64,000 bases of DNA from Paracyclopina nana (lineage: Eukaryota; Arthropoda; Copepoda; Cyclopoida; Cyclopettidae): assembly GCA_019096065.1 (NCBI GenBank), contig JAGUCH010000001.1, positions 3,348,001 through 3,412,000 of the forward strand. Reading direction: 5' to 3'. Shown piece after piece: positions 1 through 64,000 of this stretch. The notes below the pieces were generated by a model. That model saw only the letters and a program-made list of their open reading frames with translations. It was not told the DNA's origin and searched no databases. The translations under genes and the position numbers were made by a program. Every line of letters begins with the position of its first letter. The first letter of the stretch is position 1.

Positions 1-2
1 TA

Positions 3-1291
3 CCCATTTCTTTGGAGCCTTACACGTTCATGTTCCGCAGGCCCCAGGAGCTGTCAAGGGCCTTGCTATTCATAGATCCCTTCACACCAATGGTACTTGT
101 TTTAATAATTGTTGGTGGGGTCGAAAAAACGAGTAGCAATTTTTATAGGCCTGGCTGTGCATCTTCATTGCCCTGGTTGCATTTTGTCCCATTTTCTGGG
201 CCATCCATAATGCAAGCTACTACTACAAGGTGAACGAAAACGGACCCGGGGGACTATCGAAATTGAGCAACTGTGTGTGGTATTGCTATGGGTCAATGTT
301 GCAGCAGGGTGGCACAATGTTGCCTGAAGCTGACAGTGGGCGCATCTCAATTGGCTTTTGGTGGCTCTTTGTCATTGTCACGGTGACTACCTACTCTGGA
401 AACCTTGTTGCCTTCTTGACCTTTCCCCAGATTGAGCTAGCCCTTAATGTAAATCGAGAAATCCTCTGAATCATTTTCACTTTCATTGCATAGTATTTGT
501 TTCTTTAGAGCGTCGATGAATTGCTGCAAAAACGAGACGAAGGGCTCACTTGGGGAGTTGTGAAAAATTCAGCCATTCAGTCTTACTTGGAGGTAACGCT
601 TCTACTCATTGAACCATAGCCTTTTCTTAATTTCAGCCCTCAGGTATCGGACCAAGAAAAATTCCGAGAGCTTTATCAATACACGATGCTGCATGATGAT
701 CCGGACGATCCGGAGATTTATGATAAAATTCGAGATATCGACCACATCTTCATTGAGTGGCGGTCATTTTTGGATTCAAAAATGAAAACGGAGCATAAGA
801 AGACGGGACTATGCGACTACTCTTTGGCTCCAGAGAATTTTTTTGTCGAAAGAGTTGCTTTAGCCTTCTCAAAGGACATGCAATGGATTGGTCGATTTAA
901 CTACTAGTAAGACTTTCGAAATTGCAATAATCAAGCGATGTCCTTTCTTTTATAATTCTGCAGCATTGAAAAGGTTTTGCAAGCTGGCCTTATGACCAGA
1001 TGGAAGCAGGTGTACTGGCTTCCGGATGATGCTTGTTCAAGCAAAGGCGGAGCTGGATCTGGTTTTTCGACCACAGTTACCGTTCAAGACATGCAAGGCT
1101 CGTTTTTCATTCTGGGCCTAGGTCCGTTGTTGCCTCCTCAATTCCTTATGTAATCACAGATACGCAATATAGTATAAAACTTTTTTGCCGCAGGTGCACT
1201 CTTGGGTGCGATCATATTCGCTGCGGAAAAGTTGATCCGGAAGTCGTTGGATTCACGCGAAGTATCAGCTATCCGGCCATTCGTAGCCTAA
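3..1291 (+). CDS. Ir93a: Ionotropic receptor, Ir93a-like (C-terminal part; 5' end outside window)
   Basis: Exons 3-92, 149-448, 509-592, 644-906, 964-1121 and 1194-1291 join in one frame. This is a variant ionotropic glutamate receptor, a ligand- or stimulus-gated cation channel of the sensory neuron membrane. The open frame starts inside the first ligand-binding lobe ([10 protein letters not shown]), then TM1 ([16 protein letters not shown]), a pore-loop region with [13 protein letters not shown], the TM3 motif [14 protein letters not shown], the second ligand-binding lobe, and TM4 ([15 protein letters not shown]) shortly before the stop. The QGGTMLP and [11 protein letters not shown] motifs fit the Ir93a co-receptor better than Ir25a; that choice is from memory of the family. 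In insects Ir93a acts with Ir25a in humidity and temperature sensing. Introns are 51-60 bases. The amino-terminal region lies upstream of the window. Confidence 0.85.
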
Positions 1292-1618
1292 CATTAAATG
1301 TAAAGTATAAAATAATGCACACTTCGTGACGATGAGTTCTTCATGTGAAATATAGACGCAATTTTAGCATGTCAATATAGTTGTAGCACAAGGCCATTTT
1401 GTCACTTCTTTGACGGCATTTCATGTCAAAAGACGAAACCAGATCCCACGAAAAGACAGAGAAGCTAGAAAGCAGCAGCCTCTCTTGAAAAGCAGCAGTA
1501 GTAGCAGCTTTCGAGGTTGCTGGCATGCCTTTCATTCGTTGTACATTGGTCGAGAGGCCACAGCTGCTACTGCGGCTGTCCTAAGCGACTCGCGTTTCAC
1601 AGACTGAAAAATGACCAC
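1292..1618. other. Intergenic, no gene seen
   Basis: Holds the 3' UTR of the ionotropic receptor and the 5' region of the next gene. Short open frames here overlap on opposite strands and lack splice or domain support. Confidence 0.6.
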
Positions 1619-3064
1619 ATGATGGACACCAATCCAACGATTCGAGTGCTGCCCAGCAAGGAGCCCCCCTCGGACCCTCCGAGGCCGAAGGCGTTAAGCC
1701 GAAACAAAAGGCACTCGGAGCAACTGAGCGGGTTTCGTGCGGCCTCGCCGGTGACCACGGGTTCCCATGATAACCACTTGTACTTGGCCCTTCCATCGGC
1801 ATCGTCCAGGTCTCATTTGAGGGCGTTAAGCGCGGCCTCACTCTACAACGAGAATGGAGCAGGCGTGGATGAAAAGCTGCTCATCAAGTAAGCAAAAAAA
1901 AATTGTACTATATGCAGTAAATTATTCTGTTGGAATAGATCATTCGAGGTTCTTGCGAGCGCTTTGGGGTTCAAAAAGAGTTTTAGCACTAGTGACATAC
2001 TCGGTATTGAGTCGTTGCACAACACCGATAACTTCCTGGAAAAACGAAGCCACTCCGAAGTTCAATTGTCAGAGGCTGCTCCCATGTTCCGTTTGGAGGC
2101 TTCGTCACGATCCCTATCCACTTGGGTGGCAGTGGGCGATACTTCTGCCACGACACAATTGCCATCACCTCAGGTAAAATTCAATGCTATTCTCCCTTTT
2201 AAAGATGACTTTTGTAGCTGCCTTTTAATGTTGTTACATAAATGAGAGCTTTTGAACTCAGTCTATGTTCTTCTGAAATTACTCATCATGCCACTTGAGC
2301 TCAATTGTTAATGGTGTCAAAAGTCATTTTCAATTTTCAAGGGCAACATGGTTTGATAAAACCCTACTTTGTGTCGTTTTGAAATATTTTTTAATGCTTG
2401 GTCGTAGCTAATAGCTGATATCAAAAGCCTTTGGCAATAGATCGAAACTAAGAGCCAGTTTCATGGAGAATTCCACTTTTTATCAGGTTTTAGCGTAAAG
2501 GTTTAGTGAACATAAACAGCAACGTTCCGATTCAACTATTTTAGTCATGCGTATGAATTAGCAGAGGATTAATTAAAGGTCTGATTAAAAGTGATATTTC
2601 GAATACAGGCTCGGACTGGTTCGGCGACGCCCAATTTCACCCCAGCGGACCTCGTGAGGTCAGTCAACAAAAGGTTGCGACAAACGTACCTAAAGAAGAG
2701 GCTCATGACCACTTACAAGGCTCTTGAGAAAATGAACGAGTCAGGCTTCAATATCGAGAAATTGAAGGACGTCGTTCACGAGGGTGAACTGGCCTCTCAC
2801 CCAGAACTCGTCAGCCTGCTTGGCATTACCCCCAAAATGATGCAGAAAAAAGAAGCCAACAGTATTCCTCAATTGGGTTCTGCAGCAGCCACTGTGAAAG
2901 CCGAGGCTCCAAGAAAGTTGGCGTCGAGCGCAAAAACCACTACTTTGTCATCCAGGGAGATCGCACTGGACCGAGGCAAGCCTTTGTCGAGGTACGACAG
3001 AAATGTCATGATTTTCGACTGGCTCTACAGCCTCGATGAGACCGCTACCATCGATGTCACTTAG
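1619..3064 (+). CDS. Conserved-looking protein of unknown function (319 aa)
   Basis: Exons 1619-1887, 1939-2173 and 2609-3064 give 319 residues in one frame; the second intron is 435 bases. The N-terminal half is Ser/Pro/Arg-rich and probably disordered. The C-terminal half carries the block PNFTPADLVRSVNKRLRQ followed by a basic helical stretch (YLKKRLMTTYKALEKM), and the protein ends with DRNVMIFDWLYSLDE. These blocks look like a domain kept between animals, but I cannot name the family. There is no signal peptide or membrane segment, so it is probably cytosolic or nuclear. The start is one of two adjacent ATGs (1619 and 1622). An AATAAA at about 3378 could serve this gene, and its 3' end then runs to within about 20 bases of the convergent tubulin stop. 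Confidence 0.75.
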
Positions 3065-3377
3065 GAAATCTTCAGCAGCGTTGTTGTTCACAATCATCAA
3101 GACTTTTCTACGTCACCCTCTAAATATGGCTACTACAACTATCATACGCTTTACATGTCTTACTTTACCTTTTCTGTAGTTGAGTCGTGATGGACTACTC
3201 TGGAAAAGCGATGCTTTTTGCTACCATGTACTGCTTCATCATTACCATGATTTCTCGAGACGAGCCATAAATAACTTTGCTTAGACGCTAAGAAGCAACG
3301 TAGATTTAAGAGATGATCGCAAATGCTCGTCGCCATAATTAATTATTATTAAATTACACACGTTGTCGTTCAAGTTT

Positions 3378-3383
3378 AATAAA
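3378..3383 (+). terminator. AATAAA poly(A) signal
   Basis: AATAAA on the plus strand 314 bases after the stop of the 319-residue protein and just before the convergent tubulin stop codon. Position fits a shared, tightly packed 3' region. Confidence 0.45.
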
Positions 3384-3396
3384 AGCTGCATTGAAA

Positions 3397-5439
3397 TTAG
3401 GCTTGATCGTCGGAATCGTTATCCGTGGCCACTTCTTGGTAATCAAGTTCGAGGGCTGCCAGGTCTTCTCTCGCCTCTGAGAACTCTCCTTCTTCCATCC
3501 CCTCTCCCACATACCTGCAATCAATTATGTGCACCAGTAAATAAGGCAAACTTGGCCATGAGCCTATGTACCAGTGAACAAATGCTCTCTTGGCATACAT
3601 CAAATCGAATTTGTGGTCAAGTCGGGCCCACGCCTCGTTTATAGCAGTAGTATTTGAAAGACAGCAAACAGCTCGCATGACCTTGGCCTGGTCGCCCCCA
3701 GGCACCACGGTGGGGGGCTGGTAGTTGATGCCAACTTTGAAGCCGGTGGGACACCAGTCAACAAATTGGATCCTTCGATCGGCCTTGATTTGCGCTATCG
3801 CCGCGTTGACGTCTTTCGGAACGACATCTCCCCTGTAGAGCAGGCACACAGCCATGTATTTCCCTTGCCTGGGATCGCATTTGACCATCTGGCTTTGAGG
3901 CTCAAAGCAAGCCTTGGTAATTTCTGGAACGCTCATCGTTTCGTGGAATGACTGCATGAAAAGGGTAAAAAGGGAGAATCTTGCTTATCCGGCATTTATA
4001 TCCCGTTCATCTGCCCCCAAATTCCTTACGATAATGCACGCCGAACGCCTTACGGAAAGGAGAAAAATTGTCTTATGAAAACACAAAAGTAAACTTCTGC
4101 TGATGCTAATACTTTGGAAAAAACGGGTCAATTTTAAGACTATTGAAACGTAAACACTCAAATTACATTTAAATTTCAAACTGGTTACTTCTGAATCAAT
4201 ATTCATCACACAAATTCATATGAACCAACTCAAAAATTGCAGAGTTATTACGTATAAGATACAGCTGAAATAATCAAAGTTTTTCTGAATTTTGCCCTAA
4301 ATTTGTTAACTCGATTCCTGGTTCAACTAGTTGAGAAGCCCTTCTTAAGGGTTTGATAGCAAAACTCCTTTGCCTTATGACAATTTTTTACTTTCCGAAA
4401 AGCAACTTTGCACATGAACGCGATATTTTACCTTCTCCCTTGAGATGACCGGCGCATAAGTTGCTAGAGGATAATGTATCCTTGGATAAGGCACAAGATT
4501 GGTTTGAAACTCGTTCAGATCCACGTTGAGGGCGCCGTCGAATCTGAGGCTGGCCGTGATGGAGGAGATGATTTGCGCTATGAGCCTGTTCAAGTTCGTG
4601 TAGGTCGGCCTCGAAATGTCGAGTTTGGTGCGGCAAATGTCGTAAATGGCCTGATTGTCGACCAAAAACGCGCAATCGCAGTGCTCCAAAGTTGTGTGAG
4701 TGTACAAGATAGCATTGTAGGGCTCCACGATGGCCGTGGACACCTAGAAAAGGCCATAACGACCGTGCCGTGGTAAGATGTATATAGGCCTCCTTAGATA
4801 AATGCGTTACGTGAGGAGCGGGATAGATGGAAAAGCCCAGCTTGGACTTTTTCCCAAAGTCTATGGATAGCCTTTCCATTAGCAGGCTGGCAAATCCCGA
4901 CCCAGTGCCCCCGCCAAACGAGTGAAAAACAAGGAAGCCCTGAAGGCCGCTGCAAACTTCTGACAGCTTTCTGACTCGGTCTAAAGTATTGTCTATGATC
5001 TCCTTGCCGATAGTGTAGTGGCCTCGGGCGTAATTATTGGCCGCGTCCTCCTTCCCGCTTATGAGCTGTTGCGGGTGGAACAGTTCTCGGTAGGTCCCGT
5101 TGCGGACCTCATCTGCAATAAAAAGGGCTCTCACATGCGCTCGGTAATTATCGGCTGGCAATCTCGAAAATTGAGGTCATGGCGCCGAAGGAAAGGCGTA
5201 TGATTCTCACCGATCACGGATGGCTCGAGGTCGACAAAAACAGCCCTTGGCACGTGCTTCCCAGAGCTGGTCTCGGCAAAAAATGTGCTGAACGAGTCGT
5301 CTGCTTGGCCGCCCAGTGATTCGTCAGTGGGCATTTGGCCATCGGGGTGAATGCCGTGCTCAAGGCAGTACAACTCCCAGCAGGCGTTGCCCATCTGCAC
5401 GCCAGCTTGACCGATGTGGATACTCAGGCATTCCCTCAT
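3397..5439 (-). CDS. Divergent alpha-tubulin
   Basis: Minus-strand exons 5439-5211, 5112-4811, 4743-4432, 3951-3572 and 3514-3397 give 446 residues, close to the family's usual ~450. Alpha-tubulin binds GTP and pairs with beta-tubulin in microtubules. Visible hallmarks are the MREC start, [12 protein letters not shown] (the GTP-binding tubulin signature), the helix-8 glutamate in [12 protein letters not shown] that drives hydrolysis on beta-tubulin, and [14 protein letters not shown]. Two oddities stand out. The loop that normally carries acetylated Lys40 reads PTDESLGG with no lysine. The tail ([12 protein letters not shown]) has no glutamate run and no terminal tyrosine. These suggest a specialised, perhaps testis or sensory, isotype rather than the main copy. 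In-frame ATGs exist upstream, but the family start MREC is preferred. Confidence 0.93.
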
Positions 5440-5929
5440 GTTGACCATTGACCAGCTCTGAAGGTGCCAGACCCCTTGAGTCGACTGGCTTACCTTCGTG
5501 AACATGCATGTGGTTCCATAACTTTCCATAATTGACACATGCTTGGCTACGTGCGCGTGACATTGGCTTAACAGTCAAATCTTGCCATGCGCAGAAAAAG
5601 CGCCCATTTTCCTCCATCGACTTTGTGAAATTTTCCTCTCTTTTAAGATATTGTAATGATGGAATATTTATCTACTAGTTTAAAAGATTAGGTGCGCCTC
5701 TCTGTGCTGCAATGAAACAGCATTCATTCGTTTTGATCGCATGATTGCGCCCAACTTCTTACCAATATTGCATTAAGTTGGTAAAGTTGGTAGGGGGCCT
5801 ATTTGACGTATGACCGAGCAGCTTTCTCGACCCCAGGACGACGAAATACCGCGCTGTAGCACGCGAAATTATTACCTTTATTCAACATGAAACACTTGAG
5901 TAAGGCGCGCAAAAAAGGAAAGTTAATCC
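5440..5929. other. Intergenic between alpha-tubulin and chitin-binding gene
   Basis: Contains the tubulin 5' region and the 3' UTR of the chitin-binding gene, with an AATAAA on the minus strand at 5877-5882. No other gene seen. Confidence 0.6.
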
Positions 5930-6811
5930 TTAGCAGCCATCTACATTGACTGGGTAGTCGCAGTAGCCATTTGCTGAGTTGTAAACAAGCCCTTGGGGGC
6001 AGCAAGTTTCCTCGTGGCCGGCGCCGTTGCCGTAGCATACGCAAAAGCAGCGTTCGCAGCTGCCTTCTGCGTAATTTCCGTCTCCGTTGACGCATTCAAA
6101 GTCTGCGTTGTTGCATGCATTCGGCTTGGGCGTGGAGATGTGATTGTCGTGGCAATTTTCGTCGTTGTCATCGCACACTGGCCTCTCTCCGCACTCAACT
6201 CGGTCGGGCCAATCACACTGATTGTCCGACTGGCGGTAAAGCAATTGAGTGTTGCCCTCTAGGAGAGAAAAAATATTTTTGTTTGCTTTTTATGAAGGCT
6301 AGATGTCCGAAGCGGAAATATGTGTAAAGGATTTTTACGTTTGTTGCATTTTTGGTGCGTCGCAATGTCCTCGTAGCATTGGTAGAAGTAAGCGCAGTTT
6401 TTGGGGTCCTCAAAAAAACCGTTTGGTTGGGGACAGTCAAAGTCCGCTCCATCATCTTCGTCATTGCAAGGGCGGTCATCGCAATCTCTGTCTCCGCACT
6501 TGACGTTCTGGGGAAAGTCGCACCATTAGTTATTGATGTCGTACAAAAAGTTCAACTTGCACAGCATATGAGTCAGGCAACCGTTGTAGCATTCCCAGTA
6601 CATTGAGCAGTGCTCTTCGTCGGGATACAGCTACGCATAAGAAAAGGAGAAATGATTATTTGCTTCATTTGTTCAAATCGCTAATTCGTACATGGAGCCC
6701 GGTTGATGGGCAGTTGTTTCCATCGGGCAAGGTGGAGTTTTCACACCTCGACTGGCCGAAAGCTCCAGTAATCCCTAGGACAAGAACGAGTGCTACAGTC
6801 TGCTTGAACAT
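5930..6811 (-). CDS. Secreted peritrophin-type chitin-binding protein with one in-frame stop
   Basis: Minus-strand exons 6811-6692, 6630-6339 and 6258-5930 keep one frame of 247 codons. A signal peptide (QTVALVLVLGITGAFG) is followed by about three peritrophin-A (ChtBD2) modules with the usual six-cysteine spacing, seen in WCDFPQNVKCGDR and CDWPDRVECGERP. The layout resembles arthropod obstructor/Gasp proteins of the cuticle or tracheal lining, which bind chitin outside the cell. Inside the first module the codon before WCDFPQ is TAA (6526-6528), where the family usually has a Glu or Gln codon. Everything downstream stays in frame with intact cysteines and good splice sites, so the stop is either a recent nonsense mutation, a sequence error, or a read-through stop. 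The gene lies between tubulin and the adhesion GPCR on the same strand. Confidence 0.8.
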
Positions 6812-7377
6812 TGTCCTTCTAGCTTCTAGAACACGACTAAGGACATTTTCCACCTCACTTGAAGTTTTATAGATAAGGCTAATCTTCTGATGGGAGCCAC
6901 ATTAAAGTTTTTGTGACGCAAGTCAGAGGTAGCTTACAAGCATCAATTATAGTGCTGGCAATAATATGTTGAAACCTTATCTTTGGGGAAAAGAATTCTT
7001 CGGCATGAATCTCTGAAGGAATGTGCCCAATTTTTATGGTGCTTATGAACACTTGGCAACAGGAGACTACAGATTTTCTTTTTCACTGACAACGTTGACA
7101 AAAGTGAATGATTTTCTTTATTGTCAATGAGTAATTGATTCATCTTTTAAGGTACACGTGTGTGAAATGTTAAACAGCAGCGGATTCTCTCGGTACATGA
7201 GGACAACGATACATTTTAAATTCAATGATACATTACTTTAGTAAATCAGCGGCAATATTACAGTAAACTTATTCTACAGATAGTATTTTAGTACATCGGC
7301 GGCAATGTTATAACATACGAACAGCATACTGTATTGTAAATCGGCGGCAATAATAATGTATTAAGTTGATTTTTTTT
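6812..7377. other. AT-rich intergenic, no gene seen
   Basis: Between two minus-strand genes. It shows a loose repeat of TCGGCGGCAAT-like motifs at roughly 7230, 7285 and 7337, but no coding frame with support. Confidence 0.5.
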
Positions 7378-10300
7378 TCAATTGGTTCTGGAGTACTGAC
7401 TAGTAGGCTAAAAAACAAAATGGAGCAATTTTTCAAGTATGAGTCCGTAGTATTTAGCAAACAGTGTAGTACCTTAGATTTTCCTCGATTTCTGACAATA
7501 TCACGGAACCTCTTTGAGCCTACTGCAATACCGAGAAAGGCAAAAACTCCCATCCAGGAGTTCATTACTTGGAAAGCCGGATAGAAGTCAGGCAACTCCA
7601 AGCTTTCGTATTTCAGGTAAGTCAGAGGATACCACGCCCAGGTAATGGCAAACAGAATGACCAAAAAGGTGAGTCCCTGGGACAAAGATGTCAGCTCCTC
7701 GACAAACTTTCTTCTCCTCATGGCTGACGTATGGATGTTGCACATGACGACCAGCATCAAAATCACGGAAACAATGCCACTTCCCAGCACCAGGCCACCA
7801 AACATGACCTTGGCCTCATTCTCCCAGCCGATCATGCACCTATTAATAAACATTTTGAAATGAAGAAGCAATTTTAACAAGAAATATTTTTTTTACCTTG
7901 GATCATCTCCCATGATGGACAAGTTCATAAAAACGTTGTATCCAAATACGATGAATGCCAAGCCCCATCCCAGGCTGAGATACACTTGCGTGTATCCCCC
8001 AATGATTCCAGAGGTAATGGCGACAAAGATCGAAAACGAAAGGAAGAACAACAAGGCTGCAGTGGCCAGGTAAAAGAAGTTGATCCCGAATCCTGCTAGA
8101 GTGCACATGTCGTGATTGTTTCGGAAGGTATCCAGCTCTGCCAGGACCATGAAAATATCGGCGAGAAGCAGAGCAAATGAAAAGTTCATGCCCATGATGT
8201 GGAACATTTCCCACAAGTCCTTCGCAATTAGAACGGAAATGATGAAAATCGCCAAGAGTATGATGGATGCCCCGTATCCAATCAGTTTGGTAATCATCAG
8301 CCAACTCTTATCTTCTGGAACGGTTGGCGGCTCAAACAATTCGACAACAACTCCAAACGTTCCGAATTGAGTGGACGAGCATTCGACCACCGAATCATCA
8401 GAGTAGACCATTTTCACATCAGTTGTGTCCCAGGCGCCCTTATCTCCAATGCTGGGATTCCAGATAACGCAATATTTGGATCGTATTTCGTTCGGTGCTT
8501 CGTCTCCGTGGAATTTTAGCTTTCTTGTCGCGTCCTTGATGGAGGAGCCTGAGCTTTTTCCAGACTTGAGCTCGAACCTCAGTCTGAGCGGGCGTCTTAT
8601 AAGGAGTTTGAGGTCGGGCTTGCACGTGAAGTACGTCGTCTTGGTTTGGTCTCTTGGTATGGAGGCCACGTCGACCTCAATTACTCGAGAATCCAGCCTC
8701 ATTTTGTTGATGGGAATGTTGGCCGGGTTTTTCCTTCCTGGATCCGGAAAACTGTCGTAGATGCTAGATACCATGGCAACGTGGTTGTTGGCGCACTCCC
8801 CGCTGAACAATATGCTAGGAACTATGATAAAAATGTGAAATGTGAAAACATAGCATCATCAATTATTTGCAATCTTACTATCCACTTGATCAATAGGGTC
8901 GACGCTAATGCCAAAGGACTTCTTGACATTATCCCATCTCACTTTGTTGTTCCAATTTGGAAAGTGGAAGTAGGACTCCTCGCTATTGGCACCGAGTCCT
9001 TGAAAGGTGAGAGTATCTAGCCTCAGGATTTCTGTAGCATAATTCGTCGTGCTATTTTTCATCCCATAATAGGTGGGCACATCCTTGTTTGGCCCCGTTA
9101 GCTCGCGCCTCTTGATGAGACTCATGAGGTAATTTTTGGTGCTTTCTCGCACCAGTTGGGCATCGATGTTGATGCTGTTGTTCATGTACAGAGCATCATA
9201 TTGGCTCGAATACTTGCCTTTTTTGCTCAAAATTTCACCCACCGGTTTGACTGCATTAAATCGAATTTCAAAGTCTCGTACAGAAAGAGAGGGAGCTAAA
9301 TCCGAAGTTGTGAGCGTTTTGGCTACTTTTAGCAGACTCGCAATTTTCTCAGCATTTTTGGTCAATGCGTCCGCAGCCGTTGGTGTGGTTGTAGTAGTGG
9401 TGGTGGTCGTGGTGGTGGTGGTTGTCGTTCCACCGTCGGCAACATTTGTGGCCATAGTTGCGGGCGTAGTGGTCGTTTCTATTTTGTTGGAAAATGGTGT
9501 GACGATTTCCGACCCGGAGACCACTGTGTCGATGATGCCAATGGCACTATCAGCTTGAGCAGGGTCTGACATGTCCACATTGCCCATAATGTTTACCAGC
9601 TCGTCAGGGTCGACATCTTCAAAGACAGACTCTGGTGGAATATAAGAAAATCGGTTAAAATCAATGTGAATGAACGCTGTTCAAAAATTACTGTATCCTC
9701 CCAAAAAGTAGGGGAGTGTGGTGTCATTCATCCAGTACTTCCAAATGGCGATTTCATCAAAAGAGCCGCCCCCATAATTCCGCAAAGTTGGGTTGCTCTT
9801 CGTCTTGTGAGCACCTATCGTTAGCTGTGGGGGGTCCAGGGGTGGTTTGACCGCAGGCTTTTGGCAAGGAGTCCCAGCTACTTGGGACTGACAGCCCACC
9901 TCTTGAGGCTGAAGGACGTAGCCAATCTTTTTCAGGTCCAAATAGACAGTTAGGCCTCCAAAGTCTTCGGGCAGCTCTCCATTCTTTATTCTCGTGTTGA
10001 ACTCGTCGGTGGAGTTGAAGTTCACCGGCCTCCATCGTACTGCGATATTGGACCATTTGTTCCGAGCTGGTATCCCACCAACGACCTCAACTGTCCAAGA
10101 AAGCTCTCCGGTGCTCACGACCACACCTAGAGTTCCTCCTTCTCGATAAATGGCAAATCCTGGCGTGCCTGGCTCGCCACCAGTGCTCAGGATATATTCT
10201 CGTTGGAAAACTCCATTCGGGTTGGCCAATTGGGCGTCCGTTTCCTTGTAGTCAGGCATGTAGAAGAGCGAAAAGCTGATGCCATCTTCGCAGTTTTCAG

Positions 10301-10685
10301 GGTTTTGAATGCAAGGATCATTTGCGGTGGTAGTGGGTCCTGTTTTGCTGCCATCTTTGGGCACAATATCCGTTGTGATGGCCTGTATAAAATTAGAGTC
10401 ATTGCACGAAAGGCTTCATTTTTTAGCAGAAAAAGGCTGCGCAATTTTTTTGCCAGCCTTAATTAAGTTGTGCAGCATGTAAAAATACCTGTTTCTTTGT
10501 GCTATCAAGCATAATTGCCAGACCCATTTGGAAAGGCCCTTGAACCGTCGAGGCTGCCGTTTTCGTGTCCGAGGTCGCATTCTTGTCAATCTGAGGCCAA
10601 TGGTAGTCCGACGTCTGTGGAAACTCGACATTGCCCAAATCAAGATTATTAGCTGGTAAAACCACGGTTGCGTCGTCATCAGCAA
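7378..10685 (-). CDS. Adhesion GPCR with laminin-G-like and GAIN/GPS regions (N-terminus unresolved)
   Basis: Minus-strand exons 10685-10489, 10382-9692, 9631-8879, 8821-7897, 7839-7473 and 7407-7378 join cleanly to about 987 codons. The first exon starts at an acceptor, so a signal-peptide exon upstream is missing from the model. Order: an N-terminal stretch; a concanavalin/laminin-G-like fold ending FDEIAIWKYWMNDTTLPYF; a threonine-rich linker at about 9370-9430; a GAIN region; a GPS-like segment; and seven transmembrane helices from about 8270 down to 7500. It is a class B2 cell-surface receptor. The GPS is degenerate: of the four usual cysteines only two are seen, and the HLT cleavage triad reads QFG in CSSTQFGTF. 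Self-cleavage is therefore unlikely. The C-terminus is short (PTSQYSRTN). Confidence 0.88.
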
Positions 10686-11005
10686 CTAAATTAGCATTTG
10701 TGGAGAGAAAATGTTAGTAGGACATTCGCGACTATATACAGTACAAATCAAAGTGATCCAATTGCCATGATATTCAGCTCGAAAAAGTTGCAGTGCTGGA
10801 GTAGCCCCTTTCTCTGATAGAGGTAAGGCGACTACTGAGGAGCCCCTGCTATTTCGCAAGCCTTATAAAGGCATAAATAAAGTTGCCATAGATGCGAGTG
10901 TGGTTGTAATGTTTCGTAACACTGGTTCATAGGGCGCTTTTATTTATTGCCATGGAAGCAAGGGTGAGCATAATAGGTAAATTAATTCGACGTGGTCCTT
11001 TCTCT
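10686..11005. other. Gap between adhesion GPCR and LRRC56
   Basis: Should hold the first exon of the adhesion GPCR; I could not fix a convincing signal-peptide exon. TTTATT at about 10938 is a minus-strand AATAAA suited to the LRRC56 3' end. Confidence 0.45.
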
Positions 11006-13615
11006 CTAATCAAAGTCCTCGATTTCCACGTCACCCTCGGTTGTCAGCTTTCCGGCCAGGTCTGAATTCTGCAACAAAAAGTTCGAGGAAAAGTTTATGC
11101 CCAGAAAGAATGGCATGCAAAACATATTATAGTTTATGTGCATAAGTGCACTTACGGTGCGCAACAACTTTGACTTGTCAGTTCTCTTTGTTCTCTTTGA
11201 TGGTGTTTCGGCGGGTGTGGCAAGGACGCCTATTCCCTTGCGGGAGTCCAGCTTGGGTAGGGTTTCCACCAAGGTTTTCAAGCTGAGCGAGCCGCTCTTT
11301 TTGCTAGGTGTTTCAAAATCAATGCCAGAGTCAGCTTCTGAAATGGAGTGGCTGTAGCAGCTTGACGTTGCTGTTGAACTGATGCTCATCGAGGAGTCAG
11401 GCCTGTGCTTGGCCATTTTCTCGTTCGCCGTAGATGTCGAGATGAACTTGGACAAATTCGGGGTGAACCCAAAGCAGGAGTCCGACTCGGGGATAGGATT
11501 CGGATTTGCTGCTACTACATTAGTCGGTATGTTGGTATCCTGAAATATCAAGTAATGTTACAGCACATTTGAAAGGAAAGGCAATTTTTTGCGAGGTCCT
11601 ACTTTTAGGGTCAATTCGTCAGTGCCGAATAGCTCTTGCTTAACTTCTCGTAAGCGAACTGGATCAAGGCTCTTCCTTCGGTTCAGTAGTCTTGATTGTT
11701 GTGGCGTTTGGGGCTTAACTTTGTCCATTATGATGGGCTGCTGAGCAATTGGTTGCTCTGACACTTCTGGAGCCACTTCCTCGCTTCTGCTTACACTCTT
11801 TGTCAGGGAAATAGATACACTTTCTTCCGCCTTTGATGAATCGTCTTCCATCTCTAGAGGGATGGCCTCATCAATTTCGTCGATGCTATCTGTTTTCATG
11901 GCTTCTTCGTCCCTCGTATCTACGTTGTCATCAATAATGGCCATGGCAGTATCCTCTTTTTCTTCACACTCCTCGCTACTTTCCTGAAATTAAAACAATG
12001 CTTGCAGATTGTCCCGCAATTATCATCCGAGTAAATAAGATTTAAAACTAGTAGCATTTACCCCTTTGGTGCTTTCATCGTCAGACTTTTGACAAATTAG
12101 AGTTTTGATCAGCTCATCATCTTCTATCGGGTTGGATGGTGGCTCATTTTTATTCTCACTTTTCTCATCCCCAAGAGCCTCTGGAACAAATCCTCTCGAG
12201 ATTAGCATTTAACATTTTCATTCCAAGACTCACCCTCCAGCTCTTTAGGAATATCGTTACTGGTAGGTATAACAGTGGGCGAAGGCCCATCAAAGTTGTC
12301 ATCGAAAGGGTTTCTGTCTTTTTTGCACACCATGCGAGGCGCTCGTTGCATCGTGATAACATCGAGGTTTTTGAGGCCAGGGAGAATTCGGAAAATGGTC
12401 GGCCTATACTCAGACTCATATGATATGGGGTTGCCCCTGAGCACCAAATTTTCCAACTTTGGACAGATGAATAGAAAGCTAATCGAGCCATAGTCTTCAA
12501 AAGCATTGCTGCAATGCAAAGAATTACATTGAATTTTGCTCTAATGTGGTGTTCATCTACGTCATTTTTCCTTATCGTGAGGAAACTTATGATTTGAAGA
12601 CTCATTTGTCATTTTTTACTTAGGAACATTACTTCACATTACAACTATTAGGGATTAAAAAAATAAACAGTTAACCAACTCTTAGTTTTTAGCTCAAGCT
12701 CTCAGTACTTAAGTTATTCGCCAGGCGTAAAATATAAGGATTGTCCTTTACTTAATAGATGAACACCATATACAAGTCAATGAATATTAATACTTTTCCA
12801 AGTCCAAAGTGTTTATCCTCCTGAGCTCAGTTATCGGGTACACATCTGATATTTGGTTGTCTGCTGCGCACAAGTTGACAATATTTGGGACATAATTGAT
12901 TCCGTCCAAGTCTTCCAGGCCACAAAAGCAGACTGACAATGTCTTCAGGCTGAGTAATTCATCACCCAAGACCCTAAAAAGCTAGACTTGCATACGTGCT
13001 TACACTGCTCCTCTTTTCATGGTACCTCAAACTCTGTATCCTTGAGTTGTCTAGCCTCAAAGTATTCAGGCCTGGGGTACAGTAGGACAGCACAGAAAGG
13101 TTGTCTGACGAGTTCAAAGAGGCCACAGACACCGTCAAGCTGGTGAGCCTGTCCAAGGAAGGCCGACCGCTAATCATGCACTTTATGTAAGATTAAGAAA
13201 AATCGATCAAACCATTATCAGGCATTTAGCATAATAATTATCTCCCCCATAATTATCTAGTACTTACAAGAGTAGTGTAACTGAGATCTGAGCAATTTAT
13301 CGTGCCATCTAAGTTGTAATCTAGCCTTTGATTTGTGACTGTAGAGACCACAGTGTTGGAAAATCTTCTCACTCGGTTATCAGTAGGCAGTTCCCTGTTG
13401 AGGAAATCCTCGAATTCACTTTCAAAGTCAAGCCGGCTTCCGGAGAGTGCAGCTTTGCTAGTGCTCTCATCTTGGTTAGTAAGTGAGGCATCAGAGTGCC
13501 CACCAATCGGCATTGCCACTTCCATTACGAAACCGGTTAAACCTTGGCCTGAGAGAGCATATTGCCTTTCAGCAGAAAACGAACTGGTGGTTTCTGCACG
13601 AGACACCAAGTCCAT
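11006..13615 (-). CDS. Lrrc56: LRRC56-like leucine-rich-repeat protein
   Basis: Minus-strand exons 13615-13268, 13180-13026, 12973-12794, 12508-12234, 12180-12062, 11983-11603, 11539-11156 and 11068-11006 give 634 residues in one frame. The middle carries leucine-rich repeats (LRLDNSRIQSLR, LSVCFCGLEDLDGI, LCAADNQISDVYPI) and the cap-like LVLRGNPISYESEYR and ILPGLKNLDVI. This order and wording match LRRC56/ODA8, which works with intraflagellar transport in assembling outer dynein arms of motile cilia. The C-terminal half is acidic, Ser/Thr-rich and probably disordered. The longest intron is 285 bases, the rest 52-87. If right, the organism keeps motile axonemes. Confidence is high for the LRR protein, a little lower for the orthology. 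Confidence 0.85.
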
Positions 13616-14292
13616 AGAAAAGGTTGAAGCGACAGATAAAGAAAATAAAGTAAAATTAAAATATTTTTTAACAATGAAACATCAGTGGGTATTTTTGAAA
13701 ATCTGTTAGAAAAGACCAATGAATGAATTAAGGATCATGTCTTTGATTAGTAATAGAGATTTTGGACGTCTAGTTGCGGCCTGTTTAGCCAAGAAGTCAT
13801 GGCAACAAAGCAACTCTGGTCCTCTTCTTAGGAGCATTCTGCATTATGGAACCATATCGATAAAGCTTTTATTTTATCCGCTAGAGTACAGCAAACTAAT
13901 ACTTACTCAAGGGTAGCTGATCCGAGCTGGCAAACTTAAGGTATATTTATTCCAAATAGGGGACATTTTTGCCCAAACTTATGGAAACTGTTCACGAGTA
14001 ATAAGTTGTCAAAAGAAATTCTAAAAAATATCTACATACATTAAACTTTAAGAAAAAAGCTGAAGTAGTACATTGACGCTAAAAGTACTTTTATTTTTTT
14101 GGCTCGGGACCATTCGAACTGTGGTTGAAGCTACTGCAGAAAAACTTTGTTTACATTTTATAACTTTGGCATTTATGGCTACAAATTGATTGCTTTTGAT
14201 CGAAAAGATCTTGAGATCTTGAGATTTTCGTGCCAGGGTCAAATTGAGGAGGACCGGTGGAAATTTGCAAAGCCCTCAAGAGTAGACAAACC
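13616..14292. other. Intergenic between divergent LRRC56 and myotrophin
   Basis: Head-to-head promoter region of two genes. AT-rich; a short repeat of the CTTGAGAT motif at 14210-14222. No supported gene. Confidence 0.5.
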
Positions 14293-14855
14293 ATGGCAAG
14301 TGACAAAGATCTAGCTTGGGCTTTGAAAAATGGTGACCTGGACAAAGTGATCGAGCTGATCGAGGCCAATGTAAGACTTCACTTAAGGTGTAAACTTACT
14401 CTTCAAAATCATTTCAAATTAATTCCAGAAAGATCTAGTGTCCACACCTATTGATGGGAGGACCCCGATGCATTTGGCAGCAGATTACGGCCAACTTGAA
14501 GTACTCAGCTATTTGGCCTCACAAGGCGCAGACATCAATGCCAAAGACAAGCACGGTATCTCTGTCATCCTAGCCGCCATTTGGGAAGGCCACTCCAAAT
14601 GTGTTCAATTTCTCCTTGAGAAGGTATTTCGCGTAGTTGACATATCTAACAGATGGCGCTTTAAAAAAAGGAATCCAAAAGATGGCATTTTTATAAATGG
14701 GAGCTCGCCACCTAGCGGCTGAATTGCGCATGATAGTGCCGTACGTGATGCGGGTTTTTTCGTCTTAGGGATGTGCCAAAGATGGAACTGCACCTGACGG
14801 CAGAAGCTATGTAGAGGCTGCTGAATCCGAGGAAATCCGAAATTTGCTCAAGTGA
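14293..14855 (+). CDS. Mtpn: Myotrophin (ankyrin-repeat protein)
   Basis: Exons 14293-14370, 14429-14623 and 14769-14855 give 119 residues, essentially the vertebrate length of 118. Myotrophin (V-1) is a soluble protein that binds capping protein and stops it capping actin barbed ends. Ankyrin signatures are visible: DLAWALKNGDLDKVIELIE, DGRTPMHLAADYGQLEVL and GADINAKDKHGISVILAA, ending YVEAAESEEIRNLLK. The start ATG (14293) is the first in frame and matches the family. An AATAAA at about 14955 lies 100 bases after the stop. Introns are 58 and 145 bases. Confidence 0.97.
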
Positions 14856-15112
14856 GCAAAGCTAATTCTACGCCTTCCATGTGATTTGAGTGATTCAACC
14901 ATTTACACCACGTATTAATAATATCAACTGTATCTTCGATGAACTGCAATTGTGTAAATAAAATCAAAAGCTACTCGGTTGTTGAGCAGCTCTACTTAAT
15001 ATGAAAAAAAGTCGACAAGTGTCTTATACGGAAAAATGAGCTGTACAAGTGTTTTGATTGAATTATCTCATTGTTGCTCTTGATAACAACTAGAAGACAA
15101 AAAGGCAACAAA

Positions 15113-15468
15113 ATGGCAGGAGAAGAAGATAAACTAATTCAGAAACAGTTTGACCCTCCTGTTCGAGAGCTGATTGGAGGTAATTTGAAAATTGGAATTA
15201 CAATTGACTTAAATCTTAAATTCATTTCATAGAGCTTGACTTTACAATTTTCACTATGCTTTGTGGACTGGGGTTTTGGATTTTTGGCCTATCGTGGTTC
15301 CATTACGGGGATATTTCAAACGTTGTTTTGTCAGTTTTTCTCTTCATGTTGGGCCTAACATTAAATAGTATATCTGTGGCAACAGGAGTGAGCCATTACA
15401 AGGAGTGGCTTGGATCTCAAAAAAGTGCCATCAAATACGGATACTATCAGTCCATGCACCTTCATTGA
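15113..15468 (+). CDS. Small membrane protein, two predicted TM helices (100 aa)
   Basis: Exons 15113-15179 and 15233-15468 give exactly 100 residues. The N-terminus (MAGEEDKLIQKQFDPPVREL) is charged; two hydrophobic helices follow (FTMLCGLGFWIFGLSWF and VVLSVFLFMLGLTLNSISV), with a polar C-terminus ending YQSMHLH. No signal peptide. I do not recognise the family; its size and topology resemble small TMEM-type proteins. It lies between myotrophin and the patched-domain gene on the same strand, each with its own spacing. Confidence 0.75.
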
Positions 15469-15893
15469 GAGCCATGATGATTACCTAATATCATTTGCAC
15501 ATTGATCATTAATGAAAGATTAGCCCCGATTTGCATAATTATCTTGTAATTAAACGAGCAATTGGCTGTGGATCGATACTGTAACTTATGCAACAAAAGT
15601 CGTTTTGTAATATTTTGAAAGTAATCTAGAGTCTGGCTATGAAGGCTGATACACCTATACGTATCAATGGAGTGAATTCATGGTATCAGTAGGAGCTTCC
15701 CTTAATAGAAAACACGTACACCTAAACCGTTTTCCTTGTGATAATTATGTAACTCTTTGGCCAGGTCTACAAAGGCCATATGAACCGAAACCAGCATACA
15801 TGGCCAGGCGTCATGGCAACGCATACGCTTTCCTAAGTCGATAGGCCTTTTGCGGCCTTCTTTCACGTAGCGCTTTAGTAAGCTGCTAGAATC
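15469..15893. other. Intergenic, no gene seen
   Basis: 3' UTR of the small membrane protein and promoter region of the patched-domain gene. An ATTAAA-like signal lies at about 15548. Confidence 0.5.
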
Positions 15894-18800
15894 ATGACGG
15901 GAATATCAGAGCCGAAATGCTACTCCATGTGCTGCCAAAAAGTGCAAAATGCAATCTTTGGAACTATGGAAGGATTCTTCGAGAGGTTTGGGAAATTTGT
16001 GGCAAAATATCCCTCTATCACCATAATTGCCAGCTTTATATTTGCTGGCTTGTGTATGGTGGGCTTTTTGAACTTCTCTGAAGAAACAGAGCAGAATGAG
16101 CTTTGGATTCCTAATGACTCGGATACTTATGAGAACTCGAATTGGTTGAGGAGAAAGTTTCCTAGCAACACAAGGTTCCAGCAATTTGTGATATACACAG
16201 AGGGAAACGAAAACATAGTCACCAAACAAAACTTGATGCTTCTGTTTGAAATATCTCAGAACATATCTAAGCTAAGGTGAGCTTTTAAAGCTGGTATTAT
16301 CTTTAGCATAAAAAAATAAAAATGAAATATTTACAGTGCTCAATTTGGTGATGAAACAATAGACCGGTCGACAATTTGTCAACCAGTTCCCAATGCACCA
16401 ACAGAATGCCTTGAAGTTTCCATTCTGAGCTATTGGTACAAAAGCAAATCATCAGAAATCGGAAATGAAATTGACAAAACATCAGACGTACTGGCTACCA
16501 TCAACCTGAAAAAGAAACTACCGTCTTTACCTGACATTGACTCAGTTTTGGGTGGCATACAGGCATCAATTGACGATGATGGCAACTCTGTGGTGAAAAG
16601 TGGAACTGCATTCAAAGTGGGCTTGATCAATCGACTATTTGAGAATTACACTTCAAAAGCCCATGAAGCCTGGGAGCAAGAATTCCTATATTACATCAAC
16701 AATCTCACGGTGAGTTTTAGCCAAGTCAAAAGCATCTGAAAAGATTATGCATGAAACCTTGATTTTTAGCTACCTGGGCCTTTAAATATTCGACCATTTG
16801 CGACCCGAAGCTTTTCCGACATTGTTGGCAAGACAATTGGCGGAGATGCACAATTACTTTCAGTTGGTTTCTTGGTGGTGTTCATTTACATCGCTGTAGT
16901 TCTTGGCAGGTAAGTTACTTAGTAACTTACGAATTTCATATAACTCATACCAATTGTAGATTCAATTCAGTGGAGCATCGAGTATTGTTGGCATTAATTG
17001 GGATCTTGTCTATAGGCCTTGGAATTGGCACAAGCTATGGATTGTCGAGCGTAAGTATTTTTAGAAGTTATGCATTCAGCTCTATCATTAATTCATATAG
17101 GCTTTTGGCATGCCATACACGCCGCTACATTCGATCCTGCCCTTTCTGCTACTGGGAATTGGAATTGACGACATGTTTGTTATAGTCCAGAGCTTTGAAA
17201 ATGTCAAAGTAAGTTTCACTAGTGATAAGTCTTGATAACTTTTCAGCATTTATCTCCTTTTTCAGTCAGATGAAGAGCTTTCTTTGGCGCTTGTGCCAAG
17301 ATTTGGAATCACTCTTCGCCGAGCTGGCGTGGCCATTACAATCACATCAGTCACAGATTTGCTGGCGTTTGGCATTAGCGCAACAACGGTTTTACCCGCA
17401 CTGAAGTCGTTCTGTGTTTATGCTGCTCTCGGCATATTTTTCGTCTTCATTTACATGGCCAGCTTTTTCGTGGCTTTTTTTGTGCTTGACCAACGCCGAG
17501 TGGAGGGTCGATTTGATGCTTGCTGCTGTTGCTATAGGCACAAAGATTGGGAGCCCTCCGATTGCAGCAAGAGATCCATTTTGCAGATGATCTTTATAAA
17601 ATATTCTGAACTTGTGGTCAAGCTCCCCTTTAAGATCTGCATAATGATTCTCACAATTGCATTTGTCTCCGTTGGAGGCTATGGACTGTCATTGCTCAAG
17701 ACCGATTTCAAAATTGAATGGTTCTTAGACGAAGGAACTTATTTGAGAGACTTTTTCGACCTCACTTCAGAGAGATTCCCTAGCTCTGGCATCAGCGGCA
17801 CAATATGGGTATCTGAGTACCCAAACATTCATACCAAAATCAAGACATTGGACGAATTGGTCAAGGAGTACGTATTTCATTTTTGATGTAGTTCATTTTC
17901 ACGTTATTGTATTATAGCGTATCATCTCTGAACTCATTGTCGGATAAAGGGGTCACGTCCTTTTTGCCCTCTTTCTTCAAATTTGTGGGAAACCAAACTG
18001 CCACAGACTACCCGAATGGAAATACTGCCAGCGACATGACGAAGGACAAGTTCAATGAACTGCTCTTCGACTTTTATTGCGATCCAAACAATAAAGTGGC
18101 AAGTGGAGGGAGCCTCAAGTTTAAACCAGCGCCTAACTGTGGCCAAAGCACGAACAAGTCTCTTATGCTTGACGCCATGGCTTTTGGGTACACGCATAGA
18201 ACCTTTGAAAATTCTCTGGACACAATTGATGCAATGAATGATGTCAAAGATCGAGTTGCCCTTTATCGTGCCAAGTTGGGCCCTGAAGGGAGGGTATTTG
18301 CCCACTCTGAGCAATATTCCAATTACGTTACCATGGAAATCATCACGTCAGAGCTGGGCAGAAACGTTCTTTTGGCGCTCATCTGCATATTTTTCGTGAC
18401 ATTGCTTCTCCTTACGGATGTGATATCTTGCTTGATGGTTTTGGTGAGCGTTTTCTTCACTCTTGTTGACGTCGGAGGTTTCATGCATTTTTGGGGCCTA
18501 ACCATAGACACGTCATCTGCTCTGCTCCTCACGGTAATTTTTTATATGGACTTTATTTGCTCACTGATTGCTCATTTTGCTGTATTAAGGTTGCCATGGG
18601 GTTGGCTGTGGACTATGGGGCACACATCGCTCACTATTTCCTAACTGCTGAAAATGGTGACAGAAACGAGCGCATTCAAGAGACTTTGAAAAATATTGGT
18701 CCTGCAGTTTGGCATGGTGGATTCTCCACATTTTTAGCTTTCATTCTACTCATGACCTCAAAGTATAACAAATGCCGCTTGATTCACATATGAAAGGAGT

Positions 18801-19021
18801 TTTGAGATTTTCTCCATTTCAGGTCTTATGTATTCAAGACATTTTTCAAGATATTCTTTCTCGTGGTCGCATTTGGCCTTTTTCATGGCCTAGTTTTTCT
18901 ACCTGTGATGCTCAGCCTTATTGGGCCGAAGCCCCATACATCCGGACACGATCAAGAGCTATCAAAGTCATCGAATAAAATTGTGCCAAAATCGGCAGCG
19001 TGGACCACCGAAAAAAGTTAA
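15894..19021 (+). CDS. Patched-domain (PTCHD3-like) RND-type membrane protein
   Basis: Nine exons (15894-16276, 16337-16709, 16770-16909, 16960-17050, 17101-17208, 17266-17867, 17918-18533, 18590-18762, 18823-19021) give 894 residues in one frame. It has the two-fold patched/RND plan: TM1, a large extracellular loop, a sterol-sensing-like bundle with GIGIDDMFV, a second loop and a second bundle with GLAVDYGAHIAH. These acidic residues in TM4 and TM10 are the proton or cation relay of the family. Size and lack of Hedgehog-binding features fit the patched-domain-containing group (PTCHD3/ptr of invertebrates) rather than Patched or NPC1. Likely plasma membrane. The stop codon TAA at 19019 overlaps an AATAAA (19020-19025), so the 3' UTR is very short. 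Confidence 0.93.
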
Positions 19022-19025
19022 TAAA
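19020..19025 (+). terminator. AATAAA overlapping the stop codon of the patched-domain gene
   Basis: AATAAA begins on the second base of the TAA stop. A minus-strand AATAAA for the convergent MGST3 gene sits at 19051-19056, so the two 3' ends abut or overlap. Confidence 0.6.
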
Positions 19026-19090
19026 CAAAGATAGCACAAAAACTCGAGGTTTTATTATGCTTTTTTCAAAAATACATGCGGCCTCTAATT

Positions 19091-19561
19091 TTACCAGTAT
19101 TTGAGGAGGCCAGCTGCTGACGAGACTGAGCAACCGAACAGGGTGACCAAAGAGAGCATACTCATGATAGCCCCAGGCATTCTTTTCTTAGGAGCGCCTG
19201 TGTAGTAGCCGTACGAGTACAAGACCCTGGCGAATAGGTAAGTAGCTCCGGCTCCAGCTGCCACCAAGGGGTGTCTGAGGCCACCAGTCAAGAGGAGGGC
19301 CAAGTAAAAGGGAATGCCTTCCAAAGTATTTTGATGAGCACGTTGGTAGCAGTTGAATTCGGGATGCTTATCCGACCACATTTGAGGGTACTGAAAATAA
19401 CTGCTTGCTGAGGCAATACTTTAGTAATATTTGGTAATAATCACCTCAATGCCTAGTTTCTTCCTCAAGCCACCGATCTTGAACATCTGCCAGAAGTTGA
19501 CGAGGAAGGTGCCTGATGCGGCGAGGATGACATATCCGTATTCGGGTGCTACGTTGATCAT
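19091..19561 (-). CDS. Mgst3: Microsomal glutathione S-transferase 3
   Basis: Minus-strand exons 19561-19445 and 19390-19091 give 138 residues, near the usual ~150. A four-helix MAPEG membrane enzyme of the ER that conjugates glutathione or reduces lipid peroxides. Signature blocks are FNCYQRAHQNTLE and RVLYSYGYYTGAPKKR, both typical of MGST3. The start MINVAPEYGYVI matches the family N-terminus; a longer in-frame extension upstream is not needed. The gene is convergent with the patched-domain gene, the stop codons being 69 bases apart. Confidence 0.95.
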
Positions 19562-20081
19562 TGTTCTCTGTTGCGTATCTGATGATTTCCAACTGCAAAG
19601 TACGATAGTACGAGTTCTAGCAAAGCGAGGGCGATTCCGTAAGATAGCAGCAGCCTGCAGCACAGTTGGGCCGGCTCAATTACCTGTTGTTCCAGAACTT
19701 GCTGCTTCTGCTACGCTACGAAGGTTATCCAGTAGACATATCCCATGAACCCTCAAACATGATGACATAATGAATATATATACACATCTTAGGCAGGATT
19801 TGCATCGCGGATTATCAAATATTTACTGTCAAGTGAAAATTGATAATGCAGGCAAAGTGTTTATTACTTTCACAGTACCTCGCACATGATTCTGAGAAGC
19901 TTGCATCTTTTTTTATGCATCAGCTAAGCATTTTTTTCACTTTCATTCTTGTTTAAGGCACTTCGCTAATTGAATAGTTTAAGTTTAGGCACATAAAAGT
20001 AGACCATTTGATGGAAGGTATAACGAGACTCATAAGTGAGAGACATGATCAAATAGGGGGAGATATTAATTGGATTCGGTT
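19562..20081. other. Intergenic, no gene seen
   Basis: Promoter side of MGST3 and 3' side of the MBD gene. AT-rich, no supported coding frame. Confidence 0.5.
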
Positions 20082-20993
20082 TCAAGGAGAAAAATTAATT
20101 TCATAATCATCATCGTCACAAAATCTTTCCTCCTTGATATCATCACTCTTTATTGTGATTGGCTCCACTTTGCATCCCTCCTCAGCAAAATTGACTTCAG
20201 AGGAAGCTACTGTATCATGGACCTGACTATCTCTTTTGGCTTCGTCCGTGACAACGACGTCCTCTTTAATGGGCCTTTGGTTGGCATTGTCATCGCGGTT
20301 CTTCTGACACTCATAGCTGGCAGCCTCGGAGGTAATATCATCTTGATGGCTATTGCCTTTCCCATCTTCGCACGGGGTTTGATTCAAAAGCTTGAAGTAG
20401 AAATCAGTGATTTCTTTCCTCGACAGCTGCGTTTGAATTTTTAGCCTGTCTAAGTCATATGTTTGGGGCAGGATCATTCTACGGGCAAAGTAGCGAGTCA
20501 AAGTCTCGTAAGGGTCTGGGCACAAACATTCTTGGCAAATGTTAGATCCATCTTGTTGTTCTTCAAACTTTTCAGAAGCACTGGCAACAGTTGAACATCG
20601 TTTACACCTCTTCAGCGAATTCTTGCTCATTTTAATGCACACTTTGACCTCCTTGTTTCTTTTTTCAAGGAGTTTAGGCCAGTAGGCACCTTTAGACTCG
20701 ACAAACTTGATGAATTCCTTCAGTCTGCGAGGTTGAGCCTTTGGTGGGGGGATTCCAATAAGGTCATAAGGCTTTTCAAAGTTCACCGTATGCGGGTCGA
20801 TCGAATCGAAGTAATTGTATTGAGCAATGTGTTCGCATAGCTCAGTTGTGGCTCTCAATTTCTTCCCTTCAGGTGTGATTATGTATAAATCATGGGCTCC
20901 ATGAGACTTGCCACTCTGCCTGAACCGAACGATTTTTCTCCATCCCCCTGCCAACTTGATTGTCTTTTCCTGAATGCAACCAAAGCTATCCAT
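20082..20993 (-). CDS. Intronless MBD-domain protein with CxxC pairs and a homeodomain-like C-terminal helix region
   Basis: A single exon of 303 residues starting at the ATG at 20993. Residues about 15-75 form a methyl-CpG-binding-domain-like fold: GGWRKIVRFRQSGKSHGAHD, then LYIITPEGKKLRATTELCEH. Further on are two cysteine pairs (CKRC and CQECLC) that could hold one zinc ion. Around residues 195-240 the stretch LTRYFARRMILPQTYDLDRL followed by LSRKEITDFYFKLLNQ resembles homeodomain helices with F-Y-F in place of the W-F core. The C-terminus is acidic. It is probably a nuclear DNA-binding protein. A complete CRE palindrome lies 168 bases upstream of the start. I know of no named family with this order; the MBD call is fairly firm, the homeodomain likeness tentative. 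Confidence 0.72.
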   Translation of the reverse strand: MDSFGCIQEKTIKLAGGWRKIVRFRQSGKSHGAHDLYIITPEGKKLRATTELCEHIAQYNYFDSIDPHTVNFEKPYDLIGIPPPKAQPRRLKEFIKFVESKGAYWPKLLEKRNKEVKVCIKMSKNSLKRCKRCSTVASASEKFEEQQDGSNICQECLCPDPYETLTRYFARRMILPQTYDLDRLKIQTQLSRKEITDFYFKLLNQTPCEDGKGNSHQDDITSEAASYECQKNRDDNANQRPIKEDVVVTDEAKRDSQVHDTVASSEVNFAEEGCKVEPITIKSDDIKEERFCDDDDYEINFSP

Positions 20994-22181
20994 GCCTGAA
21001 AAAATAATTATTAATAATAATTTTTCTAGTTTAATCAGTAAACACAGCAAGTAGGAAATGTCAGTAGATCAAGGCCCACATGTGCCTAAAGATCAAGACA
21101 AGCGTCGTTGTCTTCGGATTGGTGACGCTTTAACGCAGTCTATAGCAACGATATATCCTGTGACGTCACTCTTTGCTCTTTGACTTGGCATGACGGACTC
21201 AAAACTTAGCCTACCTCTCAAACGTCGTGGGTTTCTCAAATTTGTCTCGAGCAACAATTTCTAGTGAGAGCTCAAAGAAAATTGCAAAATGAAAAGTAGG
21301 CCAATATATGCAAGCGACCTTGTCTGACTCCTAGCTTTAAACCGAGCCAGCTAAAGCAAAGCTGTGACCTTGCCAATTCGGGCTTTTGAAATGAAAACTT
21401 TACCAGTTGCAGGGCAGTTTCCCCGCTTACAAAAATTGTTCCCAATAAAAAAGCTCTCCTTGGTGTTTATGGAAAGCTTCAAGGTTAGCTTCAAGGTCTC
21501 GCACGAAATGAGCAAAAACCCTTTGGCGTACAAAAAAGGGACCCAGCAGAAATGACGTCCGAGGAAATTTGTGTGAAGTTTTTTAGCTCCGCGCCCAATA
21601 ATTCACAAGAAATACGGGCTGCCTAAGAGAAAAACTTGGCAACAATTTCAACTTGTGAAAGCTTATACTTTTTCAGTTGAGTTATCTGATGAGGTGAAGA
21701 ACTACTCGCTCTCTCACAGCCTTACATTTGATGCAGCAGCAGAGAATCAAAGCAAGAAAATCATAAATTGATGAACACACCGCATTGCGAAATTTGCCTA
21801 ATCGAGCTACTGCTGACAGGTTAGTAAAAAGGCAACGTTGTCGTAGAGAATAATTAGCTGCAGTGCAGGTAGTTGTAAACATAATGACCAGGCTGAAAAA
21901 GCCAGCTTCATTTTTGGAGTTTTACATGCAAATTTTTACCCTGACTAAGTTGTGCCATTTTCAAGGCATCAGCTACAAAAGTTAGCGTAGAAATCAAGGA
22001 GAAGATCAGTTATCTAAGAAATCTTCCACGTTTACATTGAAAAATATACAAATCTAGGAGAAGAGCAATCAACGAAATCTCCACGTTTACGTTAATTACG
22101 AGGCTAACAGAAAAACATTTTTCAGCTCAAGTTACGATAAGAATTGGCGCCAATTATGGTTCTGCAAAGATTCAGCTCAAA
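20994..22181. other. Head-to-head intergenic region of MBD gene and SBK-type kinase
   Basis: 1.2 kb with a CRE palindrome at 21161, no supported coding frame, and AT-rich segments. Probably carries promoters of both genes. Confidence 0.5.
21161..21168. promoter_or_regulatory. CRE palindrome TGACGTCA
   Basis: Perfect 8-base CREB/ATF site 168 bases upstream of the MBD-protein start codon. A chance match is possible; the position in a divergent promoter supports function. Confidence 0.4.
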
Positions 22182-25065
22182 ATGATGAAAATCCCAGCAG
22201 AGTTTATGGAGCCCAGCCCCATTCCTCACAATGAAGCGAGTAATATGGGACTGTTGGGAGCTGAGGACTCTGCCAGCCTTCGACGAGGTTCTCTTGACAA
22301 CCCTAAACCTGGATTCAAGGTGACTGGGTTGAAGCACGCGATCCTAGTTTATACATACTACAACATATAACATTTACGTCAAGCTTAATTGCAACTTTTG
22401 CTATGTTTAGCACGCTCACTTCCATAAGAGCCAGCCTTCCTGTTCAACTTTCTTGCTTAGGCCTCCAAAGCTATTTTTAGCATGTCTATTTTCGGCTTAA
22501 AAGCAACCAGTAAGCATGCGAAAACAGCCCTTCTATAGAAATGCGATTAGGAGACCATTCTCAGAGTAAGATGCTCCAGGTTTCACAAAAGTTTCTCACT
22601 TCCATGGGACCAGCATCTGACTCATATGAAAAGTTCCTAATGCCAAGCCCAAAAAGAAAGATTACGGCTAGGAATTTAGAAAAGGAAAGTACGAGTCACA
22701 TGATTCAGCCAAATAGATTGGAGTGCTATTTTTATCCGATGTCGACCAAGCAAGTTTGACATTTTAATCGTGTAGCCAGCAAGAAGGCGCGAAGAGCGTC
22801 GGCAGAGGCCGCAACGCCATACCACGGTGGTATTAGCGAGCGACAAAGTGGAGGCCAAGGCCGCTCTCGTGAAGGGAGAAAGCACCGGAGGCCTCAATAG
22901 GGCTCTGCATCTTCAGACCTCAGCCAGCATCAGCAGATGGAACTCGGTCTCTATTACGAGCATAACAAATCACAAAGATTTGAGAGGATCCTCGGAGGCC
23001 TCTGAGGCCACGGCCACAACCCCATCCACGCCAGTTCACTTTCAGGTAGTTGCCTTGTTTACGGATTGTTGCTTTCACAACAGTGGGTCATTTGGGTGCA
23101 CTTTGATTACAGACAGTGACGACCTCGGGTTTTTTGCCGTCAGCAGCCTCAGTTGTACGAGCCCTATCACCATTGTTGACGCCTGCTTTTGTGGCTGCCA
23201 ACAGCATGACGCAAAGAGCCCACAGAATTAGGCATGCCCATGAGCAACTTCGGCCCACATCCCCAATCACAGCTGAGGACGAGTACGTTCAGCTCAAGCT
23301 TGGGCCCAAAGAGTTGCCTTTCATGACTCAGGTAGGTTACTTTAAGGACTCACCTGAGAAGAATTATCCTTCCACAGCAAACATTAAAATCGTTTGGCTT
23401 TCGAGCAGAGTTCAGTTGATCCTTAGGATCATGCCAGTTTCTTTGTTTTCCATTCTCCTCAGCATTTCGGCAGTAAAAACAACTTCACAACGCATGCAAA
23501 TCTTCCTTCAGCTTCACATTTCACTCCGGCCATGAGAAAAGTCACTAAACAAAACGTAAATTGATGGCTATTAAGGTTACCGGATTGTTTACTTTTTACT
23601 CCAAACATTTTGACGACTTATGGCTTCAATCGATCCTTTTGACAACATTTTAATCGGGAAACACCATCAGTGCAAAACGCGGGAAATTCAAACTTGGAAT
23701 TTTTCAGGACGATTTCGAGCAGCAATATGACATCGTGCAAAAGATCGGCGAGGGCTGGTTCAGTAGGGTTTACCTGACTGAGCATCGTTCCACACGCCAC
23801 GAATTGGTGTTGAAGGCCATCAATAGCAAAAACATGAGCGTTGACGAGTTTCTCAGAGAATTCCGGCATTCCGTGATGCTAGGCGCTCACAAAAATATCC
23901 TCACCGTGTTCCCAGACCTCGTTTTCTCCATTGAAGGCCAATGCTGTATGTTCGCCTCGGAATATGCCCCTTTGGGAGACCTCACCTCCAATGTCAACGA
24001 CCTGGGAATTGGCGAAGTGAACTCTAAGAGGGTAGCAAAGCAGATTGGATCTGCTCTTGATTGGGTGCATTCTAAAAATTGGTGCCACTTGGATGTGAAG
24101 CTGGACAACATTCTCGTCTTCAAGTCAGATTTCACCAAGGTCAAGCTGTGTGATTTCGGGTCTGTCAGGACACAAGGGGATATTGTGATCAAGAAAAACG
24201 AGCTTTTGCCTTATTGCCCACCAGAGCTTGTAGCCAAGCATGCCAACGAGTACTACCAGGTATTGCTGCTACGAAATTCCAGAAAGTACCATAGAGCAAA
24301 CGTACTTTTTTCCTCTAGGTGGACCGAGTGCAAGATGTTTTCCAGTTTGGCATTGTCGTCTTTTTTTGCCTATTTGGTATCTTGCCATGGCAACGTGCGG
24401 ATCCGTCTGCTGACCCCAACTTTGCGGAATTCTGCGCTTGGCGTCGTAAACGGACCTCCAAAATACCCAAGAACTTCAAGCCATTGTCCTCGAGAGCTCA
24501 TAAACTCTTCAAGAAGCTTTTGGACCCTGATCCGGAAAGAAGGCTGCGTCTTTCAGAGCTTCCCAAATTGACTGGGGAGGATATCAAATGGTTGCGTAAA
24601 ACTGGAGCCTCCAAATCCCTGCTTAGCAATCCAGATATCAGACACTTGGACTCATCGACAACTGCAGCGCAATTTTTGTCAGATGGAATTTCGCAGTTGA
24701 CCATGGGAAGCTTCAAGAGCGTCCACTCCAATGCTTTAGAGAAGAACAAGAGCTTATACACGCTTTTGCAGCATGGCGTGGAGACCACCGTGGATCGAAG
24801 TCAGAAAAACTCCCGAATCATCAATTGGATCCAGAATGGTTGTGCCTCCGATTCCCTCGAAGACCTTGATAGCATTGGAGTCAACAGTAATGGTCGGGAA
24901 GCCAAAAGCGGCTCAATTTCCTCATCCGGAGGCTGCAGCTACACCAAAGTAGAGGAAACGACAGAAATTAAAAATAAGGATGAGCTGTTGTGTAGTGATG
25001 GCGATGATGATGCGGGAAACAACGACCACGATCGCTTCTCATCCACCTATGTCACAGACATGTGA
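22182..25065 (+). CDS. SBK/meng-po-type serine/threonine kinase
   Basis: Exons 22182-22319, 22776-23045, 23113-23331, 23708-24259 and 24319-25065 give 641 residues, all at phase 0. The first two exons encode a low-complexity N-terminus and are less certain. The kinase domain starts near YDIVQKIGEGWFSRVYL (glycine loop), has the ATP lysine in LVLKAINSK, the catalytic loop CHLDVKLDNILV, an intact DFG in LCDFGSVR, and CPPELV as the APE equivalent. The catalytic-loop HRD reads HLD, a change I recall from insect meng-po/SBK-like kinases. The C-terminal third is Ser/Asp-rich. SBK kinases are soluble regulators; Drosophila meng-po acts in neuronal signalling. AATAAA at about 25199 follows the stop. 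Confidence 0.87.
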
Positions 25066-25294
25066 TTTTGTAGTAGTGTTCAACTTTTTAACGCGAACCA
25101 TTTTCCATTATGCAAACTTGCATTCGAATATTCTACTAGACGAGAATTGGTAGGAGATCCCTTCACTACAGCCGCGTGGGTGGTCAGTATGTTTCGAATA
25201 ATAAATGGCATGAGCTGATAGCAGATACAAAATGTACTCAATTGGCCAATAAACATTGTTATTTTTATATAAATAGCTGAATAACATATAGTTA

Positions 25295-26752
25295 CTATAA
25301 CTTTGTGTCGTTCTTCCGATGCAGGCTGCCGCTGCTATACAACGAAACGCTGGAGAAGAAGCTGGCAAACTTATTCTTAATCATGTTGCTTTTGGTTGTG
25401 GGCTTTTTCACGAAAACTTGCTGGGAAATCTTACTGACGTAGCTATTTCCCTCCTCTGACAAGGAGTCCTCGTCAATCGTTGCATTTTGGTGCACTTGAA
25501 CAGCCACGTCCTTGATGCTTGCTGTGCTAGCAGCTACCTCTTCGTTGTTGCTAGACAACGAGCTTTCTTTGTAGTAAAAAGATGTTTCACAGGATTTTTC
25601 TCGATTGTGCACCTCGTTGCTTCTCGGAGTCGAGTCTTTCGTTTCAGGCGCATTTCTCACCCGAATCATAATTCCGGCTAGGAGATCATTGATATCCAAC
25701 CTCCTAAGCTTTTTCTCGCTCGCAGCACCAGGCTCGGGTAAAGCTTCAATGTCCGGATTCACCGTATATTTGGGGTAATACTTCATGCCAGTGGATTGGG
25801 CTATAGCTTTGGACTCTAGAATGGGTCCGAGATTTTTGGCCCTTAGCAGAGCCTTGAGTTGCCGCTTTCTTTTCTGTCGATGGATGACCACGACAAAAAG
25901 TCCCACGATGCCAACAAATATCACCAAAGCAAAAGTGACGAGAGCGCTGGATACTTCTACTGTATTGCTAGACATGCTCAACGTCAGCTCTTTCATTCGG
26001 GCCTCAAGATTTTCCCCCTAGTGCAACAAAAGAAGAAATGTGTATCAATCATCCGAGAATACGTAGGTTGGCATATCTCTCACCTCTTCTAATCGTATTT
26101 TTCTGTTGTTCGTCACAAAGAAAATATTGTGCGGGCGGAATCCGAAGATGTTGAGATTCTCCTCCTCTCCCACTTGCCCTTGGTTGAGGTCAATGTAAAG
26201 CCTGACGCTGTCAGAGTTGGCCTGGAGCTTTGAGAATTTGGCGCCTGCATCCAGCTTGACCAAAGCAACGGAAATAAGCTCAATTTCTAATGATTCTGCT
26301 GGGAATGCGATGAGGTATTCGTCCAAGTCGTCATCTTTGGTCGATGGTGGAGGCTTCACAAGCTCTAGATGATACACTTGCTCTACTCCAAGGCCTTTGA
26401 CTTGAATATCAGGTCGAAAGAAATCCGAGCCAATTCTGCTCAATTCCATATGATCTAAGACGAGCTTGAGGTGTCTGCAATTTTGGAAAGCTATGTGCAC
26501 TGCTTTCCCGAAAAACGAGCCCGCCAGGTTGTAAGCAAAGTGGGCAAGGCTGAAACCAGGATGGTTTTCAATCTCTTTGGCCTGCTGACGGACGTCCATG
26601 GTAGCGGTGCTGCAAAAGCACATGTAATGCAATCCTTCTCCATCCTCGTAGTCTGTCATACACGTCGTTTGATCGTTAGCGCGAGCATCCTGTAGCACCA
26701 GGATGCTCATGAAGAACGCAACCACAAAATGTTTTACAGCAGGGACAGTCAT
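25295..26752 (-). CDS. Type I single-pass membrane protein, family unknown (463 aa)
   Basis: Minus-strand exons 26752-26084 and 26017-25295 keep one frame. A signal peptide (FVVAFFMSILVLQDARA) leads a ~200-residue ectodomain with a small cysteine group (CMTD, MCFCS, NCRHL) and stretches such as HLKLVLDHMELSRIG that resemble an isolated leucine-rich repeat. A transmembrane helix follows (VTFALVIFVGIVGLFVVVIH), then a basic stop-transfer (RQKRKRQ) and a ~180-residue cytosolic tail rich in Ser, Glu and Lys, ending KNDTKL. It looks like a cell-surface adhesion or signalling protein. I do not recognise the family. It converges with the kinase gene. Confidence 0.78.
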
Positions 26753-27858
26753 TATTGGTACGACTTGTTCATCTTGCTGCCAGATTTCACTGAGCCATCA
26801 TCACTTCACTCTTTCCAACTGCTCCGTAGTTAGCGCACAGAAGTAAGTAAGAGTGCTGCAAGATGGTGCGTTTCAAGCACGATTACCGCACTCCACCGCA
26901 AAAAAGATGGCTCATACATACTCTATTGAAAAATCTTGTGCGATTTCTCGTATATTTTCTACTGTTGTGCTTATAATATCATTTATTAGAAGTAGTTGGT
27001 AATTTCTATCTAACCATACTGCATTGAAGGATTGGCGATAATTTTATCAAAAGAAATGTTTAAAAAGTATTTTCGAGATGAATAAGAAAATGGCATGCTT
27101 GAATGCAATTGAGGAAGGCAATTCTCTTGAGGCGATCTGCGTTCGTTTCCATCAATTCACTCTCTCTTTCTTCCTTCATCGGCCAGCCATCTACTTGTGT
27201 GTAGACACTAGCAATGCAACGGACCATCAGGCTACATAGATGGACTGTTGATTGTTGGAAGCGACCAGTCGCAATTTCTGCCCTAGATAAATGGAGAAAT
27301 TGTTGCGATAACGCGCAACCTTTCAGCAAGATAAGATAATATCTGGGAACTAATTAAAGCTTTTGGTACTCGTTAGCCCAATATTGACGTAACAATGGAC
27401 ACCTATAAACACATAATGTTGATTGCCATGGAGAAGAAGGTCAAAAGCTTTTTATTCACTTTTACAAGTGGAGAACGAATTAGCTTGCTCATATTTGACT
27501 AGCATTTCGTCGGTCGTGGTGCTATCACGGCAGCGTGGCTCGATAAAAGCAGTAAAAAGACTTGTTATGGCCACAGGACAATACAGACTTTATAGAAGCC
27601 AAAGAATAAGTACTGGCTGTAAGGAAACGACCATTGGCCGCGAATCTGGCCTTTTTCTCCATTACAAACACGCTAGATCCACTCTGTCTCTCTCGTTGGA
27701 AAATGAATGCACACAGCAGACAAAAAAAAATGATCAAAGTACTATTGCAATGTAGAGTGGAGGCCAATTTAGGGGAGGCAAAACGGCACGTGCTTACTTT
27801 TTGAGAAAAAAAGAATCGGGACAGGGCCATAGAAGTCCACGGTCATTATCCCTGATGT
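26753..27858. other. Intergenic, no gene seen
   Basis: About 1.1 kb. Several short open frames on both strands lack splice sites, domains or codon bias. Probably promoter of the type I membrane protein. Confidence 0.5.
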
Positions 27859-28044
27859 TCATGCGGTAACCAGAATCGAGTATATCCGGATCGAACAAAG
27901 CTTATCATTGGGAGCGGTCAGCGCCTTCACGGAGGAGCAGCCATGGCCGCCTTCGCAGTCGTCGTCGTCGTCGGCGACAATCTTTCCGTCGTTGCCAAGT
28001 GCTAGAGGAAAGCAGCAGCAAATTAGCAGAACGGAGCTTGTCAT
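27859..28044 (-). CDS. Possible small secreted acidic peptide (61 aa)
   Basis: A short minus-strand frame with a signal-peptide-like start (MTSSVLLICCCFPLALG), then an aspartate run (VADDDDDCEG) and three more cysteines. It would be head-to-head with the next gene, 50 bases apart. Only composition supports it; an acceptor-like site inside (CTTTCCTCTAG) means it could also be part of an intron. Confidence 0.3.
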   Translation of the reverse strand: MTSSVLLICCCFPLALGNDGKIVADDDDDCEGGHGCSSVKALTAPNDKLCSIRIYSILVTA

Positions 28045-28093
28045 GACCTCGATTTAACTGCTCGCAGACACTCAGACTCGAGTTGCTCTTGCC

Positions 28094-29773
28094 ATGATGA
28101 ACAACTCGAACAAGAAGCTTCACCTACCCAATGGTTTGTGGAACACGGGCAAGCTATGCGTGGAAAAGATCAAGTCGCTGCTCAAGCTGATGGACAGCAC
28201 GACCTCTTTGCTCATCCGATCTTCCAAGCGATGGAGCATGGCAGCCGCCATCACCGTTGGCATCGACGAGACGGACACCATCCTCACTGACGAGGACACC
28301 TTGGCAGGTAAGCTCTTTTCTATCATGAGGAAAGAAGCGCTTTGTTCCGCTGCAATATGCCGCCTTTTTTGTGTCCTTGCCTTTAACACGAAATGCAGGA
28401 TATGCCTAAGACGTCAGCAAAAAAAAAATTAAAGAAAAGAAAAGTTCTAGATGGTGTAAAGGGGTATTTTTAGGAAGCACAAGCACGCTGAACGGGAGTA
28501 AATTTCCCCGCAAATCCCGCCATTTGTACCACCATTGGCACCGCAGCGTCTCCGACCTGCGCAACGTGGCCAAGATCCTGAGCATGGTGAGCTCGAGGTG
28601 CGAGGCCTCCATACACTGCAGCCTTTGCGCCGACTACAACGTCAACGTGGGTGCCGTGGATGCCATTCCATGCATATTGGTGACGGCGCTGCAAACCTAC
28701 CACAGATTGACGGTGGATGTCGCGCATTTTTTGGCCTCGGCTGGCAATCAGACGATGTAAGCGCTTCTTCTGGAGCATTTGCTGATTTCGCATGCCTGGC
28801 ATTTTTGCGCTAATTTCAGGTCACCAAGGAGCGCGACGTTCACGAATTTGAGGGACCTTGAGCAGGAAGTCACCATCATTTCGGGATCGAAGCAGTACAC
28901 CACAAACAGCACGAGCGTGTTCGCGTCCTCGGGGTGCACGCAGCCCTACAGGTTTGGAGGCCGCGTCGGCCTTTTCGGCCACTACTTGCGCTCGCTCAAG
29001 ATCATGCTGCTGCTCACGTGCATCAAGTTGGACGCGCAGGAAGGCTCCCACGGCGGCCGGTGGGGCGGCAGCAGGACGGTGGATGGCATTCTCAAGGGCA
29101 TTTGCGCCCTGGCCTCCAGCATCGAGGCCGTCGAAAGGATGTACGTGAAGAAAGGCCAGCGATTGCTCTTTTGCGGCCCGGATCTGATGGCCTTGGGTCC
29201 CAAGTGCTCTGAGCTGCAGCAAGCATTTGAGGCGCTTTCGGGTGCGTTAGTGAAAGCCTAGAGAGGCCTTAAAATCATTCATTGTGTGTACTCTTCCAGA
29301 TACGGAAAACGCGGCCGCGTGTTGGTTCGCTTGCTTTCAAGAAAACATGTCCGTGCTGACGGGCATGATTCAGAGGTTCGAGGCGAGACAAGTGCAGATT
29401 CTGTTACAGTTCAAGTTGAGCGCCGCCTTCCAAGCAAGGTACGCACTAGCTCGCACTTTAAGTGAAGGAATGCGTTCAGCATTTGTACTTTTTGGCAAAA
29501 ACAAAGCTTTTTTGCGATTGGAAAAGTGCCAATGAAATTTCACAGCCGTTTTTTCTCTGCAGCGCGAAAAGGGTTGCGGAGCACAAGTTCTTCTGCGAGG
29601 ACATCGAGCCCGTGTCGCTTAACTGGTCGAAGGTGGACGACGCGATGCTTTCGTCGGGCGCGACGACGAGCGACGACGACGGCAGCTTCGACGATCCCTA
29701 CGACGGCTGTGATCCGCACGAGGAGGAGGCCGTTACGACGCTGATCCGAGCCTCCAAATCCAGCCTCACTTGA
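28094..29773 (+). CDS. Unrecognised, mainly helical intracellular protein (422 aa)
   Basis: Exons 28094-28307, 28474-28756, 28820-29241, 29300-29438 and 29563-29773 join in one frame. No signal peptide or clear membrane helix. The predicted protein is rich in amphipathic helices with many cysteines (SRCEASIHCSLCADYN), a basic segment (KFPRKSRHLYHHWHRS), a glycine-rich turn (GSHGGRWGGSR), and a strongly acidic C-terminus (TTSDDDGSFDDPYDG). I do not recognise it. GC content is clearly higher than in neighbouring genes, which creates long shadow frames on the other strand. In-frame splice joins across five exons support a real gene. Confidence 0.72.
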
Positions 29774-32700
29774 TCGTAGAGAGCGGAAGTTGGCAAGCCA
29801 ACGTCGAGCAACCTCGCATCGCAAGTCCCGTTGAAGTCGACGGCGAAACCCTATTGTGATTTTATACAAGCCCATCAGTACAGAGAAAATGCACGCGCAT
29901 TTAAATTTCGAGCCTTTCGAAAGCTAGCATTATTCCCCGCTGAAAATGCGCGATTTGCGTCGGCGTTGATGGTGGAGGAAAAAAGTCATGTAAAAAGGCG
30001 GTGGAAGTGGCATGGCAGCTCGCGGGAGGAGCGAGAGCAGAGATTGTTCTTCTTGTTGCCGTAGTAGCAGCGCAGTCGATGGTCGGAGTGAAAATGTGCC
30101 ACATGCACGTACCAGCCGCGAATGAGAAAGCCGCTGCTCTATTGATTTTTCGCCCTCGATGGTGCGTTGGTACAATCCTGACTTTCCCCTCGGAAATAAA
30201 TGGCCATGCATCCTCGCGCGTCGGGGAAGCATCGCGTACGTGGGCGAAAAGAGCGGCTTCCTTTGGCAAAAGGGGAAACCCGTAGCTTTAATGTTGGTTT
30301 TGGTTCATTTTTCCGCGTTGTCGCGCGAGACGTTTGGTTTTGCATGCGTTTCGCATCGGTGTGCGGTGGGTTGACGCACGTGGAGCTGGCTCTTAATGGC
30401 CGTGATTGCCGGCTCGGTGAGGTCCAGCGAGGAAGTGAAGACTGTGGCGAGAGCGGGCCAAGCGAGAAGAAGCATGCTCCGCACATTGGCATTGGCGAGG
30501 CAAGCAAGAGGCAAGCTGGCTTGCCAACGACGAGCCATAAACGAAGCCAGCGCACGGCTCAGACCTAAGCTGCGGCTGCAGCGCAGCTCGCAGCCAACGA
30601 ACGACACCAGAGAGACGACACCACACCATACGAAGAGCGTTGCTAGATACCATTCATTTCACCACCAAGACGACTACGTACGCCACCATCGCACGTAGCC
30701 ATAACTGTGCCCACGTTGACGACCGAACATGACTCGTCGTGGCATCAAACATCGACAAAGCGACAATGTTTCTAGCTGTTGCCATCGACGCAAATGATCG
30801 TGGGGTTTTCTTTTTTTGGGCGAAAATAAAAAATAGCACTGCAGCTTCAACACCATCAGAAGATAAGCATCTCGTTCACTCGGCTTCCACCGCGGTGCGC
30901 ATGGTGGGTCGTTGCCGGGTTGCGAGGATGCTCTCCATGCCACCGAGAGCACTTTGGTGGCCCTTTTCCCCCGATCACATCTGGGACTGCTGGTTCGCGT
31001 GCATGCCAGTGTGCTCATAAGCCCATATCGTCTACAGAAGAGCCGTTGAGGGAGAGAGTAGCAAGACAGCGGCGTTTCATGTACATTATGCAAGCCTCGA
31101 TATGATCGAGCTTTTTTAAAAAAAGATAACCAAGAGCGAAAAAACTAAGCAATTTTTAAAATTGCACCGAATGCGTCGCTTTATCCACAGCTCAATTCGT
31201 TAGGCTAAAAAAAAATGAGCCGTCCTAATGGCAATATTTGAAACAAATAAGTGCATACCTATCCTAGACTTCATACTGAAAATAAAATGATAATTTTAGT
31301 GAAGATTTCACTAGGATGTCTGATAAAAACTATTACTTTGTTTGTTTAAAAATGTCCCAGCAGGATTTTGCCAAATAAATTGGCGCGAGAAGGCCAAAGG
31401 CACAAAATACATTCACAGAAGATGTCAATTAAATACTTTCAGAAATTTAGATAGTACTATCGATATGCACACTAATTCACATAATGGGAAACAATTTAAA
31501 AGAACAAGCATGAGCTTTGAGCTTAAGTCTACACAATTCTCTAATTCTCATCATGCCATACGCCTGCAAATAAGCTTTATCTCCACAAAATATTAAATTC
31601 AAGGCAAAACAATTCAACGCGTTGCCAATAGAGGAGTTATGAGCAAGCATCTAAAATATTTAGACAGGTCATGTCCGAGTGACATATGCATACGTAGAAA
31701 GTGCTCAGTGAGCTTGGTACTCTGTTGCTAGTCGGTGCTCTGACGGTGGTCGTTGCCCAAGTGTGTCACTCACTCACTCTTCAGTCGTACAGCTGCTGGT
31801 GGTGCCGTGGTGGTGGTGCTTGTGCTGCAGCCGCCGCTCTGCATGCGCACCAGAGCCGCAACGCGCGAGTTGAGTGAGCGACGAGTGAGCGAACTCGCGA
31901 GCGAACGACCAGTCCAAGTCGGAACGAAGCCATAGCTAGTGGACTGAACGAAGGCCCGATCAAAACAAACTTCAAGCCCAGAGTACGCGATTCAATGGGC
32001 CCACACCCGAGGGCATAGAGGCCGAGAGGCCCACGGGTTCTCATGGAGAGCCACGCTGTTCCCGCACATGCATCGAATGGAAGGCTAAGCCGGTAAGCGC
32101 ACGAACCACATACAGTAACATGGCCAAAGAGAACTAAGTCTGCAGCCCTTTCCAAAGCTAGTGAACATTCCCCCCCGAAATATGAAACGTAGCTTTCGAA
32201 CGGGCTGTCGGGCTAAGCGTATAAACGAAGGCTGCCAAGCATAGATTTAAAATTGCATTATGTCATCGCGAGTGACTTTGTCAAAATCAGCGGGAATTCA
32301 GATAGAAAGCTGTTGCTTGCGCAGCACACTGGCTTAGCAGGACTGTTGCCATTGCTTTTGGCACAACATGATATTATTATGTCATTTTTTGGCCACCCTG
32401 TCAGTGCTTCTTCTTCCTCCGTTCCGACAGCGGTATGGTGGTAGCAGCAGCAGCAGTGTATCCCTTTCCCTAATCCTGATCAATGTTACACACACGCATA
32501 GTAGTAGTACAGTGTGACCCAAGCGTCTTGGAGAAAGCCTCTTCTTCGGGTTGACAATTTGGCGTTTGTCGAGTCCTTGAGTAGTGGCAGCTTCTCCTCC
32601 TCCTCCTCCTCTTCCGCGGCCGCGGCCTCCATCTCCCATATGGCGGGAGGCGAGGCTGAAAGTCGCGACAGAGACCATAAGCTCACTACTACGATTCGAG

Positions 32701-33262
32701 AGCGCTCGCACGAGTGCTACAGCTTTCCAAAGGGACCAGACAAAAAAAAAGAAAGTTGAGCAAGGAACAAGATTCTTTCCTGGATAAAGGACCCGACCGA
32801 CCGACTGCTTCTACCGTGCAGCGCGACCGGCTGGCTCGCTATAGTTAACTTGGTTGGCGGCCTCTGCTACTACCAGGAGGCATCTGAGGGGAATTTTCAC
32901 GCAACAGAGGAAGTGCACAAAAGGGCAAGATACGTAGAGACACCAACAGATTCTTCTGCTTCTTCCACATGTGGCAAAAATCAATATTAATGTCGGCGGC
33001 ATTGATCACACCGTGCCAGACCCATTGTCACCTGTTATTTCGCCATTTCAGGAAATCGCACAGCAGCAGTCGCCACCATCATCATCGCAGAGCACCCAAG
33101 GGATAACGAGAGGACCTGGCCCCAAACGACCCAACCACGTTGGCCAGCACGCTGGAAGAGCCCGTCCCCGGCTGGAAGGGACACTTTGGAGGCCCAGGGG
33201 GAGGGCCCGACACCCCGGCCTTCAGCACTCCCCCCGGACCTTCCACGCCCACCGGGCCCGGA
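29774..33262. other. Long non-coding stretch upstream of LDB
   Basis: 3.5 kb with GC-rich islands (about 29.9-30.6 kb and 31.7-32.1 kb), an AT-rich block (31.1-31.7 kb) and simple repeats such as a CTC run near 32.6 kb. It probably holds the LDB promoter and 5' UTR exons; a good acceptor (polypyrimidine plus TTTCAG) ends at 33051. Overlapping frames on both strands here have no other support. Confidence 0.5.
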
Positions 33263-36049
33263 ATGCCCGGGCCGGGGACGCCGGGCTTTTCGGGCTCGTT
33301 TCATGGCCCGTCCCCAGGGCCGCCGCACACGCCGGGCCCGCCCCAGCTGGTCCCCTGCGGCCCGCCCTCGGGGCCACACGGCGGCAATGGGCCCGGCTTC
33401 GTCGGTAGCCCGGCGGGCAACTCGGGCTCGTCCACGCCCGGGCCTTGCGGGCCGCCAATGTCGATAGGCATGCCCATGCCCCCGGTGTCGTCGTCGTGTC
33501 CGCCCATGAATTGTGGCCCCGGCACCCCCAACCACTGTCCGCCGCCCAACAACTTTCACCAGCCACCTACCAGCCACTTCAACGGTATCGGCTCGTGCGT
33601 GCCAAATTCGCCATCAAACTGCGGCCCACAGGGGCCGGGAGGGCTGCATTTGCGCGGCCAGTCGCCGAGCCGGCCGGGCTCGTCGGGGCCGCCGTACGTG
33701 CCCACCTCCGGCTCCCCCTTCCCCTTCGGACCCAACCCACCCCCGATGATGGGCCCGGGTGGGCCGCCACCGCCTCACATGGGACCCATGCCTGGGGGTC
33801 CACCCCCACCTCATCACCAATTTTTGGGGCCACCGGGACCCCCCAACTTTGGACCTCATGGACCTCCTCCCGGCATGCATCCTGCCATGTCACCCCACGG
33901 CCCGATGGGACCCCACGGCCCTCCCCACGGCCCACCTCACGGTCCCATGGGCCCGCACTGTCCGCCTCCCTTCATGGACCGCATGGATCCAGGGTAAGTC
34001 AAGCATCATCATCACCATCATCATCATCGATCCATCGATCGATGTGACTCATTTCGCTTAAAAACACTCCTAAAGGAAAGCTGCTGCCGATGAGCGTATT
34101 CAACGAGAGTGTACACGCTTCCCTTGCAGGTTTCGGCCCTCCAGGCGGCCAATGCCAATGCCTCAACCCGACTACCGGATCCACGAGATGAACAAAAGGC
34201 TGCAACAGAGAACCGATGACTCCGACAACCTGTGGTGGGACGCCTTTGCTACAGAGTTCTTCGAAGACGATGCCAACCTCACTCTCACGTTTTGTCTCGA
34301 AGATGGGCCCAAACGATACAGTAGGAATATGCTGGGCATTTTGAGCAAGCTCACTCACAAAAATTCTTACTATTAGGTATTGGTCGCACTCTGATCCCCC
34401 GCTACTTTCGGAGCATCTTCGAGGGCGGCGTGACGGACTTGCGGTATGAATTGCGACACCCCAAGGAATCCTTTCACAACACTAGCATAACTATGGACTG
34501 TGATCAGTGTGTCGTGGCTACCCTGCACGGGAAGCCCATGTTCACCAAGGTAAGCCACACTCACACCGCGGCAGGGCCGAAAAAGGGCGCCTAAGTGACG
34601 TGTTTCTTTCCATTGTTGAAGGTATACACCGAGGGTCGGCTGATAGTCGAGTTTACGTTTGACGACATGATGCGGATCCGATCGTGGCACTTTGCTGTCC
34701 GAAATCACCGCGAACTCATACCAAGGTCCATTCTGGCAATGCAAGAACCCGGGATGATCGAGTCCTTGTCCAAGAATATCACTCGACAAGGCCTCACCAA
34801 TACTACTCTTAACTACCTCAGGGTAAGCAGAGCCGTCCGCACTTCCTCGATAAAAGTTTGCAAATCAATTTTTTCCAGCTGTGCGTCATCCTTGAGCCAA
34901 TGCAGGAACTCATGTCAAGGCATAAAGCGTACGCTCTCAGCCCAAGAGATTGTTTGAAAACCACGCTATTCCAAAAGTGGCAAAAAATGGTCGCACCCCC
35001 AGGTAAGAAAAGAAAGAATAACCCCGCTTATTTGTCTCGAATGCCCGCTGACCCCGGATTTTTCCTCAGTCTGCTTTGCTATGTTTTCGCAACTCCTCAA
35101 AAGCAGCCGTTCAGTTTTGATTTTTTGTTCTATTTTTTCTGGCCCCAAATCAGGAGGTTCGCCGAGAGATGCTCCAGGAGGACGAGGAGGCTCGGGGCCG
35201 CCCTCGAGGCGTGGAGGGGGGCGTGGCAGACTAGGATCAAGTCCTCACCACTTTGACCTCGCTGAGGACATAGGTAGGATTCCTGATCGAAGGGGAACCT
35301 CGTGAGTTAGGGCCTTATTTTTTAATTATCTTTTTTTGTGTCTTTTTCAAAGAGGAGGAGATTAAAAAATCGGATTTACTTTGGGGGGCTATTATGTGAC
35401 TAAGGCAAAAAGACTAGCAGCTTAGGTGGACTAATATTATGGTGAAGGCAGGATACTGACCCTCTTCTGCATATTTCAGAGACTTCAAGGCCGACCAAAA
35501 ATAGGCGTAAGCGGAAAGGGGCAGCCAGCGCTGCAGCAACAGGTCCCGGTGGGGGCATGGGCGGCAAGAAGCGATCACCTGGACCAAATTTCTCATTAGC
35601 TTCTCAGGTAAATAGTTTTACATGCATACTGCTCCTTGTCTACCTTCGCGCCCAGAGCCGTTGAGACACAACGAGCAACGTTCGCTTGGGAGAGTTGGTC
35701 GAAACCACCATGTCATTCTTCGCACGTTTCTCAACTTTTTTAGCCAAAAATTGAAACAAAAACGGTGTCCTCCTTGCAGGATGTCATGGTGGTGGGGGAG
35801 CCGTCATTGATGGGCGGCGAATTCGGTGAAGAGGACGAGAGGCTGATCAGTCGCCTAGAAAATGCCCAGTATGACCCCGCAGCACAAGCAGCTCAAGCCG
35901 CCGCTCAAGGACCCATGATAGATGACCCCAGTGGCTTCAGTGGCCCACCCGGCGGAGGTTGGGGACCTCCGGGAGGCCCGCCGCCCTCGGGGCCACCAGG
36001 TGGCTTGAAAATGGAGCCGGACATCAAAAAGTCTCCGAAAAACTGTTAA
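33263..36049 (+). CDS. Ldb1: LIM-domain-binding protein (LDB/Chip/NLI)
   Basis: Exons 33263-33993, 34130-34320, 34377-34549, 34622-34822, 34879-35002, 35154-35273, 35480-35607 and 35780-36049 give 645 residues. LDB is a nuclear adaptor that dimerises and bridges LIM-homeodomain and GATA factors to distant enhancers. Visible parts are a ~240-residue Pro/Gly/His-rich N-terminus, the dimerisation domain (DNLWWDAFATEFFEDDA, RTLIPRYFRSIFEGG, LCVILEPMQELMSRHK), an Arg/Gly-rich insert, a nuclear localisation signal (KNRRKRK), and the LIM-interaction domain (DVMVVGEPSLMGGEFGEEDE). The first in-frame ATG is 33263; the frame is open back to 33107 without an ATG, so an upstream coding exon is possible. 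A Pro/Gly-rich N-terminus also occurs in Drosophila Chip. Confidence 0.95.
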
Positions 36050-37338
36050 CACTGGCTCTACGCGATTGGTGCACAAAACTAAAAAGTTACCAAAGACAAT
36101 TCCTCACAGATCTGTGTACTACTATCCACATATAGTGTAAATGTGAATTCTTCGTGTCGTCGACGATGAAGAAAAAAAAGTACCGACTGTCTTTGAGGTA
36201 CGAAGGAAAGACATTCGGCACCAAGCCACACATCAAAAAGAAAAAAATGTTCCATTATTGCTACCACGATCTAGTCTCTTAAAAACAAAAATATTGTACG
36301 AAGTATGTATACTTTTTAGCCGCCACCGCGCGTTGATCACCTTTTAAAAACGAATCGCTGAAAAAAATTCCTCTGACTTTAGTACAATTCCCTACACTTC
36401 TACAACTGTCCAAACTACAACATTTCCCCCAAAATAACCGTATTATGATTATTATTATTATTAACGTACAAAGTGAGCTATCGCGACCAAAAATTATCAT
36501 CAAACCAACTACAACACATCATTTGAAAGAATGTATGCCAAGTTTTAATTGTGTTGGATTGACACACTTTTTAATTCCCAACTACAAAGCATCCCTTGGA
36601 GAACAATTATTGGGTGGAGCGAGCTGTTGAAAAAAAGGATATCACAACAACGTTATGAAGCCTACTTTTCGCCTCTTTCGTACTACGTCACTGTTGCCTA
36701 ATATTTCTTTTTCAAGTTCCATGCCGTTGTGGCATGAGAGTCAAGCTGGAAACTCAAATACGTACGAATGTAGAATGACGACACCCATCTCAAAACAATT
36801 ACCATTCTGTTGCCAAAGTTACAAGCTATAAAAATTGAATTGCCCCAGAAGCCCCTAGTTGTATCCCGTCTTCATTTCTTGGTTTGACGCTACTACCTAT
36901 ACAAATGCTATTATGCACATTAAAGAGGCAAAATTGAAGAACAAAAGAGGCTACTACAAAAACCTTGTCAATCCAGAAATAAATGTCTTTTGTGATTTGA
37001 ATCTTGTGGGTATCACTGCGTAAACATCCTTTTCTTTTGCAAATGATGGGTGCAAGTGGTGCATCTGGGTTTTAGCCAGAGACCTTTGTTGAGCAACTCT
37101 TTAGACCTCAAAAAGAGGTCACCAAGCAACGTATTGTCACTATAAACCAAAGTAAGAAAGGTTTTCCTTAATAATTGATGAAAAAACGGACAAAGTCAAG
37201 GCTACCAAAAAAGCGAGCCATCGTCACAGAAACCGAGTAAAGTAAAATGATTGTGAAAGTATTCGCACAACAACGATGACTGTAAACACACGATTGGCAG
37301 GTAATCATAAACGCATTTAGCATCAAGTTGCTGTGATA
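36050..37338. other. Intergenic, LDB 3' UTR and promoter of gene A
   Basis: 1.3 kb, AT-rich, no supported gene. The first half is probably a long LDB 3' UTR. Confidence 0.5.
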
Positions 37339-40300
37339 ATGACGCATTTTTTAGTATTCTTGCCGTTTGCCTGCATAATTGCCAGCATACAAGCAAATTG
37401 TGGATTCTCAAGCATAACTGCTTTAAACGCCCCAGTCGGCTTAGAGGCCGACCTTACAAATGGCAACGTTGTCAATGAAGGCGAAGCCGCGAATTTCACT
37501 TGCTCAGGCACAAACGAATTTCTGGATCCAGCATCGTCGTCAGACAACAAGCTAGCAGTAACATGTAACGCTGACGGGACATTCACAGCTCCATCATCAT
37601 GGCCCTCATGTAAAGTCAAATGCCCCGTTCCGGATCCTGACCCGGCTTCCGGATTTGCAACTCCGAATGGTAAGATGCGACCAAAGGACCCAAATCTGGC
37701 GTTATAGCAAAGTACTTTTCAGTTGAGGTAATTGAGGTGGGCGAAACGTACACGTTGACTTGTAATGAAACTGAAGCTGAAATTGATGCTACAATGACTA
37801 ATTCGATTACCTTGACATGCGGAGCGAATGGTACTTTTACGCCTGAAATTATTGGTACTTGCACCATTCCGGCAATTTGTGGTGATCCTCCGGATCCGGA
37901 CAGCGCTGCAACCGGACTAGTGTACGACAACTCTACGTATCCTGTCAGAGCGTACAGATACGCTATGTTTTCTTGCAACGAGTCTACCTTAATCACTGAC
38001 GAGGGGAAAAGCGTTTCGCTACTCTGTCAGAGTGATGGCTCGTACGAGACGAAAACCTGGCCTGTGTGTCGATATCCTAACAAATGCATTGACTACGTAC
38101 CTTTGCCATCATTAGAGTCCGGACTCGCAGATTCGACCTCAGCTGTGAATCTCGAGGGGGAGGAGGCAATTTACGAATGCTTAGGTGCTCCTCAGTACCT
38201 AGTCAACGGAATCGATCCAGATTTCAGAATGAGCTGCGCAAAAAATGGGTCGTTTCCCACGCCAGTTTGGCCTAAATGCATAGATCCGAGCACCACGACA
38301 ACCACCACGACAACTGAGAAGCCGCTGGCTCCCTGCAAATGTATTGGAGATTTGGCTGTATCTGTAGCCAGAACCATTCTTGACAATTTCTGCCGTGATC
38401 CTGACATCCCAGGGAACATTTTCCACTATGGCGGATACACGCCTTCGAGCCGAAAACGATGCGGCACTCGCTCACCCAGCAATCCGACATTACAAGACCA
38501 TTGTTTTTGCACCACTGTGGAGGAACAAGCGCGTAAGAGCAGCACACCGATAATTTGCACTTCCTTCTGATGAAGCCTCGTTTTTGCCACTTTTCCAGAA
38601 CAATCATTTCTGATGACAATAGCCTTGAAAACCGAGCCATGGCAGTGGACGCTGAACTACAAAACGCCATCTAATGTCAGCTTCCTGATGACATCCACTT
38701 CTCCGATGTACCTAGATTACAAGCTCCGAATCGAAAAAGCAGTAAGACATATGGGTTACAACTTTCAGTGGAAGATATCCCTTCATATGATACGCACTCC
38801 CTTACACTCTACTTATGCTCGTACTGCTTTTCATTTTTCATGCCTGCTTCAGAACCTGCGAGATTCAGGCAGTGGCCAGGTGTCCAGCGACACAGAAATC
38901 GCGAAATTTGTGCTGTGCAGTTAGGCTCAATAGTCTTAACCAAGTAAGTGCACGCCCCACGTCCATATAGAGACACAAACATCGCGAAATTTGAAACTTT
39001 TTGTGGCGCAGTGGCGCAGGGGTCAACAGCCATTAATAAAGTCCACAAACACTTGTGGCTTGTGGGCGTGTGAATGCAATTTTTTATTTGAAACCTCATG
39101 TGGCGCAGTGGCTCAGTGGCGCAGACGTCAACGACCATTTAATAAAGTCCGCGCGCGCTATTGGCGGGCATGTGACTGCCATTTTTTATTTGAAACCTCA
39201 TGTGGCGCAGTGGCTCAGTGGCGCAGGGGTCAACGACCATTAATAAAGTCCGCGCGAGCTATTGGCGGGCATGTGAATGCCTTTTTTAATTTAAACCTCA
39301 TGTGGTGCAGTGGCTCAGTGGCGCAGAGGTCAACGACCATTTAATAAAGTCTGCGCGCGCTATTGGCGGGCATGTGAATGCCATTTTTTATTTGAAACCT
39401 CATGTGGCGCAGTGGCTCAGTGGCGCAGGGGTCAACGACCATTAATAAAGTACGCGCGCGCTATTGGCGGGCATGTGACTGCCATTTTTTATTTGAAACC
39501 TCATGTGGCGCAGTGGCTCAGTGGCGCAGGGGTCAACGACCATTAATAAAGTCCGCGCGAGCTATTGGCGGGCATGTGAATGCCTTTTTTAATTTAAACC
39601 TCATGTGGTGCAGTGGCTCAGTGGCGCAGAGGTCAACGACCATTTAATAAAGTCTGCGCGCGCTATTGGCGGGCATGTGAATGCCATTTTTTATTTGAAA
39701 CCTCATGTGGCGCAGTGGCTCAGTGGCGCAGACGTCAACGACCATTTAATAAAGTCCGCGCGCGCTATTGGCGGGCATGTGACTGCCATTTTTTATTTGA
39801 AACCTCATGTGGCGCAGTGGCTCAGTGGCGCAGGGGTCAACGACCATTAATAAAGTCCGCGCGAGCTATTGGCGGGCATGTGAATGCCTTTTTTAATTTA
39901 AACCTCATGTGGTGCAGTGGCTCAGTGGCGCAGAGGTCAACGACCATTTAATAAAGTCTGCGCGCGCTATTGGCGGGCATGTGAATGCCATTTTTTATTT
40001 GAAACCTCATGTGGCGCAGTGGCTCAGTGGCGCAGGGGTCAACGACCATTAATAAAGTACGCGCGCGCTATTGGCGGGCATGTGAATGCCTTTTTTAGTT
40101 GAAACCTCATGTGGCGCAGTGGCTCAGTGGCGCAGAGGTCAACGACCATTTAATAAAGTCTGCGCTCGCTATTGGCGGGCATGTGCATGAGCTACGACAA
40201 CTTTTTTCGTAAGGTAAGACAAGTAAGTTACGAAAAAGTTGAGTTGATGAACAGGGCATTAATGTCTTATGTTTTCTTAAACTTAATAATCTTAGGTTAC

Positions 40301-43300
40301 TTTCAGTTTGTTAGGTTACAAAAAAGTAACTTAATGCTAGCTACTTAGACAAAATCCATTTTTAGGCCCTGTTCACCTGCATTATTATCAGCAAAATAAC
40401 GCGCGATATTATGATGAAATTTGCAAATATGTGGTATTTGTAAAATCATTTTTCAGATTTTGACTTCGGGATCGGTATATTGGTACCAAAAGCCATCCTA
40501 CACCAATATAAAAATTCTCAGTTTCTCAGTATTTCTCTCCAATATTTTGCCAAAATAACGGCCATAATAAGCAGGTGAACAGGCCCTTAGCTTCTTAGCT
40601 AAGTAGCCCTATATGTACATATAAGCCGCGATTTCATTGGAGACTGAACTGTGAATTCTTACTAAGACAAAAATGACTTGTGTTATGTTTAATAGTGTTA
40701 AGTAACATTCAGATAGTACACGTTTACAAGGCTGTTGTCATATTGCCGGAAAAAGCTAAACTAAGGTAAAATTAGATAAGCTAAGGTAAAAATTACATAA
40801 GCATGCAGTTAAGTAGAAGTACCGCACGATGCGCAAGTTCTCTCTCTTGCGAACCCTAGGGTGTTCATCTATGCCTCGTTTCCTTAAAATCTTACGACAG
40901 CCTTAAACGAAATGCTTAAGTTTTTGTACTTCTGACTAATCAAAACACTTCTAGCTCATATGACCAAAAGAGGTCGGAAAAGCGGTCTAACTGAAGCTAT
41001 GAAAAGTGATTAAAAATGATCAGTTCAGAAAAAGGAGGCTTAAGTAAAACGCAATTTGACGGAAGGAAAACCTTGGTAGGCGAACACAGCATAAATGAGT
41101 AAACATTTCGCATTGCGTTATACTTCTACTACTAAACTGCTAATAAAACGCGAAATTCTTGACCACCAAGTCAATTTTGAGTCAAAATGTCAGTTGCAGT
41201 TGATAGTTTGAGTCAAGTTGACTATTTTCACTCAACTTGAGTTTGCAAGAGCAAAAACTTGCGCATCGCGTTATGCTACTACTAAATTGTGGACAAAGGC
41301 TAATGCCCTGTTCATGTACGCCCCAAACTCCTTAGGAAAATGCAAGAAAAACACCTCAAGGAAAGGAAAATTTTATTACTATTAGCTGAGACGGCTGAGC
41401 AGTACATAAGCTCCGACCTCATAATATCCATGATTTTTCATTGCTAGCTGATTTAGAGGAAGATAATGAACATTATCCATCTACAAGTGGATAATGATCA
41501 TTATACCTTACATGAGCCTAGCGCCATCTATTTCATACCAATATGAAAGAAAAAATGGGAAAGAAACTCTAAGAATCGAACCCGGGACAGCCGATTAGAG
41601 TGCCGACGCTCTACCAATGAGCCAGCTATGTATTCCTTGATTCAGGCAGTTTTTTGGTAATATAATCTAGCTGTACAATAAGCAGCCGAGCCGGTACAGG
41701 CAGCATCTTTGCTGAACAGTGCTGCTTACAGCTAGAGTCATTGGGTCATCTTAGCTGACCGCGTGGCATGCGCTCATCATCCCTTTCCAGGTGGCAGTGC
41801 GCACTGCAAAAGTACGTGACAAAGCGAACTACTGAATTTAAGGCAATTTTGTCCTTAAAATTGCACAAAAAAAAACAACCAAAACTGAATTTGGGAATAT
41901 GCATAAATGTAGGGGGTAGCTAATAGTAATAGCATTATACGCCTTTAGGCTGTCGGAAAACACGAATTATTTTTTAGTGTCTCGTGACAATCACTCGTTC
42001 GCTGCGCTCACTCGTGATCTGTCACTTGACACTAAAAAATAATTCGTGTTATCCTCCAGCCTAGCGGCGTATAATGCTATATTAGCAATTAATTAGAAGC
42101 ATAAGGCGATGCGCAAGTTTTCGCTTTTGCGAATTCAAATTGAGCAAGGTGCCAAAACTAACTGAAACTAGCATATTTTATGGCAACCTTTTTTTTTGAG
42201 CTAGGAGCGGAACTCGCGTAACGTGAAAAATAGCCAGAGCGAAATTGCATTTTTTGACAAAGGCCAAACTTTGGCCTTTATTTCACCTAGTTTTGACCTG
42301 ACAAGTCTCCTAGTGCCAAAACTAACTGAAACTAGCATATTTTATGGCAATTTTTTTGAGCTAGGAGCGGAACTCGCGTAACGTGAAAAATTGCCAGAGC
42401 GAAATTGCATTTTTTGACAAAGGCCAAACTTTGGCCTTTGTTTCACCTAGTTTGACCTGACAAGTCTCCTAGTGCCAAAACTAACTGAAACTAGCATATT
42501 TTATGGCAACCTTTTTGAGCTAGGAGCGGAACTCGCGTAACGTGAAAAATTGCCAGAGCGAAATTGCATTTTTTGACAAAGGCCAAACTTTGGCCTTTAT
42601 TTCACCTAGTTTTGACCTGACAAGTCTCCTAGTGCCAAAACTAACTGAAACTAGCATATTTTATGGCAATTTTTTTGAGCTAGGAGCGGAACTCGCGTAA
42701 CGTGAAAAATTGCCAGAGCGAAATTGCATTTATTGACAAAGGCCAAACTTTGGCCTTTGTTTCACCTAGTTTGACCTGACAAGTCTCCTAGTGCCAAAAC
42801 TAACTGAAACTAGCATATTTTATGGCAACCTTTTTGAGCTAGGAGCGGAACTCGCGTAACGTGAAAAATTGCCAGAGCGAAATTGCATTTTTTGACAAAG
42901 GCCAAACTTTGGCCTTTATTTCACCTAGTTTTGACCTGACAAGTCTCCTAGTGCCAAAACTAACTGAAACTAGCATATTTTATGGCAACCTTTTTGAGCT
43001 AGGAGCGGAACTCGCGTAACGTGAAAAATTGCCAGAGCGAAATTGCATTTATTGACAAAGGCCAAACTTTGGCCTTTGTTTCACCTAGTTTTGACCTGAC
43101 AAGTCTCCTAGTGCCAAAACTAACTGAAACTAGCATATTTTATGGCAATTTTTTTGAGCTAGGAGCGGAACTCGCGTAACGTGAAAAATTGCCAGAGCGA
43201 AATTGCATTTTTTGACAGAGGCCAAACTTTGGCCTTTATTTCACCTAGTTTTGACCTGAGTGCGCGAACTTTATTATTGGTCATTGACCCCTGCGCCTCT

Positions 43301-46300
43301 GAGCCACTGCGCCACATGAAGTTTCAAATAAAAAATGGCATCCACATGCCCACAAGCCACAAGCGTGCGCGAACTTTATTATTGGTCATTGACCCCTGCG
43401 CCACTGAGCCACTGCGCCACATGAAGTTTCAAATAAAAAATGGCATCCACATGCCCACAAGCCACAAGTAAGGCGAACTTTATTATTGGTCATTGACCCC
43501 TGCGCCACTGAGCCACTGCGCCACAAGAAGTTTCAAATAAAAAATGGCATCCACATGCCCACAAGCCACAAGCGTGCGCGAACTTTATTATTGGTCATTG
43601 ACCCCTGCGCCACTGAGCCACTGCGCCACATGAAGTTTCAAATAAAAAATGGCATCCACATGCCCACAAGCCACAAGCGTGCGCGAACTTTATTATTGGT
43701 CATTGACCCCTGCGCCACTGAGCCACTGCGCCACATGAAGTTTCAAATAAAAAAATGGCATCCACATGCCCACAAGCCACAAGCGTGCGCGAACTTTATT
43801 ATTGGTCATTGACCCCTGCGCCACTGAGCCACTGCGCCACAAGAAGTTTCAAATAAAAATGGCATCCATATGCCCACAAGCCACAATCGCGCGCAGACCG
43901 GGCAGGCGTTAGAGGGTGCGTAGGCTAGCTACTCGCGGCCATTGACCCCTGCGCCACTGAGCCACTGCGCCACCAATTGTAGGCGCAAGTCATTCTGTGT
44001 GCCTGCTCTGGGCTGGCCTGTATGGCACAAGTTTCGCGATTTCTGTGTCCCTGGACACCTGGCCACTACCGAGATTCATTAGGACGTACATTATTCATTT
44101 TGATGCATTCATTCACCGTTCAATGAAAGCATTTGGAAACGATAGCATGTTATCTCAAAATATTGTTGCTTTGCAGATTGACGAGGTGTTTTACAGTAGT
44201 CCTGTATCTGGAGACTACATCAGAGCACAAGTCGTTAAATTCTATAAAGGCGGAGACATTCCTCTAGGCACGTTCCCTAATGAAGAGCCAACCACGACCA
44301 CGACAACCACTACAACAACAACGACAACTATTACATGCGACCCTCAACTCCTGGTCGATCTTAATGTTCCAACGCACTTAGCTACAACTACCACAGCTCC
44401 TGTGGCCGCGGGAGATAGCGTGGAGTACAAATGCAGTGGAGCAGGAGAGGTAGAAATTACCAATCAATATCAGGAGAATCACATTCAAATAAATCAGCCT
44501 TCCCCAGACATTGTTCACAGATGCTGCTCCCGACGGGCGAATTGTTGCAGGAAACAAAGTCACATTGACATGTGCAACTGATGGCCTTTCTTATAGTGGC
44601 GCACCAACTCCTTGGCCTTCGGACTGCAGAAGTCTCACCGAGACTTGCACGCTGCCAACTCCAGTGGCAGATTCAGGCATGGATGCCCAGCCAGCAGGAA
44701 CAGCTGATCCTGGAGTGGGAGGAACCCTCACATTTTCCTGCACAGATCCTGCGCACGAACTAGATGATGGCTCAGGGGCGACCAGCTATACAGTTTCTTG
44801 CTTGGCTTTTGAAGCAGCCGCAGATCCTGGGTATGAGGTGAAGATCAACGAGGATCCCGCTAATTGGCCCAAATGCGCAGCTCCCACAGCAAAGCGAAAG
44901 CGGAGGCAAATCATTCCCGTACAATATCAGTTCATAAATGTCCTCGTTGATGTTCAATTTTTGGATGCTAACACTACTAGCTTAACTGACGTGGAGTAAG
45001 GCTACATTGAATCATTATTTGTAATTCTAACTTTAAAAAATCTCATTAGATCTGTTTACAACGATATGGGAGGCAGCAGTGGCATTTTAACCGAGGGCAT
45101 TATCATCGATAAGGGGAATTGCCCCAATACAACCTGTTTCGTTACAGATGGTGAAAGCTATTTACAATAAAATATCCCTTCTTAGGCTGACCTCCATTTA
45201 TACTGGCCTTTCAGAGCTGCCCGTGTGCGATAACAGCTTCTTTAACGGCGTGTCCGATCTGTACGAGATTGTGACCAAAAATGGAATTTACGAGAAGCCC
45301 CCCACCCCTTTGACCCAGGCACAAATCGACGGGGGAATAACTTTGCCGCCCTACACAGAGGTGTTTATGCAAGCTGGAGATTTGGCAGAGCTGAGATGCA
45401 AAGAAAGCACACCAACAAGATTACCCCTCACGGATTTGGCAGACGACGACCCGACGGACTATACCATTACCGCCTTTTGCATGGCACCACAAGTTGATGG
45501 GATTAGCGGAAGGTAAAAAAAAACATAGTGTACTCGAGCATTAAATAATTGATGCTCTGGGCGTGGTACATGCATATTAATGAAATTATCCAGGCTCAGT
45601 CTGGAAATGAAAGCTGCATGACCATTTGCAGTATTTTTACGCGAGAGCTCATTTGTTTTTATGCCCCGCTGCAGGCAAAGTAATAGCCAGAGTATGCTGA
45701 AAAATGCTAATTCTCGCCCTAGAATCAACTTGAGAAATGTGCCCGAGTGCGTCCCAGTATGCATTGATCCGCTGCCAGAGGCTCCTTTCGACACTGATTT
45801 GCTCCTGACGTCTGTAATCCCCAGGGCGAACCCAGATCAACGAAGAAATTTGTCCGATTACGGCAGCGAGGCGAAGCCCATGTTTTCAGGGGACAGATTG
45901 GAGTATTCTTGCCGAACTGAATATTGGGGGCTTTTTGGAGGCCTGGATATTACTCACGACTCCTTCAAGTAAATTATTTTCTGAGCAAGGCTGTTAACCA
46001 CAGGAATAGTTATATCTTCATTATAGGTGCAACGATGAGGGATTATATGACGCGCCAGGGCCAACTGACGTTTGGCCGTTGTGCTCTCCTCAACAAGGAA
46101 GTAAGTTAAAGCTTCTTTTTGGAACACCTACAGCTGAATTGTGGAAAAATAATTACTCATGCTATGCAGACCAAATCTTTGCTGAATTTGACAACGGCAA
46201 TTTCAACTAGATTACGAAACCTGGAGGAAATGAAATCATAAAAATGGAAACGCAGCAAAATAAGGCCTCTTTTGATGGTAGAACATATACATCTCAAGGT

Positions 46301-46936
46301 CTTTGGCTTGAATACGCTATTGAGTCGCAGCTACTAATGCAGCAGGGAGAATTAAGCAGCTTACGAGTTTAAGCTATTTTCACTATATTCCCATTGAACA
46401 TCTCCTGGATAATATCTTTCCTCAAGGCAATCATTACGAAAAGCTACCTTCTAAGCCGCGTTAGGGAACTGCTCTCCTCAGAGGCTTTTTGCCTTAATTC
46501 GAATGTTAAAAAATACGAAAAAATTATCTTGCCGAGAATAACTCATACCGTATCATCGCATAGAAAGGTTCGAAGAAGCGAGATTATCATCACTGCGGTG
46601 TTCCCTTTCCTCGTCGTAATCAATTTTCTCTTTTGCCTTTCAGTGGTTATAACAGCCGTGGAGCTTATGCTTGATACCTTTGATAGGCGAATTTCAGACA
46701 GATACAAACTGATAGACTACAAAGAAGACGATGACCAAAAGGAAATTATTTACTTCAGCAACGAGTTCTTCGCTCAGATTTCCATACCAATCATTTCAGG
46801 TAATTTAAAATTATGAAACTTTCGTAATAGCCAATCAATTGTGAATTCCCTAGGCTTGACAATTTTCATTCTATGCTGCTGCTGTTGTACACGAAATGGA
46901 AGCCCTCTTTGCCAATTGTGTAATTCGAAAGTTTGA
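37339..46936 (+). CDS. Gene A: large CCP/SEA transmembrane protein
   Basis: Model exons: 37339-37669, 37723-38532, 38599-38741, 44177-44449, 44508-44995, 45050-45150, 45215-45512, 45675-45968, 46028-46100, 46484-46799 and 46854-46936 (1,069 residues). Order: signal peptide (LVFLPFACIIASIQA); four sushi-like CCP modules with four cysteines and a WPxC ending; a Thr-rich linker; a six-cysteine module from CKCIGD to HCFCT; an SEA-like domain (LDYKLRIEKA joined to IDEVFYSSPVSGDYIRAQVV); a second Thr run; more CCP modules; a basic KRKRR site with a second SEA-like stretch; then two hydrophobic segments and a Cys-rich tail (FILCCCCCTRNG). The SEA domain is split by a 5,435-base intron holding the foldback element. 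The join from 46100 to 46484 is the least certain; an alternative exon at 46170-46241 ends in a stop. Probably a cell-surface adhesion or recognition protein. Confidence 0.8.
38859..38867. repeat. Left target-site duplication CGAGATTCA
   Basis: Nine bases identical to 44070-44078, lying directly outside the inverted ends of the foldback element. Confidence 0.8.
39000..40190 (+). repeat. Tandem array, about 12 copies of a ~102-base unit
   Basis: Unit runs from GTGGCGCAGTGGCTCAGTGG through GGTCAACGACC and TAATAAAGTC to a TTTTTTATTTGAAACCTCAT tail. Copies begin near 39003, 39100, 39202, 39303, 39404, 39506, 39607, 39709, 39810, 39911, 40012 and 40111. Variants alternate in a higher-order pattern. 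TGGCGCAGTGG matches a tRNA A-box consensus. Confidence 0.92.
40365..40586. mobile_element. MITE with TTA target duplication (Tourist/PIF-Harbinger-like)
   Basis: Inverted ends GGCCCTGTTCACCTGC and GCAGGTGAACAGGCCC with TTA on both sides (40362-40364 and 40587-40589). 222 bases, no coding frame. It is nested in the foldback element. Confidence 0.65.
41564..41640 (-). pseudogene. tRNA-like remnant
   Basis: Minus strand shows an A-box-like TGGCTCATTGGTAGAGC and a B-box GGTTCGATTC, but the anticodon and T stems do not pair properly. Probably a decayed tRNA or the head of a tRNA-derived SINE. Confidence 0.4.
41928..42082. mobile_element. Near-perfect palindrome (MITE-like hairpin)
   Basis: Two ~70-base arms, beginning TAGCATTATACGCC and carrying ACACGAATTATTTTTTAGTG, meet at a centre rich in CACTCG. 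Hairpin elements of this sort are typical of MITEs. Nested in the foldback element. Confidence 0.7.
42145..43258 (+). repeat. Tandem array, about 7 copies of a ~160-base unit
   Basis: Unit starts GTGCCAAAACTAACTGAAAC near 42150, 42313, 42471, 42633, 42792, 42952 and 43112. Copies differ in a few positions (TTTTTTTGAGC versus CTTTTTGAGC, TTTTTGACA versus TTATTGACA) in an alternating pattern. Each unit includes a short inverted repeat GGCCAAACTTTGGCC. Confidence 0.92.
43258..43975 (-). repeat. Inverted tandem array, about 6-7 copies of a ~105-base unit
   Basis: Related by reverse complement to the array at 39.0-40.2 kb: on the plus strand it reads GACCCCTGCGCCACTGAGCC. Copies start near 43259, 43364, 43470, 43575, 43679 and 43785, with a divergent last one at 43.9 kb. 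It forms the right inner arm of the foldback element. Confidence 0.92.
44070..44078. repeat. Right target-site duplication CGAGATTCA
   Basis: Second copy of the 9-base duplication flanking the foldback element. Confidence 0.8.
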
Positions 46937-47426
46937 CCAATAAAGAAACATTGAACATCTTGCACTACAAATGCTTCGTCAAATATTCAAAAGCTTGCGC
47001 AATCAGCAATAAAACCTATAGAGTTGATATAAACGATTGTGCCAAGATTAGTACGAAAAATATCCGCGAGCCATAACCGATAGCCCTAATTTTCTTATTG
47101 CACAATTATTCTTATTGCGCTCTTGTGAGCCAAGACAAACTACTGGGATTTCACGAAAAAGAAGGGGCAGGCAGTATTGGAAAACGATGAAGTTTTAGGG
47201 GAAAATTCAAAGCAACGTCATAGGACTACTAATAACTTTCTGCATCTAGCTTAAAAAAGTCGTAGCGTTCACTTCAAAAGAAAGCACTCGTTTATTGTGT
47301 TTTCAAGACAACGCAGCGAAATGAAACAGGATAAATTATTAAGAAACACGTTGCCTTGGTTTGCCCTTGCCACTAGCTACACCGAAAAACCTTTTGCAAT
47401 TGAGTTGATCCAGCCAAAAAAGTAAT
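46937..47426. other. Intergenic between genes A and B
   Basis: 490 bases with an AATAAA at 46939-46944, three bases after the gene A stop. No other gene seen. Confidence 0.6.
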
Positions 47427-50400
47427 ATGAAGCATTTGTTCAGCAGATTTGTGGCATCAATCTTTGCAATCACTTTGCTGGGTAAGAAAATGCATCTCTA
47501 CGAGCAAGGTTTTGCCACTCAATTTACCCTTTTCTCTCCCATTTAATGAAAATTCAGCGACCAAAGCAAACTCAGTTGAGCCCTTGTTGTGTGACTGCGA
47601 AAACGAGATTGAATCGTGTGGATGCGAGAGTATTCGCCGCTTCAAAAGGCAAAGTAAGTCAATATTAGAGCAAGTCTCTAGTCGAAGGCCACCAGCATTG
47701 TAATAAGTCAAGGCCCGCTCCTTTTTTATCTAGATCGCAGCCTAGATTTTTCCTCATGAATAAAACTAGCATAAAAGGTCTCCTTTCATAACTTGTTCAA
47801 CTGCACAACATTTGAAAAAGAAATTTCCCATCAAAATATGATTTCAGCCACATCGAATTGCTCAGACACGGCAGTTCCAGCTTTGCCAAGCCACCTAGTT
47901 ACGCCAACAGAGTTTGTTGACGGATACGATGCGAGCGGAAACTTGCAGCTTAGGTGCTTAAATGGAATGGTTCTCAACATGACTGACAACGGCGGGGAAA
48001 ATGGGTTTCTGACAGGAGGATATTTTGTTTTGCAATGCGATCTTGCCAGCAGCGAGTGGATTCCGCCGTCAACTTGGCCCCCTTTTGAGGCCTGCATCCC
48101 CGGCAGTGCATGTCCCTTATCTCAAGCACCCACGTAAGCATTTCGAAAGCAATATCTTTTTCCATGATTGAGTACATCGTGCGTCTTTTCAAGTCTAGGG
48201 GATCATCTACAGGCAAGTACTGCAGGGGACACGGAAATCATCTCGGGAAATCTCCTCAAATATGGCTGCGTTGACAGCGCCAAAGTTTTGAATAGCACGT
48301 ACGCTGGCTTCGCAGTTGAGTGCTATAATGGAGAGTTCCTCGACTCGCCCAAAATTCCTCCCGCTGACGCTTGCGTTGATCCTTTGCCATGCGACCTGAC
48401 AAAGTTCACCGAAGCCAGGTCGTTTATGCAGACAAATGCCAATCTGAGCTCGACCATCGAGCACGGAGATGTCATCGACTTCTTTTGCAAAGATGATCGC
48501 ACTTTAAATGCGGCCAAGGACCCAGACGGCGACAATTTGTTCAGCATTGAATGCAACAACGGAGAAATGATCAAGGCTACTCTCTGGCCTGACGAGACAG
48601 AAGTAACAGCCGAATTCGTTTTTACTTGCAGAATGATAGTAGTATGTTCATTATTTTCCAGTGCCACGCAGTCTGCTCTAACATTACACTGATCCCAGAC
48701 AGCCTTGGATTTGATCTCCCTGCAGGCCCTGTGAATGTTTTATCCAGCTACTTTCTGAACATGACTTGCAGTGACCCTACAAATATAGTGAACAACACCT
48801 GGACAACCAATTTCTTCGAGCTCGAGTGCCTGTCGACGGGAGAGTTTAAGGACTACGGTGCAGCGTAAGTAGAAAATTGATGCGTAAAAAATGTCGCGAT
48901 GATGACATTTTAAGGCGCCTTTCTTCCCCCCATTATAGCAAGCTCGCAAGTAATTTGTGAAAAAGTGTTGAGCTCTTCATTTTAGGTGGCCTGCTTGCAT
49001 TGAAAAGGCTCCGTGTGGATTACCTCCTCAATGGCCTGTCAATTCAGGGCTTAGAGCGGAAAGCGAAAGTGAGCAAGTTTGGATCCCAGATTCGGCTGTG
49101 TTCAAGTGCAGGGAGCCTGGCAAAGTCACCGACCTGGGGCCCACAATTGAAATTCGGTGCATCATGAAGCCTGGAGAATCGAATGCCACCTTTCAATACC
49201 CCAAGGGCTGGGGCGGGGCTCAGACCAAGTGCAGGGATCCGATCATTTGCAAAAATCCCTTTGAGGCTCCTCTCCTCACGGGACTAGAAATAGTTCCTCA
49301 GAACGAGTCCTACTACGAGTTCTCCAACGCACAATATAGGTAAGAGAGAAAAATGAATAAGGGCTTTCCCCTAAGAGGCTTGATAATTGGAAAATGCTCT
49401 TCTTTTTGAAAAGGCACAACAAAAACTGCCTTTCCCAGCTCCCTAAAGGAATTTCATACATTTTTCACGTAATTTTGTTGCAGGTGCAAAGATTCATCAC
49501 TCATTCTGTACAAGGATCAAATGCCCATGGGAATTGGCTATTTTGACGTGAAATGCGGCTTGGGAGGTGAATTCGTGCCTCCGCCAGAAGGATGGCCGTT
49601 ATGCGACAGTGTCAGCCCAAACAAGTGCACTGTTTTCCCCACAAATGTACCAAGCATCGTGGACATTGTCAAAAAAGAGCCTCAGCTACCAGGAGGGAAA
49701 ATTTACTACAAGTGCAAACAAGAGGGCTTCATAAGCAACTTGGGCCCTCTCGTTGAGGTGAGATTAGTCGGAACCTAATACCCAATTAGATAAAGAATTA
49801 CATTCAACCCTGTTTTCCAGGTTGAGTGTGTCAAAGGTCTGGATGGGGCGTTGCCCAAGTTTGTGACTCCAAATGGATGGAAGAATCTAAAGTGTCGTTC
49901 CGAAATCTACCCTGACTTCCGAGCAGATGCTTGCTTTTGCCCTGGAGACGAAGGCATTTCTGAGGCCTTACATCTACAGATTCTACAGCTTTGTTATGAG
50001 GCTGCCACGACGTTTGATGTGCATCCAAGTGCAGCTTCAATGAGCGTTCCCATGAAAAGGCGTTGTGGCGTTGGATCTCTACACAATGTCACCAAAGAAA
50101 ACTTGTGCTTCTGCACAGAGCGAACCGATGCAGCCACAGGTAACACACACATATGAATAAAAAGCAGTCTTCATTGTCGTCGACTTGCATAAGTTTGCGA
50201 TTACGTCAACAGGGGATATGCTAATGCTGGAATCAACGTGTCATTCGGAGGTGCTAGTAATAGACTTTTTTCATATTGTGACTCACTATGGAACACTTTG
50301 TAACATTATGCAATGACTTCACTGCTTTTGGTTCATTTCTATCTCAATGCTAATTAGCCAAATTGATAATATTCAAGCTTCTTTTTAGCCGAATTTCCTC

Positions 50401-53400
50401 AATTAGACATACACTGACAAGAGCTGTCTGCGTCACTTAGAGATGCTCTGACAACAATCATCAGCTAAGTACACTCATTTAAGAGCAGTTTGCGGAGGTG
50501 TTCAACCTTTGCAAAACCTTCCATTATTTTTTACACCTGAGACTTAAAGTTAGCAGCCAAAGTATCAATAATATGAAGCTTATGAGATAATGAGTCAAGA
50601 GGAGCCCGTAAATAAGTCCATATCTATCCTACCGGCAAATTATGTAACATTTTGGACGTCCGATCGCTGCCTGCATCAGACCTCCAATTTCTAACGAATC
50701 AGTTTTTCTCATAATTTTTTTTCCCAAGTAGGGTTTTTTCACCATATTTTGAGCGATATTTTGCAAGTAAATTCAATTTTTCTGCAAATTTCGGGCTGGC
50801 TTTTGGGCTGTTTTTAAGGCAAGCCATTGCATCAATCTAAGGTGTTCCCAGAATGGCATTAAAGATAATTTGCTAAATTATTTGAAAAGTTGGCTCTTTT
50901 TGGCCTGATCCTATTTTTAACAATTTGAAACACTTATGAGGCACGGGTCAACTACGCTCACGCGATCATGACGTCACTTTCACTGAGTGGACCTCCGAAA
51001 AAAGAGAAAATCGCCGATTCGCTTCCACATTACGCATACCCAGCATAACTAGGTTTAGCCAGGAGCACGTACTCTACGTCTTTTCTAAATACCTGATTAT
51101 ATAACTATCACTCAGCTTTGAACCTCCCTAATTAATTCTCCGAATAACGAAAGCTAATAAGGACGTTGTGAAAAATCATAATTCAATATGTAAAAAATAC
51201 AAATGTCCTACCTTAACTCATCGCCGTTTTCAAAGCGTTCGGTTCATTTCAAATCAGCTACACTTTCACTTGTTCATAGAGGCTTTCTTCTTTGCTTCAT
51301 GGGCCTCGAAAGTTTCCACCACATTTCACTTTAATTTGCTTTTCGCAACGACGACAAGATTGAAGAAACTGTTTCGATGCAAGATTGATCACGCTTTTCG
51401 GCCACGGTCACTGACGTTGAAGTTAATTGCTCACTGAGGACTTGTGTTCTCAGCTGAGCCCTGAGCCAGTTGAGTCAGCGTACGTGTCATTTGCGCTATG
51501 TCCGGGTGTGCTGAGCGTTGACCTGCGCTCGCGCTCGCAGATTTAGCACAGAGCTGGCCGAACGAACGACTTTTGTTTTTGTTTAGGTTGGCGAGTGGCG
51601 CTTTTCAAAAGGATCGGGCAGCTTTATGACTTAGGATTGCTAAGATTATTTGGTTATCTCGCGGAAAACCAGAAAATTAATCGAGAGCCGGTCTGTTGTA
51701 GCTTGTTGTATTTTTATTTTATTTTCAGATTTTGCCATCTGGTCGAGGGTCGAAATAACCAACTATGACTTCCACGCCAACTTCACCGAGCCCTCCACCA
51801 AAGAGTTTAAGTTGGTCAAGAAGCTTCTGGAAAAAGAAGTATACCGTCGCTTTTTTTAGAAATGCTTGAATGATAAGAGACTTTTTTGACAGCTTGATTT
51901 GAGGATTTTGAAAAACTGGAAGAATCCTGATTGGCGATTTGTGAGGAGCAAAGTCATTTATTTTGGCCCGAGTCATCCTAAAAAATGCTCCCTGCAAGAT
52001 TTGCCAGAGCCGGATCCAGGTGAGAATTGAAAGTGCCTACTTATCAACAATAGCGAGCTTGCCAAGCGCTTGGCTAAAATATATCTTATGACATATCAAA
52101 AAAGTTTCTTAGCGCCGAAGAGAAGGAAAGCTCCCTTGGGAGACAGTCTAACGCTATATGAAAAATTACTTTTTTATAGCCTCTGGTCTTGTGGTTTCAT
52201 CCACCAAATCTGTTCTTTTTGACGAGCACGCCGAGTTCAAATGCTCTAACCCTGACTATGTCACGGACGATGGGTTCATCTTCAAGTTGCAATGCCTCTC
52301 AAACGGCCAGTTTCGTACCAGGAAATGGGAGACTTGTAGGCCCAGGGAAACGTGCTCTAAAACTCCTCCGCGGCCCCCAGCAGAATCCGGCCTTCAAAAT
52401 AACTACACTAGAACGGTGCTCGAGTTCGGATACGCCACCTACAAATGCATCGACCCTGCCAAGGTACTAAATAATTTAGCTGCCATTTAAAAGTTAGGAT
52501 GCACTCGTGTAATGTGACTACAGGTCGTCGAGGGCACTCCTGATGGCCGTTTTAGCGTTATGTGCAAGAAGCAAGGAATTTGGCCTCAAGCTGCTGGCAA
52601 ATACGGTGTCGAATGGCCGACTTGCGGATCCAAGCCCTCGCAGATTTGCGAGCCAATCATGGATGCACCCGAAGGATATGTTGACGCTTTTGAAAGGACG
52701 CTTTACGTAGTCGAGGGCACAACTATTGCCTTCAAGTGTGCCACCGACGGCTACTTGGCTGGAGACGTTGAAAAAATTTACTACACGTAAGTGGTGTTGC
52801 TGAAAACTAGCACTTCTCTCAAGTAGGCCCTCATTTTTAAAGGTGCGCGCAATCTTCTGGTAATGCAACTACCGGGTACGAGCTTAAACCTGTCTACCAC
52901 GACACCGTGCCCACATGCAGGGCCCCTGCTATTTGCCCCTCAAATGCAATGCCCATTCCTGATGAAAGCTCTGGGCTATCGAAGCCTTTGCAAGCCAAGG
53001 AATTGAAGGAGCTGGAATACGTCGACTACGATTGTGCCAACCTGGGCATCTCTTGGAGCCTTTTGGGAGAGTACACCCCCAATGATGACTACTTGTTTGA
53101 TAGCAAAGTTGAGATAATTGACGGAAAGCTCAGGATACGGTGTGGACCTGGGGGAAATCTTGGGATTGTATGTATTTTGGAGTGATGCCCATTTGTTACG
53201 CTCCAAATTTCATTTCCAGGTTGCCAAATGGCCCAAGTGCCGTGACTCATCTGTTACTGGCTGTGCTGTTACCTCATCCAACCCAAAACTACCAGTGAAT
53301 GATCTGTCTGTTTCCAACTTGGGCTCGAGTGTTGCATTTGGTGAAAAAATTACGGTTGCGTGCAAAGATCCCACAAAAATAACAGAGGCCTTTGTTAACC

Positions 53401-56400
53401 TTGAGCTGGTATGAGAGTTCTACTTTGTGGTGGTACATCCATTGTATTTGATCATTTGTATAGGCCTGTCAGTACGACGGAAAGTTCACGCTGCCCGTAA
53501 ATTTAAGCTTTACTCCATGTCGAGCTCCAACAGAATGCCCAGAATCGCCTACGCCTCCAGCGGAAACTTTTTTGGTCGCAACTCCTCTGGTGGCTGCATT
53601 GAAGGAACACGAAATACAGGAATACACTTGCAGCGATGGCTACACGCTAGCAGGTGTTTTACATCCCCTCGTAACTGCGAGCAAAAAAGTGGAAGTGCCT
53701 TGCAGAAAGAGCGAGTTGGGTGCATTTCTGCAGCCGCCTGAATGGTCTCCGAATGCTGAAACTTGGCCCACTTGCTTACCGATTACAACTGAATGCTCCG
53801 AGTATCCTCAGTTGCCAGGATTTACCTTCACTTCTAGCGAGTGGCCTGTCAAAGTTGGCTCAACTATTACAGCCGAGTGCTACGAAAGTGGTACATAAAA
53901 AACGCACTTAGTGGAGCGCATATCACATCTTTTAAAATTCCATTTCAGGAAAAGTAACCTATTTGGGCGCTTCTTTCACCTTGACTTGTGCTGAAAGCGG
54001 TCTCTTTGACATACCCCAAAAGGAGCCTTATTGTAGAGCTCCCATTATGTGTCCTACGAGTCCTTCACCTCCAAATAACACTCTTCTCGAAGAATCGTTC
54101 TCGGTGGACGTGAAAGAATGGGGAAGGGCTCACTACAGTTGCCAACCAGGCTCCAAGATTCCTGACAGTGTAGTTACCGACATCATAGATGGTAACTTTA
54201 CGGTAGAATGTGGATCTATTGGAGTCTATCCTGTAAGTTGATTTTTTTAAATGCTTCACTTGCGTTCATATCGGTTAAAATATGCTTCAGGAAACTGTAA
54301 ATTGGCCCGAATGCGAAATCACTCATTGCATGGAGATACCTGACCAGGCCACCTTCAAGGCCGATTTAAATCCTCCCGTTCCTGTTGGAGATGTCATCAC
54401 TTATATCTGTGCAACACCTGGCGAGGTGCCAGACAATGCCAGTCTTAGTCTTGAGTCCACCTGTCAATCCGATGGGACTTTTTCCCCGATAGATCTATGG
54501 CCGACCTGTCGGACAGCCATTAGTTGCCCTGCCTCACCAGTTCCAGACCAGGCAACTACGTTTTTGCTGGCCACCTCAACCTCTGGCGTTAAGGAGTACA
54601 TGTATGCCAAATACTCATGCCAACCGGGGGCAACGCTGGCGGGAGTGACGGGCAATGCAAATGTGGTAAATAACCAGTTTCAAGTCAAGTGCGAGGTGGG
54701 TGGAATTTGGCCAACTTCGGTCAATTGGCCAACCTGCAAGGTAGAAAATTGCTCGTCCCTTCTTGTTCAAACGGGTTACACGTCTACAACTGCACTTCCT
54801 GTTCCCGTTGGAGGCAAAGCAAAGTATTTTTGCGCTAATGCGGCTCAAGTCACTGATGGAGGACCCTCATTTGACCTCACTTGTGGCCCAAATGGTAATT
54901 TTGTGCCGCCAGCAACATGGCCTACGTGCCGAAACGCTGCTCTCTGCACCAATATCCCCATACCACCAGCCAGCTCAAATCTGCTTAAGCCCACGAGTGT
55001 GACGAGCGTCAAGGAATTTCAAAATATGTCCTATCCATGCAAAGCTGATGGGAAATTTGAATCCTCGAGAACGGCCTTTGAGCTGCTGTGCCCATTGCAA
55101 GGCAATTTTCCTGCTGCATCCGCAGTCACGTGGCCGACATGCGTTGTCTCCAACTGTCTCACCATCCCCTCAATAAATGGATTCACCAAGCTCACGGATG
55201 GCCCTGTGCCTGTGGGTGGCTTTGCCGAGTATGAGTGCGTGACAAGCGACCAGGTCACGGATTTGGGGGCTGTGATGAAATTGCAGTGTCAGGATGATGG
55301 CAGTTTTCTCACACCCTCTTGGCCTACTTGTAGAAGCAGGGGAAATTGCTCTGAGAGTCCCCCTACGCCTGACCTAGCCTCAAAATTGCAGCCTTCCACG
55401 TCCACTGATTTAAATGAGTTTGATGATGCTGTGTACTCGTGCGAAGATACATACACTCTCCTCGGAGTAACAATGAGTGGTGTCGCGAATAACCAATTCA
55501 GCCTACAGTGCGGAATTGGTGGAGCTTTCCCTGCATCTGTAACATGGCCAACTTGTAGGCCCACTGTGTGTCCAGCTACAGACATTCCACCGCTGACGGG
55601 CTTCACTACTTCAGCTTCCGCAGATACACCTATCGGTGATTCTATTAGCTTCACCTGCGCCCAGAGTGGACAAGTCACGGATAGCGGAAAATTTCTGATC
55701 ATACCGTGTAGCCCATATGGAGGTTTTGTAGGGCCCCAAACTTTGCCCACTTGCCGCGATCCTGTGGCCTGCTCGGACACGATACCGTCTCCACCAGCAA
55801 GCAGTAATTTGCAGGCCTCGACGAGTACCGTGGCCAACGAGTTCGACACAGCCGCCTATTCCTGCAAGTCGGGCCTTCTTACCGAAACTGGAAAATCGGA
55901 TTTTTCGCTAACGTGCGGTTTGGGAGGCAAATTTCCTGCAAGCCCGACCTGGCCTACGTGCAAGGCTCTGTCTTGTGACATTCTTCCGAGCAACCCGGAA
56001 TTCTCGATTGTTGGATCATCGACAGCTCCCATTGGCGTGGGGAAAGCTGTAACGTATCAATGTGCAACGCCTGGCTACGTTCACGACGGTGGAAAATATG
56101 TGACAGCCACATGTGGTACAGACGGAATTATCGCCACTCCCAATTGGCCGACTTGTAGGGCTAGTGTTGCTTGTTCTGATGCCATACCTACCCCTCCAGC
56201 AGCGAGTCAACTGGCAACATCAACCACTACTGTGTCAAAAGAGTTTGACGCGGCCAAGTTCCCTTGCAAAACGGGATATGCCCTTCAGTTGGGTGTCCCT
56301 GCTTTTGATCTGACGTGTGGATTAGGAGGCACGTTTCCCACGAGTCCCAGTTGGCCCACCTGTTTTCCACTGTGCAAAACTCATCCGACGCTCCCTGCCG

Positions 56401-58323
56401 AAGCCACAATGGAGCCATTGGTTCTTGCTCCGTCCGTAGCCGCAGGACTCTCGACTCCTTACAAATGCAAGGGAGCCTCAGGCAGTGTCACCAATCAAGG
56501 CAAAACGCTAGATGTTTTCTGCGGAACCGATGGCAATTTTATCCTCCCTGCAAGTTGGCCTACTTGTAGAGTTGCAGTACAATGCTCAGCTCCCCCAGCT
56601 CCGCCCGCATCGTCCAATTTGGCCGCCACTACATCTACAGGCCTTAAAGAATTCGATGTTGCCGTATATGCATGCAATGCTGGCTTTAGCCTCTCCGGTT
56701 CGATTCAGCCCTATGTTGGCCGGATCAGTGCTGATGGGCAATTTGAGCTACCTTGTGGCTCAGGAGGATCGTTCACAATCAATGACGCTCAGTGGCCTGT
56801 ATGCAAGGCTGCGAGAAAGAAGAGATATATCTTGTATGAAGGTCTGAAGAATGACGTGACGTACACTATCAACGCCATATTTGAGACACAGTGGATGTTC
56901 ACTGACGGCGTGGAATCGGACATTCTCGCGGAACGGAACTTCTCGATGAAGAACCCTAATTTCCCTAAGGCTGTAATTGAGGTGTTCCACGAACGGATCG
57001 AGGAGACCTTGGGTGATTTGGATTTTGGGGCCGTGAAGCTGAGCGGACCAGTTCACCCTTCGTGCGAGCAGCCCATGACTTCTTCTTTCCCCTCTGGATG
57101 TGTGCTAACGCAAGGTGAGTGCTAAGAATAAAGTTTTTCGGAGAACAATTTCTGAAGTATACTCCTCTATGCAGTTACGCCTGTTTGCCCCAATGAAGCC
57201 ATTGAAGGCGCCTGGCTTAAGTCTCTGGGTTTTACTTACAAGAAGCAATTACCAAATTGGACCAATGATAGCTTTACTGGCGTTGCCAGGCATAAAGTGC
57301 CTGTTGGTGGAGCCATTGAATTTTACTGCATCGACTCTCTCAAGAGACCGAAAAAGGATCCGTGGGATCAGAACAAAGAGGATGGCATCATAAGTGCGTA
57401 TTGCACGCACACTGGCCTCATTTCGATTACAATGAATCCTGGAGGTAATAATTCTCCAACTGCCTTCATACAGTAAATCATGTCTATGACGCTTTGTTCT
57501 TGTATCAGACTGGGACAGATGTCGACGACTATGCCCTGTGCAAAAGCCCAAGGCCCCATTGATTCCCGGGGCTCAACTTATATCCTACTCGACCGAAAAA
57601 GATGTAAGATTTCTGAATTGCATATAGTATTTTGTTGTCGTCCCCGCGAGCGTATTTTTGTTCTGTCGTATCGAAAGCAAGTCTTGTAGGAGGTAAAATC
57701 GCTGAAGTATGCTGTTTGCCTTTCATATAGGATAAGGAATTGTGGGAGGATGACACTATAGTTTATGGCTGCGAAAATAACTCCCTTGTGATAAACCGGA
57801 GGAAAGGCGTCCATTCGGTGAGCTACAAGTGCATGAACGATGGGACGTATGCTACTCCCAAGGGCAAGGAAGTTGGTGATCCCTGGCCTGAGTGCACACT
57901 AAAGCCGGTTGATCCCTGTAAGTGTAACTTAATTAACAACAATTGTCGTGTGCTCCAATATGGAGGACGAATGTTTCTAATTCTCTCGTATGCATATTGC
58001 TAATGCTTGACTTGTGCAATTCTGTTGCCACAGCTAGTGCAGAATGGCTTTCACAAACAATGCAAAGCGTAATTACATTATTTCTTTTGACAGTTATCGT
58101 GGATGCAATTGTGCTCTTAACTGGAAAATTCGACAGAAACCTCGTTTATTTGCAAGAGCTGGCAAAAACTGGCGACACCGAGCCAGACACGCTTGACACG
58201 ACTGTTGCAATCATCGCAATTACTATACCCGTGATGGTGGCTATTGTGGCCTTTATCTTCTTCTGCATGTGCTTTTCAAGAGCTGACAGTCCAATTTGCA
58301 AAATATTTGAGCCTCAAGCCTAA
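47427..58323 (+). CDS. Gene B: giant CCP/SEA transmembrane protein (2,556 aa)
   Basis: Exons 47427-47481, 47558-47653, 47848-48133, 48194-48602, 48662-48864, 48986-49339, 49484-49757, 49821-50139, 51729-51838, 51893-52019, 52180-52463, 52524-52786, 52843-53167, 53220-53408, 53464-53890, 53949-54232, 54291-57114, 57175-57444, 57509-57603, 57731-57917 and 58034-58323 total 7,671 bases, an exact multiple of three. Order: signal peptide (RFVASIFAITLL); a CDCE/CGCE segment ending RRFKRQ; CCP-like modules; a six-cysteine module (CFCPGDEG to LCFCTE); an SEA-like domain (FKLVKKLLEKE joined to LDLRILKNW); about twenty more CCP modules; a basic ARKKR site; a second SEA-like domain; atypical CCP-like parts; two hydrophobic segments near the end (VITLFLLTVIVDAIVLL and VAIIAITIPVMVAIVAFIFF) and a short tail. 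Same plan as gene A, 490 bases downstream: a tandem duplicate. The function is unknown; CCP proteins often bind complement-like or adhesive partners. Confidence 0.86.
50140..51728 (+). other. Long intron of gene B
   Basis: 1.6 kb between the six-cysteine module and SEA exons. AT-rich, with one TGACGTCA at 50969-50976 and no supported gene. It lies close to the place where gene A has its transposon-bearing intron, one intron earlier in domain order. Confidence 0.6.
54291..57114 (+). repeat. Six alternating two-CCP repeats in one exon
   Basis: Within gene B, modules alternate between type a (PVPVGG start, QVTDGG-like middle, WPTCR end) and type b (PPASSNL start, STST..KEFD, CGLGG.FP end). Twelve modules follow one another without introns, while earlier modules are cut by introns. 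Confidence 0.85.
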
Positions 58324-59452
58324 TATAGCATAACACATTTCGCTATAGAATTACTCATAAGTAATATAAATATTTCTAAGACTAAGTCTAGTTTTTATCT
58401 AAGACTTGTGCTTCCGTTAAATTGCGTTTTCAGCCTCCTATTTCAGTACTGATCGTTTTTTTCTCACTCTTGAAAAATCGAGTAGACCACTTTTCCCATC
58501 TCTTTTGGTCATTTGAGATTGAAGCGTTTTGATTGATCAGATGTACGAAAACTTGAACATTTCATTTAAGGATGCCGCAAGATTTTAAAGAAACGAGGCA
58601 TAGGTAAGCAGCCTCCTTCTCTGTAAAAGGAATACACATCACATTTTTAAGTCACAATTCGCTACTTTCACATCGATGTACTGTGCTGCCTTGCATCGTT
58701 GGGTTATGCCTGAAATCCTTTCCTGATTAAATTAGCTTGTCTTGTTTGAGTACGAAAGTGTTGTGAAAAGGGGGCAGAGTACCAAATCTCATATTTTGCT
58801 AGTCTTGTTAGGAATATTGGTGTTCTTTCGCATCATTTCTTATTCGTATGTTTGGATTTTCCATGATTTTTAATGTGAAGCTAGCTGGTACCATTCAACA
58901 GTACTTTCATGATAGCTACCCCTGAGTGTAACTGTTATCATCTTTTTATGCATATGTTGCACCGTATGTCAATTCAAAATATTAATTTAATTCAAGTTAT
59001 CTTAAGAAGCTTTTCCTTGTCGTAAAATTATTAATAGTTTGATCAAGTGTCTTCGCATAAACTTTCACAAGGCATCAAATTGCTCGCGTTGTTGCTTCTT
59101 TGCCTCTAAAAATTCCCGCTTCGAAAGGATTTCCAAGAGATGAAGGTAGGTGTAGCAAGACTTCTTTCGGTGGATCCCTTATCAATCATCTTTACCTGAT
59201 TCCTTATAAAGCTCGCATGTTGGCGTGATTTTTGCTATTTGTCTCTAGAATTACTCAGGCCATTTATGCACCATTGAAAAAGGACTCAATTGGCTAATTT
59301 TTCCTTTGAGGTCACGAGGCTAAGTGTTGCCATAGGACGAATGGCCCATTGAATAACGGATCGAAGAAAGCATAGCACTGCCAAGGTAATGCTGCTTGCC
59401 GTAAAAATTAAGCCTTGTTCTGTGCTCTTGTCGTCTGCATGTGTGTTAGTGA
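58324..59452. other. Intergenic, no gene seen
   Basis: AT-rich; begins with the gene B 3' UTR. No supported coding frame on either strand. Confidence 0.5.
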
Positions 59453-60141
59453 GTGGTGTTTTCCTCCAAATTAAGTTGGTGGTGGGGGAACTTTTTTTGT
59501 CCGAAAATCAAGTTATAAAATGTCCGACAAGCCAAGTTGCAAAATGACTGACATCTACTGCGTTTTTTGCCCGACAGACTTGTCATAGTTGTAAAATGTC
59601 CGACAAATAGAGTGTTAAATGATCGACAGGTTTTGACAAGTTGCAAAATGTCCGACACGATCCATTTGTAAAGTGTCCGACACGATCCATTTGTAAAATG
59701 TCCGACACATACTTCAGTACACATCTTAAGTTTTTTTATTTGTAAAAAGTATATCAGCAATGACTTTTGGAAAAAATTGTAGACATTAAGATTAATTAAA
59801 AAAAAAATTTCTAACTAGGTTATGAAATAGGCAGCTAAAACATTTAATTGTTGTGCAGTCTTTAATAGGTAAATGAACTTACAAAAATGTGTCGGTCATT
59901 TTGCAACTATGCCAGATGTGTCGGGCAAAACATGTACCTGTTGCCAATTTGTGTCGGTCATTTTGCAACTATACCAAATGTGTCGGGCAAAAAATGCACC
60001 TGTCGCCAAATTTGTGTCGGTCATTTTGCAACTATACCAAATGTGTCGGACATTTTGCAACATGGCGAAATGTGTCGGACAAAATGATGGAGCCCTTGGT
60101 GGTTGCTATTGGGCAATCATTAGAACTTGAGAAAACACCAC
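59453..60141. mobile_element. Second, smaller foldback-like element
   Basis: Ends GTGGTGTTTTC (59453) and GAAAACACCAC (60141) are inverted. Inside, short units around TGTCGGACATTTTGCAAC repeat on one strand at 59.50-59.71 kb and inverted at 59.89-60.09 kb, about 170 bases apart. No coding frame; no clear target duplication. Confidence 0.65.
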
Positions 60142-61204
60142 AGCATCGTCGTCAACACTTAAAAAAAATGCGTTGCACAATTTCTCTTTTGAGGAAAGAA
60201 AGAAGAGCGTGCTCGCCTCTTCTCCTCGCTTTTTCCCTGCAGTGCAGTGCATTGAGGCCGCAAAGTGCGAGAGGAGGAGTGAAGGCCGCTCTTTCCTCTG
60301 CTTTTTACCGTTAGGCTTTTGGAAAGAAGTGAGTTAGTTACGCGTGCTCACTCCAAGGCTTCAGTCACGATTGATCGGAAATTGGCTTCATATCGTACTG
60401 TCATTAGTCGAGTGTATCTTGACCACTTATCTGGTAAGTGTGCTCTTCATTCCAGCTGATTCTTTGGAGAGCCTTTTCTCGTGATGAGTAAGCATAGGGC
60501 CAGTGGCATTATTCATACAAAATATCCCATATGTACTAATGCGAGCTGCTAATAATTGGGCTTCTTTGCTTGCTGAAGGTCTAATGAAAGGAAAATCCCA
60601 AGACATGCTCCTTTTGATCTTGTTACTTTTGCTTTGAAGGGCTTTAAAGACGTAATTAACAGTCAAAGTTTGTGATCACCCATATTAAAATACGTCCAAT
60701 GTGACAATTTTGTGTGACGATTAGTGATACACAAAATTTGAGTTAGTCAGCCATGTATGCGGGTTTCGCTGTCTTTTTATTACGTCCTCATTATCATTTC
60801 CCTCCAATCATTTCGGAGGCAGTAATTGAGCTCTTAGAAAACTATTACTAAGCATTCATGAAGCCTCACTAAGTTTTTCATGATTCTCAAAATGTGTGCA
60901 AGCTTTGCTGCAGAAGGAAATCAATTTCCAAACTACTAATTATGTGAAAACATTGCAAGAGCTAATGGATTATTAGAAAAGTCCTACTGGCAAGGAAAGA
61001 GTTCCGATGAAAATACTATACATTTTTGTCAACTTGGCGGTGGGTTCACTACATACGGCAGTGAAGTGAAAATCCCTGTATTTTGCTGAGATTTGGCGTG
61101 CGCTCGCATCTACCGTACAATAATGACTTTTTTTCGTCACATGTGAAGAAATAATATCCATTATTGTACAGTTGGCAACTTGAGAGTTCTTTCTTCAATT
61201 TAAA
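60142..61204. other. Intergenic, no gene seen
   Basis: No supported gene or strong repeat. Confidence 0.45.
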
Positions 61205-61208
61205 AAGA

Positions 61209-61280
61209 GGCTTGGTCGGGATTCGAACCCGGGGCATCTGAGTGTAAGGTCTGCACTATGCCAATGTACTATCAGAACCA
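61209..61280 (-). pseudogene. tRNA-like remnant
   Basis: Minus strand has a good T arm (CCGGGTTCGAATCCCG) and a partly paired acceptor stem, but the anticodon stem does not pair. Likely a decayed tRNA gene or SINE head. Confidence 0.4.
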
Positions 61281-61289
61281 TGGCATATA

Positions 61290-61725
61290 AAACTGATATT
61301 TTTAGTATTTAAAATTACTTTTGAGAATTGTAACCTCACAAAGCTAGCAAAAATATCAATTCTGTCCTGATTACTCGTCCATATAGGGTTTTTCACTCAT
61401 GAGTCGTCAAATGGCAATATCTGGTGCGTGCGCGTGAGTTAAAGTTGCACGAAAAAGCGCCATCTATTGAAATGACACCGCATTTAGCAATGATTGTTGA
61501 GATCTTGTGTTGCTAACTTGTAGATGCGCGCGCGCGATTGACCGCAAAGTTTTACCTGCAAACGAGCTATCGTTTTTAAGGCCAATTTAATTGATAAATT
61601 AATCAATTTTTAATATTTAAAAGTACTTTTGGGACTCTGAATCGTCACGAAGCTGACAAAAATGTCAATACTGTCCTGATGACTCGTCCATATAGGGTTT
61701 TTCGCTCATTCGTAGTAAAATTCCA
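61290..61725. repeat. Direct repeat of ~115 bases
   Basis: Segments 61290-61420 and 61606-61725 align directly (shared cores CTGTCCTGAT and CGTCCATATAGGGTTTTTC). The second copy is also the left arm of the hairpin at 61.67 kb. Confidence 0.7.
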
Positions 61726-61815
61726 GATCACTCGTGGCTTCGCCACTCGATGATCTTTCATTTGACTACTCATGAGCGAAAAACCCTATATGGACTCGTC
61801 ATCAGGACAGTATTG
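61666..61815. mobile_element. Hairpin element with perfect 44-base arms
   Basis: Arms 61666-61709 and 61772-61815 are exact reverse complements, beginning CAATACTGTCCTGATGACTC. The 62-base centre is itself nearly palindromic around CTCGTGGCTTCGCCACTCG. MITE-like. Confidence 0.75.
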
Positions 61816-62933
61816 TTACATTCTTCCATTCCTGATTTTGGAAATATTAATCACGCACTAGAAAGGCGAGAATATGAAAGTAGTAGCAAGGCTGTCAACT
61901 TAGCTTACTCTCCGCGTGTAGAAAGTACAAGCTTACTATTGTGATGGACATACTTGGTATTGTGAAAAATTAATTCATCTCCATTTTGCAGATTTCTTTA
62001 TTTTCAATAGATCATATTTTTTTGCGGCCCATATTAATGATATTGAGCTAGGAGTCGTTTTTCATTTTTGATAGACAACCGCTAGTTATCTAGCTGGCCA
62101 AATGAGTGGCAATTTTTCATTCGCCTTCACTGCACTGTTTATTTGCTAACAAGCCTTGCTCGTTGAACAAATTCGATAAGTCATTAGAAAGTTACAAAAC
62201 GATTATTTGTTCCGCTTTCAATGAGCGATTTTCAATTAGCACCTTTTAACGTGAGAGTCAACCTGCCAGTTACGACTCATTCCTACTTTCTTCGCAGCTT
62301 TTCTAAAATGAAATTAATTAAAAACTCCGACTTCAGTCTGCTGCATTCAACCCGTCCAATTTTTGCTTTTCAAAGTTTCCAATGAACATTCCGAAGAATT
62401 ATATTAGTAGCTCTCACAAATGTTTTGAATGACTTTTTCTCTTGGTGAACTTGGGTAAGAAAGGCCATACAGATCGAGTCAGGCAAAGTTGAGCACAATG
62501 TCATTTTGAAAAATTGGAAGTTCAGTTCCCAATTTGGATTATCTGAGAACTTTGTTAAATTACAAGTATAGTGAGAAGAAATTGTTGGCCACGAAGCCTT
62601 CTTCTCATGTTGAAAAGTGCTGCACGATAATGGCATAACTATGGTCGCCTGTACATGTGAAAGTGTCAAGCATGGAAGTTATGTGCACTTTGTAGTTGCG
62701 TTTTACATAGCATTTCTCCCAGTTTCTTTGGATTTCATAAATTGCTCTAACGCTGAAAGTACTCACAAGCAATCACGAGGAGCTGGAGCACAAATAGCTA
62801 AATTCCTACTTAGGAGATGGGAAAAAAGGTTTTCACAGTTGGTAGTTAAGGGGGAAAGGCACAGTACACTACCATAATCGAAAGTCCCTTAACTAGTGTT
62901 GTTCCTTTTCAGAGTTTGAGAAAAGACAGCAGG
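61816..62933. other. Intergenic and 5' UTR of the terminal GPCR
   Basis: AT-rich, no supported coding frame. A good acceptor (TTCCTTTTCAG) ends at about 62912, so a 5' UTR exon lies upstream of the GPCR start. Confidence 0.5.
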
Positions 62934-63951
62934 ATGTCGGACAACTCGAGCAAAATGGTTGACGAATATCTGATGGAGCTGTATATGCTCAACCGAAGTC
63001 TTGGCCAGCCCTGGTTCTCGATTTGCGTTGCACTCTACTCAATCCTCGTGAGCATTGCATTCACGGGCAATGTTCTCGTGCTCGTAGCCATGGTGAGGAG
63101 TCGCGACTTGAGGAAATCAGCACGGAATGTCCTAATTGGGCTGCTCGCGATCTCGGATCTCTTTTTGAGCTGCACAATGCCCTTGACAGCAATTGATGCC
63201 CTCTCAAAGTATTGGCCTTTCGGCAAGACCACCTTGACGTTCTGTCGAACGGTGAAAACTTCGTCTGCCATGGCTGTTTACCTATCCAGCATGACTCTCA
63301 TCGCAATTGCTCTCGATAGGCACCGCTGCATTGTCCATCCAACTCGGTAAAGCTAATACAATAACGAGCTATATAGCCTTTCTTCCCTCCTGCTGACAGA
63401 AAGTAAGAAAAGTTCCGACTTGTGCTTACAGCTCCCAATTGAGCGTATTTGCTGCGAGTCTGGTCGCATCGACCTTTCTGCTCGTCGCTCTGCTCATGGC
63501 AACTCCCATCTTTTTCCACACGAGGCTTCATGTGCCAATTTCGGAAACGACTGCAAATACTGCGGAAAACCAGACAGAGGATGATTGGTCCCATTTGGTC
63601 TTCTGCGTGGAGGACTGGCGCTTTGGGAGCGATCAGGACGCGGATCCACGCAGGCGAATCTACTATTCCATATTTTCGATGGCCATGCAGTACATCATCC
63701 CGTTCATCAGCATGACCGCAATCTACACCAAACTCTTCTTCTACCTAAAAACCAACAGGATGGTGAGATCTGAACGGCCGCAAGACAAACAGAAAGCACG
63801 AAGGACAAACACGATGCTGGCCACCATTTCCATGGTGTTTTGTATATCATGGCTGCCTCTTAACCTGATTGGAATATGCTTGGACGCGCAAATTGACATG
63901 TTTGGCGACAACATTGAGATGATGACGTTGACCTTTGTGGCCTGCCATTTG
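62934..63951 (+). CDS. Neuropeptide F/Y-type GPCR (3' end outside window)
   Basis: Exons 62934-63346 and 63432-63951; a donor at 63952 leads to an exon beyond the window. A class A peptide receptor: N-glycosylation-type N-terminus (DNSS, NRS), TM1 with GNVLVLVAM, TM2 with LLAISDLFLS, a WPFG motif before the conserved TM3 cysteine (TLTFCR), TM3 ending IALDRHRCIVHPT, a second extracellular loop with FCVEDW, and TM6 with CISWLPLNLIG. WPFG and IALDRxRxIVHPT fit NPF/NPY-family receptors, which sense feeding-related peptides. The DRY motif reads DRH. TM7 and the tail are missing here only because the window ends. Confidence 0.85.
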
Positions 63952-64000
63952 GTAACTAAATTGAGTGCCAATCACATTTGGATTTCATAACATTTCTCCT

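Follow-up and report, generated by a model that had tools for sequence, protein, structure and literature searches.

The window analysed, 64,000 nucleotides of the Paracyclopina nana contig JAGUCH010000001.1, carries two adjacent predicted genes, A and B (Table 1). The ATG of gene A is at 37339 and the final base of the gene B stop at 58323. They look like two genes because AATAAA occurs at 46939 and 47008, downstream of the gene A stop, and because gene B has an N-terminal hydrophobic stretch of its own. The original prediction of two genes sharing one layout outside any named family was upheld within the scope searched and was extended to at least five genes in the genome: A, B, C (1503 aa) and the tandem D1 and D2, all on one contig and within 2.32 Mb. 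The genome gave 80 matches to the RR-cuticle family Chitin_bind_4, in keeping with an arthropod; Col_cuticle_N matched nowhere, and neither did the control of that search.

Table 1. Predicted genes A and B and their parts, in window coordinates.
Feature	Position	Strand	Details
Gene A	37339..46936	+	11 exons, 10 GT-AG introns, 1016 aa; frame open, without internal stop
Gene A exons 1-6	37339-37669, 37723-38532, 38599-38741, 44177-44449, 44508-44995, 45050-45150	+	
Gene A exons 7-11	45215-45512, 45675-45968, 46027-46100, 46644-46799, 46854-46936	+	
Gene A likely signal peptide	37339..37395	+	hydropathy 1.8, residues 5-23; free-ends exon run picked another start
Gene A first CCP run, 4 modules	37393..38279	+	internal module profile, 15-42 bits each; intron 37670-37722 inside
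Gene A six-Cys module, immediately upstream of SEA	38334..38510	+	invariant columns among family copies
Gene A SEA, exon one	38599..38741	+	PF01390 match spans splice: residues 413-453 around 428
Gene A intron 3	38742..44176	+	5435 bases, phase 0; tandem repeats of about 101, 160 and 105 bases
Gene A SEA, exon two, ending at KGGDIPLG	44177..44269	+	
Gene A second CCP run, 2 modules	44333..44876	+	module profile 23.1 and 2.7 bits; intron 44450-44507 inside
Gene A basic site KRKRR	44892..44906	+	
Gene A region after basic site	44907..45150	+	visual comparison with B and C; intron 44996-45049
Gene A membrane-proximal CCP pair	45215..46088	+	Cys pattern; blastp to B 48.9 bits, to D1 49.3 bits
Gene A predicted transmembrane segment and Cys-rich tail	46780..46936	+	hydropathy 2.4; alignment with B and C; intron 46800-46853
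Gene B	47427..58323	+	21 exons, 20 GT-AG introns, 2536 aa; frame open
Gene B exons 1-7	47427-47481, 47558-47653, 47848-48133, 48194-48602, 48662-48864, 48986-49339, 49484-49757	+	
Gene B exons 8-14	49821-50139, 51729-51838, 51893-52019, 52180-52463, 52524-52786, 52843-53167, 53220-53408	+	
Gene B exons 15-21	53464-53890, 53949-54232, 54291-57114, 57175-57444, 57509-57603, 57731-57917, 58094-58323	+	
Gene B first CCP run, 7 modules, some divergent	47848..49898	+	module profile 0.3-30 bits
Gene B six-Cys module	49932..50114	+	
Gene B SEA, two exons	51729..51985	+	phase-0 intron 51839-51892; PF01390 13.8 bits, E 0.064
Gene B second CCP run, 20 modules	51993..56804	+	module profile
Gene B basic site ARKKR	56811..56825	+	
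Gene B region after basic site	56826..57114	+	Pfam: none; predicted-model blocks pLDDT 34-55
Gene B membrane-proximal CCP pair	57175..57896	+	blastp of B 2312-2531 to C, 73.9 bits; module profile 1.7 and 9.8 bits
Gene B predicted transmembrane segment and Cys-rich tail	58204..58320	+	hydropathy 3.0; alignment with A and C

The gene models are predictions whose joins rest on splice signals, reading frame and homology, several of them placed by hand. As originally proposed, gene B keeps its frame over 21 exons, its model being open to the stop with 20 GT-AG introns. In an exon search with start and stop set beforehand, which tests exon choice and not gene ends, 19 of the 21 gene B exons were recovered (both SEA exons were absent and four other exons were added), as were 8 of the 11 exons of gene A. 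A search with free ends, using weights trained on the same exons, returned all 21 gene B exons with identical start and stop and one additional 3-base exon; for gene A it gave 9 of 11, began elsewhere and placed spurious exons within the repeat-filled 5.4-kb intron. As the program outputs one gene only, this run is weak evidence on whether exons of separate genes were mis-joined. The gene A SEA exon 38599-38741 was kept whole by neither search, and the join 38741/44177 was accepted because of the frame and the SEA profile match across the splice.

Near the C-terminus, acceptors 46482 and 58034 of the first, longer hand models would give proteins of 1070 aa (A) and 2556 aa (B). We preferred 46644 and 58094 because of the exon-run choices and because introns are modelled at the same place in C (54 bases, where the frame is also open if unspliced) and D1 (78 bases). 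Acceptor 58094 was picked by the exon runs, fixed- and free-ends included, and 46644 by the free-ends run; the fixed-ends run on gene A used neither 46482 nor 46644. Acceptor scores (2.5 versus 1.9, and 1.8 versus 1.3) slightly favoured the longer forms, on which the weights had been trained. With the preferred acceptors, the C-terminus of both A and B most likely contains one transmembrane segment, in place of the several hydrophobic segments first described. The Cys-rich tail is probably palmitoylated, and no signalling motif was seen in the tails of A, B and C, all of them short.

The proposed CCP modules were confirmed: four cysteines, a WPxC end, a match to Pfam Sushi (PF00084) and the CCP fold were all found. 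The Pfam match in gene B is a single stretch of exon 17 at 46.1 bits; gene C gave 22.2 bits against a cut-off of 20.7. There was no Pfam match at E<=0.1 in the first CCP run of gene B and no qualifying Sushi match in gene A, scanned as a whole protein, and so the CCPs of A and of the first run of B were assigned by an internal profile, built from 12 modules of gene B exon 17. This profile detected 29 modules in gene B (26 above 5 bits, including the 12 used to build it), 8 in gene A (6 above 5 bits) and 7 in gene C (3 above 5 bits); among shuffled controls 0/150 full shuffles and 1/150 shuffles with fixed cysteines (5.1 bits) exceeded 5 bits. The membrane-proximal pair of gene A scored -2.8 and 5.2 bits. 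The final 12 modules of the second run of gene B are of two alternating types, with 38.8% identity between modules of the same parity and 23.9% between those of different parity.

The predicted six-Cys module is present in both A and B. Eleven columns are invariant among the A, B and C copies, and four when the second copy of C and the D2 module are added; the D1 and D2 counterparts are poorer in cysteine (four or five, with one or two of the six missing). Its AF2 model had a mean pLDDT of 37, and a PDB profile search gave just two rows, at E 1.2.

The first SEA-like domain also stands. All five SEA copies scanned matched PF01390 at E<=1, the D2 copy lying outside the scan. Against a cut-off of 26.4, the gene A domain scored 27.2 bits as an 85-residue piece, 25.5 as a 157-residue piece and 22.2 within the whole protein; the N-terminal 832 residues of C gave 31.3 bits, and the B (13.8), last C (21.4) and D1 (15.8) copies fell below. 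The position of the intron within the SEA is shared. In the profile, which is 106 long, matches end at 61 in A, 60 in B, 66-69 in C and 93 in D1. Both halves of the domain were not found together in A or B, where a Thr run or a CCP cysteine follows within about 13 residues of the match end (in gene A a Thr run starts at most 13 residues past it) and little room is left; the argument rests on this missing room because the C matches also stop at 66-69. The self-cleaving SEA motif of the MUC1 type is Gly-Ser-hydrophobic. It was not found in the SEA of A (KGGDIPLG) or B (FGPSHP), and one gene C copy carries FKGST. The SEA domains of A and B do not appear to be of the self-cleaving type, and the idea of shedding through them was not supported.

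A basic cleavage-type site stands after the second CCP run in A and B only; at the equivalent boundary C has a bare GKR and none was seen in D1, and other basic sites lie elsewhere in B and C. Shedding or two-chain assembly through this site (KRKRR in A, ARKKR in B) is possible. The region that follows had been read as a second SEA-like region, which our results do not confirm: in gene B it had no Pfam match, PF01390 included, and its AF model blocks are of low confidence. In fold searches with it no SEA entry was recognised among the rows listed, but CCP dominated these, so that they weigh neither for nor against the reading. A Pfam scan of gene A, covering the region within the whole protein, gave no second SEA match.

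The domain order of A and B recurs in gene C, a CCP-CCP-transmembrane-Cys tail is common to A, B, C and D1, and all five genes as modelled have an SEA copy. In A, B and C the head is made of CCP runs; in D1 and D2 it is a bulb-lectin-like domain, which matched B_lectin (PF01453) at 24.2 and 19.5 bits against a curated cut-off of 32.4, several splice versions having been tried beforehand; an earlier version of this head gave two unrelated PDB rows. A genome search with the B_lectin family found nothing, as was also true of its controls, and one with the D2 head recovered only D2 itself, D1 and, at E 0.47, a single C2 place. Genome searches with the B tail and with the second six-Cys copy of C each found that query alone, and matches to the B region after the basic site were limited to B's own CCPs. 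Exon by exon, none of the 59 best Sushi candidates listed (E<=0.001) and none of the 6 best SEA candidates listed (E<=1) lay inside the five genes. A Polinton-like element beside gene C (C1 1065-1075 kb) was considered by eye but is not claimed, as four frames gave no Pfam match.

We propose, with a probability of roughly 0.5, that A and B are two of at least five related genes whose predicted products are type I surface proteins with a single membrane pass, a shared base and exchangeable heads, acting in recognition or adhesion. The domain content, its common order, the place of the SEA intron and the tail shared by A, B, C and D1 are features of the predicted sequences; surface location, ligand binding, cleavage, palmitoylation and a role in immunity or adhesion are what they suggest. 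The base (CCP-CCP, short stalk, single transmembrane segment and Cys-rich tail) would anchor the SEA unit and the Cys-rich module preceding it, and the head would bind carbohydrate or protein ligands, whether microbial, self or matrix. In A and B a convertase may cut the shared basic site, leaving the large head on a stub or releasing it, and the short tail of each of A, B and C would act through membrane partners. The tethered recognition or adhesion receptor originally suggested is plausible, if short of proof, and is strengthened by D1 and D2, in which a related membrane base carries a bulb-lectin-like domain; against it, CCP runs are also found in secreted scaffold and matrix proteins. The A/B architecture was absent from the open-literature matches listed, most subscription journals lying outside that search, and the sequence searches for further members covered this one animal genome. 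More tentatively, the genes may represent an undescribed arthropod receptor set in which one conserved membrane base (Cys-rich module, SEA, CCP pair, transmembrane segment and Cys-rich tail) carries swappable heads for recognition, each either a CCP array or a bulb-type lectin, and in which a convertase cut releases some of the heads or makes them two-chain. A bulb-type lectin head would, to our knowledge, be an uncommon feature of a membrane protein in animals, and if head-swapping is true the family would offer modular surface proteins for tests of arthropod immunity or adhesion.

The proteins could, on a less likely reading, be structural mucin-like adhesion proteins of cuticle, egg coat or gut lining, in which CCP arrays are spacers, Thr-rich stretches and SEA are tethered-mucin elements and no foreign ligand is bound. 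SEA domains are typical of heavily glycosylated surface proteins, Thr runs occur in A, C and D2, and Pfam Mucin matched C at E 6.5e-4 (20.2 bits, under the cut-off of 34.7); however, gene A has only short Thr runs, of 8 and 13 Thr, and in D1 and D2 the lectin-like heads suggest binding. We consider it improbable that A and B are synaptic or neuromuscular scaffolds like Hasp and Hig of Drosophila or LEV-9 of C. elegans, in which processed CCP arrays cluster receptors. A and B do combine CCP arrays with a basic site. Hasp has up to seventeen CCPs together with a WAP domain, Hig has an Ig-like domain and five CCPs, and both are processed, but LEV-9 is described as secreted, in passages that mention neither SEA nor a membrane anchor for any of the three (PMC9083331). 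No WAP match came from the whole of A or from those parts of B and C that were scanned (B residues of about 798-1335 and parts of C being outside), and Ig_3 in A reached only E 0.041, under its cut-off. That the models wrongly join exons of several ordinary genes, or are pseudogenes in decay, is very improbable: some splice sites were set by hand and the last acceptors of A and B are uncertain, but the frames are open over 11 and 21 exons, the SEA match spans the 5.4-kb intron and the order recurs in C.

Our preferred reading, a family of surface receptors, can be set beside several known systems. Hasp, Hikaru genki and LEV-9 are likewise invertebrate, processed and made mostly of CCP arrays, but have WAP or Ig rather than SEA and a six-Cys module, and the passages on them name no transmembrane tail (PMC9083331). 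The SUSD family (PMC9083331), CR1 and CD46 carry CCPs on membrane proteins, as would A and B. No sequence relation beyond CCP was seen, the best PDB row being complement factor H (E 0.0023). We know of no SEA or six-Cys unit in the SUSD family, CR1 or CD46; CR1 has repeat units, which the two-CCP repeat of gene B resembles. A SEA alike by profile occurs in membrane mucins (1ivz, which we take to be MUC16) and in type II transmembrane serine proteases (8vis, TMPRSS11D), but here the SEA follows a Cys-rich module among CCPs, and neither whole A nor the scanned stretches of B and C gave a protease domain. The bulb-type (B_lectin) mannose-binding lectins are matched weakly, under the curated cut-off, by the heads of D1 and D2, where the domain appears fused to a membrane base.

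The two adjacent window genes A and B, which encode large predicted surface proteins with CCP (Sushi) modules and an SEA domain, have introns of 52-66 bases in 19 of the 30 cases modelled, and the reading frame of B is open throughout the model, in agreement with the original prediction that it is kept over 21 exons. The third intron of A is 5435 bases long, contains tandem repeats and splits the SEA domain in phase 0; by eye, its 105-base repeat unit looks like the 101-base unit in reverse complement. An exon-chain search with preset gene ends, codon weights from a single exon and generic splice weights recovered 8 of the 11 A exons and 19 of the 21 B exons (both SEA exons were absent and four others were inserted). 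A second search, with free ends, trained on the same A and B exons and limited to one gene as output, returned all 21 B exons plus an extra 3-base exon, with the ends of B unchanged; for A it returned 9/11 exons, began at a different place and added spurious exons within the repeat-bearing intron. The models are treated here as two separate genes, because an AATAAA lies 3' of the A stop and B has an N-terminal hydrophobic stretch of its own.

Predicted gene positions and neighbouring elements (C1, contig JAGUCH010000001.1; other positions are window coordinates)
Feature	Position	Strand	Details
Gene A	37339-46936 (window = C1:3348001-3412000)		11 exons, 1016 aa; no internal stops
Tandem arrays, A intron	39003-40189; 42149-43259; 43260-43894		units ~101, ~160 and ~105 bases
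Gene B	47427-58323		21 exons, 2536 aa; no internal stops
Gene C	C1:1083527-1090899		18 exons, 1503 aa
D1	about C1:2482380-2480019	-	
D2	about C1:2479869-2477295	-	
Alpha-tubulin-like frames (by eye)	3400-5574	-	
Adhesion-GPCR-like frames	7311-10415	-	in 7899-8855, GPS 25.8 bits and 7tm_2 19.5 bits (below cut-off)
Patched-related frames	15882-20441	+	Sterol-sensing 74.4 bits in 17239-17883
Protein kinase domain	23654-25062	+	84 bits in 23654-24565
Rhodopsin-type GPCR, close to window end	62850-63990	+	7tm_1 74.3 bits in 62850-63347
LDL-receptor class A repeats, downstream of D2	C1:2476900-2472396	-	64 bits; then multi-pass membrane frames, XK-related-like by eye, no Pfam match; putative single gene
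Polinton-type-like frames (by eye), next to gene C	C1:1065002-1075220		Pfam match in 0/4 frames

Pfam matched Sushi in B exon 17 at 46.1 bits. An internal CCP profile, built from 12 modules of this exon, detected 29 modules in B, of which 26 scored over 5 bits (the 12 used to build it among them); A has 8 modules and C has 7 by this profile, 6 and 3 of them over that score. By comparison, 0/150 full shuffles and 1/150 Cys-fixed shuffles passed 5 bits. The predicted structure of one module was good and its nearest structure rows were CCP proteins, with no Foldseek row at E 0.001. B reads as 7 CCP, a six-Cys module, SEA, 20 CCP, ARKKR, a region of unassigned fold, 2 CCP, a transmembrane segment (TM) and a tail, and A as 4 CCP, six-Cys, SEA, 2 CCP, KRKRR, a region of unassigned fold, 2 CCP, TM and tail; the final pair of A, called from Cys pattern and homology, scored just -2.8 and 5.2 bits. 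The 12 modules of B exon 17 are of two alternating types (identity 38.8% same-parity vs 23.9% different-parity), as might be seen after duplication of a two-module unit.

Five SEA copies (A, B and three of C) matched PF01390 at E<=1: the N-terminal part of C passed the cut-off (31.3 bits), A passed only when scanned as a short piece, and B was below it (13.8 bits). The top three of the 9 structure rows for a profile of these copies were SEA structures, and all seven modelled copies (A, B, C x3, D1, D2) have a phase-0 intron at a matching position, with one C splice hand-set and D1 and D2 positioned by eye. There is little room for the second half of SEA in A and B and both lack Gly-Ser; therefore the self-cleavage that had been proposed is unsupported. 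The six-Cys module, immediately upstream of SEA in A, in B and twice in C, has shorter relatives with four and five Cys in D1 and D2; it had no Pfam match of its own and no PDB row at E <1, and structure prediction gave no usable model.

The genome (92 Mb, ten contigs), with 80 matches to the cuticle domain Chitin_bind_4 that point to an arthropod, holds three further members on the same contig. The Cys module and SEA of A found C (E 0.05), the end of C found B, D2 and D1 (E 0.0025-0.010), and 9 of the 10 rows for the end of D1 were D1, D2, C, B and A, the tenth being a Sushi place on another contig, C2 (E 0.045). C has an additional N-terminal part with Thr runs, basic sites and another SEA copy; D1 and D2 lie head to tail, the second CCP and end of D2 being modelled incompletely and its tail, SFLCKIC, taken by eye. 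Blastp matches among A, B, C and D1 were collinear (49-93 bits), and their E-values mean little because the set was these four sequences. In the aligned tails, C-x-C, R and P-x-C recur in each of A, B and C, and the D1 tail, CVLCGIRNESPLC, agrees with this pattern by eye.

The signal peptide of both D1 and D2 is followed by a domain whose sequence resembles bulb lectins. In the best of several splice versions tried, B_lectin matched D1 at E 5e-5 (0.025 earlier) and D2 at 1.4e-3 (no match, then 0.12, earlier), both under the cut-off. PDB rows for this version were six proteins (E 0.08-0.7), which we take to be of bulb-lectin type; an earlier version gave two unrelated rows. At the sequence level, the five proteins show different heads on related bases (CCP-CCP-TM-tail in A, B, C and D1) with an SEA unit. 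Such proteins would be anchored at the surface, the head might bind ligand, a convertase could cut A and B, and signalling would run through partners. A tethered-mucin or matrix role is an alternative, as is a CCP scaffold role like that of Hasp and Hig (PMC9083331, excerpt). For different heads on a shared base, genomic comparison was within this one animal genome and the module combination was not found in the open-access papers searched; the module types themselves, except the Cys-rich module, are already known.
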